From a virus, in IMG/VR virus record IMGVR_UViG_3300042294_005859, positions 1-45,386 of that record: DNA of 45,386 nt; one strand, 5' to 3'. Shown here piece by piece: positions 1-45,386 of this stretch. Below the pieces are notes generated by a model. The model did not search any database and was not told the DNA's origin. It saw only the letters and a program-made list of their open reading frames with translations. Each line of letters opens with the position of its first letter. Within the stretch, counting starts at the first letter, position 1. Position numbers and translations under genes: made by a program.

Positions 1-204
1 GTGAGCCACGAAGCGAGACACAGAGACATCGCGGCGCTGTTGGCCAGAGGTGTGATACGAGTCAAAAAGCAACCATTGGTCGCCAAGGCGATTGAGTCGC
101 ACATGACCGAAAGCCAGTTGGATCAGGCGCCGCAATCGAACGGCGATGCCGACATTTCAGCGGCTACCTCGGATGATTCAGTGCAACACGGAGGTGAACA
201 ATGA
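1..204 (+). CDS. Hypothetical protein, probably cut by the window edge
   Basis: The frame is open from base 1 (a GTG there may or may not be the true start), so the gene probably begins outside the window. The visible 67 residues have a basic stretch (ARGVIRVKKQ, about 15-24) and a polar, acidic C-terminus. Its stop overlaps the start of the DUF2924 gene in an ATGA junction, which implies translational coupling with the recombinase locus. The product belongs to no family I can name. Similar short ORFs are often found just before DUF2924 genes, which is the only hint of role. Confidence 0.55.
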   Translation: MSHEARHRDIAALLARGVIRVKKQPLVAKAIESHMTESQLDQAPQSNGDADISAATSDDSVQHGGEQ

Positions 205-689
205 GCCCAAAGGTAACCCTTGAGATCGCCGAGTTGCAGGACAAAACGGTCAACCAGTTGGTCCAACGCTACGAGCAGGTCTTCGAAGAAGAATGCCGCA
301 GTCGCAACAAGCAATACCTGGTTCGGCGGATCGCTTGGCGTCTGCAAGCGAACGATGAAGGTGGACTTTCTAGAGCGGCGCTGAAGAAGGCAGAGGAACT
401 GGCCGTTGACGCTGAGACTCGCGTGACCGCGCCTCGCAAGCACAGCAACGATGGCGTAAAGCTGGTCGTTCCAGAGCCAACCGCATTTGTGGATTGGGAC
501 CCGCGATTGCCACCGCCAGGCAACATCGTGGAACGGCAATACAAAGGCAAGATGATCCGCGTGATCGTCCTGCAAGAAGGATTTGAGTACGAAGGCTTGC
601 GCTACAAATCGCTGACCGCGATCGCGAAAGAGGTCAGCGGCTCCCACTGCAACGGATTTCTATTTTTTCGACTCGGGAGGAAATCATGA
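201..689 (+). CDS. DUF2924 domain protein
   Basis: A 162-residue protein whose second half has the DUF2924 signature: a LPPPGN turn, then ERQYKGKMIRVIVL, a GFEYEGLRYKSLTAIAKEV strand-helix and a terminal FFRLG. The central part is lysine- and alanine-rich. The family has no established biochemical function, but it is typically encoded directly upstream of large serine recombinases in prophages and mobile elements, as here, where it overlaps the recombinase start by four bases. A recombination accessory or DNA-binding role is inference. Assignment to the family is fairly secure. Confidence 0.85.
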   Translation: MSPKVTLEIAELQDKTVNQLVQRYEQVFEEECRSRNKQYLVRRIAWRLQANDEGGLSRAALKKAEELAVDAETRVTAPRKHSNDGVKLVVPEPTAFVDWDPRLPPPGNIVERQYKGKMIRVIVLQEGFEYEGLRYKSLTAIAKEVSGSHCNGFLFFRLGRKS

Positions 690-2242
690 GTAACAAACCA
701 ACCCAACGCCCCAGAACGATTCGCTGTGCGATCTACACTCGCAAGTCGACCGAAGAGGGACTCGATCAACAATACAACTCACTTGATGCACAGCGCGACG
801 CCGGAGAATCTTACATTCGCAGCCAAGTAAACGAAGGCTGGGAAATCGTTCACGATCGATACGACGATGGTGGATTCTCCGGTGGCAACATCGAACGACC
901 AGCGCTCAAACGGCTGATGGAAGACATCCAAGCCGGCAAGATCGACTGTGTGATCGTCTACAAGGTCGATCGCCTCAGCCGTTCGTTGCTCGACTTCGCT
1001 CGCGTGATGGAAACGTTCGACAAATACAGCGTCTCCTTTGTCTCGGTGACTCAGCATTTCAACACGACCCATTCGATGGGCCGGCTGACGCTGAATATCC
1101 TGCTTTCATTCGCACAGTTCGAACGCGAGATCATTGGCGAACGTATCCGCGACAAGTTGGCCGCCCAATGCCGGCGCGGCCAATGGACTGGTGGCTACCC
1201 GGTTCTTGGCTATGACGTCGATCGCACAGAACGAACGCCGAAGCTGGTGATCAATTCAGAAGAAGCCACCAAGGTGCGCCGCATTTTCTCGCTTTACCTG
1301 GAGCTAAAGAATCTCCTGCCCGTTGTCCAAGAACTCGATGAGCGTGGCTGGACCAACAAGCTATGGCATTCGAAGAAAGGGCTACCCAAGGGTGGCCGAG
1401 CCTTTGACAAAGGCAGCGTTCACGCTTTACTGACCAATCCAATCTATTGTGGAAAGATCAAACACAAGACGGATCTCTATCAAGGCCAGCACCAAGCAAT
1501 TGTTGATTCCGAGATCTTTGACCGTGTACAAGCCCAACTTCGGGAGAACGGTTTCAACCGTGGCAATCGAATGCCGAGCAAGCACGGTGGATTGTTGAAG
1601 GGACTTCTTCGCTGCCCACACTGCAATGTGGCGATGGTCCACAACATGACCAAGCGAAACTCGATCGTCTATCGCTACTACACCTGCGTTCGAGCGATCA
1701 AACGCGGACGACAAGCTTGTAAGCACCCGTCTTTACCAGCAGGCGAAATCGAATCCGCCGTGGTTGATCAAGTGAGAGACATCTCCCGAGACATCAAACT
1801 CCGAGATGAGATCATTCGCCAAGCGATGGCTGCCACTCAACAAGGTCGAACGGAGCTTGAATCGCATCACGTTCAACTAACGCGGCAACTAACCCGCGAC
1901 CATGGCGAGATGCGTGAACTAGCCCTCGATCAAAAGCCCAACAACTCGATTACTCATCGCATCGTCGACATACAGGAGCGAATCGAAAAGGCAGAACTCG
2001 AACTGGCAAAGGTAAACCGCCAACTGTCGGATCTAGACAAGCAACAGCTAACGACCGAAGAGATCCAAGAGGCATTCATTGACTTTGATCGTGTGTGGGA
2101 CGCACTGACAACACGCGAACAATCGCAATTGTTGGCGCTGCTGGTATCGAAGGTCGAGTTCGATCAAAGCGACTGCACCATTGCAATTTCATTCCACGCA
2201 AGCGGCATCGAGTCGCTTGAACAACAAGCCGAGGAGGTTTAA
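686..2242 (+). CDS. Large serine recombinase (phage integrase)
   Basis: A 518-residue site-specific recombinase. The N-terminal resolvase domain (about 13-160) has the catalytic serine at residue 21 in YTRKSTEEG, followed by SLDAQRDAG, the YDDGGFSGG segment and the arginine motif VDRLSRS near residue 96. The recombinase domain follows (about 165-290, with GYPVLGYD), then a zinc-ribbon with cysteines 310, 313, 334 and 345 and a C-terminal coiled coil (about 375-470). This is the architecture of phage and transposon large serine integrases that cut and join attachment sites without a host topoisomerase. It is flanked by overlapping genes on both sides. The attachment sites cannot be located from one sequence. 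Confidence 0.95.
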   Translation: MSNKPTQRPRTIRCAIYTRKSTEEGLDQQYNSLDAQRDAGESYIRSQVNEGWEIVHDRYDDGGFSGGNIERPALKRLMEDIQAGKIDCVIVYKVDRLSRSLLDFARVMETFDKYSVSFVSVTQHFNTTHSMGRLTLNILLSFAQFEREIIGERIRDKLAAQCRRGQWTGGYPVLGYDVDRTERTPKLVINSEEATKVRRIFSLYLELKNLLPVVQELDERGWTNKLWHSKKGLPKGGRAFDKGSVHALLTNPIYCGKIKHKTDLYQGQHQAIVDSEIFDRVQAQLRENGFNRGNRMPSKHGGLLKGLLRCPHCNVAMVHNMTKRNSIVYRYYTCVRAIKRGRQACKHPSLPAGEIESAVVDQVRDISRDIKLRDEIIRQAMAATQQGRTELESHHVQLTRQLTRDHGEMRELALDQKPNNSITHRIVDIQERIEKAELELAKVNRQLSDLDKQQLTTEEIQEAFIDFDRVWDALTTREQSQLLALLVSKVEFDQSDCTIAISFHASGIESLEQQAEEV

Positions 2243-2688
2243 TGGTTACCATCAAACGAAAACTAAACGTCAGCATCGCGTCGCGAGGTCGGATCGCGAT
2301 TCGTCCCATCGATCCCAACGCGGAACCGCCGCGACCAAAGCCATCGAGCAAGTTACCTCGCATCTCAAGGCTGATGGCCCTTGCGATTCATTTCAACGAA
2401 ATGATCCGAACCGGCGAGGCATTGGACATGATCGAACTCGCCCGTCGAGGGCACGTGACCCAACCACGGATGAGCCAAATCATGGCGCTCAACCAACTCG
2501 CGCCCGACATACAGGAAGCTCTGCTCAATCTGCCAGCCACGAAGGGCAAGCCCGAGATCCACGAGAAGCGGCTGCGACCGATCGCTGCCATGCTCCGCTG
2601 GGAAGATCAGCGGGCGGCGTGGAGGCGGATTTCTGACGAAACCGGGCTCTGTTTGGATGGCTTGGCGGAGTCTGACGAAGAGGATTGA
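2242..2688 (+). CDS. Small HTH (ParB/KorB-like) protein of the recombinase locus
   Basis: A 148-residue basic protein whose start overlaps the recombinase stop (TAATG). The central region, MIELARRGHVTQPRMSQIMALNQLAPDIQEALLNLP (about 55-90), has the helix-turn-helix pattern of the KorB/ParB DNA-binding domain, in which a sequence such as RxSQIMxLxxLxPxIQExLL forms the recognition part. Proteins of this kind commonly follow DUF2924-associated serine recombinases and may regulate the locus or act as directionality factors; that role is inference. It ends before a 191-bp AT-rich gap. Confidence 0.7.
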   Translation: MVTIKRKLNVSIASRGRIAIRPIDPNAEPPRPKPSSKLPRISRLMALAIHFNEMIRTGEALDMIELARRGHVTQPRMSQIMALNQLAPDIQEALLNLPATKGKPEIHEKRLRPIAAMLRWEDQRAAWRRISDETGLCLDGLAESDEED

Positions 2689-2750
2689 AAAACTTTTTAT
2701 GCTGAATTTTACGGGTGAAATATCGCATTTCTGAAAAACTTGGAATGCTC

Positions 2751-2767
2751 GTGACCTAACGTGTCAC
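2751..2767. promoter_or_regulatory. Palindrome in the gap before the unknown two-gene unit
   Basis: GTGAC and GTCAC face each other across seven bases in an AT-rich intergenic stretch (2689-2879), suggesting an operator. The same gap holds two similar words, TGCATTTCAA near 2774 and TGCGTTTCAA near 2849. Function is inferred from position only. Confidence 0.3.
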
Positions 2768-2879
2768 AGGGGTGCATTTCAATACTCCCACTACATTATT
2801 TAAAGCTAGCAATTCGGAGACGCTGGTCTTAAACGAGTCTCAAGGATGCGTTTCAACATGAGTGGAAGAGTGATCGCCT

Positions 2880-4082
2880 ATGCCTACTTACAACCCAAAG
2901 CAACTCGGTGAACCAGAGGTCATCCGAGAAATCAATCCGACTGTTCTCTACGCATTCTTGCAGCCGTTCGAAGGCTATCTTCGATCGCGTGGACTTGTAA
3001 TCAGCGAGCCAAGTCGCATCGACAACTCCGCCATCGAACAGTTGGTGGAGATCTTAACAAATCCTTCGATGAAGACGCCACAGGCACTGCTGAACGCAGT
3101 CTTCTACGTCGAGGAAATGTTAACGCCCTTTGCCGCTGACTCGCTGCTAAGCGCCGCACAACAAGCTGGAATGCCGTTCGATGAAAATGGAAAGCACTCG
3201 CTGGCTGACGTCGTCATGCAAGCCTGGCTGTTCGATTCAAAGATGGTCGAAACCCAGCACGCTTGGCACACTTGGAAGACCCCGCGGCGCATGGAGTGTT
3301 ATCAAGCTGTGCAACCGCTCGGCATTGCACCGATCGCGATCACAGACGAGCGATTGAACCAAGCGATCCAGGACGCTGGTGACTGGTTTGCGAAGAACAA
3401 TCGTGGTCGCAAGTTATTCATGACACCTCGGTTCTCGGGCAAGCAAATCCAGATGAGCATTCGTCGTGGCGATCCGTTCAGTCGAAAGCCAACGATTGAT
3501 GATGATGGAATGGACACGATCACGTTTCGCGAAGCTCGCAAGGACTCCATGATCTTCGACATGAACGAAGAAGTATTGATGCTCAATTCGAGCTTGAAGA
3601 AGACTTACCCAGTCTACTGTCGGATCTTTGGAAAGCTGCTTTACGACAATCCGAATCACTTTGGGATCTTCACGCGATACACGCTTGCACCGTTGTCAGA
3701 GCTTGGCGAAGACGCGTTGTCACCAGGCGAAATTGATGCGATCGAAGAGATTGTATTGCTGAATTATCGAGTCCGTCTGGGTGGACCATTTAATCGCTAT
3801 ATCATTCATGGGGCCGACGATTTCTTCGCAGACCTGAAGTGGCGTGGCGGGACGTTTCAAGCAGAAGGACCATTGGATCGTGCGACCTTTCGAATTAAGT
3901 ATCGGCACGTCAAAGCACGTCGGACGCTGACGTTGTATGCAGGCAGTTCGTCGTCCTACACACGCGATGAAAACGCCCACCACGCAGAGCAATGGCTCCT
4001 ACTTCGGAATTTTGTCATGAAGACTGGTGCAAGGGCGGCAAAAGGAGTGACCAAGGATGACCAAGCTGTGGCGAGCTATTGA
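2880..4082 (+). CDS. Unknown protein, first gene of a two-gene unit
   Basis: I do not recognise this 400-residue protein. It is soluble, with no signal peptide or membrane segment. The N-terminal 140 residues are helical (IREINPTVLYAFLQPFEGYL), and the middle contains a basic segment (KNNRGRKLFMTPRFSGKQIQMSIRR) and an acidic one near DDDGMDTITF. No nuclease or nucleotide-binding motif is visible. It overlaps the next gene by 26 bases, so the two are co-translated. The pair sits between the integration locus and the early operon, bounded by terminators downstream, which is where cargo genes often lie. A role in defence, regulation or host takeover is possible but unsupported. Confidence 0.75.
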   Translation: MPTYNPKQLGEPEVIREINPTVLYAFLQPFEGYLRSRGLVISEPSRIDNSAIEQLVEILTNPSMKTPQALLNAVFYVEEMLTPFAADSLLSAAQQAGMPFDENGKHSLADVVMQAWLFDSKMVETQHAWHTWKTPRRMECYQAVQPLGIAPIAITDERLNQAIQDAGDWFAKNNRGRKLFMTPRFSGKQIQMSIRRGDPFSRKPTIDDDGMDTITFREARKDSMIFDMNEEVLMLNSSLKKTYPVYCRIFGKLLYDNPNHFGIFTRYTLAPLSELGEDALSPGEIDAIEEIVLLNYRVRLGGPFNRYIIHGADDFFADLKWRGGTFQAEGPLDRATFRIKYRHVKARRTLTLYAGSSSSYTRDENAHHAEQWLLLRNFVMKTGARAAKGVTKDDQAVASY

Positions 4083-5253
4083 GGAATCGCCATTGCTCAT
4101 GGATGTCAAGGATGTTTGGCGTGAGCGGCTCGGGACGGAGTTCGAGCCGCTAAGCCGCTTTCTCGAGGTGACGAACATCGTTGCATCGAGATTGCCAGGT
4201 CGTACGCCGTGGTCGACTTTCAAGGTCATTGAAAGTAATGACCACTTCGTGGCGTTCTGTGAAAGCACTGGCGATTCCAGAGTCGTACCACGCGCCGATG
4301 TGATTTGCCATAAGCTAAACAGCAGGCAACTCGCAGCGGAGTTGAACGCTGCGCTCAGCCTGGGCCGAAAGCCGGAATGGCTGGACAACAGCCGACGCGT
4401 ATGGTTCCTGGGAAATTTGCCGCTGGAGCTTCAATCACGGCCGGTCTACCTGTCGCTGTACACTGCGAGCGACTTGATCACCGAAGCACTACACACCGCA
4501 GCTGCCCACGCGAGATCGACGTTTCTATTGCTGGATCTCAACAGCCGACGTCGTGACCAGAGGTTTGACGTGAGTGCCAAGATCGTCGATTGCAAACCAA
4601 TCGAGCTCGATCAACTTATCAGCGTGACCTCTGATGGTCGCTTGCTGGCCAAGTCGAAGTCACGAGAGCTCATCGCATCGTTACTAGGTGTGACACTTGA
4701 GAGCCGGCTGTCGGGCTACGTCTTCCAGCGCAAAGGTAAACATCGGATGCTCGCGTTCAACAGCGAGATTGAGATCACATCGGAAACGAATGGGAACTGG
4801 TACATCGAGCAACTGCTCGCCAAGCCAAACGTTGCCTTTCGCTGTACGCAACTCGAATCATTGCTGGCCGGCTTAGCCGAGGAGACTTCTACTGGTTCAA
4901 TCGGCGAAGTGGTCGACATGGAGACTCTCAAGGGCTACCGCGATCGCCTGCAGGAGATCGACGAAGAGCTTGAGGAAGCGGCCAGTTTCAACGATCCAGC
5001 GCGTCAGGAGAAGCTTGGCGATGAACGCCAGGACATTCTGGATCAGATGAAATCGGCCCAAGGCATCGGTGGACGCCTTCGCCAGAAGTTCGATGCCGAG
5101 CGTTCGCGGAAGACGGTTTGCAAGGCGATCTCGCGATCGATCGAAGCGATTGAGAAAGTGCACCCCGAGCTGGGACTGCATCTACACAAGTCCATCAATC
5201 TCGGGCTCGAGGTCAGTTATAGACCGAATGTCGTCATCGACTGGTTGTTCTGA
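4057..5253 (+). CDS. Unknown protein, second gene of a two-gene unit
   Basis: A 398-residue protein of unknown function. Most of it is alpha/beta without a recognisable motif. Residues about 285-340 form a charged coiled coil (GYRDRLQEIDEELEEAA onward). The end, about 345-398, resembles the C-terminal tail I associate with some AAA-type regulators: a KFDAERSRKTVCKAISRSI helix, a helix with HPELGLHLHKSI, then LGLEVSYRP. Only this tail is present here; there is no ATPase core. It overlaps the upstream gene by 26 bases and is followed by two terminator hairpins, so the two genes form a closed unit. A signalling, defence or DNA-binding role is speculation. Confidence 0.75.
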   Translation: MTKLWRAIEESPLLMDVKDVWRERLGTEFEPLSRFLEVTNIVASRLPGRTPWSTFKVIESNDHFVAFCESTGDSRVVPRADVICHKLNSRQLAAELNAALSLGRKPEWLDNSRRVWFLGNLPLELQSRPVYLSLYTASDLITEALHTAAAHARSTFLLLDLNSRRRDQRFDVSAKIVDCKPIELDQLISVTSDGRLLAKSKSRELIASLLGVTLESRLSGYVFQRKGKHRMLAFNSEIEITSETNGNWYIEQLLAKPNVAFRCTQLESLLAGLAEETSTGSIGEVVDMETLKGYRDRLQEIDEELEEAASFNDPARQEKLGDERQDILDQMKSAQGIGGRLRQKFDAERSRKTVCKAISRSIEAIEKVHPELGLHLHKSINLGLEVSYRPNVVIDWLF

Positions 5254-5276
5254 GGACCGGTCGCTCTCTGCTCTGC

Positions 5277-5300
5277 AGCCGCCATCACTGGGCGGCTTTC
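5277..5300 (+). terminator. Hairpin terminator after the two-gene unit
   Basis: AGCCGCC and GGCGGCT pair across a seven-base loop, 24 bases after the stop of the upstream gene, followed by a short T-rich tail. Confidence 0.6.
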
Positions 5301-5349
5301 TGCTGCGCCGGCGCTGGCTCCTCGCCTTGCCACAAATCCCTGTTGGTCC

Positions 5350-5375
5350 AAAACCAGGGAAACCACTGGTTTTTC
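5350..5375 (+). terminator. Second hairpin with T run, possibly bidirectional
   Basis: AAAACCAG and CTGGTTTT form a perfect 8-bp stem with an 8-base loop, running into further T. The A-run before and T-run after make it usable in both directions. The rest of 5254-5564 has no convincing gene. It holds a GCGACA/TGTCGC inverted repeat at 5391-5407 and a TTGACT hexamer at 5376 that could be a -35 box. Confidence 0.6.
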
Positions 5376-5564
5376 TTGACTTCTGAAATTGCGACACGTT
5401 CTGTCGCGATGCGTCACGACTTGTAGCGGCTGGTCTTCGGTTGAGAGGACGTGAATCGCCCGACTGACCGTTACCTGCGTTTTCCGCGAGTTGGTCTCCG
5501 GCGCATTTTTGGTAGCGGTTCCAGCGGCTGTGAGCATGCCATTCCTCCAGCCGGAGGAAGAAAA

Positions 5565-6254
5565 TTGACCGCATCTGATTACCAAAGCCAGATGGTTCCC
5601 TTCGCGATGGAGCTGGCAAGTCGCATTTCGCTGCGGCTCGAACATCACAACTCGCTGACGTCATTTGAGACCGAGGACATCGAACAAGAACTGATCACCT
5701 ACGTTCTTGAACGAGCCTCGCAATTCGACCCGACCAAGGGAAGTGTCGAAGCGTTTGTCACGCGAATCATGCGAACGGCTGCCGCAGGTCTTATTCGCGG
5801 ATCGAATCGACAGCGAAGCAATCCGCCAGCCGGCTCTGGAATCGAATCACTTTCGAAGATGGTTGAAAGCCCCGATCGCAAATCCGAGGAGCTCAATCGC
5901 GGGCTCACATCCTCGGATGGCAATCGACGCCGGCAGACTGAGCATCGAGATCCGCTTCGTGACGTCGAACTGGCTGATGCCGTTGATCATCAGATCCAAA
6001 CTTTGCCCCGCCGCTACCGCCGCGTCGCTCGCCTTCTGCGAACTCACAACCAAATTGAAATCGCAAACAAACTTGGTTGGTCAAAACGAAAAGTATCGCA
6101 GGTTTTAGCAGGGATTCGTGAGCATTTTGCGAGTGTCGATTGGAGCGATTCAGGATTTTCTTGGGACGTCGTCGCTCCAGATTGCATAGCTAGTTCTGGA
6201 GAGGACAACGTTTTTCAAGTCACCCAAGAATCCAACATGGAGAAATCAGCATGA
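5565..6254 (+). CDS. Phage-encoded sigma-70-like (ECF-type) factor
   Basis: The reading frame opens further upstream, but a strong Shine-Dalgarno GGAGGA seven bases before the TTG at 5565 decides the start, giving 229 residues. Region 2 lies at about 20-75: FETEDIEQELITYVLE, then FDPTKGSVEAFVTRIMRTAA. A linker of about 65 polar residues follows, then a region 4 helix-turn-helix, LPRRYRRVARLLRTHNQIEIANKLGWSKRKVSQVLAGIREHF (about 150-192). The layout matches small sigma factors that direct RNA polymerase to phage promoters. The last 30 residues look non-conserved and overlie a putative promoter element. It overlaps the next gene by four bases. Function as a true sigma factor rather than a DNA-binding regulator is likely but not certain. 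Confidence 0.8.
   Translation: MTASDYQSQMVPFAMELASRISLRLEHHNSLTSFETEDIEQELITYVLERASQFDPTKGSVEAFVTRIMRTAAAGLIRGSNRQRSNPPAGSGIESLSKMVESPDRKSEELNRGLTSSDGNRRRQTEHRDPLRDVELADAVDHQIQTLPRRYRRVARLLRTHNQIEIANKLGWSKRKVSQVLAGIREHFASVDWSDSGFSWDVVAPDCIASSGEDNVFQVTQESNMEKSA
6165..6215 (+). promoter_or_regulatory. Shared 40-bp element, copy 1
   Basis: GACGTCGT, eight unconserved bases, then ATTGCATAG, YTAGT, W and CTGGA. The same arrangement with identical spacing recurs at 25132. Here it overlies the 3' end of the sigma gene, just before the start of the early operon at 6251. It may be the promoter recognised by the phage sigma-like factor; that is inference. Confidence 0.5.
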
Positions 6255-6490
6255 GCGCACCCACCATGGATATCGAACAGCGAGTCACTGTCTCGCTCGC
6301 ATTGCAGCGATACCTGCGAGCGGTCGAACGCTTCGAAGCCGCTTCCAACGAGTTCAACGAATCCTGCCAAACGATTCGCCAGACGCTGCCTCGTGAGAGC
6401 CGCTTCGTCGCCAACATCTCGCACCAGCATTATCTGGTGACCAGCGACAACGAAGGCAACTTCGAGGTCGAACAAGTCGACACGGTCTGA
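6251..6490 (+). CDS. Small hypothetical protein
   Basis: A 79-residue protein. The first two thirds are helical and amphipathic (VTVSLALQRYLRAVERFEAASNEF), and the end is a short beta segment with the sequence HQHYLVTSDNEGNFEVEQVDTV. GGAG lies nine bases before the ATG, which overlaps the sigma stop. I recognise no family. It starts the run of early genes and lies just after the putative promoter element. Confidence 0.7.
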   Translation: MSAPTMDIEQRVTVSLALQRYLRAVERFEAASNEFNESCQTIRQTLPRESRFVANISHQHYLVTSDNEGNFEVEQVDTV

Positions 6491-6543
6491 TTCGCAACCT
6501 GTCTTCGCCCACTTTGACCTACTCGCTGAAAGATCCGCTGACC

Positions 6544-6768
6544 ATGTCAACGCGACTGCTACCCAATGAACCCGGTGATCGGAAGTGCCTGAAGTGCAAC
6601 GAAATGTTTCGTTCGAAGAGTGCAGCCAACCGCATTTGCAAGAAGTGCTCGCAGGTCAATGCGTCACTGAAAGTAAGTGAGGCACAGCTCGCTCGTGAAC
6701 GAGGCGCAAAACGCCTCAACGGCAATCTGATCGAAGAACAAGACACCTACGAGATGAACTTCTCGTAA
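6544..6768 (+). CDS. Small zinc-ribbon protein
   Basis: From the ATG at 6544 the product has 74 residues; a TTG at 6514 is possible but lacks support. Two CxxC knuckles are visible, RKCLKCNEMF and RICKKCSQ, about 19 residues apart, the typical small treble-clef or zinc-ribbon seen in planctomycete and phage proteins. The C-terminal half is charged and helical. It may bind DNA or RNA polymerase; the specific role is unknown. Confidence 0.65.
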   Translation: MSTRLLPNEPGDRKCLKCNEMFRSKSAANRICKKCSQVNASLKVSEAQLARERGAKRLNGNLIEEQDTYEMNFS

Positions 6769-6814
6769 GTCGCAAGTCCGAAGAAAACGCACCCAATTTA
6801 AGTTCGAAAGTCTT

Positions 6815-7861
6815 ATGTCTCAAGCAACTCTAACCCCTGAAACGAGCGACAAGAACGTGCTGACCTACTCGGCACTCAACACGTTCCGTAACTGTCCTCG
6901 CAAATACAAGCATCGTTACGTCGATAACCTGCGTCCCCGAATGAAGGCTGAATCGCTTTCGTTCGGAAGCGTAATCCACAGTGCCATCGAAATTTGGTAT
7001 CGCTCGGTGGACGATGCCAATCGTCTGTGGATTGTGCTGGATTTCATCGATCGAAGTTTCCCCGAGCGAGCGACCGACGAGAACCAGCAAGCGAACTGGC
7101 ACCTGGCTCGTGCCATCATGACTGGTTACGCCTCGCGCTATGCCACCGAGGACTTCACGGTCATCGAGATCGAGAAGTCATTCACTGGAAACATTCGCAA
7201 TCCAGACACGGGCCGCTGCAGCCAAACGTTTGTGATGGCCGGCAAAGCCGATGCAATCGTGCAGCGTGCCGATGGCATGTACCTGCTCGAGCACAAAACC
7301 GCTGCATCGATCGACGCCAACTATCTCGACAAGCTGTGGACCGATACGCAGATCGCATTGTACTGCTACTACCTGCGTGAACTTGGCTATCCGATCGTTG
7401 GCGTGATTTACAACGTGCTGCTCAAGAGCCGGCTCAAGCAAAGCAAAGGCGAAACGCAGGAAGAGTACGAAGCCCGCCACGCGGAACTGGCCGCCAAGAA
7501 CAAGAGCGGCAAGTCAACGGCGAAACGTCAGCTTCCTGAAACCAACGAAGAGTTCCAGGGCCGCCTGGCAGCCTGGTACGCAAAGCCCGAGGCGTTCCAT
7601 CGCGAGTTCATTTATCTCTCCGAAGATCGTCTCGCCATGCTGCAAGACGAAGTCTGGGAAATCACCCAGCAATACCTCGACGCGCGACGTCGCGGCAAAT
7701 GGCTGCTCAACACCTCGAGCTGCTTCTCATATCAGCGACCGTGTGAGTATCTGCCTTACTGCCAATCCGGCTTCAATCCAAACGTGGTGGACAACCTCTA
7801 TGAGATCACTCCACCGCATGAGGAACTCAATTCAATCGATTCTGACGCACCCGTTTTTTGA
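6815..7861 (+). CDS. Cas4/RecB-like PD-(D/E)XK exonuclease
   Basis: A 348-residue nuclease. The N-terminal LTYSALNTFRNCPRKYKHRY contains the first cluster cysteine (C27) and the arginine-tyrosine of the QXXXY-like start. FGSVIHSAIE is the conserved histidine motif. The catalytic core is GKADAI (D146) followed by YLLEHKTAA (E159 and K161). Three further cysteines lie near the C-terminus in CFSYQRPCEYLPYC, which with C27 fit a [4Fe-4S] cluster as in Cas4 and AddB. It would resect DNA ends. With the neighbouring Sak4-like ATPase and DUF669 protein it forms a recombination module. It is not part of a CRISPR locus here. Confidence 0.88.
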   Translation: MSQATLTPETSDKNVLTYSALNTFRNCPRKYKHRYVDNLRPRMKAESLSFGSVIHSAIEIWYRSVDDANRLWIVLDFIDRSFPERATDENQQANWHLARAIMTGYASRYATEDFTVIEIEKSFTGNIRNPDTGRCSQTFVMAGKADAIVQRADGMYLLEHKTAASIDANYLDKLWTDTQIALYCYYLRELGYPIVGVIYNVLLKSRLKQSKGETQEEYEARHAELAAKNKSGKSTAKRQLPETNEEFQGRLAAWYAKPEAFHREFIYLSEDRLAMLQDEVWEITQQYLDARRRGKWLLNTSSCFSYQRPCEYLPYCQSGFNPNVVDNLYEITPPHEELNSIDSDAPVF

Positions 7862-7876
7862 AAGGACTAGCACCCG

Positions 7877-8659
7877 ATGACTATTGTTTTACCAACTGAA
7901 CCCTCCAAGCCGGTGACCGAGCTCGGCAAGCAGACCATTCTGCTGTACGGCAGCCCCAAACTTGGGAAGAGCTCCTTCGCAAGTAAAGCACCAGGTTCGC
8001 TCTTCTTCGAGTGTGAGCCTGGGCTGAATCACTTGGAGGTTTTTAAAGTACCGACCTATTCGTGGGAGGCATTCCTCGAAGCTTGCAAGCTTGTGGCCAA
8101 GGGCGATCACAACTTCAAAACGATCGTGATCGACACTGTCGACAACGCGTTCAAGATGTGCTCGGACTATGTCTGTGCCAAGCATGGCATCGAGTACGAA
8201 GGCGACATGGGCCACGGCAAGGGCTGGGCTTTGGTTAAGAACGAGTGGCATCGCGTGCTGACTCGATTGGCCAGTTTGCCATACGGCTTGATCCTCATTT
8301 CGCATGCGGTCGACAAGACTATCGAAACGCGAACCGGCGAGTACACCAAGACGCAGCCGAGCCTTCCCGATCGTGCTCGCAACGTGGTCCTTGGGCTCGT
8401 GGACATCATTCTGTTTGGCGATTCGATCGCCAAGAAGGATGCCGCTGGCAACGTCACCGTTGAACGGGTCGTGCGCACCAAACCGCATCCAACTTACGAG
8501 GCGGGCGATCGCACCGGTCGCCTGCCTGAATTGCTCCCTCTCGATTACGAGCAGTTCGTCAAAGCTTTCAGTTCTCCCGCTCGCAGCTCGGAAACCGGCA
8601 CCAGCAGCGCAGCGAAGAGTCCCACGCCGGCAAGCACCCCATCAGGAAAGGCTAAATAA
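7877..8659 (+). CDS. Sak4-like AAA ATPase (phage nucleotide-binding protein)
   Basis: A 260-residue RecA-fold ATPase. Walker A is GSPKLGKSS (residues 25-33) and Walker B is KTIVIDTVDN with the aspartate at 86. LILISHAV carries the sensor position, and the final 30 residues are a low-complexity Ser/Thr/Pro/Lys tail. Proteins of this type act as phage single-strand annealing or recombination ATPases, in partnership with a single-strand DNA-binding protein. It is followed after two bases by the DUF669 gene and preceded by the Cas4-like nuclease, the usual company of such ATPases. Confidence 0.85.
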   Translation: MTIVLPTEPSKPVTELGKQTILLYGSPKLGKSSFASKAPGSLFFECEPGLNHLEVFKVPTYSWEAFLEACKLVAKGDHNFKTIVIDTVDNAFKMCSDYVCAKHGIEYEGDMGHGKGWALVKNEWHRVLTRLASLPYGLILISHAVDKTIETRTGEYTKTQPSLPDRARNVVLGLVDIILFGDSIAKKDAAGNVTVERVVRTKPHPTYEAGDRTGRLPELLPLDYEQFVKAFSSPARSSETGTSSAAKSPTPASTPSGKAK

Positions 8660-8661
8660 TC

Positions 8662-9123
8662 ATGAGTGATAACGAATCATTCGAACCTATCGATTCGCAA
8701 GTCGACCTCTCATCGTTTGATGATGAGTTCGAGACTGCAGAAGCACCAAGCTATGAGGAGGTGCCCGACGGCAAGTACCAAGTACAGATCGAGTCCGTGA
8801 AGCTTGAACAGAGTCAGAAGGGTGACCCGATGATCAAGTTCGACCTGGCGGTCATCTCTGGTTCGCAGGCTGGTCGGCACATCTTCAAGAACTCGGTCAT
8901 CACGCAGGCCTCGCTGCCATACGTCAAAGGCGATCTGAAAACGCTCGGTTTGGAACTTGCCAAGTTCAGCGAGCTGGCAGGTCGGCTCGAAGAGTTACTG
9001 GACAAAACGCTCGAAGTCACCAAGCGTACGCGTGGCGACTACTCGAATGTGTATTTCAACCGCCGGTTGAATATTGCCCATGTTCCGAGTGCTGGAGTGG
9101 CGCACGAGGATCTTCCGTTTTAA
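8662..9123 (+). CDS. DUF669-family protein, probable ssDNA-binding partner
   Basis: A 153-residue acidic protein with the DUF669 pattern: EEVPDGKYQVQIESVKLEQS, then GDPMIKFDLAVISG, GRHIFKNSVI and a basic KRTRGDYSNVYFNRRL. The C-terminus ends in HEDLPF, an acidic-hydrophobic tip like those of single-stranded DNA-binding proteins that recruit partners. DUF669 genes regularly sit beside Sak4-like ATPases in phages and are thought to bind ssDNA. A 191-bp gap without a convincing gene follows. Confidence 0.8.
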   Translation: MSDNESFEPIDSQVDLSSFDDEFETAEAPSYEEVPDGKYQVQIESVKLEQSQKGDPMIKFDLAVISGSQAGRHIFKNSVITQASLPYVKGDLKTLGLELAKFSELAGRLEELLDKTLEVTKRTRGDYSNVYFNRRLNIAHVPSAGVAHEDLPF

Positions 9124-9314
9124 GTCGCTGGTTGCTTGACCGGCGTTAGTCGTTCCCTGTGAACGGGTGCGGCCGAGGCGGGATGGCGTGACTTGGAAGC
9201 AGTTCTTGCGATGTGGTTCTTTTGCCGGGTCCGCATCGCGCTTCCTTGTCCAGACTCCCCGTGCCTGCCTCGGCTCTTTCTATTTCATCACTCGGATTGA
9301 ACTGCAAGGAAAAC

Positions 9315-9767
9315 ATGGATTTCCGAATCGTTATAGACTCGCGTGAGCAAGAACCTTACACGTTCGCGTGCGAGGTAGTGAAAGCCAAGCTTGATGCCGG
9401 TGATTACTCGGTGGTTGGCTTCGAACAGCGAGTGGCCGTCGAACGCAAGAGCCTGCGAGATTTCGTCGGCACCGTCATCCACGATTACGAACGTTTCGCT
9501 CGAGAGCTCGAAAAGCTATCAGCGATGGAAGCGGCATGCATCGTGGTCGAAGCGGATCTAACCGCCGTGCTCTGTGGCCTGCACCACGACGCACTCAGAG
9601 CGGTCGCGCCACAATCATTGCTTGGTGCGTCCACTTATGTTGGCATCAAATATCGAGTGCCTGTTTATTGGTGCGGATCACGACCAGCGGCCCTCCGATT
9701 CACTGATGCCTACCTGCGTTCGTTCATTCGTGTGATCTCCAACGCAGGATATCTACAACGTGAGTAA
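9315..9767 (+). CDS. ERCC4-type nuclease
   Basis: The ATG at 9315 with AAGGA five bases upstream is preferred over the longer frame from 9213, giving 150 residues. The ERCC4/XPF motif is complete: VIDSREQEPY near the N-terminus, LDAGDYSV, and the catalytic ERKSLRDFVG (ERKxxxD). XPF/Mus81-like nucleases cut branched DNA, so this product could resolve replication or recombination intermediates of the phage. It lacks a helicase domain and the C-terminal helix-hairpin-helix. It overlaps the RecD2-like helicase gene by eight bases. Confidence 0.87.
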   Translation: MDFRIVIDSREQEPYTFACEVVKAKLDAGDYSVVGFEQRVAVERKSLRDFVGTVIHDYERFARELEKLSAMEAACIVVEADLTAVLCGLHHDALRAVAPQSLLGASTYVGIKYRVPVYWCGSRPAALRFTDAYLRSFIRVISNAGYLQRE

Positions 9768-11925
9768 TAGCATCAGTGGTACCGTAGATCGAGTGTTCTT
9801 CACCAGCGCCAAGTTCTCCGCCGGCGCACTTGTTCGCGACGACGGCGATCGTGTGCGTTTTCGTGGGCCATTCTGCGTGAGTGAAGGCGAACTGGTCACG
9901 CTCACGGGCCAGTGGAAAAGCGATCCCAAATATGGACCGCAGTTCGACGCGAAAAGCGTGAGCTACGATCTGCCGGAAACGCCTGAAGGTTTGGTGCAAT
10001 ACCTAGCCAAGCATCCGGCGTTCACTGGGATTGGCGAAACCACGGCGCGGAAGATTGTCGCTTATGTCGCCAGCGCAGAACATCTCGATCGAGTGATCCG
10101 CCAGGACATCGAGGAACTGCATCGCGCTCTACGGATTCCCAAACGCACCTTGCATTCGCTGCGTGAGGCGTGGATCGCAAACAGTTCCGAGAACGAAGTC
10201 CGGTCGTACTTGGCGAGTTTCGGGCTGTCCCATCATCAGATGGAAACATTGCTCGAAGAATTTGGATCCTCGGTGGTCGGCGTTCTGCGGGCGAATCCCT
10301 ATCTCATCATCCGCTACATCAAGGGCTACGGCTTTAAGCGGGTCGATAAGATCGCGAGATCGATGGGCGTTCCCAAAGAGCACCCGGGCCGGCTCGAATC
10401 CGCACTGTGTTATCTGGTTCGCGAAGAGGCAACCGATGGCCATACATGGATTGCCAACGACGAACTGATTCGTAAGGCAGTCGGTCTGCTGTTGCTCGAT
10501 TCAATCGATGCGCGCTCGGTCATCGAGGCGGCGTTTCAACGGGTTGTCGATCAGGGGCAACTGGAGGTCGATGGCGATGCCGTAGCGTTGCCGCACTATG
10601 CCGATGCCGAGCGATACATCTATGAATGCTTCCAACAATACTCGTACGTTCGTAGTCCTCTGGGTATTGAGACGGGAAATACTGTTGGGTTGAAGCGAGC
10701 ACAATTCGCTGCGTATGAGGCGGCGCTACGTCACGCGATTGTTGTGATTTCGGGCGGAGCCGGTACCGGAAAGACACACACGCTGGCGAGGCTAGCTCGT
10801 ACGTTCGATGAGGCGGGACTGAAGGTTGCCCTTTGCTCGCCCACCGGAAAAGCGGCGAAGCGTATCGAGGAGTCACTGCGTTCGCAAGACATTGACCTAA
10901 ATGCGAAGACCATACATCGGCTGCTCGAATCCAATGGTCTACAATTCCAACGCGAAAGCCTATCGTCGCCATCGCTGGACCGTGAAGGCAAAGTCCGTGA
11001 CCCAGCCTACGACATCGTCATTGTCGATGAAGTATCGATGGTCGATGTGCCGCTGATGTCCGAGCTGCTACGCCGGATCGATTTCGACAAAACACGATTG
11101 ATACTTGTCGGCGATCATAACCAGCTTCCACCGGTCGGCGCTGGTAACGTCCTTCGTGATTGTATTGAACACAAGCTAGTTCCGACGTTCATTCTCGATG
11201 AAGTCGTACGACAGGCCGGCGTGCTGAAGACCAACAGCATGGCGATCCTTTCGCAGCGCGTGATGCCAACCGCTGTGGGAGATCCAGCCTGGAGCGTCAT
11301 CGATTCTTTACAGGACCCGATGCAGATCCAGGTTTACCTGCGTGACCTCGTACTGAATCGCATTCCCGATCGGCTTGGTCTCGATCCTGTGAATGACGTT
11401 CAGATCATCACGCCAACGCATCTGGGCCAGCTCGGCACGAAAGCCATCAACGAGATGATGCAGTATCTGTTGCATGGCGCGGTTGATCGCAAGTTTGCCG
11501 TGGGCGACAAGGTCATTCAGACCACCAACGACTATGGCTTGGGAATCATGAACGGCACCATCGGTGTCGTATCAGAAGTCGAAACCACTGGAGGGACCAG
11601 TTACATCGTCGACTTCGATGGAGATGGCCACCGGCATATACATGGCGAACAGATCCTGAATCTTCAGCTCGCTTACGCGTTGACCGCTCACAAAGCCCAA
11701 GGGAGCGAGTTTCCCTGCGTCGTTGTGCTTTGCCACAAATCTCATTTCTTTGCGGATCGTAACTGGCTGTATACCGCGGTCACTCGCGCATCTCGGTATT
11801 GCATCTTGGTCGGTGATCGTTGGGGGCTTCGGAACGCTGTGAAAAAGAACAGCGTTAGCAAACGTCGAACGTTCCTTGATCGCTGGGCGAAGGCGAAGCA
11901 CTCGTCGATGGAGGTGGAGAATTGA
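9760..11925 (+). CDS. RecD2-like DNA helicase
   Basis: A 721-residue superfamily 1B helicase starting with GTG. The N-terminal OB-like and helix-hairpin-helix part (about 1-230) includes YLAKHPAFTGIGETTARKIV and the GYGFKRVDKIARSMGV repeat. Walker A is GGAGTGKTHT (about 332-341), Walker B is VIVDEVSMVD, and the later motifs include GDHNQLPPVGAGNV, a SH3-like insertion and ALTAHKAQGSEFPCVVV with LYTAVTRAS. RecD2 proteins unwind 5' to 3' without RecBC. In a phage replication operon it probably serves replication or recombination. The order of domains and length match RecD2. Confidence 0.92.
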   Translation: MSNSISGTVDRVFFTSAKFSAGALVRDDGDRVRFRGPFCVSEGELVTLTGQWKSDPKYGPQFDAKSVSYDLPETPEGLVQYLAKHPAFTGIGETTARKIVAYVASAEHLDRVIRQDIEELHRALRIPKRTLHSLREAWIANSSENEVRSYLASFGLSHHQMETLLEEFGSSVVGVLRANPYLIIRYIKGYGFKRVDKIARSMGVPKEHPGRLESALCYLVREEATDGHTWIANDELIRKAVGLLLLDSIDARSVIEAAFQRVVDQGQLEVDGDAVALPHYADAERYIYECFQQYSYVRSPLGIETGNTVGLKRAQFAAYEAALRHAIVVISGGAGTGKTHTLARLARTFDEAGLKVALCSPTGKAAKRIEESLRSQDIDLNAKTIHRLLESNGLQFQRESLSSPSLDREGKVRDPAYDIVIVDEVSMVDVPLMSELLRRIDFDKTRLILVGDHNQLPPVGAGNVLRDCIEHKLVPTFILDEVVRQAGVLKTNSMAILSQRVMPTAVGDPAWSVIDSLQDPMQIQVYLRDLVLNRIPDRLGLDPVNDVQIITPTHLGQLGTKAINEMMQYLLHGAVDRKFAVGDKVIQTTNDYGLGIMNGTIGVVSEVETTGGTSYIVDFDGDGHRHIHGEQILNLQLAYALTAHKAQGSEFPCVVVLCHKSHFFADRNWLYTAVTRASRYCILVGDRWGLRNAVKKNSVSKRRTFLDRWAKAKHSSMEVEN

Positions 11926-14495
11926 GCGCCGGACCTCCGCCACTACTTGAAGCTATTGAACGAAACTGCCCAAGCTGTCTTCGCGAACGTAATCAATGGG
12001 TTGCCTGGAAATACGTCGAGCGTGGAGGCAAGCCCACGAAGGCTCCGGTGAATCCGCATGATGGCTCGCTGGCTTCTTCGACTGACGCGACCACCTGGGG
12101 AACCTTCGCTCAGGCCATCGAGGCTTGCCGGCGCAACAGTGCACTCGCGGGCGTCGGCTTCGTTTTCACTGCTGATGATCCGTACTGTGGCGTGGATCTC
12201 GATGATTCGCTCGATGAATCAACGGGCGAGTTGAAGCCATGGGCTCAGCAGATCGTCGATCGTCTCGACAGCTACACCGAGATCAGCCCTTCAGGCTCGG
12301 GACTGAAGGTATTCATCAAAGCCAACAAGCCTGGATCTCGTTGTCGCAAAGCCTACGAAGATGGCGAGGTGGAGATCTACGATCGCGATCGCTTCTTTAC
12401 AGTTACTGGCAATCGACTCCCGAGCATTCCTGCTGAAGTCAACCTTCGCCAGGAATCGCTCGACTTTGTGTACGCACAGGTGTTCGGGAATGACGAACCA
12501 GGTGCGAACTCCGCATCGAGCGCAAGCCGTGGGCCAGAACCAAGCGATAGCGGCACCGTTGCGTTGAGCGACGATGAGATCATCGATCTTGCATCCAAGC
12601 AGCGGCGTTCTGGTCCGAAATTCCAAACTCTATGGGCCGGCGACTGGAACTCACATTTTAATTCAGCCAGCGAAGCTGATTCGTCGGTCGTTTTTACGCT
12701 TGCCTTCTACACCAAAGATCCCGAGCAGATCGATCGGATCTTTCGGCAATCCCAGTTGTTTCGTTCCAAGTGGGATGAGAAGCATGGAAGCGAAAGTTAT
12801 GGTCAAACGACCATCGCGAAGGCTCTCAGCAAAGTCACCAAACAGTACAAACCGCAGGCGAAAAAGACGCGAACGGCTCGACCGTTGGCTCCAGCGCCGA
12901 CCAATACGAGTTTGCCATCGATTCTGATTGACGATCGTCAATTGAGCGAGCTGACGGACCAGGCATTATCTGCGCTCAACTCTTCGAATCGAAAACCACA
13001 TCTCTTCATCCGCGCCGGCGGTATCGTGCGTGTGGTCTACGATGAACAAGGTGTTCCGAAGATCGATGCGATCGACACTGCCAAGATGCGGTGTCGATTG
13101 AGCGAGTCAGCTAACTTCTTCACGATGCGTCGATCCGATGGCGGATACATTCAGGTTGGAACGATCCCACCGAAGTCGCTGGCGGAAAACATCCTCGCAC
13201 AAAAGGACTGGTCCTTTCCAGCGTTGGCCGGCATCGCACGAGCGCCCATTCTCCGTCGCGATGGCACGATCTGCACAGCGCCAGGTTATGACCCCACCTC
13301 GCGATTGATGTACTGTCCCGATCCAGCATTGAAACTGGTCCCGATTCCTGATCATCCCTGCGGTGAAGAGGTCCGCGCCTGCGTTGACATCCTAATGCAA
13401 GTGATCGGCGAGTTCCCATTTGTGGACGCCCCCAGTCGAGCCAATGCGTTAGCGATTCTGTTCTCCATCTTGATGCGGCCGGTCATCGACGGCCATGTGC
13501 CGCTGGCAATCGTTGATGCGCCGATGCAAGGCACGGGCAAAACGCTGTTGGTGTCATCGCTCGCTGGCATCGCGGTTGGCGGCGTCTCTTCGGAATCGAT
13601 CCCGGCGAAAGAGAACGAGGACGAATGGCGTAAAAAGATCACGACGATTCTGATGACCGCTTCGCCATTCGTGCTGCTCGACAATATTCCCGACAACACA
13701 ACGCTCAACTCTCCACCTCTGGCGGCCACCCTCACCAGCTACGATTGGTCTGATCGCGTGTTGGGCAAAAGCCAAGCGATCCGGTTGCCCTCGAGAGCCG
13801 TTTGGGTCGCCACTGGAAACAATCTGCGAGTCTCGGGTGATATGCCGCGGCGCAGCTATAGCATCCGCCTCGATGCCAATGCGGAGCGTCCTTGGGAACG
13901 CACCGGTTTCGCGATCAAAGGTCTGCCTCGCCATATCGCCACGAATCGTGGCAATCTCTTGAGTGCCGCGCTGACGATCATTCGAGGTTGGTACACCAAC
14001 GGGCAGCCCAAGGCACCTACGCCAACACTCGGAAGCTTTGAAGAGTGGGCCGAGACCATCGGTAGCGTGTTGGCCTACGCGGGTATTGATGGCTTCTTAG
14101 GCAACCTCGAACAGACGCAAGTTGTTCAGGATGAGGACACCCAGCAATGGACTGCGTTCTTCGAAGCCTGGTGGGAGCGGTTCGGTAGTCGCAAGCAAAC
14201 GGCCGACGACATCTGCAGTGCCGTGATTCCACGACTCAATGATCCAGTCGAGTACATCAACGAACCGCTCTCTGGTGCGCTGCCCGAGGCTCTGATCGTC
14301 AACCGAGATCGAGGCGAGGGTGCATTCAAGCGTTCGCTAGGTCGACATCTATCGCGACTGCGTGGTCGTGTCTTCAGTGGTCGTAAACTGAATGATGCAG
14401 GCCTCAATAAGAAGAACCACGTTCGCCTTTGGCAGCTCGTTGATACCAAAGCACCACCATCGACTTTGTTCGAGATGGAGGGCGCAGATGAGTAG
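11922..14495 (+). CDS. Primase-polymerase fused to SF3-like helicase
   Basis: An 857-residue replication protein starting with TTG inside the helicase stop. The N-terminal 190 residues are a bifunctional primase-polymerase-like domain: NQWVAWKY, FVFTADDPYCGVDLDDSLD with the metal-binding DxD, then YTEISPSGSGLKVFIK and YDRDRFFTVTGN. A helical segment (LWAGDWNSHFNSASEAD) follows, as in NrS-1-type polymerases. The C-terminal part has an ATPase core: Walker A DAPMQGTGKT near 532-541, Walker B PFVLLDNIPD near 581, and VWVATGNNL as sensor 1. It would prime and unwind at the phage origin. The repeat-rich region directly downstream is its likely target. Confidence 0.88.
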   Translation: MSAGPPPLLEAIERNCPSCLRERNQWVAWKYVERGGKPTKAPVNPHDGSLASSTDATTWGTFAQAIEACRRNSALAGVGFVFTADDPYCGVDLDDSLDESTGELKPWAQQIVDRLDSYTEISPSGSGLKVFIKANKPGSRCRKAYEDGEVEIYDRDRFFTVTGNRLPSIPAEVNLRQESLDFVYAQVFGNDEPGANSASSASRGPEPSDSGTVALSDDEIIDLASKQRRSGPKFQTLWAGDWNSHFNSASEADSSVVFTLAFYTKDPEQIDRIFRQSQLFRSKWDEKHGSESYGQTTIAKALSKVTKQYKPQAKKTRTARPLAPAPTNTSLPSILIDDRQLSELTDQALSALNSSNRKPHLFIRAGGIVRVVYDEQGVPKIDAIDTAKMRCRLSESANFFTMRRSDGGYIQVGTIPPKSLAENILAQKDWSFPALAGIARAPILRRDGTICTAPGYDPTSRLMYCPDPALKLVPIPDHPCGEEVRACVDILMQVIGEFPFVDAPSRANALAILFSILMRPVIDGHVPLAIVDAPMQGTGKTLLVSSLAGIAVGGVSSESIPAKENEDEWRKKITTILMTASPFVLLDNIPDNTTLNSPPLAATLTSYDWSDRVLGKSQAIRLPSRAVWVATGNNLRVSGDMPRRSYSIRLDANAERPWERTGFAIKGLPRHIATNRGNLLSAALTIIRGWYTNGQPKAPTPTLGSFEEWAETIGSVLAYAGIDGFLGNLEQTQVVQDEDTQQWTAFFEAWWERFGSRKQTADDICSAVIPRLNDPVEYINEPLSGALPEALIVNRDRGEGAFKRSLGRHLSRLRGRVFSGRKLNDAGLNKKNHVRLWQLVDTKAPPSTLFEMEGADE

Positions 14496-15297
14496 CTCAA
14501 TCGTTCGTGGCGAGGTTAGCGAGGTTATTCGTGTGCAAATTTTGCGTACAGAATCGCGTTTGCGCGCATGTGCGCGCACCATGTACATCGCCATGTACAA
14601 GCCTATGTACAAGCCTATGTACATGGGGTTGTACAACGTACATGACGTGCGCGCCGACCACCGATGCTATGGACGCGAAATCGGTTGTAAGACTCCGATA
14701 TACAAGCACTTAGATGCCTTCGAAGCCTCTCTGGTGCTTTCAACCGCTAACCTCGCCAAACAGGGTCGTAACCTCGCCTCTTTGAGCCCTAACCTCGCCG
14801 TAACCTCGCCACACAAAGCCCAGAAAACATTGGGTTTTGATCAGAAAGCGAGGTTAGCGAGGTTAGAAGTCGACATCCCACATATAGAGGAAAACGATGT
14901 ACATACCCATGTACATGTACATTCGCCGTATAGAAGGGTATGGGAAATAACCTCGCTGGACCTCGCTAACCTCGCCAACGGGTTTTTGAGTGTGCGCGCG
15001 ATGATCTCTCTCGCATCAATCCAACGCACGACGTTGCCCCAAGTCGCAAGATCTCTACCAAGTCGCCCAACGAGCCGCCCATCGCGCTCGACGCGTCAGT
15101 GGGCCAACGAGGGCCTCACGGTGCGACTGCCAGAGTGGCACTCAGTCGCAAGTTGCGACGAAATCGCGAGCCCCCAGCGGATGGGTCCTCCCCAAAAAAT
15201 CTACGCGCCATTGGGCCGCGGGAACAGCCGCGCGATCAATCACAGTTTGTTTGTTTTGTCCGACCCCCAGTTTCCTAACCAAAGGATTGCCTTATGA
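14488..15297 (+). CDS. Doubtful ORF across the origin-like repeats
   Basis: The frame is open for 269 codons from an ATG with GGAGGG five bases upstream, and its stop overlaps the methyltransferase start. Against it, the product is not protein-like. It contains tandem MYxx units made by the 12-bp TGTACA repeat, runs such as LANLA made by the 9-mer, and a long Pro/Arg/Ser stretch with no domain. I treat the stretch 14496-15290 as noncoding origin or regulatory DNA that happens to be open. A short coupled product cannot be excluded. Confidence 0.2.
   Translation: MSSSIVRGEVSEVIRVQILRTESRLRACARTMYIAMYKPMYKPMYMGLYNVHDVRADHRCYGREIGCKTPIYKHLDAFEASLVLSTANLAKQGRNLASLSPNLAVTSPHKAQKTLGFDQKARLARLEVDIPHIEENDVHTHVHVHSPYRRVWEITSLDLANLANGFLSVRAMISLASIQRTTLPQVARSLPSRPTSRPSRSTRQWANEGLTVRLPEWHSVASCDEIASPQRMGPPQKIYAPLGRGNSRAINHSLFVLSDPQFPNQRIAL
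14510..14975. repeat. Iteron-like 9-mer array GCGAGGTTA
   Basis: Ten perfect copies of GCGAGGTTA. Forward copies start at 14510, 14519, 14848 and 14857; inverted copies start at 14748, 14769, 14790, 14801, 14948 and 14967. One inverted two-mismatch copy starts at 14958. Inverted copies are spaced 21, 21 and 11 bases, close to two and one helical turns, and the forward copies are head-to-tail pairs. Such phased arrays are typical of iterons bound by an initiator. The position directly after the primase-helicase supports a replication origin. Confidence 0.7.
14582..14921. repeat. TGTACA palindrome array with 12-bp period
   Basis: Five TGTACA palindromes start at 14582, 14594, 14606, 14618 and 14630, exactly 12 bases apart. 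Three more start at 14898, 14910 and 14916. CGTACA variants lie at 14545 and 14637. Two TGCGCGCA palindromes (14561 and 14571) precede the array. The array interleaves with the 9-mer iterons, so two different proteins may bind here. Confidence 0.65.
15145..15159. promoter_or_regulatory. Perfect 7-bp inverted repeat before the methyltransferase
   Basis: GTCGCAA and TTGCGAC flank a single G, about 135 bases before the methyltransferase start. Related AAGTCGCAAG occurs near 15040. It may be an operator for the methyltransferase gene or part of the origin. Confidence 0.35.
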
Positions 15298-16712
15298 CCA
15301 CCACTGCATTGCAAATTGAAATGTGGCCGCTCGATCGAGTTCGCCCTTATGAAAACAACCCTCGCAACAACGATAAGGCCGTTGACGCGGTCGCAGCGTC
15401 AATCAAGGAATTTGGATTTTCACAGCCAATTGTTGTCGACAGCGACAGCGTCATCATCGTCGGTCATACGCGTTTGAAGGCGGCGCAGAAGCTCGGACTG
15501 GATCGGGTACCAGTCGTGGTTGCTTCGCACCTCACGCCAGAACAAGTTCGCGCTTACCGGATCGCTGACAACAAGACCGCCGAAATCGCGGAATGGAACT
15601 ACGATCTGTTGCCGATCGAATTGTCGGCACTCCAGGAAGCCAACTACGATCTCGGGCTGCTTGGGTTCAGCGCCGATGAGTTGGCAAAGTTGATGGACAC
15701 CGGAATCAACGAAGGTCTCACCGATCCCGATGATGTCCCTCTGCCTCCCGACGAAGCGATCACACAGCCGGGCGATCTTTGGATCCTCGGCGACCATCGT
15801 TTGCTGTGCGGTGACTCGGCGAACCCGGAGCATCTCGATCGACTGTTGGCCGGCGCACCGATCCATCTTATAAACACTGACCCGCCCTACAACGTCAAGG
15901 TTGAACCGCGCAGCAAGAATGCGATCGCGGCTGGCTTGAGTTCGTTCACGAACGATGCGGCTTCGTCAAAGCTGAAGAACGACCAAGGCATGGCGGCGTT
16001 CACGCATGCGATCAATCAGAAGAACAAGGCCAAGTCCGGCGCGTCAGCCACTGCGACTGCTGACGCACCTCGGCAAAAGTTGCGAGCCAAGGATCGACCA
16101 CTGGCAAATGACTTTGTTACCGACGACGAGTTCGATCGACTGCTCGATGCGTGGTTTGGAAATATTGCTCGCGTACTCGTGCCTGGTGGTTGTTTCTACA
16201 TCTGGGGCGGCTATGCCAATTGCGGAAACTACCCGCCGTTCCTGAAAAAGCATGGTTTGTATTTCAGCCAAGCGATCATCTGGAACAAGATGCATCCGGT
16301 TCTGACTCGCAAAGATTTCATGGGCGCGCACGAATGGGCGTTCTATGGATGGAACGAGGGTGCCGGACATAAGTACTACGGCCCGAATAACGAAACGGAC
16401 TTATGGAACGTAAAGAAGATCCCGCCCCAGCAACTCGAGCATCTCACTGGCAAGCCTGCCGAGCTCGCGGTTCGATCGATCCAGTACTCGTCGCTCCCAG
16501 GCCAGAACGTGCTCGACCTCTTCGGTGGCAGCGGATCAACCTTGATCGGCGCAGAGCAGACGGGACGCAATGCGTTCTTGATGGAACTCGATTGCCCGTA
16601 CGCGGACGTCATCGTCGATAGGTTTCAACGCTTCACGGGAAAGCAAGCGATCCTCGAGCGAACGGGTGAGTCGCCGATTCCGATGAAGCCACGTGAAGAG
16701 AACATGCGATAG
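15294..16712 (+). CDS. ParB-domain DNA methyltransferase (N6-adenine or N4-cytosine)
   Basis: A 472-residue fusion. Residues 1-110 are a ParB/Srx-like N-terminal domain (RPYENNPRNNDKAV, SIKEFGFSQPIVVD, IIVGHTRLKAAQKLG). The methyltransferase follows, with motif IV DPPYNV near 196 ahead of the AdoMet-binding motif DLFGGSGST near 410, the beta-class order. About 70 residues between them carry a lysine/alanine-rich insertion. These enzymes are common in phages and modify viral DNA to evade restriction or mark it for regulation. No partner endonuclease is present. AAAGGA precedes the ATG. A perfect AGGAGG lies right at its stop codon (16711), with no obvious + strand gene to serve. Confidence 0.92.
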   Translation: MTTTALQIEMWPLDRVRPYENNPRNNDKAVDAVAASIKEFGFSQPIVVDSDSVIIVGHTRLKAAQKLGLDRVPVVVASHLTPEQVRAYRIADNKTAEIAEWNYDLLPIELSALQEANYDLGLLGFSADELAKLMDTGINEGLTDPDDVPLPPDEAITQPGDLWILGDHRLLCGDSANPEHLDRLLAGAPIHLINTDPPYNVKVEPRSKNAIAAGLSSFTNDAASSKLKNDQGMAAFTHAINQKNKAKSGASATATADAPRQKLRAKDRPLANDFVTDDEFDRLLDAWFGNIARVLVPGGCFYIWGGYANCGNYPPFLKKHGLYFSQAIIWNKMHPVLTRKDFMGAHEWAFYGWNEGAGHKYYGPNNETDLWNVKKIPPQQLEHLTGKPAELAVRSIQYSSLPGQNVLDLFGGSGSTLIGAEQTGRNAFLMELDCPYADVIVDRFQRFTGKQAILERTGESPIPMKPREENMR

Positions 16713-16722
16713 GAGGTCGCAT

Positions 16723-17040
16723 TCAAAGCTTATGACAATGCCAAGCTTGATCCTCAAAGATATAGATGTATTCGGCTCCGCAATTCCTCGCGAATTCGTG
16801 AAGGGCTGCGCGCGTCGGCATTACAACCGTGCGATTGCCGTCAGAGAATCGTTCGGGCGTTCCGTCGTTTGCGAGCGAACGAATATCGCCGCCGGCGACA
16901 AGCGTCCGTGCCGAATCAATCGCAATGTAGTTTTGTTCGAGGATCTTGCCGGCATGGTCTGGGTAGCCATCGAAGTGCAGATAGATCGCTGCGTAACGAC
17001 CATCGTCTTGCTTGCAGGCAATCGTTGCTCGTGTAGACAT
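16723..17040 (-). CDS. Conserved phage protein of the MSTRATIA type
   Basis: A 105-residue protein resembling a widespread phage and plasmid family that begins with MSTR, an IA(V)xQxDG strand, then YLHFDGYPDHAGKIL, a GDIRSL segment and a GAEYIYIFED strand near the end. Its function is not established. AAGGAA precedes the ATG. It is the last gene of a run of minus-strand genes and ends convergently with the methyltransferase, 10 bases apart. It shares the block's common codon phase. Confidence 0.8.
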   Translation of the reverse strand: MSTRATIACKQDDGRYAAIYLHFDGYPDHAGKILEQNYIAIDSARTLVAGGDIRSLANDGTPERFSDGNRTVVMPTRAALHEFARNCGAEYIYIFEDQAWHCHKL

Positions 17041-17052
17041 GTTTTGTGTTCC

Positions 17053-17277
17053 TTACTTCGATGGTTCGTGGTGGTTGGGTTCGACAATCGAGACGCAGTC
17101 GTCAGGCATCGTCAACATGAGTGTTCGGCCGTTGTCCCAATCGACATCGATCTGCATCCAGTCGCGATGATCGTGAACGGCGACGACGGTCCCGAGCGAT
17201 CCAACTGGAATCGGATCGGGATCTTGCGGCATCGACACCAGGCGAATGCGATCGCCTTTCTTCAATCGTGTTTGCAT
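17053..17277 (-). CDS. DUF4314 protein
   Basis: A 74-residue protein that is almost entirely the DUF4314 domain: KKGDRIRLVSMPQDPDPIPV, GSLGTVVAVHD, WMQIDVDWDNGRTLML and a final DCVSIV. The fold is a small SH3-like beta barrel. The family is common in phages and mobile elements, and its role is unknown. An AAGGAACC ribosome-binding site lies before the start, and only 12 bases separate it from the next gene downstream. Family assignment is confident. Confidence 0.88.
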   Translation of the reverse strand: MQTRLKKGDRIRLVSMPQDPDPIPVGSLGTVVAVHDHRDWMQIDVDWDNGRTLMLTMPDDCVSIVEPNHHEPSK

Positions 17278-17295
17278 AGTCAGTGGTTCCTTGAT

Positions 17296-17511
17296 TCATT
17301 TCGTGGTTGTGGTGAGTTTGTCGAGCAGCTCGCCGGCTTGAGCGAGTCGTACGTTGACCTGGGCCATCGTGTGTACGTTGCGCCAGCCCAACGCTGGGTC
17401 ATCTGGTGGTTGCAATGCGTCAAGCGATTGACGCAGTCGATCGAGGTAGTCGCGAGCTACGAGGTGAAGGTTCTCATAGGGAGCCGCCGGCTCAATGGAC
17501 GTTTTGGACAT
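17296..17511 (-). CDS. Small helical hypothetical protein
   Basis: From the ATG at 17511, preceded by AGGAAC, the product has 71 residues. The frame opens 14 codons earlier, but those codons carry no ribosome-binding site. The sequence is a helical bundle type: HLVARDYLDRLRQSLDAL, then VHTMAQVNVRLAQAGELLDKL. No family is recognised. It lies 18 bases before the DUF4314 gene and is probably co-transcribed with it. Upstream is a 258-base spacer (17512-17769). Confidence 0.7.
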   Translation of the reverse strand: MSKTSIEPAAPYENLHLVARDYLDRLRQSLDALQPPDDPALGWRNVHTMAQVNVRLAQAGELLDKLTTTTK

Positions 17512-17769
17512 CGTTGGTTCCTGGTTGTTAGAGAGACGAAAGACGGTCCCCAACAGTCAGCCAACGAATCACGAGAACATCAAGCCAACATGCGAGCATG
17601 TTTTGCAAAATTCTTCCAAACATGTGGATGCACCGGCAAATCGCAGTTTCGCGATGTGTCGCATTATGTTGCTGGTTGGGCTAATGTTCTCATCAACGAG
17701 AAAACGCCCGCACGGTGCAAACGTGGGGCGATTGGTGGGAAGCATTCCGTGCTTCTGGTTCTAGGTTCC
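17512..17769 (-). promoter_or_regulatory. Spacer with a divergent leader for the three-gene run
   Basis: No minus-strand gene is seen here. On the minus strand the segment holds AACATGCTCGCATGTTGGC, which contains the palindrome AACATGCTCGCATGTT, followed by a CTTGATG word like the CGGCTTGA of the repeated leaders further upstream. It probably carries the promoter for the genes at 17511, 17277 and 17040. Confidence 0.35.
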
Positions 17770-18003
17770 CTACAGGTCGCGCGGTACCAAGATGGCAGCT
17801 CCGTGTCCGGAGACTGCGATCGAGTCTCCGTTAGTTGTGCGCGCGAACAGCGTCGGGCCCAGTCGGATCACATCAACAACGCTGCCGACGTCAAGCTTGC
17901 GATTGTGGATCGTACGCAGGTCGTAGGTGATGCCTGGCTCTGGCGTTGCGATCTCGCCGTCGGCCAGGTCATCCACCGTTCGCAAATCGTAAAAGTGTTT
18001 CAC
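17770..18003 (-). CDS. Small hypothetical protein
   Basis: A 77-residue protein from a GTG start at 18003, with AGGAGA upstream. It is beta-rich, with a repeated YDLRT word (residues 5-9 and 27-31) and the ending VSGHGAAILVPRDL. No family is recognised. It lies 12 bases after the HARE-HTH gene and so is probably translated from the same transcript. Confidence 0.65.
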   Translation of the reverse strand: MKHFYDLRTVDDLADGEIATPEPGITYDLRTIHNRKLDVGSVVDVIRLGPTLFARTTNGDSIAVSGHGAAILVPRDL

Positions 18004-18015
18004 CGGCGGGGTCTC

Positions 18016-18585
18016 CTAGCCTCGAACCGTGAAGCGTCCGCGTTCGGTCTTTACGAACTTGCTGTCGTCGCCCTTGGCCAAGTCGCGAAGGATCGCGCTG
18101 TACAAGGTCGCGTGGGGAGTCTTGCCACCGGGGCTAGTCCAATAGCCCTTGGCTTCCATCGCAGTGATCAACTCTTGCGCGTTCATCGGATCGCTCGATT
18201 CGCCAAGAACCTTCAAGGCCGCAGCGACGCAGCTCAATCGCTTCTCGCCGGCGTCTGCGGTCTCGGTGGTTGCCGCTTTCGCCTTGCGTGGCCTCTTGAG
18301 AACCGCAACCGCTGTGGAAGTCTCGCCGCCGAACGTTTCAACCGTTGCGGGTTCGTTCTCGACCACGGTAACGTTGCCCTCAGTGGTCACTTTCGCGCGA
18401 CCGCGTCGCGTGCCGACTTCGCCCTGCAGGCGTTGAGCGCTCTTGATGAGGATCTTCTTTCCGGTTGCGAGGTTGGTCGCGTCCCAGCCACCGCGAGGCT
18501 TCTCGGCATCGATTTGAATCTCGCATCGATTACCCGAGACGTTCGCGTAGTACTTGCCACCGATTTTTACTTCTGCCTTCTTCAT
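18016..18585 (-). CDS. HARE-HTH winged-helix protein
   Basis: The ATG at 18585 is preferred because GGGAG lies before it; the frame opens 13 codons earlier. The product has 189 residues. The N-terminus is a small beta domain (VKIGGKYYANVSGNRCEIQI). A basic Ala/Thr-rich linker follows (about 70-125), then a C-terminal HARE-HTH domain: LSCVAAALKVLGE, PMNAQELITAMEAKGYW, a TPHATLYSAI helix and a FVKTERGRFTV wing. HARE-HTH domains are thought to bind modified or structured DNA and occur in restriction and chromatin proteins. Here it may regulate the block or recognise phage DNA modified by the neighbouring methyltransferase; that is inference. Confidence 0.82.
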   Translation of the reverse strand: MKKAEVKIGGKYYANVSGNRCEIQIDAEKPRGGWDATNLATGKKILIKSAQRLQGEVGTRRGRAKVTTEGNVTVVENEPATVETFGGETSTAVAVLKRPRKAKAATTETADAGEKRLSCVAAALKVLGESSDPMNAQELITAMEAKGYWTSPGGKTPHATLYSAILRDLAKGDDSKFVKTERGRFTVRG

Positions 18586-18678
18586 CTTCGTATCTCCCAA
18601 TTCATGTTCGTGGTTGGCTGCCATCGTCAGGTCGATCGAACCACCGATCGACTACGCGCGTCCGTGTCGCGTTTCGGC

Positions 18679-18993
18679 TTATTGACCAAAGACCAAGTCC
18701 GACAATCCCTCGCAAAGAAAGTCGACTACCACCTGGACCTCCGTGCTCGCCGCCGGCACATCCAATCCGCGATCGAAGTTGAACATCACTTTGTGGTCGG
18801 CCAGTCGTTGAATCCAAAGCTTCGAGATCTTGCTCTGGTTGAGCTCGAAGGATTCTCGCTCTGCGTGGTCTGCGAACACCAAGGCATCGAAGCGATAGTC
18901 GTCGTTGATCTTGCCTTGCACCCAAGATCCGCCAGCGCCGCGGTTGCGATTGCTGATCTTGGTGATCGTCAGGTCGAAGTCGTGTTGGGTCAT
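18679..18993 (-). CDS. Small conserved hypothetical protein
   Basis: From the ATG at 18993, with CGGAGA upstream, the product has 104 residues. It begins with a beta segment (FDLTITKISNRNRGAGGSWVQGKI), continues with YRFDALVFADHAE and SKISKLWIQRL, and ends with FNFDRGLDVPA and a short helix. It looks like a compact alpha/beta domain, but I cannot name a family with confidence. Its start lies 40 bases downstream of a copy of the repeated leader element. Confidence 0.7.
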   Translation of the reverse strand: MTQHDFDLTITKISNRNRGAGGSWVQGKINDDYRFDALVFADHAERESFELNQSKISKLWIQRLADHKVMFNFDRGLDVPAASTEVQVVVDFLCEGLSDLVFGQ

Positions 18994-19032
18994 CTGCTGG
19001 TCTCCGTTGTTTGGTTGGTGAATCGTTTTCGC

Positions 19033-19057
19033 GTTAACACACATGAGCCATGCGGTT
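19033..19057 (-). repeat. Repeated leader element, copy 1
   Basis: Contains ACACATGAGCCATGCGGTT as read on the + strand, followed by a mirror AACCGCAT, so that ATGCGGTT and AACCGCAT form an inverted repeat. It ends 40 bases before the start at 18993. This copy has GTTAAC where most others have GATGAC. Confidence 0.75.
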
Positions 19058-19077
19058 TGAACCGCATCAAGCCGGAT

Positions 19078-19326
19078 TCAAAAGGAATTCGGAATCTTTT
19101 CTTCGGTGCATACCTGCGTTCGGAAATGTTGGGCGAGCTTGGCGGCTGTGGCCTGTACATCGGCCAGTTCGTCGAAGAACCGCTTCATGGTGTTTGGGTC
19201 GGAAGCGGCGAGGATCGGCATTTCTTCGACCGCTGCGTACAGGTCGCTAATTGTTTCCAGCGCTCGTCGGTGCGTTCCGAGGAATTGGGCCGAGGTCAGG
19301 CGTGGTCGGTTGGTCATCGTTGGCAT
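19078..19326 (-). CDS. Small helical hypothetical protein
   Basis: The ATG at 19326 follows CGGAGA and gives 82 residues; an in-frame ATG nine bases later is possible. The longer frame from 19395 reads into the repeated leader and is not preferred. The product is helical (LGTHRRALETISDLYAAVEEM, then FFDELADVQATAAKLAQHF) and belongs to no family I know. It lies between two leader elements, so it appears to be its own transcription unit. Confidence 0.65.
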   Translation of the reverse strand: MPTMTNRPRLTSAQFLGTHRRALETISDLYAAVEEMPILAASDPNTMKRFFDELADVQATAAKLAQHFRTQVCTEEKIPNSF

Positions 19327-19367
19327 AGTGTTGATCTCCGTTTGTTCGTGTTTGATATGTCGTATGC

Positions 19368-19392
19368 GATGACACACATGAGCCATGCGGTT
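19368..19392 (-). repeat. Repeated leader element, copy 2
   Basis: Same core ACACATGAGCCATGCGGTT, here followed by CAAACCGCAT, giving a near-perfect inverted repeat ATGCGGTT-CA-AACCGCAT. It lies 42 bases before the start at 19326 and is the only copy out of phase with the others. Confidence 0.75.
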
Positions 19393-19411
19393 CAAACCGC
19401 ATCAAGCCGAA

Positions 19412-19450
19412 GGGGAAAAGATTCTGAAGGTTTTTCAGGATCTTTCCCCC
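19412..19450 (-). terminator. Long hairpin after the gene at 19471
   Basis: GGGGAAAAGATTCTGAA pairs with TTCAGGATCTTTCCCC across a short loop, with one bulge and one mismatch. It lies between the stop of the upstream gene and the next leader, the position of a terminator on the minus strand. Confidence 0.6.
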
Positions 19451-19470
19451 GGCGCATCGGTGTGTCGCAA

Positions 19471-19743
19471 TCAACTATCGCGACATGTTTCCCAAGCCCG
19501 CTTGCTGCCGTAGCAGATCTGCCCGCCTTCGACGATGTAGACCGTGTTGTCGTCGGCAACGTCTTGGGCGTCGTCGTCTTCATCCTCATCGTCGGACGCG
19601 TCGTTCATGTCGCGGCCGCTGGTCACGCCGCAGATGCGGTTCTCGAAAGGCCAGTTCTGCTGGGTCATCAGCCGCACTTCGGCGTCGCCTCCGAACTCTT
19701 CGCGGTAGTCGTTGAGGATTTCGATCAGGGTGTCGAGATTCAT
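19471..19743 (-). CDS. Conserved small acidic protein
   Basis: A 90-residue protein: NLDTLIEILNDYREEFGGDAEVRLMTQQNWPFENRICGV, an acidic low-complexity middle (DASDDEDEDDDAQD), then NTVYIVEGGQICYGSKRAWE. I have the impression that proteins with EVR(L/I)MTQxNWPFE and VEGxQxxYGSKxAW are shared by planctomycetes and their phages, but the role is unknown. CGGAGAA precedes the ATG, and a leader element lies 40 bases upstream. This is good evidence that the minus strand is the coding strand here. Confidence 0.8.
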   Translation of the reverse strand: MNLDTLIEILNDYREEFGGDAEVRLMTQQNWPFENRICGVTSGRDMNDASDDEDEDDDAQDVADDNTVYIVEGGQICYGSKRAWETCRDS

Positions 19744-19782
19744 GTTTGGTTCTCCGTTTGGGTGAATGAAAATTGGTTATGC

Positions 19783-19807
19783 GATAACACACATGAGCCA
19801 TGCGGTT
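19783..19807 (-). repeat. Repeated leader element, copy 3
   Basis: Core ACACATGAGCCATGCGGTT followed by CGGATAACC and CAAGCCG. It lies 40 bases before the start at 19743. Confidence 0.75.
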
Positions 19808-19851
19808 CGGATAACCTCAAGCCGTACTTTCAATGTTTTCAGCAGGTTTTG

Positions 19852-20127
19852 TCAGCATTCTTTGGAAGGCAAACATTCGTCGATCGCTTCGGGCAACATG
19901 CTGCCAGAAAGGACCTCGATTGCTTCTTCAAACATGCGGAGTTCTGCTTCGAGGGCGCGAGCCGAATCTCCGCTCGCTACCACGAACGCGCCCGCCAAGT
20001 TGTCGGCCAGTCGCTTCAACCGTGTGACCACTTCGCGATAGTCGTCGCAGATGTCCAGCGCGGTAGCGCGAGGCATTTGTTTGAAGGCGGTTCTGATAGC
20101 AGTGTGTCTGGCGTTGGTTCGGGCCAT
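19852..20127 (-). CDS. Small helical hypothetical protein
   Basis: From the ATG at 20127, with GAGGAGA upstream, the product has 91 residues. The open frame continues 26 codons into the leader, but the leader has no ribosome-binding site there. The product is helical throughout (CDDYREVVTRLKRLADNLAGAF, then ARALEAELRMFEEAIEVLSG), with a basic N-terminus MARTNARHTAIR. No family is recognised. Confidence 0.68.
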   Translation of the reverse strand: MARTNARHTAIRTAFKQMPRATALDICDDYREVVTRLKRLADNLAGAFVVASGDSARALEAELRMFEEAIEVLSGSMLPEAIDECLPSKEC

Positions 20128-20172
20128 CGGTTTGTTCTCCTCTTGCGTGGTGAAAGCGGTCGGTCGCTGGGC

Positions 20173-20197
20173 GATGACACACATGAGCCATGCGGTT
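20173..20197 (-). repeat. Repeated leader element, copy 4
   Basis: Core ACACATGAGCCATGCGGTT followed by CCAAACACAGCAAGCCGG. It lies 46 bases before the start at 20127. Confidence 0.75.
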
Positions 20198-20328
20198 CCA
20201 AACACAGCAAGCCGGTTCCAGCAGCAATTTCCGATGTTCTTTCATGTTTCTCGGGAAGCCTTACGGGCCCCGACGTTGGCCCGTGTTGCGATGTATTGAA
20301 TGTTGGGTACTTGGTCGAAGGTGTTCAT

Positions 20329-20392
20329 AAGAACGCGACTGTGGGCGAGTGTCGCGACCAAGCGGAAGAACGCCGCGATTCCGTTCGCGGCG
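20329..20392 (-). repeat. 64-bp spacer repeat, copy A, with terminator hairpin
   Basis: Ends in the perfect hairpin CGCCGCGA-N6-TCGCGGCG (20371-20392) just after the stop of the gene at 20419. It aligns without gaps to 21448-21511, with six differences in 64 bases, all three-periodic. Read on the minus strand in the neighbours' phase it encodes GIAAFFRLVATLAHSRV. Confidence 0.65.
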
Positions 20393-20418
20393 TCCGTGGC
20401 ATTCCGCTGGTCTGTGGT

Positions 20419-20676
20419 TTAAAGGATCTTTCCGAGGCGGCTGTTCTTCATCGCGTCCAGGGCTTGGACCGCGTTGAAGTGTTCGGTGAGAAGCGGGCCG
20501 GCGCTGGGTGTTTGTTGTGCGTCGGCGACCTCGAGGGTTTCTGCCAAGGTCATCAAACCCTCGATTGCCTTGTAGTAGGCTTCGCGGATCTCTTGGGCTT
20601 GGTGGGCGTCCATCGCCTTGAAGATTTGGCGAAGGGTTGCATCGGTCGCTGCGTGTGGGTTGTTTGCGTTGGTCAT
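20419..20676 (-). CDS. Small helical hypothetical protein
   Basis: An 85-residue helical protein (LRQIFKAMDAHQAQEIREAYYKAIEGLMTLAETLEVADAQ, then LLTEHFNAVQALDAMKNSRLGK). CGGAGA precedes the ATG. Natural amino-acid composition and helix periodicity favour this frame over the competing 158-codon frame on the same strand, which begins inside the leader. Function is unknown. It is flanked by a leader element upstream and a hairpin downstream. Confidence 0.7.
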   Translation of the reverse strand: MTNANNPHAATDATLRQIFKAMDAHQAQEIREAYYKAIEGLMTLAETLEVADAQQTPSAGPLLTEHFNAVQALDAMKNSRLGKIL

Positions 20677-20718
20677 GTTTGTGTCTCCGTTTCGGAAAAA
20701 GGTTTGAATCGTTTACGC

Positions 20719-20743
20719 GATGACACACATGAGCCATGCGGTT
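20719..20743 (-). repeat. Repeated leader element, copy 5
   Basis: Core ACACATGAGCCATGCGGTT followed by TCGATAACC and CAAGCCG. It lies 43 bases before the start at 20676. The intervening leader, with CGAAACGGAGA, is nearly identical to that of copy 6. Confidence 0.78.
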
Positions 20744-20955
20744 TCGATAACCTCAAGCCGAGCATGCGAGAATTCGGAAAAGATTCTGCAGCTTTCTTTC
20801 CGGTGCGTCGGCAGTCACAGAAGTTCGCGTATCGGGAGGACTCATATGTTCGCCCTCTAATAACTATCTATGCAAAAGAGGTCCAACGAGGTTCCAGAGA
20901 ATTGCGAGGCAAGCCCGCCGGCAGCGCTTGGCCGCCGGCGAATCCGCGATGCTCG

Positions 20956-21249
20956 CTAGTCTTTCTTCAAAAAGAACTCGAGCATTTTTTGTTGCTCATA
21001 AAGTTTTGTGAGTTCCGCTTTGGCCTCGCGAGCTGCGCGGAGGTCGCCCTCGGCGAAATCGACCCAGGACATGCTACATGGTTCGTCGGCCAGCAATGCC
21101 TCGGTGTCTTTAGTTGCCCCTTGTGCGCGTCGAAGCATGCATTGAGCCGCTTCGTCCATGCGGCGCTTTGCATCCGGAATCATCCATTTGAGGCGTCGCA
21201 GTTGGTCTTGGATCGCTTGCTCGGCGCTCGTTTGATTCGTTTCGTTCAT
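20956..21249 (-). CDS. Small coiled-coil hypothetical protein
   Basis: A 97-residue protein, charged and helical: QAIQDQLRRLKWMIPDAKRRMDEAAQCM, a middle with CSMSWVDF, then DLRAAREAKAELTKLYEQQKMLEFFLKKD, which looks like a coiled coil. CGGAGA precedes the ATG. No family is recognised. The spacer after its stop (20677-20955, 279 bases) carries leader copy 5 and a GAATTC-rich segment but no hairpin as clear as its neighbours'. Confidence 0.7.
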   Translation of the reverse strand: MNETNQTSAEQAIQDQLRRLKWMIPDAKRRMDEAAQCMLRRAQGATKDTEALLADEPCSMSWVDFAEGDLRAAREAKAELTKLYEQQKMLEFFLKKD

Positions 21250-21291
21250 CTGTGTTTCTCCGTTTCGGAAAGGGAATGGAATCGTTTACGT

Positions 21292-21316
21292 GATGACACA
21301 CATGAGCCATGCGGTT
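21292..21316 (-). repeat. Repeated leader element, copy 6
   Basis: Core ACACATGAGCCATGCGGTT followed by TGAATAACC and CAAGCCG. It lies 43 bases before the start at 21249, the same distance as copy 5. Confidence 0.78.
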
Positions 21317-21447
21317 TGAATAACCTCAAGCCGATTCAGCCAACTTTTTTGAATGTTTTTCCATGTTTCTCAGCATGCCCTACGGTCGCCAACGTTGGCC
21401 CACGTCGCGTCCGTTCACATGTGGGGTACTCGGTCGAATGTTGCTGC

Positions 21448-21511
21448 AAGAACGCGACTGTGCGCAAGCGTCGCGACCAAACGAAAGAACGCCGCGATTC
21501 CATTCGCGGCG
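21448..21511 (-). repeat. 64-bp spacer repeat, copy B, with terminator hairpin
   Basis: Homologue of 20329-20392, ending in the same perfect hairpin CGCCGCGA-N6-TCGCGGCG (21490-21511), 17 bases after the stop of the amidoligase gene. On the minus strand a T-rich TTCTTTCG follows the stem, so it can act as a terminator. A more diverged relative lies near 22596-22628. Confidence 0.65.
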
Positions 21512-21528
21512 CTCTATGTGGTTCCGTT

Positions 21529-22386
21529 CTAGGCCGCGCGGTCGTATTTGCGGGCGAGTTCCAAGAGTTTGGTTTTGATGGTCTTCCATTCCGGTTTGGT
21601 TTCGCCGGCGATCTCTCCGTAGATCTTGTCGCGAAGGGCACCCTTGTACCAACCCTTGGTCCATCCGAGCCGGTAGAACAATCGGTTGATTTCGGTTTCG
21701 CCAAGGCCAGCCCCGGGGCGATCCCAGCAACTCTTGGTGCCTTCCTTTTTGATGTAGTCCCATTCGCTGCAGCGTTTGGTATTAAGGGCCAATTCAACCA
21801 AACCCAAAACCATCATCAGGTATCCGACCGCCTTGGTCTTGTTGAGCGTTCCGCCGAAGGCCCGGAACTCGATTCGGTTCTTACCGCGGGTCAGGTGGGT
21901 CAGGTTCAGCAGGTGGTAGCGATCCGATTCGCATCGGCTCTTGGCGTTGTCTTTGTTGCCGTATTGCTTGATCCGCTTGGCGTACATCATCTGTTCGCGT
22001 TTGCGGGTTCCGGTCGAGGCGTAGATCGCTCGTTCGTGGTTGCCGACCAGGGAAATCAATCTTGCCAAGGCGGATGCGTCTCCGTTCCAGCTAACCGTTA
22101 TGTGCAGGCCGCAGCTCGAATTTACTTGGCCACCGCGAGCGTTGATCTGGTCGATCGCGTCTTCGACCTGTCGTACGCCTTCAACCCCTTTGAGTATTGG
22201 GCTTACGAACTCGCAACCTTTGCGGCTGGCGTTCTCGGGTCGGATGCTCCCGTCGCGTTCTGCTTTCCATCCGGTTGGCAGCCAAGGTACTTGGTATCCG
22301 CTGTGGTAAGGTCCGATCGGTGTGTTGTCGGTGCCGGGGAGGGTGGTTTCAAATTCGATTCCGAAGGCGATTTCGTTTGCGTTCAT
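21529..22386 (-). CDS. Amidoligase-family protein
   Basis: The ATG at 22386 (AAAGGAAC upstream) gives 285 residues; the frame continues 48 codons upstream into the leader, which is not preferred. FGIEFETTLP at the N-terminus, then RDGSIRP, CEFVSPILKG, INARGGQVNSSCGLHITVSW and RIEFRAFGGTLN are the conserved blocks of the putative amidoligase (COOH-NH2 ligase) family, ATP-grasp-related enzymes that form amide bonds between amines and carboxyls. In phages they are rare accessory genes that may modify host proteins or cell wall. It is the first and largest gene of the minus-strand array. Substrate is unknown. Confidence 0.85.
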   Translation of the reverse strand: MNANEIAFGIEFETTLPGTDNTPIGPYHSGYQVPWLPTGWKAERDGSIRPENASRKGCEFVSPILKGVEGVRQVEDAIDQINARGGQVNSSCGLHITVSWNGDASALARLISLVGNHERAIYASTGTRKREQMMYAKRIKQYGNKDNAKSRCESDRYHLLNLTHLTRGKNRIEFRAFGGTLNKTKAVGYLMMVLGLVELALNTKRCSEWDYIKKEGTKSCWDRPGAGLGETEINRLFYRLGWTKGWYKGALRDKIYGEIAGETKPEWKTIKTKLLELARKYDRAA

Positions 22387-22440
22387 TGTTCTGTTCCTTT
22401 GTGGTGCGAGGTGTGTTTTGCGTCGCGTTTTCTGCGTCGC

Positions 22441-22464
22441 GATGACACACATGAGCCATGCGTT
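22441..22464 (-). repeat. Repeated leader element, copy 7 (diverged)
   Basis: ACACATGAGCCATGCG is kept, but GGTT has become TTTC. It lies 55 bases before the amidoligase start. The 22465-22660 spacer beyond it also holds AACATGC words and a relative of the 64-bp spacer repeat. Confidence 0.65.
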
Positions 22465-22660
22465 TCGAGGAACATCCAGCCGATTCCTGCATGTTTTTCC
22501 AGTAATTCTGCATGTTTTCTGAGAGGCCACCGGTGCGCCAACATTACGCCACGGTCGCGTCTAAACATGCTCCGCATAACGAGGCGAACATGCGGTTGAA
22601 ACGCGACCGTGCGCAAACGGTGGCCCCACGTTTCGAGATGCCAAACCATGGAGGAATGCG

Positions 22661-22867
22661 ATGAGTGAAGGAAACAACCAGGTCGATCCGACGAGGCTTT
22701 CGGTTGAGCAAGCAGCGAAACTGCTTTCAGCCGCTTACCGAGAACGCATCGAGCCGGAGAAGATCCGACTAGACCTACAAAACGGTGCGCCGGTGAACGT
22801 TGATGGAACGATCAACCTCGTGCACTACAGCGCTTGGCAAGCAAAGGAGATGGGACGTGGCGAGTGA
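22661..22867 (+). CDS. Small HTH-like protein, possible small terminase
   Basis: A 68-residue protein preceded by GGAGG. It reads like a truncated helix-turn-helix module, LSVEQAAKLLSAAYRERIEPEKIRLDLQNGAPVNVDGTINLVHYSAW. The N-terminus of the next protein has a related layout (LKPSELCRLLNSTPLGEVISERQLYRHRQRAG then VDLLRYCAWM), so the two may be duplicated DNA-recognition modules. Position directly before the large terminase suggests the small-terminase role of recognising packaging sites, but no family match can be claimed. It overlaps the terminase start by 11 bases. Confidence 0.65.
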   Translation: MSEGNNQVDPTRLSVEQAAKLLSAAYRERIEPEKIRLDLQNGAPVNVDGTINLVHYSAWQAKEMGRGE

Positions 22868-25124
22868 TCCAAGGAAACTAAAACCAAGCGAGCTATGCCG
22901 ACTACTCAATTCAACGCCGCTAGGCGAGGTGATCAGCGAACGGCAACTCTATCGGCATCGTCAACGCGCCGGCGCACGCATCGGTGACAACAAAACCGTT
23001 GACTTGCTCCGCTATTGCGCATGGATGCATGTCGTACGACATACGCCTCGTACGACGAACGCCGGCGATCCATATGAAGCGATGAAAGAGCGAGCTCGTG
23101 CACGCAATGCAGCGCTCGCACTTGCCGGGCGCGACATTGGTGAACTACCTGAGGTCGATAACCCAGATCGCAAAGATCGCGCTTCGCGTGACTTCCGATA
23201 CTTTTGTGAAACGTACTTCCCTTTGACGTTTCATCTAGCTTGGTCGCCGGACCATATCAAAGTCATCAATAAGATCGAGCAAGCCGTTGTCCATGGGGGC
23301 TTGTTTGCACTGGCGATGGCTCGTGGTAGTGGCAAGAGTTCGATTGCCGAAGTCGCATGTATTTGGGCAGTGCTCTATGGTCATCGCAACTTCGTTTGTT
23401 TGATCGGCAGTGATGAAGGGCATGCATGTGATATGCTCGACTCGATCAAAACCGAACTCGACAGCAACGAGCTGCTCTTAGCCGACTTCCCCGAGGTCTG
23501 CTTTCCGATCCAAGCCCTCGATGGAATCTCCAATCGAGCCAATGGCCAGCTCTATAAAGGCAAACGCACTCAGATTGGATGGACCGCAAAAGAAGTCGTT
23601 CTACCAACGATCGAAGGTAGCAGCGCCAGCGGAGCGATTATTAAGGTCGCCGGCCTAACCGGCCGCATCCGAGGTATGAAGTTCAAACGTCCCGATGGCA
23701 GAACAGTACGTCCGAGTCTCGTGGTACTCGATGACCCGCAAACGGATGAGAGCGCTCGTTCGCTCTCGCAATGCGCGAATCGCGAAAGCATACTCGCCGG
23801 CGCAGTGCTTGGCTTAGCTGGTCCTGGCAAGAAGATCTCTGGCATCATGCCCTGCACCGTCATCCGGCCTAGCGACATGGCCGATAGCATCCTGGACCGC
23901 AACCGGCATCCGGAATGGAATGGCGAGCGCACCAAGATGGTTTATGCGTTCCCCAAGAACGAAACGCTGTGGGAACGTTACGCCGAGATCCGCGCCGAGG
24001 GCATGCGTAACGGCGATGGTGGTGAATCGGCAACCGAGTTTTATCGTCAGAACCAGGTCGCGATGGACGATGGTGCCATCATTGCCTGGCAAGAGCGTTT
24101 CAACTACGACGAACTGTCGGCGATCCAGCATGCAATGAACTTGAAATTGCAGGACGAGGCCGCGTTCTTCGCAGAGTATCAAAACCAACCTCTGCCGGCA
24201 GAGACGGTTGTCGATGGGATGCTTAAACCCGACGAGGTCGCCAGCAAGATCAACCGCATGGATCGTGGCTTGGTATCGATCGGTGCAAACCATCTCACGG
24301 CCTTTATCGACGTCCAGCAGAAGCTGCTCTTTTATGTGGTCACCGCTTGGGAGGATGATTTCACCGGTTATGTGATCGACTATGGTTGCTACCCCGACCA
24401 GCAACGTCCCTACTTCACGCTGCGCGAAGCTCGCCAGACGCTGAGCTCCGAAGCCACCGGAACAGGACTCGAGGGGTCGATCTACGCTGGGCTCGAATTC
24501 TTGACTTCAAAACTACTTGATCGCGAGTGGCAACGAGACGACGGCGCAGCGATGCGTATCGGTCGCTGTTTGATCGACGCCAACTGGGGGCAATCGACGG
24601 ATGTGGTCTACCAGTTCTGCCGGCAGTCAAAACATGCCGCTGTGATGATGCCCAGCCACGGTCGCTTCGTCGGAGCGTCGAGTTTACCGTTCAGCGAGTA
24701 TCGTCGCCGGCCAGGAGATCGCGTCGGACTCAACTGGCGCATCCCCAACGTTAACGGGAAGCGTGCGATTCGCCACGTGGTTTACGACACCAATTGGTGG
24801 AAGTCGTTTGTCAACGCTCGCCTTCGTGTGAACATGGGCGATCGAGGGTGCTTATCGCTCTTCGGTACCAACGCCGAAACGCATCGTATGCTCGCCGAGC
24901 ATTTGACGTCGGAGTACTTCATTAAGACCGAAGCCCGCGGCCGAAGTGTGGACGAATGGAAGCAGCGACCGGAGCAGCCGGACAACCACTGGTTCGATTG
25001 TTTGGTTGGCTCAGCGGTTGCGGCTTCGATGCAAGGAGCAATTTTATTTGGAACCGAAGCAACACTCGATATTTCCCGAAAACGCATGAGTTTCAAAGAA
25101 CTTCAACAGACCCGAAGAAAATAA
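22857..25124 (+). CDS. terL: Terminase large subunit
   Basis: The GTG at 22857, with AAGGAG nine bases upstream, is preferred and gives 755 residues. An unusual N-terminal module of about 55 residues resembles an HTH recognition domain. The packaging ATPase has Walker A ARGSGKSS near 154-161 and Walker B LVVLDDPQTDE near 288, with a GSDEGHACDM segment between. The C-terminal part has the RNase H-like nuclease fold, with an aspartate in LTAFIDVQQKLLFYVV and later acidic residues. It would cut concatemeric DNA and drive it into the prohead. The length is above that of a typical TerL (about 500-650), partly because of the N-terminal module. Confidence 0.88.
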   Translation: MASDPRKLKPSELCRLLNSTPLGEVISERQLYRHRQRAGARIGDNKTVDLLRYCAWMHVVRHTPRTTNAGDPYEAMKERARARNAALALAGRDIGELPEVDNPDRKDRASRDFRYFCETYFPLTFHLAWSPDHIKVINKIEQAVVHGGLFALAMARGSGKSSIAEVACIWAVLYGHRNFVCLIGSDEGHACDMLDSIKTELDSNELLLADFPEVCFPIQALDGISNRANGQLYKGKRTQIGWTAKEVVLPTIEGSSASGAIIKVAGLTGRIRGMKFKRPDGRTVRPSLVVLDDPQTDESARSLSQCANRESILAGAVLGLAGPGKKISGIMPCTVIRPSDMADSILDRNRHPEWNGERTKMVYAFPKNETLWERYAEIRAEGMRNGDGGESATEFYRQNQVAMDDGAIIAWQERFNYDELSAIQHAMNLKLQDEAAFFAEYQNQPLPAETVVDGMLKPDEVASKINRMDRGLVSIGANHLTAFIDVQQKLLFYVVTAWEDDFTGYVIDYGCYPDQQRPYFTLREARQTLSSEATGTGLEGSIYAGLEFLTSKLLDREWQRDDGAAMRIGRCLIDANWGQSTDVVYQFCRQSKHAAVMMPSHGRFVGASSLPFSEYRRRPGDRVGLNWRIPNVNGKRAIRHVVYDTNWWKSFVNARLRVNMGDRGCLSLFGTNAETHRMLAEHLTSEYFIKTEARGRSVDEWKQRPEQPDNHWFDCLVGSAVAASMQGAILFGTEATLDISRKRMSFKELQQTRRK

Positions 25125-25131
25125 TTTTTGA

Positions 25132-25173
25132 GACGTCGTTCGGACAAATTGCATAGTTAGTACTGGAAGAGGC
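25132..25173 (+). promoter_or_regulatory. Shared 40-bp element, copy 2
   Basis: GACGTCGT, eight bases, ATTGCATAG, TTAGT, A, CTGGA, in the same spacing as at 6165. It occupies the 85-bp gap between the terminase stop and the next gene, where a promoter for head genes is plausible. Confidence 0.55.
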
Positions 25174-25209
25174 AATCGAGTTTCTTTTTCACTCGAAGAG
25201 GGTTTCCAG

Positions 25210-25407
25210 ATGTCAGATAACTTGCAAGAGACGATTCGCGAGAGTGCCAAGGCACCCGCCAAGGCATCGGGAGATGCCGGTAGCGTCGAGCAGCATAAGC
25301 TCACCGAGCAGATCGCTGCTGACAAGTACCTGGCGTCCAAGACAGCCGCCTCTCAACCGAAGCGTGGTCTTCGTTTCAACAAGCTCGTGCCACCAGGGGC
25401 GGACTAA
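25210..25407 (+). CDS. Small hypothetical protein before portal
   Basis: A 65-residue protein with a polar Ala/Lys-rich N-terminus and a conserved-looking core KLTEQIAADKYLASKTAASQ, ending in RGLRFNKLVPPGAD. Small proteins with such a core are often found between terminase and portal genes in phages with lambda-type heads, where they may be head completion or connector proteins. The role is not established. GAGGGTT lies nine bases upstream of the ATG. Confidence 0.65.
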   Translation: MSDNLQETIRESAKAPAKASGDAGSVEQHKLTEQIAADKYLASKTAASQPKRGLRFNKLVPPGAD

Positions 25408-25478
25408 CGGTTCGCAACTGATCGCGCTTGTTTCTATAGGCAGGGGTGTCGGGTTTAACAGTAGGGATTGAGTCACGG

Positions 25479-26954
25479 ATGTTTAAGTTGTTGTCAGGGA
25501 TTCTGAGCAAGAACAGCGATCAAAAAGATCGATCGCTCGTCCGTGGACGCTCGGCCCGACACCCCTGGTCGTTGATGAGGTTGCTGGGGCGTTACGACGC
25601 TGCGACCACCACGGTCGACAACGTTCGCCACTGGGCGGCCGCTGATGGACTATCGGCCAGCGCGGCCAATAGCCCCGAGGTGCGCCGCACGCTACGCAAC
25701 CGTTCGCGATACGAGATTGCCAATAACTCGTATGCCCGCGGCATCTCGTTGACCCTGGCCAACGACTGCGTGGGCACTGGTCCACGTTTACAGATGTTGA
25801 CGGCCGATGGATTTGCCAATCGCTTCGTCGAGCAGGAGTTCTTTGCGTGGGCAGATGCAGTTGGATTGGCAGAGAAGCTGCGCACGATGCGGCTCGCTCG
25901 CGTTTCAGACGGTGAATCTTTTGGTTTGCTAACCAGTAATCCAAGAATTGATTCGCCAGTTCAGCTCGATCTGAAGCTCGTCGAGGCCGAACAAGTCACA
26001 TCGCCTATTTTGGCTTTCGATAGTTATCGTTATATCGACGGCATTCGCTTCGATGAGCATGGCAATCCGATCTCTTATGATGTGCTCCGAGAGCATCCAG
26101 GCGATGATGCGTTCTCATTGACTGAGAACTATGAAACGATCGATGCAAGTTCGATCCTCCATTTCTTCCGCAGCGATCGTCCAGGGCAGATCCGTGGTAT
26201 TCCCGACATCACGCCGGCGTTGCCATTGTTTGCACAACTGCGACGATTCACGCTCGCTGTATTAGCGGCTGCCGAAACGGCCGCTGACTTCGCTGGGATT
26301 CTTTACACCGACGCGCCGGCGGGTGGTGAAGCCGACGCCGCTGAACCGTTCGAGCCGATCGAACTGGAGAAGCGAGCGCTGCTGACGATGCCTGGCGGTT
26401 GGAAGATGGCTCAGATGCATGCCGAGCAACCGGCAACAACCTACGCCGAGTTCAAGCGCGAGGTTCTTAACGAAATTGCACGCTGTTTGAACATGCCGTT
26501 CAATGTAGCTGCTGGAAATTCGTCGGGCTACAACTACGCCTCCGGGCGACTGGACCATCAAACCTACTTCAAGTCGATCCGTGTCGAGCAGTCCCAAATG
26601 GCTCGCACCATTCTGGATCGCATTCTGTACGCATGGCTGCGTGAGGCGATTCTCATCGAAGGCTATCTGCCTAACTCGCTTCGCACTCTCGACTCGTCGT
26701 TCGAGCATCAATGGTTCTGGGACGGTCATGAGCATGTCGACCCAGCCAAAGAAGCCAATGCCCAGAAAATCCGCCTCGCCAATCATACGACAACTCTGGC
26801 CCATGAATACGCGCGGCAGGGGCGTGATTGGGAGGCGGAACTTAAACAACGCGCGAAAGAGGTCTCGCTCATGCGTGAGCTAGGACTCTCGACCGATTCA
26901 AATTCACTTTCTCCAGGAGATGTAACGGATGACGAAGACATTGCAGTCAAATAA
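25479..26954 (+). CDS. Portal protein (lambda type)
   Basis: From the ATG at 25479 the protein has 491 residues. Conserved parts of lambda-type portals are visible: YDAATTTVDNVRHWAAADGLSASAANSPEVRRTLRNRSRYEIANNSYARG near the N-terminus, then DCVGTGPRLQM, GESFGLL, HFFRSDRPGQIRGIPDITPAL, YAEFKREVLNEIARCLNMPFNVAAGNSSGYNYASGRLDHQTY and a C-terminal WFWDGHEHVDPAKEANA. It forms the dodecameric DNA channel at the head vertex. It overlaps the next gene by 26 bases, which couples portal and prohead protease synthesis. Confidence 0.92.
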   Translation: MFKLLSGILSKNSDQKDRSLVRGRSARHPWSLMRLLGRYDAATTTVDNVRHWAAADGLSASAANSPEVRRTLRNRSRYEIANNSYARGISLTLANDCVGTGPRLQMLTADGFANRFVEQEFFAWADAVGLAEKLRTMRLARVSDGESFGLLTSNPRIDSPVQLDLKLVEAEQVTSPILAFDSYRYIDGIRFDEHGNPISYDVLREHPGDDAFSLTENYETIDASSILHFFRSDRPGQIRGIPDITPALPLFAQLRRFTLAVLAAAETAADFAGILYTDAPAGGEADAAEPFEPIELEKRALLTMPGGWKMAQMHAEQPATTYAEFKREVLNEIARCLNMPFNVAAGNSSGYNYASGRLDHQTYFKSIRVEQSQMARTILDRILYAWLREAILIEGYLPNSLRTLDSSFEHQWFWDGHEHVDPAKEANAQKIRLANHTTTLAHEYARQGRDWEAELKQRAKEVSLMRELGLSTDSNSLSPGDVTDDEDIAVK

Positions 26955-28962
26955 GCCGAGTGAAGTGGAGGCCGAATCGGTACCCAGCTCGCTGCGAATC
27001 GTTTGTGACGATGCGAGTTCGATCAACTTGCAAGCGGCTGAGGCTGCCGAAGAAGGCAAGCCCGCGCTGCGCAAATTCTCGATGGTCGCTTACACCGGAG
27101 GCGCGATGCGTCTCGGTGGCTGGCCTTACCCTGTGGTTGTAGACCTAGCAGGCATGCGTGTGACTCGCAAGTCGCGTCCGATTCTGAAGGACCACGATCG
27201 TGGAAGCATCGTTGGTCATACCGACGACATCATGGTTAGCGACAGCCGACTGGAAGTCGCCGGCGTGATCTCGGGCGTTGGAACGACCGCTCAAGAAGTC
27301 ATCGCCACCAGCGAGAACGGATTTCCTTGGCAAGCTTCGCTCGGCGCGAACGCAGACAAGGTTGTGTTCATTCCTGAAGGTAAGACTGCGACCGCTAACA
27401 ATCGCGAATTCAAAGGTCCCGTCTACATCGCTCGCAAGTCAACGCTGGGCGAAGTGTCCTTCGTGGCCCTTGGTGCGGACGATGACACTGAGGCTCGAAT
27501 CGCAGCTGGTCAGTCCGGTGATGATGAGGACCCCGATACCGAAGAGTCGGATGACGACACCACCGAGACCGATGATTCGGAGCCAGAACCCGTAAACGCC
27601 AGCCTGGACCTGGGTAGCAAGCCAAAGCGTCCTGTCACCAGTGGAGTTGTTACCAAGATGCGCATCGAAGCCGCTGCTGAATCCAAACGTATCGCCGGCA
27701 TTCGCAAGGTCTGCGCCGGAAAGCATTCTGAGATCGAAGCTCGCGCGATCGAAGAAGGCTGGAGTGTTACCAAGACGGAGTTGGCAGTGCTACGAATCGA
27801 ACGACCCAAGGCCCCTGATCAACAGGCAAGCCAACCGATGTACCGACGCGAAGTCCTCGAAGCGGCCTGTTGCTTGTCGGTCGGACTCGATGAAACCAAG
27901 CTGCTCAAGGCTTACGGCGAGCGAACGCTCAACTCGGCCGATCCGCTTCGGCACATTGGCTTGCGTGAACTTGTCGCTGAATGCGCGCGATTGGAGGGCC
28001 ACGACATTCCGCGCGTGTTCGGCGACGGTACTGCAACGATTCGCGCAGGTTTCTCAACGATGTCGTTACCTGGCATCCTCGAGAACGTTATGAACAAGAC
28101 GCTCTTGTCTGCCTACGAGTCGACGCCGATCGCTGCGTTTGATCTGTGCAGTATCGGAACTGTGAGCGACTTCAAGGAGATCTCTCGCTATCGATTGCTC
28201 GGTACCGGGGGCTTCGAGAAGGTTGCGCCGGATGGTGAGCTGAAGCATGGCAAGCTTTCCGATCAGAAGTACAGCAACAAGGCTGATACGTATGGTCAGA
28301 TTCTTGCGCTGACTCGGCATGACATCATCAACGATGATCTCAATGCGTTCATGGACATCCCTCGTCAAATGGGACGAAGCGGTGCTGAGTCGATCGACGA
28401 GCTATTCTTCACGTTGCTGCTCAAAAACACCGCGTTCTTCTCGTCAGCCAACGGTAACCTGCTTTCTGGTCCCGATACCAAGTTCGGTCCCGAGTCGCTC
28501 ACGAATGCTAAGACGACCTTCCGCAAACAGAAGTCGGGCCCTGGCAATCGAGCCAAGGATCAAAAGCCGATCAACATTCGGCCCGAGTTCTTGGTTGTTC
28601 CTGTTGAGCTCGAAACTGATGCGGAACTGCTCATGGGGTCGGCGCAGCTCATGATCGACGCGCAGGGGACGCCGACCAAGATTCCGGTCGACAACCCTCA
28701 CCGCAACAAGTACCGCGTGATTTCTTCGCCGCACATGTCGGACACCTACTACCAAGGTGCCAGCGGATCGGCTTGGTATCTGTTCGCCAATCCCAATGTA
28801 CTGCCTGCGTTTGAGATCGTGTTCCTCAACGGCCGTCGCACACCTGTGATTGAGCGCGTTGAAATGCCACCCAATACGCTCGGCATGGGATTCCGCTCCT
28901 ACATCGACTTCGGTGTGAACTCGCAAGACCCACGGGCGGCTGTGAAGGTAACGGGCGAGTGA
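26929..28962 (+). CDS. Prohead protease-major capsid protein fusion
   Basis: A 677-residue polyprotein, with AGGAGA eight bases upstream. Residues about 50-190 are a caudovirus prohead protease: ILKDHDRGSIVGHTD with catalytic histidine 89 and WQASLGA with the serine at 137. About 195-225 is an acidic linker. The rest is a major capsid protein of the HK97 or Mu-head type, from about 300 on: MSLPGILENVMNKTLLSAYE, FKEISRYRLLGTGGFEKVAPDGELKHGKL, and a C-terminal LFANPNVLPAFEIVFLNGR. The fused form would be cleaved during head maturation. Fusions of this kind are known in some phages but are not the rule. Confidence 0.9.
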   Translation: MTKTLQSNKPSEVEAESVPSSLRIVCDDASSINLQAAEAAEEGKPALRKFSMVAYTGGAMRLGGWPYPVVVDLAGMRVTRKSRPILKDHDRGSIVGHTDDIMVSDSRLEVAGVISGVGTTAQEVIATSENGFPWQASLGANADKVVFIPEGKTATANNREFKGPVYIARKSTLGEVSFVALGADDDTEARIAAGQSGDDEDPDTEESDDDTTETDDSEPEPVNASLDLGSKPKRPVTSGVVTKMRIEAAAESKRIAGIRKVCAGKHSEIEARAIEEGWSVTKTELAVLRIERPKAPDQQASQPMYRREVLEAACCLSVGLDETKLLKAYGERTLNSADPLRHIGLRELVAECARLEGHDIPRVFGDGTATIRAGFSTMSLPGILENVMNKTLLSAYESTPIAAFDLCSIGTVSDFKEISRYRLLGTGGFEKVAPDGELKHGKLSDQKYSNKADTYGQILALTRHDIINDDLNAFMDIPRQMGRSGAESIDELFFTLLLKNTAFFSSANGNLLSGPDTKFGPESLTNAKTTFRKQKSGPGNRAKDQKPINIRPEFLVVPVELETDAELLMGSAQLMIDAQGTPTKIPVDNPHRNKYRVISSPHMSDTYYQGASGSAWYLFANPNVLPAFEIVFLNGRRTPVIERVEMPPNTLGMGFRSYIDFGVNSQDPRAAVKVTGE

Positions 28963-29037
28963 TCTCCTTAGATCGGTCTGATCTGACCGATCCGTTCAAG
29001 CAAACTTCAGACTCCAGACACAGGAATCAAAACCTCA

Positions 29038-29367
29038 ATGCAAGCTCAATTTGTTCATGACGGTAAGGCCGTCGATTTCACTCCCACCGCTGATGTCGCC
29101 GTTGGATCAATTGTGATCCAGGGCGACTTGGTGGGGATTACCAAGCGCGACATCAAGGCCGGCGCGCTTGGTTCGATTGCTGTGGAAGGTGTCTTTGACA
29201 TTCCCAAGGACCCGGCTCTGGCTGTCGAGTTTGAAGCGGGCACCAAGGTCTACGTCGATGAGGACGGCGCGGTGGTCGCTGACGATGTTGGCACCGTGTA
29301 TCTCGGCAAAGTCGTAAGCGACGCTGCCGCCACTGATTCCTTCGTCCGCGTTCGCCTGAGCCAGTGA
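29038..29367 (+). CDS. DUF2190 head decoration protein 1
   Basis: A 109-residue, beta-rich protein with the DUF2190 pattern: FVHDGKAVDFTPTADVAVGSIVIQGDLVGITKRDIKAG, VEGVFDIPK, and a final VGTVYLGKV with VRVRLSQ. Members are small head or decoration proteins encoded next to the major capsid protein, as here. A second copy follows immediately, which implies duplication. The start ATG lies 75 bases after the capsid gene. Confidence 0.85.
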   Translation: MQAQFVHDGKAVDFTPTADVAVGSIVIQGDLVGITKRDIKAGALGSIAVEGVFDIPKDPALAVEFEAGTKVYVDEDGAVVADDVGTVYLGKVVSDAAATDSFVRVRLSQ

Positions 29368-29376
29368 TGAGACACC

Positions 29377-29730
29377 GTGAGCAACAACGCACAAATCATA
29401 AATGCAGGAGCCATCTTCGTCTCGGATGGTAACACCTTGCCGATCGTCCCCGAGTCCGACGTAGCCGCTGGTTCAGTGGTTGTCGTGGGCAAGATCGTGG
29501 GCATCGCAAAGTTCGGGATTAGTGCGGGCTCACGAGGCAGCATCACGGTTCGCGGCGTCTTCGATGTCGTGAAAGATCCAACCACCAACATCCCCGCTGG
29601 CACGATCCTTTATTGGTCGCAGATCAGCTGGCACGTGGTTAAGAACGCTTACGCCCATTCGATGATCGGCAAAGCCATTGAAGCCGCGCCGCCAGGCACA
29701 CTCACAGTCCGTTTACGTTTGAGTCAATAG
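29377..29730 (+). CDS. DUF2190 head decoration protein 2
   Basis: A 117-residue paralogue of the preceding protein, starting with GTG. Shared features are PESDVAAGSVVVVGKIVGIAKFGISAGSRGSITVRGVFDV and the ending VRLRLSQ. The insertions differ (YWSQISWHVVKNAY). Two decoration proteins in tandem may allow two site classes on the capsid, or a longer spike. This is a clear tandem duplication followed by divergence. Confidence 0.82.
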   Translation: MSNNAQIINAGAIFVSDGNTLPIVPESDVAAGSVVVVGKIVGIAKFGISAGSRGSITVRGVFDVVKDPTTNIPAGTILYWSQISWHVVKNAYAHSMIGKAIEAAPPGTLTVRLRLSQ

Positions 29731-30060
29731 ATGATGAGTTCAATCGCGAAAGTAACAATCGATCGAGCTCGCACAACCCAGCCCTTGCGAATGGCCAATG
29801 GTCTTGTCAGCCAATGGCTCTCGGTCGGCGAGTTTCGAAGTTGCTTTTGCGTGGCAAGTCAATCCGTTCCCTCGGCGTGGATCATTGAAGGCCTTTTACC
29901 TAATGGTGAGAGCGTACAGCTCGCCGGCTACGAAACCGACTTGTTTGATCCAGCTAATCCACGCTACGTCACGATGAAGGCAATGTGCGGGCTGCCAATT
30001 CGTTTTGTTGCGGCTACGTCTCAAACGAATTCGCGACTGTGGGTGGTATTCAAGAGTTAG
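29731..30060 (+). CDS. Small hypothetical protein after the decoration genes
   Basis: A 109-residue protein starting right after the previous stop codon. It is beta-rich, with the words IEGLLPNGESVQLAGYETDLFDPANPRYVTMKAMCGLPIRF, and has two cysteines in the RSCFCVAS segment. No family is recognised. The tight spacing (no gap) ties it to the head operon. A virion role is plausible by position only. Confidence 0.7.
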   Translation: MMSSIAKVTIDRARTTQPLRMANGLVSQWLSVGEFRSCFCVASQSVPSAWIIEGLLPNGESVQLAGYETDLFDPANPRYVTMKAMCGLPIRFVAATSQTNSRLWVVFKS

Positions 30061-30179
30061 CGACGACTATCGCTGGCCCGCACCAGGGGCACGAGTTGGG
30101 CCTCGGCTCTCCAAACGACCCTTGCGTTTGCGGTCCAGCGTTAGTCGTCACAGTTATCAGTTTTAGAAACGAGCTCTAC

Positions 30180-30779
30180 ATGATTCATAAAAAATTGATT
30201 ACATCCTGTGCGTTACTGATGCTGGCTCTTGCTGGCTGCGATTCGGGCGTTGTCAATGTCCGTGCATTGCCAACGCCAGCCCCAGAGCAACCTCCAGCGA
30301 ATCTTCCCATCCAACTGCATCAACGCAACTGGACCGGATCGCTTGGCCAAGGGAGCTGCGTGCATGCGTCGCTAGTGAACCATCTACGTTGGCTTAACAA
30401 GCTCGAACTTGGCGAACGTTGGCGAGCAACCTATGCCGACGGCGAGTGGGACTCGCGACTGCGTGATCGCTTGGATGCGGCTGGCATCGACTACAGCTAT
30501 ACGCTCAAGGCCGACCCTCGGTTCCTTGATTGGGCCAGTGCGACCAGGCGAGGTGCGATCCTTTGGTGGAAGCCCGCACACTGCTGCACGTTCGTCGGCT
30601 GGATCGAACGCGACGGTCAGCAGTTCGCAGCGATCCTCGACAACAACTATCCAGGGCGATTCGAGCTGACACCTCGTGAACAGTTCATTCGCTTGTGGGC
30701 AGGCTATGGCGGCTTTGCCCTAACCGTTCTTAACGATCCAAGCAGTTCGCTGCCTTACCAAAGTTATGAGGTTCTGTAA
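30180..30779 (+). CDS. Predicted lipoprotein with papain-like (C39-type) cysteine peptidase fold
   Basis: The ATG at 30180 begins a signal peptide, KKLITSCALLMLALAGCDSG, with the lipobox LAGC at the cleavage cysteine, so the product (199 residues) should be a lipid-anchored envelope protein. A Pro/Ala-rich linker follows. The catalytic-looking residues are LGQGSCVHAS (Gln-x-x-Cys), PAHCCTFVGW (His) and DNNYPG (Asn/Asp), the order expected of a papain-like or C39 peptidase. It sits in the head gene region with three membrane proteins. It may act in host lysis, in exclusion of other phages, or on the phage particle; none is proven. Confidence 0.72.
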   Translation: MIHKKLITSCALLMLALAGCDSGVVNVRALPTPAPEQPPANLPIQLHQRNWTGSLGQGSCVHASLVNHLRWLNKLELGERWRATYADGEWDSRLRDRLDAAGIDYSYTLKADPRFLDWASATRRGAILWWKPAHCCTFVGWIERDGQQFAAILDNNYPGRFELTPREQFIRLWAGYGGFALTVLNDPSSSLPYQSYEVL

Positions 30780-30784
30780 TCACT

Positions 30785-31822
30785 ATGATCAACGATACCA
30801 TTCGCATCCGCCTAAGCCTGGGATTGATTGTCGTGGCCATCGTCCACGCAATTCTCCTGGGGATCGTCCTCACGACGTTGAACAACGCGGCTCCGCAATC
30901 CAAGCCTGCACAAAGCTGGACGGTGCCCTACTTTCGCCCCACCGCGCCGAGCGTCGGTACGATCGAGAAATTGGAACAGCCCCAGTCTGTGAACTTACAA
31001 ACCCAAGGCGAGATTAAGCAACAGATTCGAATCTGTCCGCCAAACTGCCCACCACAACGCGTCTATCCTGCACCGATGGTAGTTCAACCCACAATCGTGC
31101 AACCTAGCGTCGTTACGCCAACGGTGGCCTCACCACTTCCCATTGCGCCGAACTTTACGAACACACAGGAGCCAGCGATCCAACCGCTGGTTGTAACGCC
31201 GGCCTCCGCGCCAGCTTCACCACCTCCCAAGAAATCCTATCAGATCGCGTTGTTCGTAAACAACGATGCAACCAGCCAGAAGTTGCAAGATTGGTTTACG
31301 CAGAACAAGCAACTGGCAGCACTCAAGGAGAGCTGCGAGTTCCAAGTCTACAACGCGAGCAATGCGATCTACAAGACTCGCTACGCAGACATTGTGCCTG
31401 CCGAGCAATTCCCAGTGGTCTTGTTTCAAGATGCTACCGGTGGACATATCCATGCGGCTGGTCGAGCGATGATTCCCAGCTCACCGGATGAACTTTACTC
31501 CGACCTCAAGCATGGTTACTCGCTCTACAAGCAAGCCAAACAAGCTCAAAAGACTGGCGCAGTAAAGACCAAGGGTTACTCCTGGGACGATGCAATCACG
31601 CCGACGCTGTATCTTTCGGCAGAGGATTGTCCCGATGGATATTGCCCAACGCCACCCTCCGAAGACCGCCGGCCACTCGACCGAGTACGCGACTTATTTG
31701 ATAACGCCACAGACACTCGCAATGCGTTGATGTGGTTGTCGGCTGGCGAGATCGCAACGGTTGCGGTGATTGGAATCGCTGTGATTCTACTCGTCTTCAT
31801 TCTGATCAAGCGAGCCACATAA
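30785..31822 (+). CDS. Membrane protein with Pro-rich linker and thioredoxin-like domain
   Basis: A 345-residue protein with one transmembrane helix at each end: LSLGLIVVAIVHAILLGIVL near residues 10-30 and IATVAVIGIAVILLVFILI near 322-341. Between them lie a Pro/Gln/Thr-rich stretch (about 80-150, with PQRVYPAPMVVQPTIVQPSV), then an alpha/beta domain (about 152-255: YQIALFVNNDATSQKLQDWF, QFPVVLFQDATGGHIHAAG) that resembles a thioredoxin fold without a CxxC pair. Both ends may be anchored with the middle outside the membrane. It follows the lipoprotein gene after five bases. Function is unknown. Confidence 0.7.
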   Translation: MINDTIRIRLSLGLIVVAIVHAILLGIVLTTLNNAAPQSKPAQSWTVPYFRPTAPSVGTIEKLEQPQSVNLQTQGEIKQQIRICPPNCPPQRVYPAPMVVQPTIVQPSVVTPTVASPLPIAPNFTNTQEPAIQPLVVTPASAPASPPPKKSYQIALFVNNDATSQKLQDWFTQNKQLAALKESCEFQVYNASNAIYKTRYADIVPAEQFPVVLFQDATGGHIHAAGRAMIPSSPDELYSDLKHGYSLYKQAKQAQKTGAVKTKGYSWDDAITPTLYLSAEDCPDGYCPTPPSEDRRPLDRVRDLFDNATDTRNALMWLSAGEIATVAVIGIAVILLVFILIKRAT

Positions 31823-31873
31823 CCTCGTCCTGATCCATCACAAGCCAATTTCTCCAAATGAGGTTCACTAAGC

Positions 31874-32152
31874 ATGCTTTTATCCATCGCCATCATTGTC
31901 GTCGTAGTCTTGCTGGCGGTTGCTCTGCTTCCTGTCAAGAAGCGCGAACTAGAGCAACTTCGGCAAGCGTCGCCAGTCGCATTCCTTACCCCTGAGCCAA
32001 CTCAGCCAGCACGCCAGACAACACTTCGTCAGCAACAGCTTGACGAAGAGGCAACCGCCGTAGCTTCCGAATATCAGCGCCGCGCCGACGCCGTGTGGCT
32101 CGATGATGTGCGGACGAAGGCCTCGAAGCTGCTTAGTGGGGAACAACAATGA
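31874..32152 (+). CDS. Small single-pass membrane protein
   Basis: A 92-residue protein with an N-terminal transmembrane segment (LLSIAIIVVVVLLAVALLPV) followed by a basic KKRELEQL and a charged helical tail. The shape, a short hydrophobic N-terminus with a coiled tail, resembles spanin- or anchor-type phage proteins, but no lysis gene is established here. Its stop overlaps the next start (ATGA). Confidence 0.68.
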   Translation: MLLSIAIIVVVVLLAVALLPVKKRELEQLRQASPVAFLTPEPTQPARQTTLRQQQLDEEATAVASEYQRRADAVWLDDVRTKASKLLSGEQQ

Positions 32153-32325
32153 TCGGCTGGCTCCTGTTTTTTCTCGTGTCGTTAACACTGTCATTTGTAG
32201 TTGGAACGATTACTGGGTTCTATCTACGATCAGCAGCCGATCCGGCTCGGGTTGGAACTGCCGCGATTGGCTCAATCACAGGCCTTTTGTTGCGACTATT
32301 CCCAATAAAAAAGGAAGAGTCATGA
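32149..32325 (+). CDS. 58-residue membrane protein (holin candidate)
   Basis: A gene of only 58 codons. The ATG at 32149 overlaps the previous stop, and its own stop overlaps the next ATG, so it lies exactly in the tightly packed run. The product starts MIGWLLFFLVSLTLSFVVG, a strong transmembrane helix, then has a second hydrophobic stretch (AAIGSITGLLLRLFPI), and ends with the charged KKEES. Small two-helix proteins in phages are often holins. It is proposed here from size and topology only. Confidence 0.65.
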   Translation: MIGWLLFFLVSLTLSFVVGTITGFYLRSAADPARVGTAAIGSITGLLLRLFPIKKEES

Positions 32326-32705
32326 CCGACATGCTTCAAAAAGGCCAGGAGTGGCTTGCCTCCAAACTCACGCAACATGCATCTCGCCAAGTTGTATATC
32401 GCCGAGGAGAAGTCGGAGCCACGCTCCAAGCCACCATCGGTAAATCGTTGTACGACCAGGATGACGGCGAAGGCATTGTCACTCGCAGCCAGGTTCGTGA
32501 TTTCCTGATCGACACCTATGCACTGCTGGACTCGATCATCGGCTCGCTACCGCGGCGCGGTGACACGATCGTCGAGATCGATGGCAACCAAACTTTCATT
32601 TTTGAAGTGATGGCCCTTGGTGGCGATCCACCCTGGCGCTACAGCGATCCATTCCGTTTGAAACTCCGCATCCACACCAAGCAGATCGAATCCCATACGT
32701 CATGA
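32322..32705 (+). CDS. Head-tail connector-like protein
   Basis: The ATG at 32322, with AAGGAAGAG upstream, is preferred over the longer frame, giving 127 residues. The N-terminal helix LQKGQEWLASKLTQHASRQVVYRRG, a GATLQATIG segment, and the beta-rich end RRGDTIVEIDGNQTFIFEVMALGGDPPWRYSDP resemble stopper or head-closure proteins. It is followed by genes of the tail completion type, which fits the head-to-tail transition. Family assignment is by position and general character. Confidence 0.65.
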   Translation: MTDMLQKGQEWLASKLTQHASRQVVYRRGEVGATLQATIGKSLYDQDDGEGIVTRSQVRDFLIDTYALLDSIIGSLPRRGDTIVEIDGNQTFIFEVMALGGDPPWRYSDPFRLKLRIHTKQIESHTS

Positions 32706-33130
32706 CAACCGTTTTACAAGTTGCCGATAGCGTCACCGCCCAACTCAACGCCGCTGAGTTCGACTTCGAGTTCATCGCCGAGCGAATGTACGTCCCGAAC
32801 TTCGATCTCGAAGATATGAAGGAATTACGTGTGAGCGTTGTGCCTCGTGACGTTGAGCTATTGCCTCATGACCGCGCCCACAACAAGTACCACTGCCGCG
32901 TTGATGTCGCCGTGCAGAAGAAGTTTTCCAAGGGGACCAATGACGAGATCGATCCGCTGGTGGATCTCGTTGAAAAGATCGCCGATGAGTTTCGATTGAA
33001 ACGACTCGTTTCATTCCAAGCGGCACGATGCGTTAAAGCCGAACATGCGGTGCTGTACTCTAGCGAGCACTGGGAACAACTGCGTCAGTTTACAAGCTTG
33101 TTGACCTTAACCTTTGAACTGGCGCGATGA
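32702..33130 (+). CDS. Tail terminator-like protein
   Basis: A 142-residue alpha/beta protein: VADSVTAQLNAAEFDFEFIAERMYVPNFDLEDMKELRVSVVPRD, then YHCRVDVAVQKKFS, a helix DPLVDLVEKIADEF, and a final LLTLTFELAR strand. This pattern resembles tail terminator or completion proteins (lambda gpU type). Overlaps of four bases on both sides place it in the connector operon. A role in tail length termination is inferred. Confidence 0.65.
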   Translation: MTTVLQVADSVTAQLNAAEFDFEFIAERMYVPNFDLEDMKELRVSVVPRDVELLPHDRAHNKYHCRVDVAVQKKFSKGTNDEIDPLVDLVEKIADEFRLKRLVSFQAARCVKAEHAVLYSSEHWEQLRQFTSLLTLTFELAR

Positions 33131-33693
33131 TCAAGCTGACGGTCCGAACTCAATTCGATAAGCGGAAGCTCAAGAAGAAGGCGGAGACTGCCACCTTCAC
33201 TTCGCTTCGGCATGCCGGGGGCGCAATTGGCAAGACTGCTCGGTTCAGTATTCGACGTCGAAAAACGTCATCCAAGCCTGGCAGCCCGCCACATACGCAG
33301 ACGGGCATGCTCAAGCGGGTGATTCGCTACGACGTTACCAACAACAAGACCGAAGTCGCCATCGGACCTGTGAACGAGATTGCCGGTCGACTTTGGAACC
33401 TGCATGAATTCGGTGGCGTGACTACGAAGCGTCGCAAACTGAAGCCTCACCGCTTCCGAGTCGGCGAACACGGTCCGATCCGAATCAAGCAGCAAGGTAA
33501 CAACACCAAATTCGCCCGCGTCGAACTGCAAACTGCGGCCCAGGCCAATCGAGCAACGCGTCTGGTTGCTGAAGAGAACGAGCGACGTAGCGACAACAAG
33601 CCTCGTCATTATCCCAAACGTCCGTTCATGAAGCCGGCGCTGGATGCAAATCGCAGTCGGTTGCCAACGTTCTGGGCCAATTCCATCAAGTAA
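33127..33693 (+). CDS. HK97 gp10-like tail/virion morphogenesis protein
   Basis: A 188-residue strongly basic protein. Conserved-type segments are GGAIGKTARFSIRRRKTSSKPGSPPHTQTGMLKRVIRYD, then VAIGPVNEIAGRLWNLHEFGGVT and, at the end, KPRHYPKRPFMKPALDA. The GxPPHxxTGxLxxxI motif, the HEFGG word and the terminal PFMxPAL are hallmarks of phage virion morphogenesis/HK97 gp10 neck proteins. It acts at the head-tail junction. Confidence 0.82.
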   Translation: MIKLTVRTQFDKRKLKKKAETATFTSLRHAGGAIGKTARFSIRRRKTSSKPGSPPHTQTGMLKRVIRYDVTNNKTEVAIGPVNEIAGRLWNLHEFGGVTTKRRKLKPHRFRVGEHGPIRIKQQGNNTKFARVELQTAAQANRATRLVAEENERRSDNKPRHYPKRPFMKPALDANRSRLPTFWANSIK

Positions 33694-33719
33694 ACGATCG
33701 CCATAAGGAACCATCCACA

Positions 33720-34136
33720 ATGCCAGAAGTAAGACTTGGTCTCGAAGCCGTCCTCACCATCGATGGTGCCGAGATCACCAATGTTAAGGATCTCACCGTC
33801 AGCCTCGAAAAAGCCGAAGCCGATGCCAGTACTCGCGCGAACAATGGCTGGCGAGCCACTGTGGGAACGCTTAAGGATGCATCCATCGAGTTCACGGTCC
33901 TCAATAAAGAGGGTGACTCTGCTTTCGGCATGCTTCAAGGCCTATGGAGTTCGGGCGATCCTTGCGACGTCGGTATTAGCGATGCCGGCGGAACGCTGAC
34001 TCTGACCTGTGAAGTTATGACGTTCAACGTTAACCAGAACCTCGAGGAGGTAATCTCCGCTGATGTGACTCTCAAACCAACGCAATCGACTAGCGGTGGC
34101 GGAATGAACGTGGGAGCTGGCTTGGCTGGTCCTTGA
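33720..34136 (+). CDS. Major tail (tube) protein
   Basis: A 138-residue beta-rich protein with AAGGAAC upstream. MPEVRLGLEAVLTIDGAEITNVKDLTVSLEKAEADASTRANNGWRATVGTLKDASIEFTVLN reads as the double-strand barrel of phage tail tube proteins, as in TP901-1-type major tail proteins, and the position between the neck proteins and the chaperone-tape measure genes is the expected one. A Gly-rich C-terminus ends the protein. It would polymerise into the tail tube. Confidence 0.75.
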   Translation: MPEVRLGLEAVLTIDGAEITNVKDLTVSLEKAEADASTRANNGWRATVGTLKDASIEFTVLNKEGDSAFGMLQGLWSSGDPCDVGISDAGGTLTLTCEVMTFNVNQNLEEVISADVTLKPTQSTSGGGMNVGAGLAGP

Positions 34137-34188
34137 TCGCAATCGTACAAGTTTGGTTTGACGGATTCTTAGTACTCAGGGAGGCATC

Positions 34189-34689
34189 ATGCAGAAGTTT
34201 GTAGACCGCGCCGGGCGCATTTGGATTGTCGATATCGATAACACGACGCTGCGCCGCGTAAAGGCTCTTACTGGTGTGCATCTGCTTGAAACGATCGACG
34301 GTGATTTGATCACGCGACTTTCGACTGATCCGTTGCTGCTCGGCGATGTACTGTTCGCGATCTGTAAACCGCAAGCCGACAAGCAAGAGATCACCGACGA
34401 ATCGTTCGGTGAAGGGTTGGCCGGCAATGCGATTGATGATGCAACTGGTGCCTTACTAGAAGCGCTCCTCAATTACTTCCCGGAGTCACGACGCCGTCTT
34501 CTGCGGAAGGCGGCCGAGAAACAGAAGATGATCGAGACGCGAGGACTGATTGCGATCGAGAAGCGGCTGGACGATCCGAACCTGGTCGACAAGATCGTCG
34601 AAGATCTCGAACGCAAGCTCGCTGTGCCGAGCTGGAACGACTCATCACCCGAGTCGCCGGCATCGTCGGGGTCGACCCAGGTCCCCTAA
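34189..34689 (+). CDS. Tail assembly chaperone, first product
   Basis: A 166-residue protein with GGGAGG before the ATG. The N-terminal beta hairpin WIVDIDNTTLRRVKALTGVHLLETIDGDL and helices with LLGDVLFAICKPQA, then GEGLAGNAIDDATGALLEALLNYFP, fit the G-type tail assembly chaperone encoded just before the tape measure in siphoviruses. Its C-terminus is a disordered Ser/Pro stretch that overlaps an open -1 frame with protein-like content. Such genes usually make a second, longer product by programmed frameshifting. Confidence 0.75.
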   Translation: MQKFVDRAGRIWIVDIDNTTLRRVKALTGVHLLETIDGDLITRLSTDPLLLGDVLFAICKPQADKQEITDESFGEGLAGNAIDDATGALLEALLNYFPESRRRLLRKAAEKQKMIETRGLIAIEKRLDDPNLVDKIVEDLERKLAVPSWNDSSPESPASSGSTQVP

Positions 34690-34703
34690 CACTTCGCCAA
34701 CTC

Positions 34704-34967
34704 GTGCTGATGGCAGAAGCTAAACGCCAGCACGACTGGAATGTTGCCAGCACGATTATGGCGCTGATGGCCGAGATGAATCGAGATCGTAAGAGACGTC
34801 GCAAGCCATTCAGGCCCGACGACTTCAATCCTTACGCCAATCAGAAACCGATGGTTACCCGCGGCACTGTTGAGCAGGCTGCTGCAATGCTCGGCGCAAG
34901 TTACAAACCGAAATTGCCGGAGTCGCCATGTCCCAAGTTAAAGCCGGAGGAGCCTACGTCGAGCTGA
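34704..34967 (+). CDS. Tail assembly chaperone, probable -1 frameshift extension
   Basis: The -1 frame relative to the previous gene is open from about 34440 to 34967. The first start codon within it is GTG 34704, with ATG 34710 next, and neither has a ribosome-binding site. Before the GTG the frame already reads protein-like (ERLITRVAGIVGVDPGP, then LTLRQLVLMAEAKRQ), so translation probably enters by a frameshift in the upstream gene. One candidate slip point is C-CCC-TAA at the upstream stop (34683-34689). The LTLRQL...MAEAKR pattern is like that of downstream chaperone parts. The end of the frame overlaps the tape measure by 40 bases. Confidence 0.62.
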   Translation: MLMAEAKRQHDWNVASTIMALMAEMNRDRKRRRKPFRPDDFNPYANQKPMVTRGTVEQAAAMLGASYKPKLPESPCPKLKPEEPTSS

Positions 34968-37900
34968 CTGCGCGAAGCGCCCAGTTTCTCAAGGGGCTCG
35001 AGGCTGCGCAAAAGCGACTGCAATCATTTGGTGCGTCGGCCAGATTGGTCGGCACCAAGCTTATGGGGCTTGGTGTCGCTGCAGCGGCCCCAGTGGCTGG
35101 AAGTCTCGCAGTGTATACAAGTTTCGACGATGCCATCCGAGCCGCCGGCGCTGCCGCGAACGCGACTGGTGCAGCATTCGAATCCTTGCGTAATACTGCC
35201 AAACAATTGGGGGCTACGACTAGCTTCTCTGCCAGCGAAGTTTCCTCTCTGATGACCGAACTTGGTCGCGCGGGGTTCTCACCCAAGCAAATCGAGGAGA
35301 TGACACTGGCGGTTATGAACCTCGCTCGCGCCACTGGAACCGATGCAACACTCAGCTCGGGAATCATGGCAGCTACTATTCGCCAATTCTCCATGGAAGC
35401 CACCGATGCAGTACGAGTGGCCGATGGTCTCACAGCCGCCGCTAACAAGTCATTCAACTCGGTAGAGTCACTGGGTGAAGCGTTGTCATACGCAGGTCCG
35501 GTAGCAGCCGACGCCAACATGAGTCTCGAAGAAACGCTCGCCATCCTTGGAACGCTTGGTAACCTCGGGATTCAAGGTAGCGAAGCTGGTACTGCGCTGC
35601 GTCGATTGCTGACACTCAGTGCCGCCGAATCCGAAAAGTTCATGAAGGTCTTTGGAGTCGCCACCAAAGACGCACAAGGCAACGCTCGCAATCTTGTGGA
35701 CATCCTCGGTGAAGTCTCTGCAGCAACCGCGAACATGGGAACGGGCGATCGGGCCGAAGCATTTAACGAAGTCTTCGGATTGCTTGGCATTACGAGTGCT
35801 TCGGCTATCGGCAAGACCGTTACTGATACACGTCAACTTCTGACCGAGCTTCAGAACGCTGGTGGTATCGCAGCCAAGACTGCCGCTGACATGGACGCGG
35901 GAATCGGCGGTGCGTTTCGGATCTTAAAGAGTTCTGTGGAAGGCGTCGCGATCGCCATCGGTGAGGCTCTTGATACGTCTGTTAGTTCGATGATGAAATC
36001 GATCTCAAGAGCTCTTTCGGGACTCACCGAATGGATTGGCAAAAACCAGGAGGTGGTCAAGAAGGTTGCTCTCATCGTTGCTGGCGTGGTTGGCGTCGGC
36101 GCAGCATTCATCGGAATTGGTAGCGCGGCCGGCGTGGCTGCGTTCGCGGTCGGTGGAGTCGCTTCGATGTTCTCGCTTGTGGGAACTGCGATCGGTGTCC
36201 TTGTGACGATGATTGGCGCTCTGTTCACGCCGCTTGGTTTAGTTGTCGCTGCCGTCGCGGCACTTGGCGCGTACTTCATCTACTCTTCTGGCATTGCTGG
36301 CCAAGCGATCGAGTATTTGAAAGGCGTCTTTGAAACATTGAAGGCGGACACGATCAAGGCCTTCGGTGCGATCGCCAACGCGCTGGCCGCTGGTGATATT
36401 ACGGCAGCCGCCAACGTTCTGTGGACCTATCTCAAGCTCCAGTGGATCAAAGGCACCACGTATCTCAAAGGCGTTTGGGCCGACTTCACTAACTATCTTT
36501 CCGATGTGTGGGGCGATACTGCCTACGCAATCGGCGATGTGCTAATCAGTGCGCTGTCGGGACTCGCCAGCGTTTGGAATTCCACGCTAGGTTTCATGGC
36601 CGATGGTTGGACCATCCTGACCTCATCGGTGCAAAAAGGTTGGAATTCCACGATCGGGTTCCTCAAGAAGGGATTCATTCGACTGCGCGAACTCGTCGAC
36701 ATCGCTGGCGATGTTTCTGTTCAGATCGGTGGCGTACTCATCAACGCACTGGCTGGAGTTGAGACTGCTTGGGTTGAAACCATCGATTACCTTGCTGACA
36801 CCTGGTCTGTATTTGTGGCCCAAGTCAAATCGATGTGGAATTCGACCGTTGGTTTTCTGCGTAAGGCATGGATCAAACTCAAGTCGCTGTTCGATGACGA
36901 TGTGAATGTCGAAGTCGAAATGGCCAAGATCGACAAAGAGATCAAAACGGCCGATCAAGCCGAGGAGACCAAGAAGCAGCAAGCGGTCGCTGATCGAATG
37001 AAGCGTCGTGACGCTCGAAAGCAACAGATCGAATCCGATCGTGTGCAGATGCAGGAGGGAATCAAGCAACAGCTTGACGAAAGACGAAAGGCCCGGGCTG
37101 GTCGTGACATCGATGCCGAGATGGCGGTCATCGATCAAGAGACGGAATCCAAGAACCAGGTCGTCGATGCTTCACGCGACGATCAGTTCGCGCAGAACGA
37201 AGTCGCCGGACAATCGCGACAAAAGACGATCGACGATACGACTGCTTTCGTCCAAAAGACACTCGATCAGATGCGTGAAGAGGCTCGCGTGGCTCGCGAA
37301 GCTGGTCGCCAATCGCCCGAAGATCGAGCTAAGGAACGTGACGAACAGGTCTCAGCGGCCCAGGCGGAATTTGATGCCGCTGTGGAAACCGCCAATGCAG
37401 CCAAGCCACAAGAACCGGAGGTTGCAAAACAACCCGACGCCAACATTCCAACTCTTCCATTGCCACACAAGCCTGGCGATTTAAAGGTGCCGAAGGTTGA
37501 AGTCGATGGCATCAAAGATCCCAAGCTTAAAGCTCCGAAGAAGAAGGACCTTAAACTCGGACTGGACCGCTCGGCCAAGGATTCGATGGATCAATTCTCC
37601 AAAGGTCCCGAGGAGCAAGTTGAAAAGACTGAGGCTGCCGGCAACTTTGACAGTCGTGGACTTGGTCTTGGAAGTGGTGCCTCGCTAATTCCTGTCATTA
37701 AGCCACCAGATCAAAAGGATAAAGCGAACCCGGATGACGTCGATCCAGGTGTGAATGCGGATGCTGACGCTATCGAGCCCGAAGTCGAAGTGCCAGAGGT
37801 TGAACCCGAGCGTGGGCTGCAACCGATGGACGCTGAAGTTTCTTCGCCAGAGGAGATGATCGAGCCGACTGCAGGGGAACCAGAGCCATCACTCAATCTC

Positions 37901-38107
37901 GAGTCAGTTCTGGCTTCGTTCGCAGCAGTTCGTGTGCGACTGGATGAATTCGATGCTGCGCTTTCACAAAGTGTGGCAAGGCTTCAGATGCCGCAAGTCA
38001 TCGGCGAAGGCCTGTCGGATGATGTCAAACGAGCCATCATCGAAACCGCTGAGAACACCGCTCAGCTAGCCGAACGCGCACGCACAGGAGGCTTCGTGTT
38101 CAGCTAA
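34928..38107 (+). CDS. Tape measure protein
   Basis: A 1,059-residue protein. The N-terminal 340 residues are the TP901-like tape-measure core: YVELTARSAQFLKGLEAAQKRLQSFGASARLVGTKLMGLG, TSFDDAIRAAGAAA, LGRAGFSPKQIEEMTLAVMNLARATGTD, LSYAGPVAADANMSLEETLAILGTLGNLGIQGSEAGTALRRLL. Hydrophobic helices occupy about 380-460, four tandem Trp-containing repeats about 500-650 (VWNSTLGFMADGW, GWNSTIGFLKKGF, MWNSTVGFLRKAW), and a charged coiled coil about 655-790. The rest is polar and low in complexity. It sets tail length and passes into the host membrane during DNA entry. Confidence 0.9.
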   Translation: MSQVKAGGAYVELTARSAQFLKGLEAAQKRLQSFGASARLVGTKLMGLGVAAAAPVAGSLAVYTSFDDAIRAAGAAANATGAAFESLRNTAKQLGATTSFSASEVSSLMTELGRAGFSPKQIEEMTLAVMNLARATGTDATLSSGIMAATIRQFSMEATDAVRVADGLTAAANKSFNSVESLGEALSYAGPVAADANMSLEETLAILGTLGNLGIQGSEAGTALRRLLTLSAAESEKFMKVFGVATKDAQGNARNLVDILGEVSAATANMGTGDRAEAFNEVFGLLGITSASAIGKTVTDTRQLLTELQNAGGIAAKTAADMDAGIGGAFRILKSSVEGVAIAIGEALDTSVSSMMKSISRALSGLTEWIGKNQEVVKKVALIVAGVVGVGAAFIGIGSAAGVAAFAVGGVASMFSLVGTAIGVLVTMIGALFTPLGLVVAAVAALGAYFIYSSGIAGQAIEYLKGVFETLKADTIKAFGAIANALAAGDITAAANVLWTYLKLQWIKGTTYLKGVWADFTNYLSDVWGDTAYAIGDVLISALSGLASVWNSTLGFMADGWTILTSSVQKGWNSTIGFLKKGFIRLRELVDIAGDVSVQIGGVLINALAGVETAWVETIDYLADTWSVFVAQVKSMWNSTVGFLRKAWIKLKSLFDDDVNVEVEMAKIDKEIKTADQAEETKKQQAVADRMKRRDARKQQIESDRVQMQEGIKQQLDERRKARAGRDIDAEMAVIDQETESKNQVVDASRDDQFAQNEVAGQSRQKTIDDTTAFVQKTLDQMREEARVAREAGRQSPEDRAKERDEQVSAAQAEFDAAVETANAAKPQEPEVAKQPDANIPTLPLPHKPGDLKVPKVEVDGIKDPKLKAPKKKDLKLGLDRSAKDSMDQFSKGPEEQVEKTEAAGNFDSRGLGLGSGASLIPVIKPPDQKDKANPDDVDPGVNADADAIEPEVEVPEVEPERGLQPMDAEVSSPEEMIEPTAGEPEPSLNLESVLASFAAVRVRLDEFDAALSQSVARLQMPQVIGEGLSDDVKRAIIETAENTAQLAERARTGGFVFS

Positions 38108-38898
38108 TGGGATTCTCAAGCGGGGGATACAACTTTGAATTGGCAGCGCTGTCCAAGAAGGCGACTCGAGGCAAGTCGACCGCCGACACGTTCGTGTACG
38201 TTGCGACGAACGGAGGGGCCGTTGATCCTGCCACCGCAGCCGATGCCCTACTCTCGTACTATCGCAGCAATCATCGCGATCTGATTCCATTCCTGCAGAT
38301 TGATGGCGAGTACATCAACGAGAAGCACGCGCTCGTCACGGCCTCAATCAATAGGACAAAGCTTGATCCGGTCTCGTTCAATACCACCGGCGCGTCAACG
38401 CATCTCAACCAATCACTTTTAACCCGTGGCATCTATGCCGCCCCTGGCAAGATCGCCCCCAACTATCGCGGTGCAATCGGTGTGAGCGACTCGGGCGTTG
38501 CCGGCGTCGATGTAACCGTTCCCGCGTTTGAGTTCTCAGTCCGTAAGAAGTTTGAATTCGTCTCGACGGCATACCTTCTCGCCATGGTCGCCATGACCGG
38601 ACGAGTCAACTCAAGTCCCTGGTCGATCTTCGCGCCTGGCGAAGCCTTGTTTCTGGGTGGAGAAGGTGGCGAGGACGATCAGAACTGGGTCGATGTGACC
38701 TATCACTTCGCGGCGCGACCCAATGAGATGAATCTCACGGTTGGCAATATCGCAGGCGTTGCAAAACGTGGCTGGGATTATCTCTGGGTCAAGCATGGTG
38801 AAGAGGTGGTCGGCGATCGCGTCCTGCAAGTTCCCGAAGCGGCTTACGTCGAGCAGGTTTACCCCGAAGCGAATTTTAACGCGCTGGGGATCGAGTAA
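38107..38898 (+). CDS. Distal tail protein, unknown family
   Basis: A 263-residue beta-rich protein starting one base from the tape measure stop. It includes DLIPFLQIDGEYINEKHALVTASINRTKLDPVSFN, an AFEFSVRKKFEFVSTAYLLAMVAMTGRVN segment with hydrophobic helix, and the PWSIFAPGEALFLGGEGGEDDQNWVDVTYHFAARPN region. I recognise no family. The position after the tape measure and before the fibre-like gene is that of a distal tail or baseplate hub protein. Its stop overlaps the next start. Confidence 0.7.
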   Translation: MGFSSGGYNFELAALSKKATRGKSTADTFVYVATNGGAVDPATAADALLSYYRSNHRDLIPFLQIDGEYINEKHALVTASINRTKLDPVSFNTTGASTHLNQSLLTRGIYAAPGKIAPNYRGAIGVSDSGVAGVDVTVPAFEFSVRKKFEFVSTAYLLAMVAMTGRVNSSPWSIFAPGEALFLGGEGGEDDQNWVDVTYHFAARPNEMNLTVGNIAGVAKRGWDYLWVKHGEEVVGDRVLQVPEAAYVEQVYPEANFNALGIE

Positions 38899-41546
38899 TG
38901 GCGCGACGCGTTAAGCCTGGCGAGAAACTCAACATCACCGCAGCGGAATACAACCGTCTGCTGGCGGCCGCCGATACAGTTGCTCGCGATCGACTCGCCG
39001 GTGGCGCAGGAAACCGCACCCACGTTCGCGACGCTGCCACCGTTCGCGTTCACTACCAATCTTCGACCACTGTGCCCATCGGTGGAATCGTCGGTTTTAA
39101 CGCCCCACTGGGCGATCCTGACGTTGGGCCCGCGGAACTCGCTCGCTTCGTACGCGATGCCACGATCCAGTCGGTTCGACCCATTGCCGACGAGCACGCG
39201 GGTCGGTTCGGTGTGGCCATCGAGCCGATCGCCCAAGACAAAGTTGGTCGCGTGGTATTCGCCGGAGTGGTTGCTGCTCGGGTAAACGTCCAGGAGACCT
39301 GGCATCAGTATGCTGATGTTGCCGAGTCTGGCGGAGCAACGCTGCAGTCGAAGCCCAACGGATCGGCACAAATCCTGTGGCGACGCGATGCGAATCAAAC
39401 AGGCGTCCAGTGGGCTGTGGTTCGAGTCGGTAAGCCGGCCGATCCAGCTTTCCTAATAAAAGTGCCGAGCGGTGGTATCGCGGGGCGCTCCGGTTTAGCG
39501 ACTGGGTCAGCCAACTGTGACCTATTTCAGCTAGACGATTCCGGCACAATTGAGCCGGTCTTGAATCCAAGTGGTCAATCCGTTCGCATCATCGCTCGCA
39601 ATCCGAGTGCCCAGCGCATTCGAGGTCCGGTTTCCAATTACGACGATGGTCAGTACATCAGCGTCACGTACGATGGCAATCGTTCCTGGATCATCGATCC
39701 GCCGAAACAGACACTGCTCTGTAAACCAGTATCTCGGCTCAAAGCGAAGAGCTGGGGCATGGCTCGTGAACTGCGGTTCGCCAATGGCGTCTGGGCACCG
39801 ATCGGAGTAAAGGTCGCGGTCTACAATGTCTGTGACTATGCGCTTCTGACAAGCCAGCAGATCGTTTGTCATTTCCATGAGGACACCAGCGCGTACCTAA
39901 CCATTGGATGCCGTTGCTGTGAGGGGAGCAGTAGTTCGAGTTCCAGCAGTAGTTCGTCTAGCTCATCTTCGTCGTCATCTTCATCAAGCAGTTCAAGCAG
40001 TAGTTCGTCGAGTCCGTCTTCGTCGAGTAGCTCGAGCTCATCGAGTTCCTCGTCATCAAGCAGCTCGAGTGACTCATCAAGTTCTTCATCAGGCTCGAGT
40101 AGCTCATCCAGCTTGTCGAGTTCTTCATCACTTTCGTCCAGTAGTTTGAGTAGCGGCTCAAGCAGTAGCTCATCGAGTCCGTCATCGTCGAGCGGTTCAA
40201 GTATCTCATCGAGCTCATCAAATTCTTCTAGTTCGCTCAGTTCTTCTAGTAGCAACTCATCGATGAGTTCGTCGTCGAGCGATCTGTCGAGTTCTAGCTC
40301 AAAATCGTCTTCATCAAGCTTGAGTTCATCCAGCCCCTCCTCGTCGAGCTCCTCGGAATCAAGTTCGTCGCATTCAAGCTCCAGTGAGTCCAGCCACTCC
40401 TCGTCGAGCTCCTCGGAATCAAGTTCGTCGCATTCAAGCTCCAGTGAGTCCAGCCACTCATCTAGTTCTGATTCATCTGCGTCCAGTGATTCATCAAGCG
40501 ATTCAAGCGAATCGACATCATTAAGCGAACCTTCGTACTCAAGCAGTCACTCGTCCAGTGGATCAAGCTCTGTATCGAGTAATTCGAGCCAGTCCAGCGG
40601 ATCAAGCTCCAGCGAATCGGATTCAAGTCAATCGGATTCAAGCCAGTCGGAATCCAGTAAGTCTGAATCAAGTGAATCAGATTCGGATTCATCGCGCGGC
40701 AGTAAATCTTATTCAAGCGACGCAAGCTACAGCCAGTCCTCCAGCGATAGCGACTCTGGTTCATCTAGTGGCAGCGATTCCAGCAAGAGCGATTCGAGCG
40801 AAAGCGACAGCAGCCAGTCCGATAGTTCAGAAAGTGAATCGACTAGTTCGAAAAGCGGCAGCGAATCTGAAAGCCAGTCGGATTCCCAAGACCCGAGCAG
40901 TGATAGCCACTCGGTACCGAGTTACTCGTGGCCAAGCTACTCGCAGCCAAGTTATTCCAGTGGTAGCGGCTCTGCGTCTACGAGCGTTTCCAGCGAAAGC
41001 AACAGCGAATCGCAGAGCGAGTCGGAAAGCGAATCCGACAGCCAGTCCGAAAGCGAATCGGACAGTCAATCGCGATCCGAAAGCGAACCATCAAGCGGTG
41101 ATAGTTCGGAAAGTCGATCGAGTAGCGATCGACCAAGTTACAGCGAAAGCTATAGCGTGCCATGGTCAACCAGTCACTCAACCAGTGGCTCCGCTAGTCA
41201 TTCGCAAAGCGATTCAGGCAGCGGATCGACAAGCGGATCTGACAGTGATTCTTCACCATCAACCAGCGATTCGCGAGATCCATCAACCAGTGACTCAAAT
41301 GATCCGTCAACTAGCGATCCCCCAGACCCATCCACCAGCGAGTCTGATCGTCCGAGCGTAAGCCATTCCGATAGCGAACCGCCAAGCGAACCTCCCACGT
41401 CCGACAGCAGCACGAGCGAGCCATGCAATACGACCTGGATCTGGTCCTGCGGTTGGCAGCTTCTTGAAAGCGATTGTCCCGAAGTTGGCGATCCGCCTGG
41501 TGGCTCTGGTGGATTTGATGGTGAAGTCGTGGAGGTGGCAGCATGA
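38898..41546 (+). CDS. Tail protein with giant serine-rich domain
   Basis: An 882-residue protein. Residues 1-340 form a structured N-terminal part (RRVKPGEKLNITAAEYNRLL, then mostly beta strands) ending in a CRCC cysteine cluster. About 344-840 is a nearly pure serine-rich domain, first poly-Ser, then Ser with Asp/Glu, Gln, Lys and His. A small Cys/Trp-rich cap (CNTTWIWSCGW) closes the protein. Serine is encoded by both TCN and AGY codons throughout, so the amino acid, not one DNA repeat, is preserved. A perfect 60-bp tandem repeat lies inside. The domain may be an extended fibre, and the following glycosyltransferase genes suggest it is glycosylated. Confidence 0.82.
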   Translation: MARRVKPGEKLNITAAEYNRLLAAADTVARDRLAGGAGNRTHVRDAATVRVHYQSSTTVPIGGIVGFNAPLGDPDVGPAELARFVRDATIQSVRPIADEHAGRFGVAIEPIAQDKVGRVVFAGVVAARVNVQETWHQYADVAESGGATLQSKPNGSAQILWRRDANQTGVQWAVVRVGKPADPAFLIKVPSGGIAGRSGLATGSANCDLFQLDDSGTIEPVLNPSGQSVRIIARNPSAQRIRGPVSNYDDGQYISVTYDGNRSWIIDPPKQTLLCKPVSRLKAKSWGMARELRFANGVWAPIGVKVAVYNVCDYALLTSQQIVCHFHEDTSAYLTIGCRCCEGSSSSSSSSSSSSSSSSSSSSSSSSSSSSSPSSSSSSSSSSSSSSSSSSDSSSSSSGSSSSSSLSSSSSLSSSSLSSGSSSSSSSPSSSSGSSISSSSSNSSSSLSSSSSNSSMSSSSSDLSSSSSKSSSSSLSSSSPSSSSSSESSSSHSSSSESSHSSSSSSESSSSHSSSSESSHSSSSDSSASSDSSSDSSESTSLSEPSYSSSHSSSGSSSVSSNSSQSSGSSSSESDSSQSDSSQSESSKSESSESDSDSSRGSKSYSSDASYSQSSSDSDSGSSSGSDSSKSDSSESDSSQSDSSESESTSSKSGSESESQSDSQDPSSDSHSVPSYSWPSYSQPSYSSGSGSASTSVSSESNSESQSESESESDSQSESESDSQSRSESEPSSGDSSESRSSSDRPSYSESYSVPWSTSHSTSGSASHSQSDSGSGSTSGSDSDSSPSTSDSRDPSTSDSNDPSTSDPPDPSTSESDRPSVSHSDSEPPSEPPTSDSSTSEPCNTTWIWSCGWQLLESDCPEVGDPPGGSGGFDGEVVEVAA
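40337..40459 (+). repeat. Perfect 60-bp tandem duplication in the serine-rich domain
   Basis: The sequence 40337-40399 is identical to 40397-40459, shifted by 60 bases (20 codons), giving two copies of a SESSSSHSSSSESSHSSSS block. The identity at nucleotide level, against the mixed serine codons elsewhere, marks a recent duplication. Confidence 0.9.
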
Positions 41547-42115
41547 TCCATTGTCCTAATTTGACCATCGACAACCGATGCCAGGTTGCCAGTCACATGG
41601 CCGAGTGCTCCGTCCAGGCTTCATCCAGCGGTTGCCACGCGTGCACCGAGTGTTCCAACCCGCAAGCAATCAACCTTGTGACGATCGGCATGGCCATCGT
41701 CAACCGGCGTCGGCGCAATCAAAACGTCGACGAACTCAAAACACTGCTGAAGAGCTACCTGCCTAATCAGGAAGAACCCGCGACTCTACGAATCGCGGCT
41801 TATAGGCCAGGTCCAGGTAACGAACTTCGCAAGATGCTCGCTTGGTTCGCAAGACCAAGCGACACCTGCAAGTGTGAGACCCGCGCCGAGACCATGAATG
41901 ATTGGGGCGTGGAAGGATGCCGTACGAATCTTGACACCATTATCGAATGGCTTTTGGAAGAAGCCCAACTCAGAGGATTACCCCATGGAAAGTTTACTAG
42001 AACCATCGCTAAGTCACTCGTGCTCACCGCCATCCGTCGGTTTGAACGTAAGTTCCCAGACGGTGCACCCGAGCCCAACGAAGACGATCCAGATGCCGAC
42101 GAAGAAGATCGTTGA
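41543..42115 (+). CDS. Cys-rich hypothetical protein
   Basis: A 190-residue protein overlapping the serine-rich gene by four bases. The N-terminal 45 residues carry six cysteines (DNRCQVASHMAECSVQASSSGCHACTECSN), and a second group is CKCETRAETMNDWGVEGCRTNLDTIIEWLLEEAQLRGLP (about 112-150). That second block reminds me of small phage proteins encoded next to glycosyltransferase-like genes, but I cannot name a family. The C-terminal tail is acidic. It may bind zinc or form disulphides; the role is unknown. Confidence 0.7.
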   Translation: MIHCPNLTIDNRCQVASHMAECSVQASSSGCHACTECSNPQAINLVTIGMAIVNRRRRNQNVDELKTLLKSYLPNQEEPATLRIAAYRPGPGNELRKMLAWFARPSDTCKCETRAETMNDWGVEGCRTNLDTIIEWLLEEAQLRGLPHGKFTRTIAKSLVLTAIRRFERKFPDGAPEPNEDDPDADEEDR

Positions 42116-43463
42116 ACGTTGCTTCTTAATGAATCTCGACCGGCGCGACGATCGACTCCATGAGTGGATGCAGCAACTGCCACAGCCTTGGCCGTTTCCT
42201 GATGTCGAGCGCTTCGCCGCCATCGATGGTCGCAGGCTTTCAACGCCGGAACAGTGGCGCGCTGGCAATGGTGCCTGGGGCTGCTACCGCTCGCACCTGC
42301 TCATCCTCGAAAAGTGTCTGCTCGAAGGGATCGATTCGTATGTTGTCTTCGAAGATGACGCTGGGTTCGTACCCGACTTCGTTGAACACCTCGAGGCATA
42401 CGTTCGCGAACTTCCTGAAGACTGGGGACTAGCTTACCTCGGAGGTCAGCACCTTTACGCTGCCAAGCATCCGCCCAAGAAGATCAGCGACCACGTTTAC
42501 CGACCTTACAACGTCAATCGCACCCATGCCTTTATGGTTCGCGGTCGCACAACGATGAAGGCTTTGTACCGTCACTTGAACTGGAACGATTGGCATCTGA
42601 AGCATCATATCGACCATCACCTGGGGCGATTGACCCAGCGACGATACGAGGCGCTGGTCCAGGGTAAGAACGTCGAGAAAGAATCGATCCCCGTTTACAC
42701 ACCCGATCGTTGGCTCGTCGGCCAGTTACCGACCAAATCAAACATCTGCGGTCGCAAATGGACGCAGACGCGATTCTTCAATGATGCCAAGAACGCCGAC
42801 CACAGCGACGCTCCGTTCTTCGCCGTCCTCGGACCCCATCGCAGTGGCACCAGTTGCGTGGCGATGATTATGCATCATCTGGGCGTCCACATGGGTAACG
42901 AACTCGGTGGCTACGAGGCAACAGGAGGCGGCGAAGCCATCGGCCTGGCCCAACTCTGTGAAAAGGCGATGCGATTCCCAGCGATCGATCCGAAGACTGC
43001 GGACGGTCAGCTAAGCAAACAACTTAAGGCCTGGATCGTAACGCGGAAAGCGGAAGCCATACGCGATCGGACCGTGGCAGGCGGCAAGTACCCGCATCTC
43101 TGCCGATTCGCAAACCACCTTTACGAAGCCCTCGGTAACTCGCTGCGAATCATCGCAGTCGATCGCCCAATCGAAGCCTCGATTCGATCACTCCAAGATC
43201 GAAGTAGCCGACATCCAGGCCAATGGTTCGCAGCCCGCGATGAAGCCTGCGACAAACTCCAGCGTTCGCTTCTGGAACATCGCGAGAGGTTTATCCAAGA
43301 ACATCCCGAAGTTCCGGTCCATCGGATCAACTTCGCCAAGCTAACGGAAGATCCCGAAACGGCGATCAATGAACTGATCGCATTCCTCGGCATTGAGCCC
43401 ACTGCCGAAGAGATCGATTCGGCAATAGCACACGTGAACCCGGAGCTGAGGAAGTTCGGATGA
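42093..43463 (+). CDS. GT25 glycosyltransferase-sulfotransferase fusion
   Basis: The ATG at 42093 gives 456 residues; the frame runs further upstream inside the previous gene. The first 240 residues are a family 25 glycosyltransferase: CFLMNLDRRDDRLHEW, GAWGCYRSHLLIL, then the metal-binding YVVFEDDAGF near 84 and LAYLGGQHLY. From about 244 a P-loop, FFAVLGPHRSGTSCVAMIMHHLGVHMG, matches the 5'-PAPS loop of sulfotransferases, followed by LRIIAVDRPIEASIRSL and a LGIEPTAEEI end. One polypeptide could thus add a sugar and sulfate. The acceptor is unknown. The gene overlaps both neighbours. Confidence 0.82.
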   Translation: MPTKKIVERCFLMNLDRRDDRLHEWMQQLPQPWPFPDVERFAAIDGRRLSTPEQWRAGNGAWGCYRSHLLILEKCLLEGIDSYVVFEDDAGFVPDFVEHLEAYVRELPEDWGLAYLGGQHLYAAKHPPKKISDHVYRPYNVNRTHAFMVRGRTTMKALYRHLNWNDWHLKHHIDHHLGRLTQRRYEALVQGKNVEKESIPVYTPDRWLVGQLPTKSNICGRKWTQTRFFNDAKNADHSDAPFFAVLGPHRSGTSCVAMIMHHLGVHMGNELGGYEATGGGEAIGLAQLCEKAMRFPAIDPKTADGQLSKQLKAWIVTRKAEAIRDRTVAGGKYPHLCRFANHLYEALGNSLRIIAVDRPIEASIRSLQDRSSRHPGQWFAARDEACDKLQRSLLEHRERFIQEHPEVPVHRINFAKLTEDPETAINELIAFLGIEPTAEEIDSAIAHVNPELRKFG

Positions 43464-43906
43464 CACCAGTGGAAGACGTCCTTGCCAAGATTCGACATCG
43501 ATACCTCATTATCGGCTCCGGCGCAATTCGCCTGCATGGAATCGATTGGGAAGAAGGCGATCTCGACATTTGGCTTGATCCCAATCTATCCGATGAGGAC
43601 TGGCAAGCGTCTGTCGATGATGCCGCTGGCTCCCTTAAGCGACCGTGGAAGCGAGGAGAGCCAGACGGATCAGGAGGACTGCGTGCATCGACTCGCATCG
43701 CCTGTTCGCCACCGCTGGACGTGATGCGCGAAGTCATGGGTTGCACGGCTGAGGACTTTGAAAAAGCCTTCGATAACTCGCTCATCTCGTTCTACGGCAA
43801 TGTCGCTCCACTGAATTCAATCATGCACATCAAACGCAGCGCGAAGCGTCTCAAAGACTATCGCCATGCCATCAAACTTGCTCGCAAACTCCTTACCGCG
43901 TGGTGA
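43460..43906 (+). CDS. Nucleotidyltransferase-like protein
   Basis: A 148-residue protein overlapping the previous gene by four bases. LIIGSGAIRLHGIDWEEGDLDIWLDP fits the GSxxxxLxG...DxD core of minimal nucleotidyltransferases. The remainder is alpha-helical with DVMREVMGCTAEDFEKAF and a basic C-terminus. It might supply activated sugars, modify a protein with a nucleotide, or be a toxin-like module; position among glycosyltransferases favours the first only weakly. Confidence 0.6.
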   Translation: MTPVEDVLAKIRHRYLIIGSGAIRLHGIDWEEGDLDIWLDPNLSDEDWQASVDDAAGSLKRPWKRGEPDGSGGLRASTRIACSPPLDVMREVMGCTAEDFEKAFDNSLISFYGNVAPLNSIMHIKRSAKRLKDYRHAIKLARKLLTAW

Positions 43907-43909
43907 AAC

Positions 43910-44665
43910 ATGGAAGCAACGGTACCCATTCAAGACATTACTTTTTGCATCAAAACCATCCATCGGCCTTGGGCCTGCCATCGACTCGTTCAGTCGCTTC
44001 GAAATGAGTTTGGCGAACCCAAGATTGTGGTCGTGGACGATGGACTGCCCGAACACTGGTTCTCTCGCAAGTATCCCGAGACCGCCAAGCACTGCAAAGT
44101 GATCGACCTCGAGCAGCATGATGTGGGCGTCGGCATTGGACGCAATACGGCAATCGATGCCGCAGAAACGGAGTTCATCTTTCTGCTGGATGATGACCAG
44201 ATCGTGACGCCCGATCTACATCTCGATCGAGTCTACCAACGGTTCATTGAGTACGACCTGGATATTCTAGCAGTCCGTCAGGGCGCTGGCGGCCGACCGA
44301 TGCTTTTCAGCCCGCTGATGAATGGCACTCGGATCTGGATGCATCGTGGCGAACACAAACGCATCGGCGAAACCTGTTGGTGCGACATGGTCAGCAACGC
44401 TTTTCTTGCTCGTCGCGAAACGATTGCACGTGTTCGCTGGGACGACGAGATCAAGACGTATGAGCACTGGGAGTTCTTTTACCGAGCGTCTCAGATCGAA
44501 CATCTGCAAATTGCCGTGGCACTCGATTGCTCGGTAGTCCATGACCATGTGGCGGCCAAGCCATACGGAGCACTGCGAGCCCGACCGAAGTTCCGCCGAC
44601 TGGGACTCCGCAAACACGGCTTTGATTCACTTCGCTACCCAGGAGGAGGCATCGTCCATGCGTGA
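43910..44665 (+). CDS. GT2-type glycosyltransferase 1
   Basis: A 251-residue GT-A fold transferase. ITFCIKTIHRPWACHRLVQSLR begins the nucleotide-sugar-binding fold; KIVVVDDGLPE, GVGIGRNTAIDAAETEFIFLLDDDQIV with the DxD-like LLDDDQ, and RVRWDDEIKTYEHWEFFYRA follow. The usual features of inverting family 2 enzymes are kept. The next gene encodes a close paralogue. A target in the virion or on the host surface is unknown. Confidence 0.85.
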   Translation: MEATVPIQDITFCIKTIHRPWACHRLVQSLRNEFGEPKIVVVDDGLPEHWFSRKYPETAKHCKVIDLEQHDVGVGIGRNTAIDAAETEFIFLLDDDQIVTPDLHLDRVYQRFIEYDLDILAVRQGAGGRPMLFSPLMNGTRIWMHRGEHKRIGETCWCDMVSNAFLARRETIARVRWDDEIKTYEHWEFFYRASQIEHLQIAVALDCSVVHDHVAAKPYGALRARPKFRRLGLRKHGFDSLRYPGGGIVHA

Positions 44666-45386
44666 TCGCGTCACATTTTGCATCAAGACCATTCATCGAC
44701 CGCACTGTTGCGCTACGCTCGTGCGCAGCATTTACGAGCACTGTGGCGATGAGCGTCCGCTGATCTACGTCCTCGATGATGGAAGGCCGGAGCTTCGCTT
44801 TTCGCAAACTTGCCCTGATGAAGCGGCAATGGTCGATCGGCTGATCGAGACCGAATACGACATCGGATTGTCGGCTGGTCGCAATCGCCTGGTGGAAGCC
44901 GCCCAAACTCGCCTAGTGATCTTCTCCGATGATGATCACGTGGTTGGTCCACAGACTCGGCTGAATGATCTTGTTCGTAAGTTCGAATCGAGTCGCCTCG
45001 ATCTATTGGCAACGCTCAGCAAGCAACCACATCGACCTCATCCAGACGGAACGCCCCGACTGCTCAATTCGTCAGGTGGAGTGCTTCACATTCCACGCGG
45101 TGAGTATCGGCGCATTGGCGACATTGCCGAATGTGCATTCGTTTGTAATTGCTTCGTTGCCTATCGCGATGTTCTCCAGGCGGTTCGCTGGGACGAGGAT
45201 CTGAAGGTCGACGAGCACTGGGACTTCTTTTGGCGAGCCAAAGTTGCCGGCGTCAGGGTTGGCGTGGCGATGGACCATGTATTTCCGCACATCCACGTCG
45301 ATCCACCTGCCTATAAGCGGCATCGCCCCGCATTCTTAAGAACGGCACTTCGTAAACACGGATTAAGGAAGGTACTTTGGAGATGA
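44658..45386 (+). CDS. GT2-type glycosyltransferase 2
   Basis: The ATG at 44658, with AGGAGGAGG eight bases upstream, is preferred and gives 242 residues; the longer frame lies inside the previous gene. The protein mirrors its neighbour: VTFCIKTIHRPHCCATLVRSIY, LIYVLDDGRPE, IGLSAGRNRLVEAAQTRLVIFSDDDHVV, and VRWDEDLKVDEHWDFFWRAK. It is a tandem duplicate with diverged ends. Its stop is the last codon of the window, so the gene is complete. Confidence 0.87.
   Translation: MRDRVTFCIKTIHRPHCCATLVRSIYEHCGDERPLIYVLDDGRPELRFSQTCPDEAAMVDRLIETEYDIGLSAGRNRLVEAAQTRLVIFSDDDHVVGPQTRLNDLVRKFESSRLDLLATLSKQPHRPHPDGTPRLLNSSGGVLHIPRGEYRRIGDIAECAFVCNCFVAYRDVLQAVRWDEDLKVDEHWDFFWRAKVAGVRVGVAMDHVFPHIHVDPPAYKRHRPAFLRTALRKHGLRKVLWR

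Follow-up and report, generated by a model that had tools for sequence, protein, structure and literature searches.

What do the short repeats do that lie directly behind a primase-polymerase/helicase gene in this phage, and which part of which protein would read them? The window, i.e. the whole stretch of DNA analysed here, is a 45,386-base virus record from IMG/VR, with completeness not given.

Repeat array in the window

The iteron GCGAGGTTA occurs in ten exact copies, four on the plus and six on the minus strand, all of them within 466 bp (14510-14975), and no further exact copy was found outside this interval in the whole 45,386-bp window. Dinucleotide-shuffled windows held on average 0.17 copies and at most three, and in shuffles of the interval the commonest 9-mer did not exceed three occurrences. 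The array starts 15 bp past the stop codon (14493-14495) of the gene encoding an 857-aa PrimPol-helicase (11922-14495, plus strand), the proposed self-loading initiator and polymerase. The initial annotation had described ten perfect copies directly behind a primase-polymerase/helicase gene, and each copy was recovered where it had been placed.

A first head-to-tail pair on the plus strand (14510-14518 and 14519-14527) is followed by four minus-strand copies (14748-14756, 14769-14777, 14790-14798 and 14801-14809), by a second plus-strand pair (14848-14856 and 14857-14865) and, beyond a spacer of 82 bp (14866-14947), by two further minus-strand copies (14948-14956 and 14967-14975). Between these last two lies a degenerate eleventh copy, GCGAGGTCC (14958-14966, minus strand), which splits the final 19-bp step into 10 + 9 and is nearer perfect in several relatives. 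The successive steps of 9, 229, 21, 21, 11, 47, 9, 91 and 19 bp agree with the 9-bp head-to-tail pairs and the inverted copies spaced 21, 21 and 11 bp reported before, whereas the helical phasing claimed along with them stands inside the clusters (9-11 and 19-21 bp) and fails between them (47, 91 and 229 bp). As a refinement of that description, the functional core appears to consist of the two inverted sets around the 82-bp spacer, the proposed melting region, in which A+T reaches 57% compared to 44% in the gene.

The 100 bp at positions 14561-14660 form the most alternating purine-pyrimidine stretch in the window (80%; mean 50.5%, sd 5.1) and carry TGTACA at 12-bp steps (14582-14635), a possible unwinding element. 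Long alternating runs and TGTACA at 12-bp steps were seen in or beside the candidate origin core (14561-14660 and 14866-14947), and the spacers of four relatives (L006, L016, L019 and L004) also hold such runs, of up to 34 nt in L006. The alternating tract is possibly a melting or Z-DNA-prone element. The DnaA box, searched in the form TTATNCACA, is absent from the window, unlike in iteron plasmid origins of the RepE/TrfA type.

An open reading frame of 269 aa (14488-15297, plus strand) lies over the array, open for 269 codons and with ATGA overlaps at both ends, and the repeats might accordingly be a mere by-product of the low-complexity protein it would encode. This can hardly be right. In the alignment of the relatives' loci, substitutions are spread almost evenly over the codon positions of this frame (64, 73 and 82), whereas the primase gene has 132, 68 and 446 in the same alignment; moreover, indels break the frame in relatives and neither Pfam nor PHROGs gave a match for its product. 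Because of the flat codon-position substitutions and the frame-breaking indels, the ORF was judged not to be conserved as protein and the coding explanation of the repeats was rejected, in line with the initial annotation, which had held that the ORF does not explain them. The comparison of this interval in related phages, proposed at the same time, found it kept as repeats and not as protein.

Elsewhere in the window, a large serine recombinase (686-2242) suggests that the phage integrates. A 1968-aa open frame (16693-22599) between the methylase and terminase genes gave no Pfam or PHROGs match, clusters of repeated 8-9-mers (AGCGAATCG and AGTTCGTCG) were observed at 39900-41100 within an 882-aa ORF (38898-41546) with no Pfam match, and a phage gene at 41898-43463 combines a glycosyltransferase family 25 part with a sulfotransferase part.

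Arrays in related loci

Every one of the 17 examined relatives with a C-terminal half like that of the window protein carries an array of the SCGRGGTTA type directly 3' of the gene; the relatives were drawn from virus contigs and Planctomycetota contigs, and the count leaves out the partial matches L161 and L162 and the truncated L158. Their iterons read GCGAGGTTA, CCGAGGTTA or GCGGGGTTA and lie directly after the gene or reach into its 3' end. Alignment of these loci revealed a conserved core of two plus copies, a spacer of 80-100 bp and up to three minus copies, to which the exact copies at 14848-14865, 14948-14956 and 14967-14975 of the window belong, and this layout is kept while the spacer sequence drifts.

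In the wider primase-helicase family, a significant 8-mer array was detected 3' of the gene in 45 of 60 non-redundant related loci, compared to 2 of 55 regions upstream and 2 of 56 further downstream. The repeats vary by lineage (GGGTTACT, TGTTACTT, AGTGTAAC, GTGACGGG and others). Inverted copies surround a spacer of 63-115 bp in 35 of the 45 arrays, and in 30 of these 35 the A+T content of the spacer is above that of its surroundings. Pairs on both sides of the spacer were found in 20 of the 45 arrays, a number that did not exceed 10 in 300 orientation shuffles, and the same-orientation steps over all 45 peak at 9-10 bp and again at 21 bp. GTTA is common to the iterons of several lineages, which are few in number. 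In L164 and L166 the iterons (GGGGACGT and GGGGATGT) lie within the coding end of the TOPRIM-helicase gene and are translated into a GDVGDVGDV protein tail.

The window array sits between two co-directional genes, as operators or other regulatory sites for the downstream genes might. Such a role is improbable, given that no promoter-like or terminator-like match was found in 14300-15350, that the layout and the helical steps fit origins and that the arrays track the C-terminus of the initiator across many different phages.

The PrimPol-HBD-helicase protein

Residues 20-315 of the 857-aa protein align with NrS-1 polymerase structures (E 5e-39), with D92 and D94 matching NrS-1 D78 and D80, so the catalytic Asp pair of PrimPols is present. 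The helix bundle domain (HBD, residues 250-311, 12669-12854, plus strand) matches Pfam PF22763 above the curated cut-off (E 9.5e-25). The His of AEP motif II (sxH) is absent and replaced by Lys129, invariant in 14 aligned sequences; motif II has been described as needed for nucleotide binding (PMC5862659). Residue 129 (12306-12308) is Lys in all aligned planctophage PrimPols, compared to the NrS-1 His in SPSGDGLHV. Residues 340-857 gave no Pfam match, including the NrS-1 head and tail domains PF22761 and PF22762, and match PHROGs families, some of them without known function. Lacking both the motif II His and the head and tail domains, the protein is not classed as an NrS-1-type polymerase throughout.

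The C-terminal domain proposed to bind the iterons (residues 740-843, 14139-14450, plus strand) was modelled alone by AlphaFold2 with a pLDDT of 84 and a pTM of 0.76; the full-length model was poor (mean pLDDT 46). The domain model shows helices and then a beta-hairpin whose turn contains residue 833 (codon 14418-14420, plus strand), and the predicted order of helices and hairpin suits a winged helix. A Foldseek search of the model against the PDB returned no significant match, none of the Pfam families matched the domain, and hhalign detected no similarity between it and the C-termini of Firmicute phages.

The protein part that tracks the repeats

Among the relatives L116-L132, residues 1-350, HBD included, are 61-77% identical to the window protein, and no array was found near the gene. 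In those with a complete gene the C-terminus differs and is of the D5_N/DUF5906/Pox_D5 type in L117, the one scanned with Pfam; even a 76% identical PrimPol-HBD joined to a D5-type C-terminus comes without an array. Counted over whole records, SCGRGGTTA occurs 0-1 times in 16 L116-L132 records as opposed to 2-11 times in eight array-bearing records, the array-less records being fragments, several of them longer than 20 kb. The array-less relatives must start replication at another site. Several of them keep the downstream ParB_N-methylase at 71-95% identity. The gene for this ParB_N-N6/N4 methylase comes after the array in the window, and the repeats could in principle be its recognition sites or parS-like partition sites; yet L129, L131, L116 and L117 keep the gene (up to 92% over 469 residues) and have no array. 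Because relatives retain the gene without arrays, this very improbable role was rejected.

Swaps in the other direction were also found. A C-terminal half like that of the window protein (31-38%) is joined to other N-termini in L164, L165, L166 and L169, and all four keep arrays; the N-terminus is of the TOPRIM type in L164 and L166 and a Prim-Pol of another Pfam family in L169, and none was recognised in L165. No HBD was found in the TOPRIM N-termini of the array-bearing proteins. L168, with a window-type C-terminus, has no array.

These exchanges bear on the question of whether the HBD reads the repeats as single-stranded template and primes at each of them, as the NrS-1 polymerase does at 5'-TTTGGTTA-3'. 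The window protein has an HBD, the iteron end GGTTA resembles NrS-1 TTTGGTTA (PMC8718748), and the only exact TTTGGTTA of NrS-1 lies within the array of 11 AGTGTAAC copies that immediately follows its primase gene; however, GGTTA is missing from many related iterons, the phages with a 61-77% identical PrimPol-HBD have no array in whole records, and TOPRIM N-termini, with no HBD found in them, still come with arrays. Furthermore, L111 and L004 share 94% over residues 1-320, yet differ in iteron type and at residue 833. The HBD as reader of the repeats is thus weakened by domain swaps in both directions and by the L111/L004 pair, and we regard priming at each repeat as unlikely.

The C-terminal domain was the only part that the iteron type tracked. 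On trees of residues 1-320 and 321-735 the A/G state of iteron base 4 takes four changes each, no fewer than in typical shuffles. For residues 736-857 the tree takes a single change, a value reached by 0 of 500 shuffles, with 17 sequences, one long branch (L159) and weak support (73/49) for the branch of the change. Columns that discriminate the two types number 0 of 193 in PrimPol, 0 of 109 in the HBD, 0 of 415 in the helicase and 9 of 111 in the C-domain, which, as the most variable part, also yields such columns more readily. Residue 833 is His in 12 of 12 A-type loci (GCGAGGTTA-type arrays) and Lys in 5 of 5 G-type loci (GCGGGGTTA-type arrays), from which a specificity prediction follows: His at this residue for iterons with A at base 4, Lys for those with G. 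In a family-wide partial Mantel analysis, iteron similarity correlated with C-terminal identity (r 0.18) and also, more weakly, with N-terminal identity (r 0.12), hence this analysis is not decisive alone.

The sequence comparisons have shown that the iteron sequence associates with the C-terminal domain and not with the PrimPol-HBD or the helicase core. This indicates that the tail end of the enzyme, and not its polymerase part, would recognise the repeats. The C-domain adjoins the array, so a recombination tract may carry both by linkage without the domain reading the repeats, and such physical linkage may contribute to their co-inheritance. The initial annotation had pointed to initiator binding and to the 857-residue protein; the likely binder can now be narrowed to its C-terminal domain.

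Proposed function of the array

The earlier proposal of a candidate origin beside a replication initiator gains from these data, with array and layout kept in relatives and with similar arrangements in the rep_origin of phage A2 and the crr of P4. In our view the array is probably a replication origin or an essential cis site to whose duplex form the C-terminal domain of the initiator would bind, and it is very probably the site where the phage starts copying its DNA. The 857-aa protein would bind the duplex iterons through its C-terminal domain of about 120 residues and assemble, presumably as a loaded hexamer, on the inverted sets 14848-14865 and 14948-14975, aided by the outer copies. In the next step the AAA+/SF3-like C-terminal half would open the 82-bp spacer, and on the strands thus exposed the N-terminal PrimPol-HBD half would initiate and elongate DNA, outward in both directions. 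The array thereby provides an origin and an initiator domain that can be tested in uncultivated planctomycete phages and in phages with NrS-1-type PrimPols; an iteron array in such phages was not found described in the literature searched.

Comparison with known replication systems

In SaPI origins two repeat sets flank an A+T-rich stretch, and similarly the window sets 14848-14865 and 14948-14975 flank the 82-bp spacer with its A+T content above that of the gene. The short repeats of SaPI Rep/ori and of SCCmec Cch2, the latter origin being putative, lie directly downstream of the initiator helicase gene and are recognised by the C-terminal domain of the protein (PMC7581432). As in SaPI Rep/ori, the window array is placed directly downstream of the initiator helicase gene and kept in relatives. 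Unlike SaPI Rep and Cch2, the window protein has an NrS-1-type PrimPol and HBD fused to it, and its C-terminal half matched no Pfam family.

In the P4 record, crr is annotated directly 3' of the alpha gene and contains 8-bp type 1 repeats with pairs at 9-bp steps and inverted copies. The P4 alpha primase is of the TOPRIM type (PMC4234260), whereas the window protein has a PrimPol. P4 possesses a separate ori with further iterons and the window only one array, in a record that may be incomplete. Since in P4 it is crr rather than ori that follows alpha, the window array might be a crr-like assembly site, bound by the initiator and essential for replication, with synthesis starting elsewhere. GC skew, which has its cumulative minimum at 8.6 kb and no turn at the array, would fit such a site; as the check proposed with the initial annotation it proved uninformative, the site not being singled out. 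On the other hand, the window has no other copies that would correspond to the further iterons at the P4 ori, and in Lactobacillus phage A2 the origin is annotated at the array position, which leaves this possibility a small but appreciable chance. The best reading, as far as anatomy shows, is that the array would work like SaPI Rep/ori and P4 alpha/crr. The rep_origin of phage A2 (32208-32717) runs from the end of an HBD-type primase gene and holds an array whose repeats flank an A+T-rich stretch as in the window, but with the repeat ACGGGAGG and a D5_N/Pox_D5 C-terminus.

NrS-1 (record AB746912) shares with the window a homologous PrimPol and HBD, and here too the gene is directly followed by an array, of 11 AGTGTAAC copies, whereas the window protein is without the head and tail domains and without the motif II His, which is replaced by Lys129. 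Primer-free DNA synthesis by NrS-1 polymerase begins at template 5'-TTTGGTTA-3' or GTG (PMC8718748). Two copies of the 8-nt site have been reported (PMC7102993), compared to one exact TTTGGTTA in AB746912, which overlaps a copy of AGTGTAAC. The window contains TTTGGTTA exactly twice, at 8230 and 15276, both outside the array, and 8 of 100 shuffles reach two; the copy at 15276-15283 (minus strand) is just ahead of the methylase gene and not clearly above chance.

ORF904 of the archaeal plasmid pRN1 combines PrimPol, SF3 helicase and winged helix, and pRN1 requires a 100-bp stem-loop 3' of the gene, as its authors also propose for Bordetella phage BIP-1; both origins were described as stem-loops without iteron structure (PMC4234260). 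Mutated pRN1 stems are reported to have replicated only with symmetry restored (PMC4234260), which favours structure in that plasmid. Folding also gives a strong hairpin for the core of the planctophages (z -5.1), which any inverted iterons would produce; the two readings can therefore not be separated by a stem-loop alone. On re-reading, the BIP-1 arms (L171), separated by a spacer of about 68 bp, contain two TTGCCTCGT and two inverted ACGAGGCAA at 9-bp steps, and each pRN1 arm contains TGTCCA twice at a 9-bp step. In both, as in the window, inverted arms lie 3' of the gene for the replication protein, here with a loop of 58-68 bp between them. Furthermore, the arms of pRN1, pRN2 and pHEN7 (L172-L174) are most self-similar at lag 9 (21 of 34 positions; binomial p 2e-5, uncorrected for the eight lags tried). 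This suggests that the published pRN1 and BIP-1 stem-loop origins are the same design read differently.

There is about an even chance that planctophages, NrS-1, Firmicute phages, P4, BIP-1 and the archaeal pRN plasmids share one origin design together with a mobile cassette. In this design the initiator gene would be directly followed, on its 3' side, by iteron pairs with 9-10-bp steps, placed in inverted orientation on the two sides of a spacer of about 60-115 bp, and the array would move with the C-terminal DNA-binding domain of the initiator independently of the primase type. If so, the stem-loops of pRN1 and BIP-1 would be inverted iteron pairs and the priming sequence of NrS-1 would be part of an iteron array.
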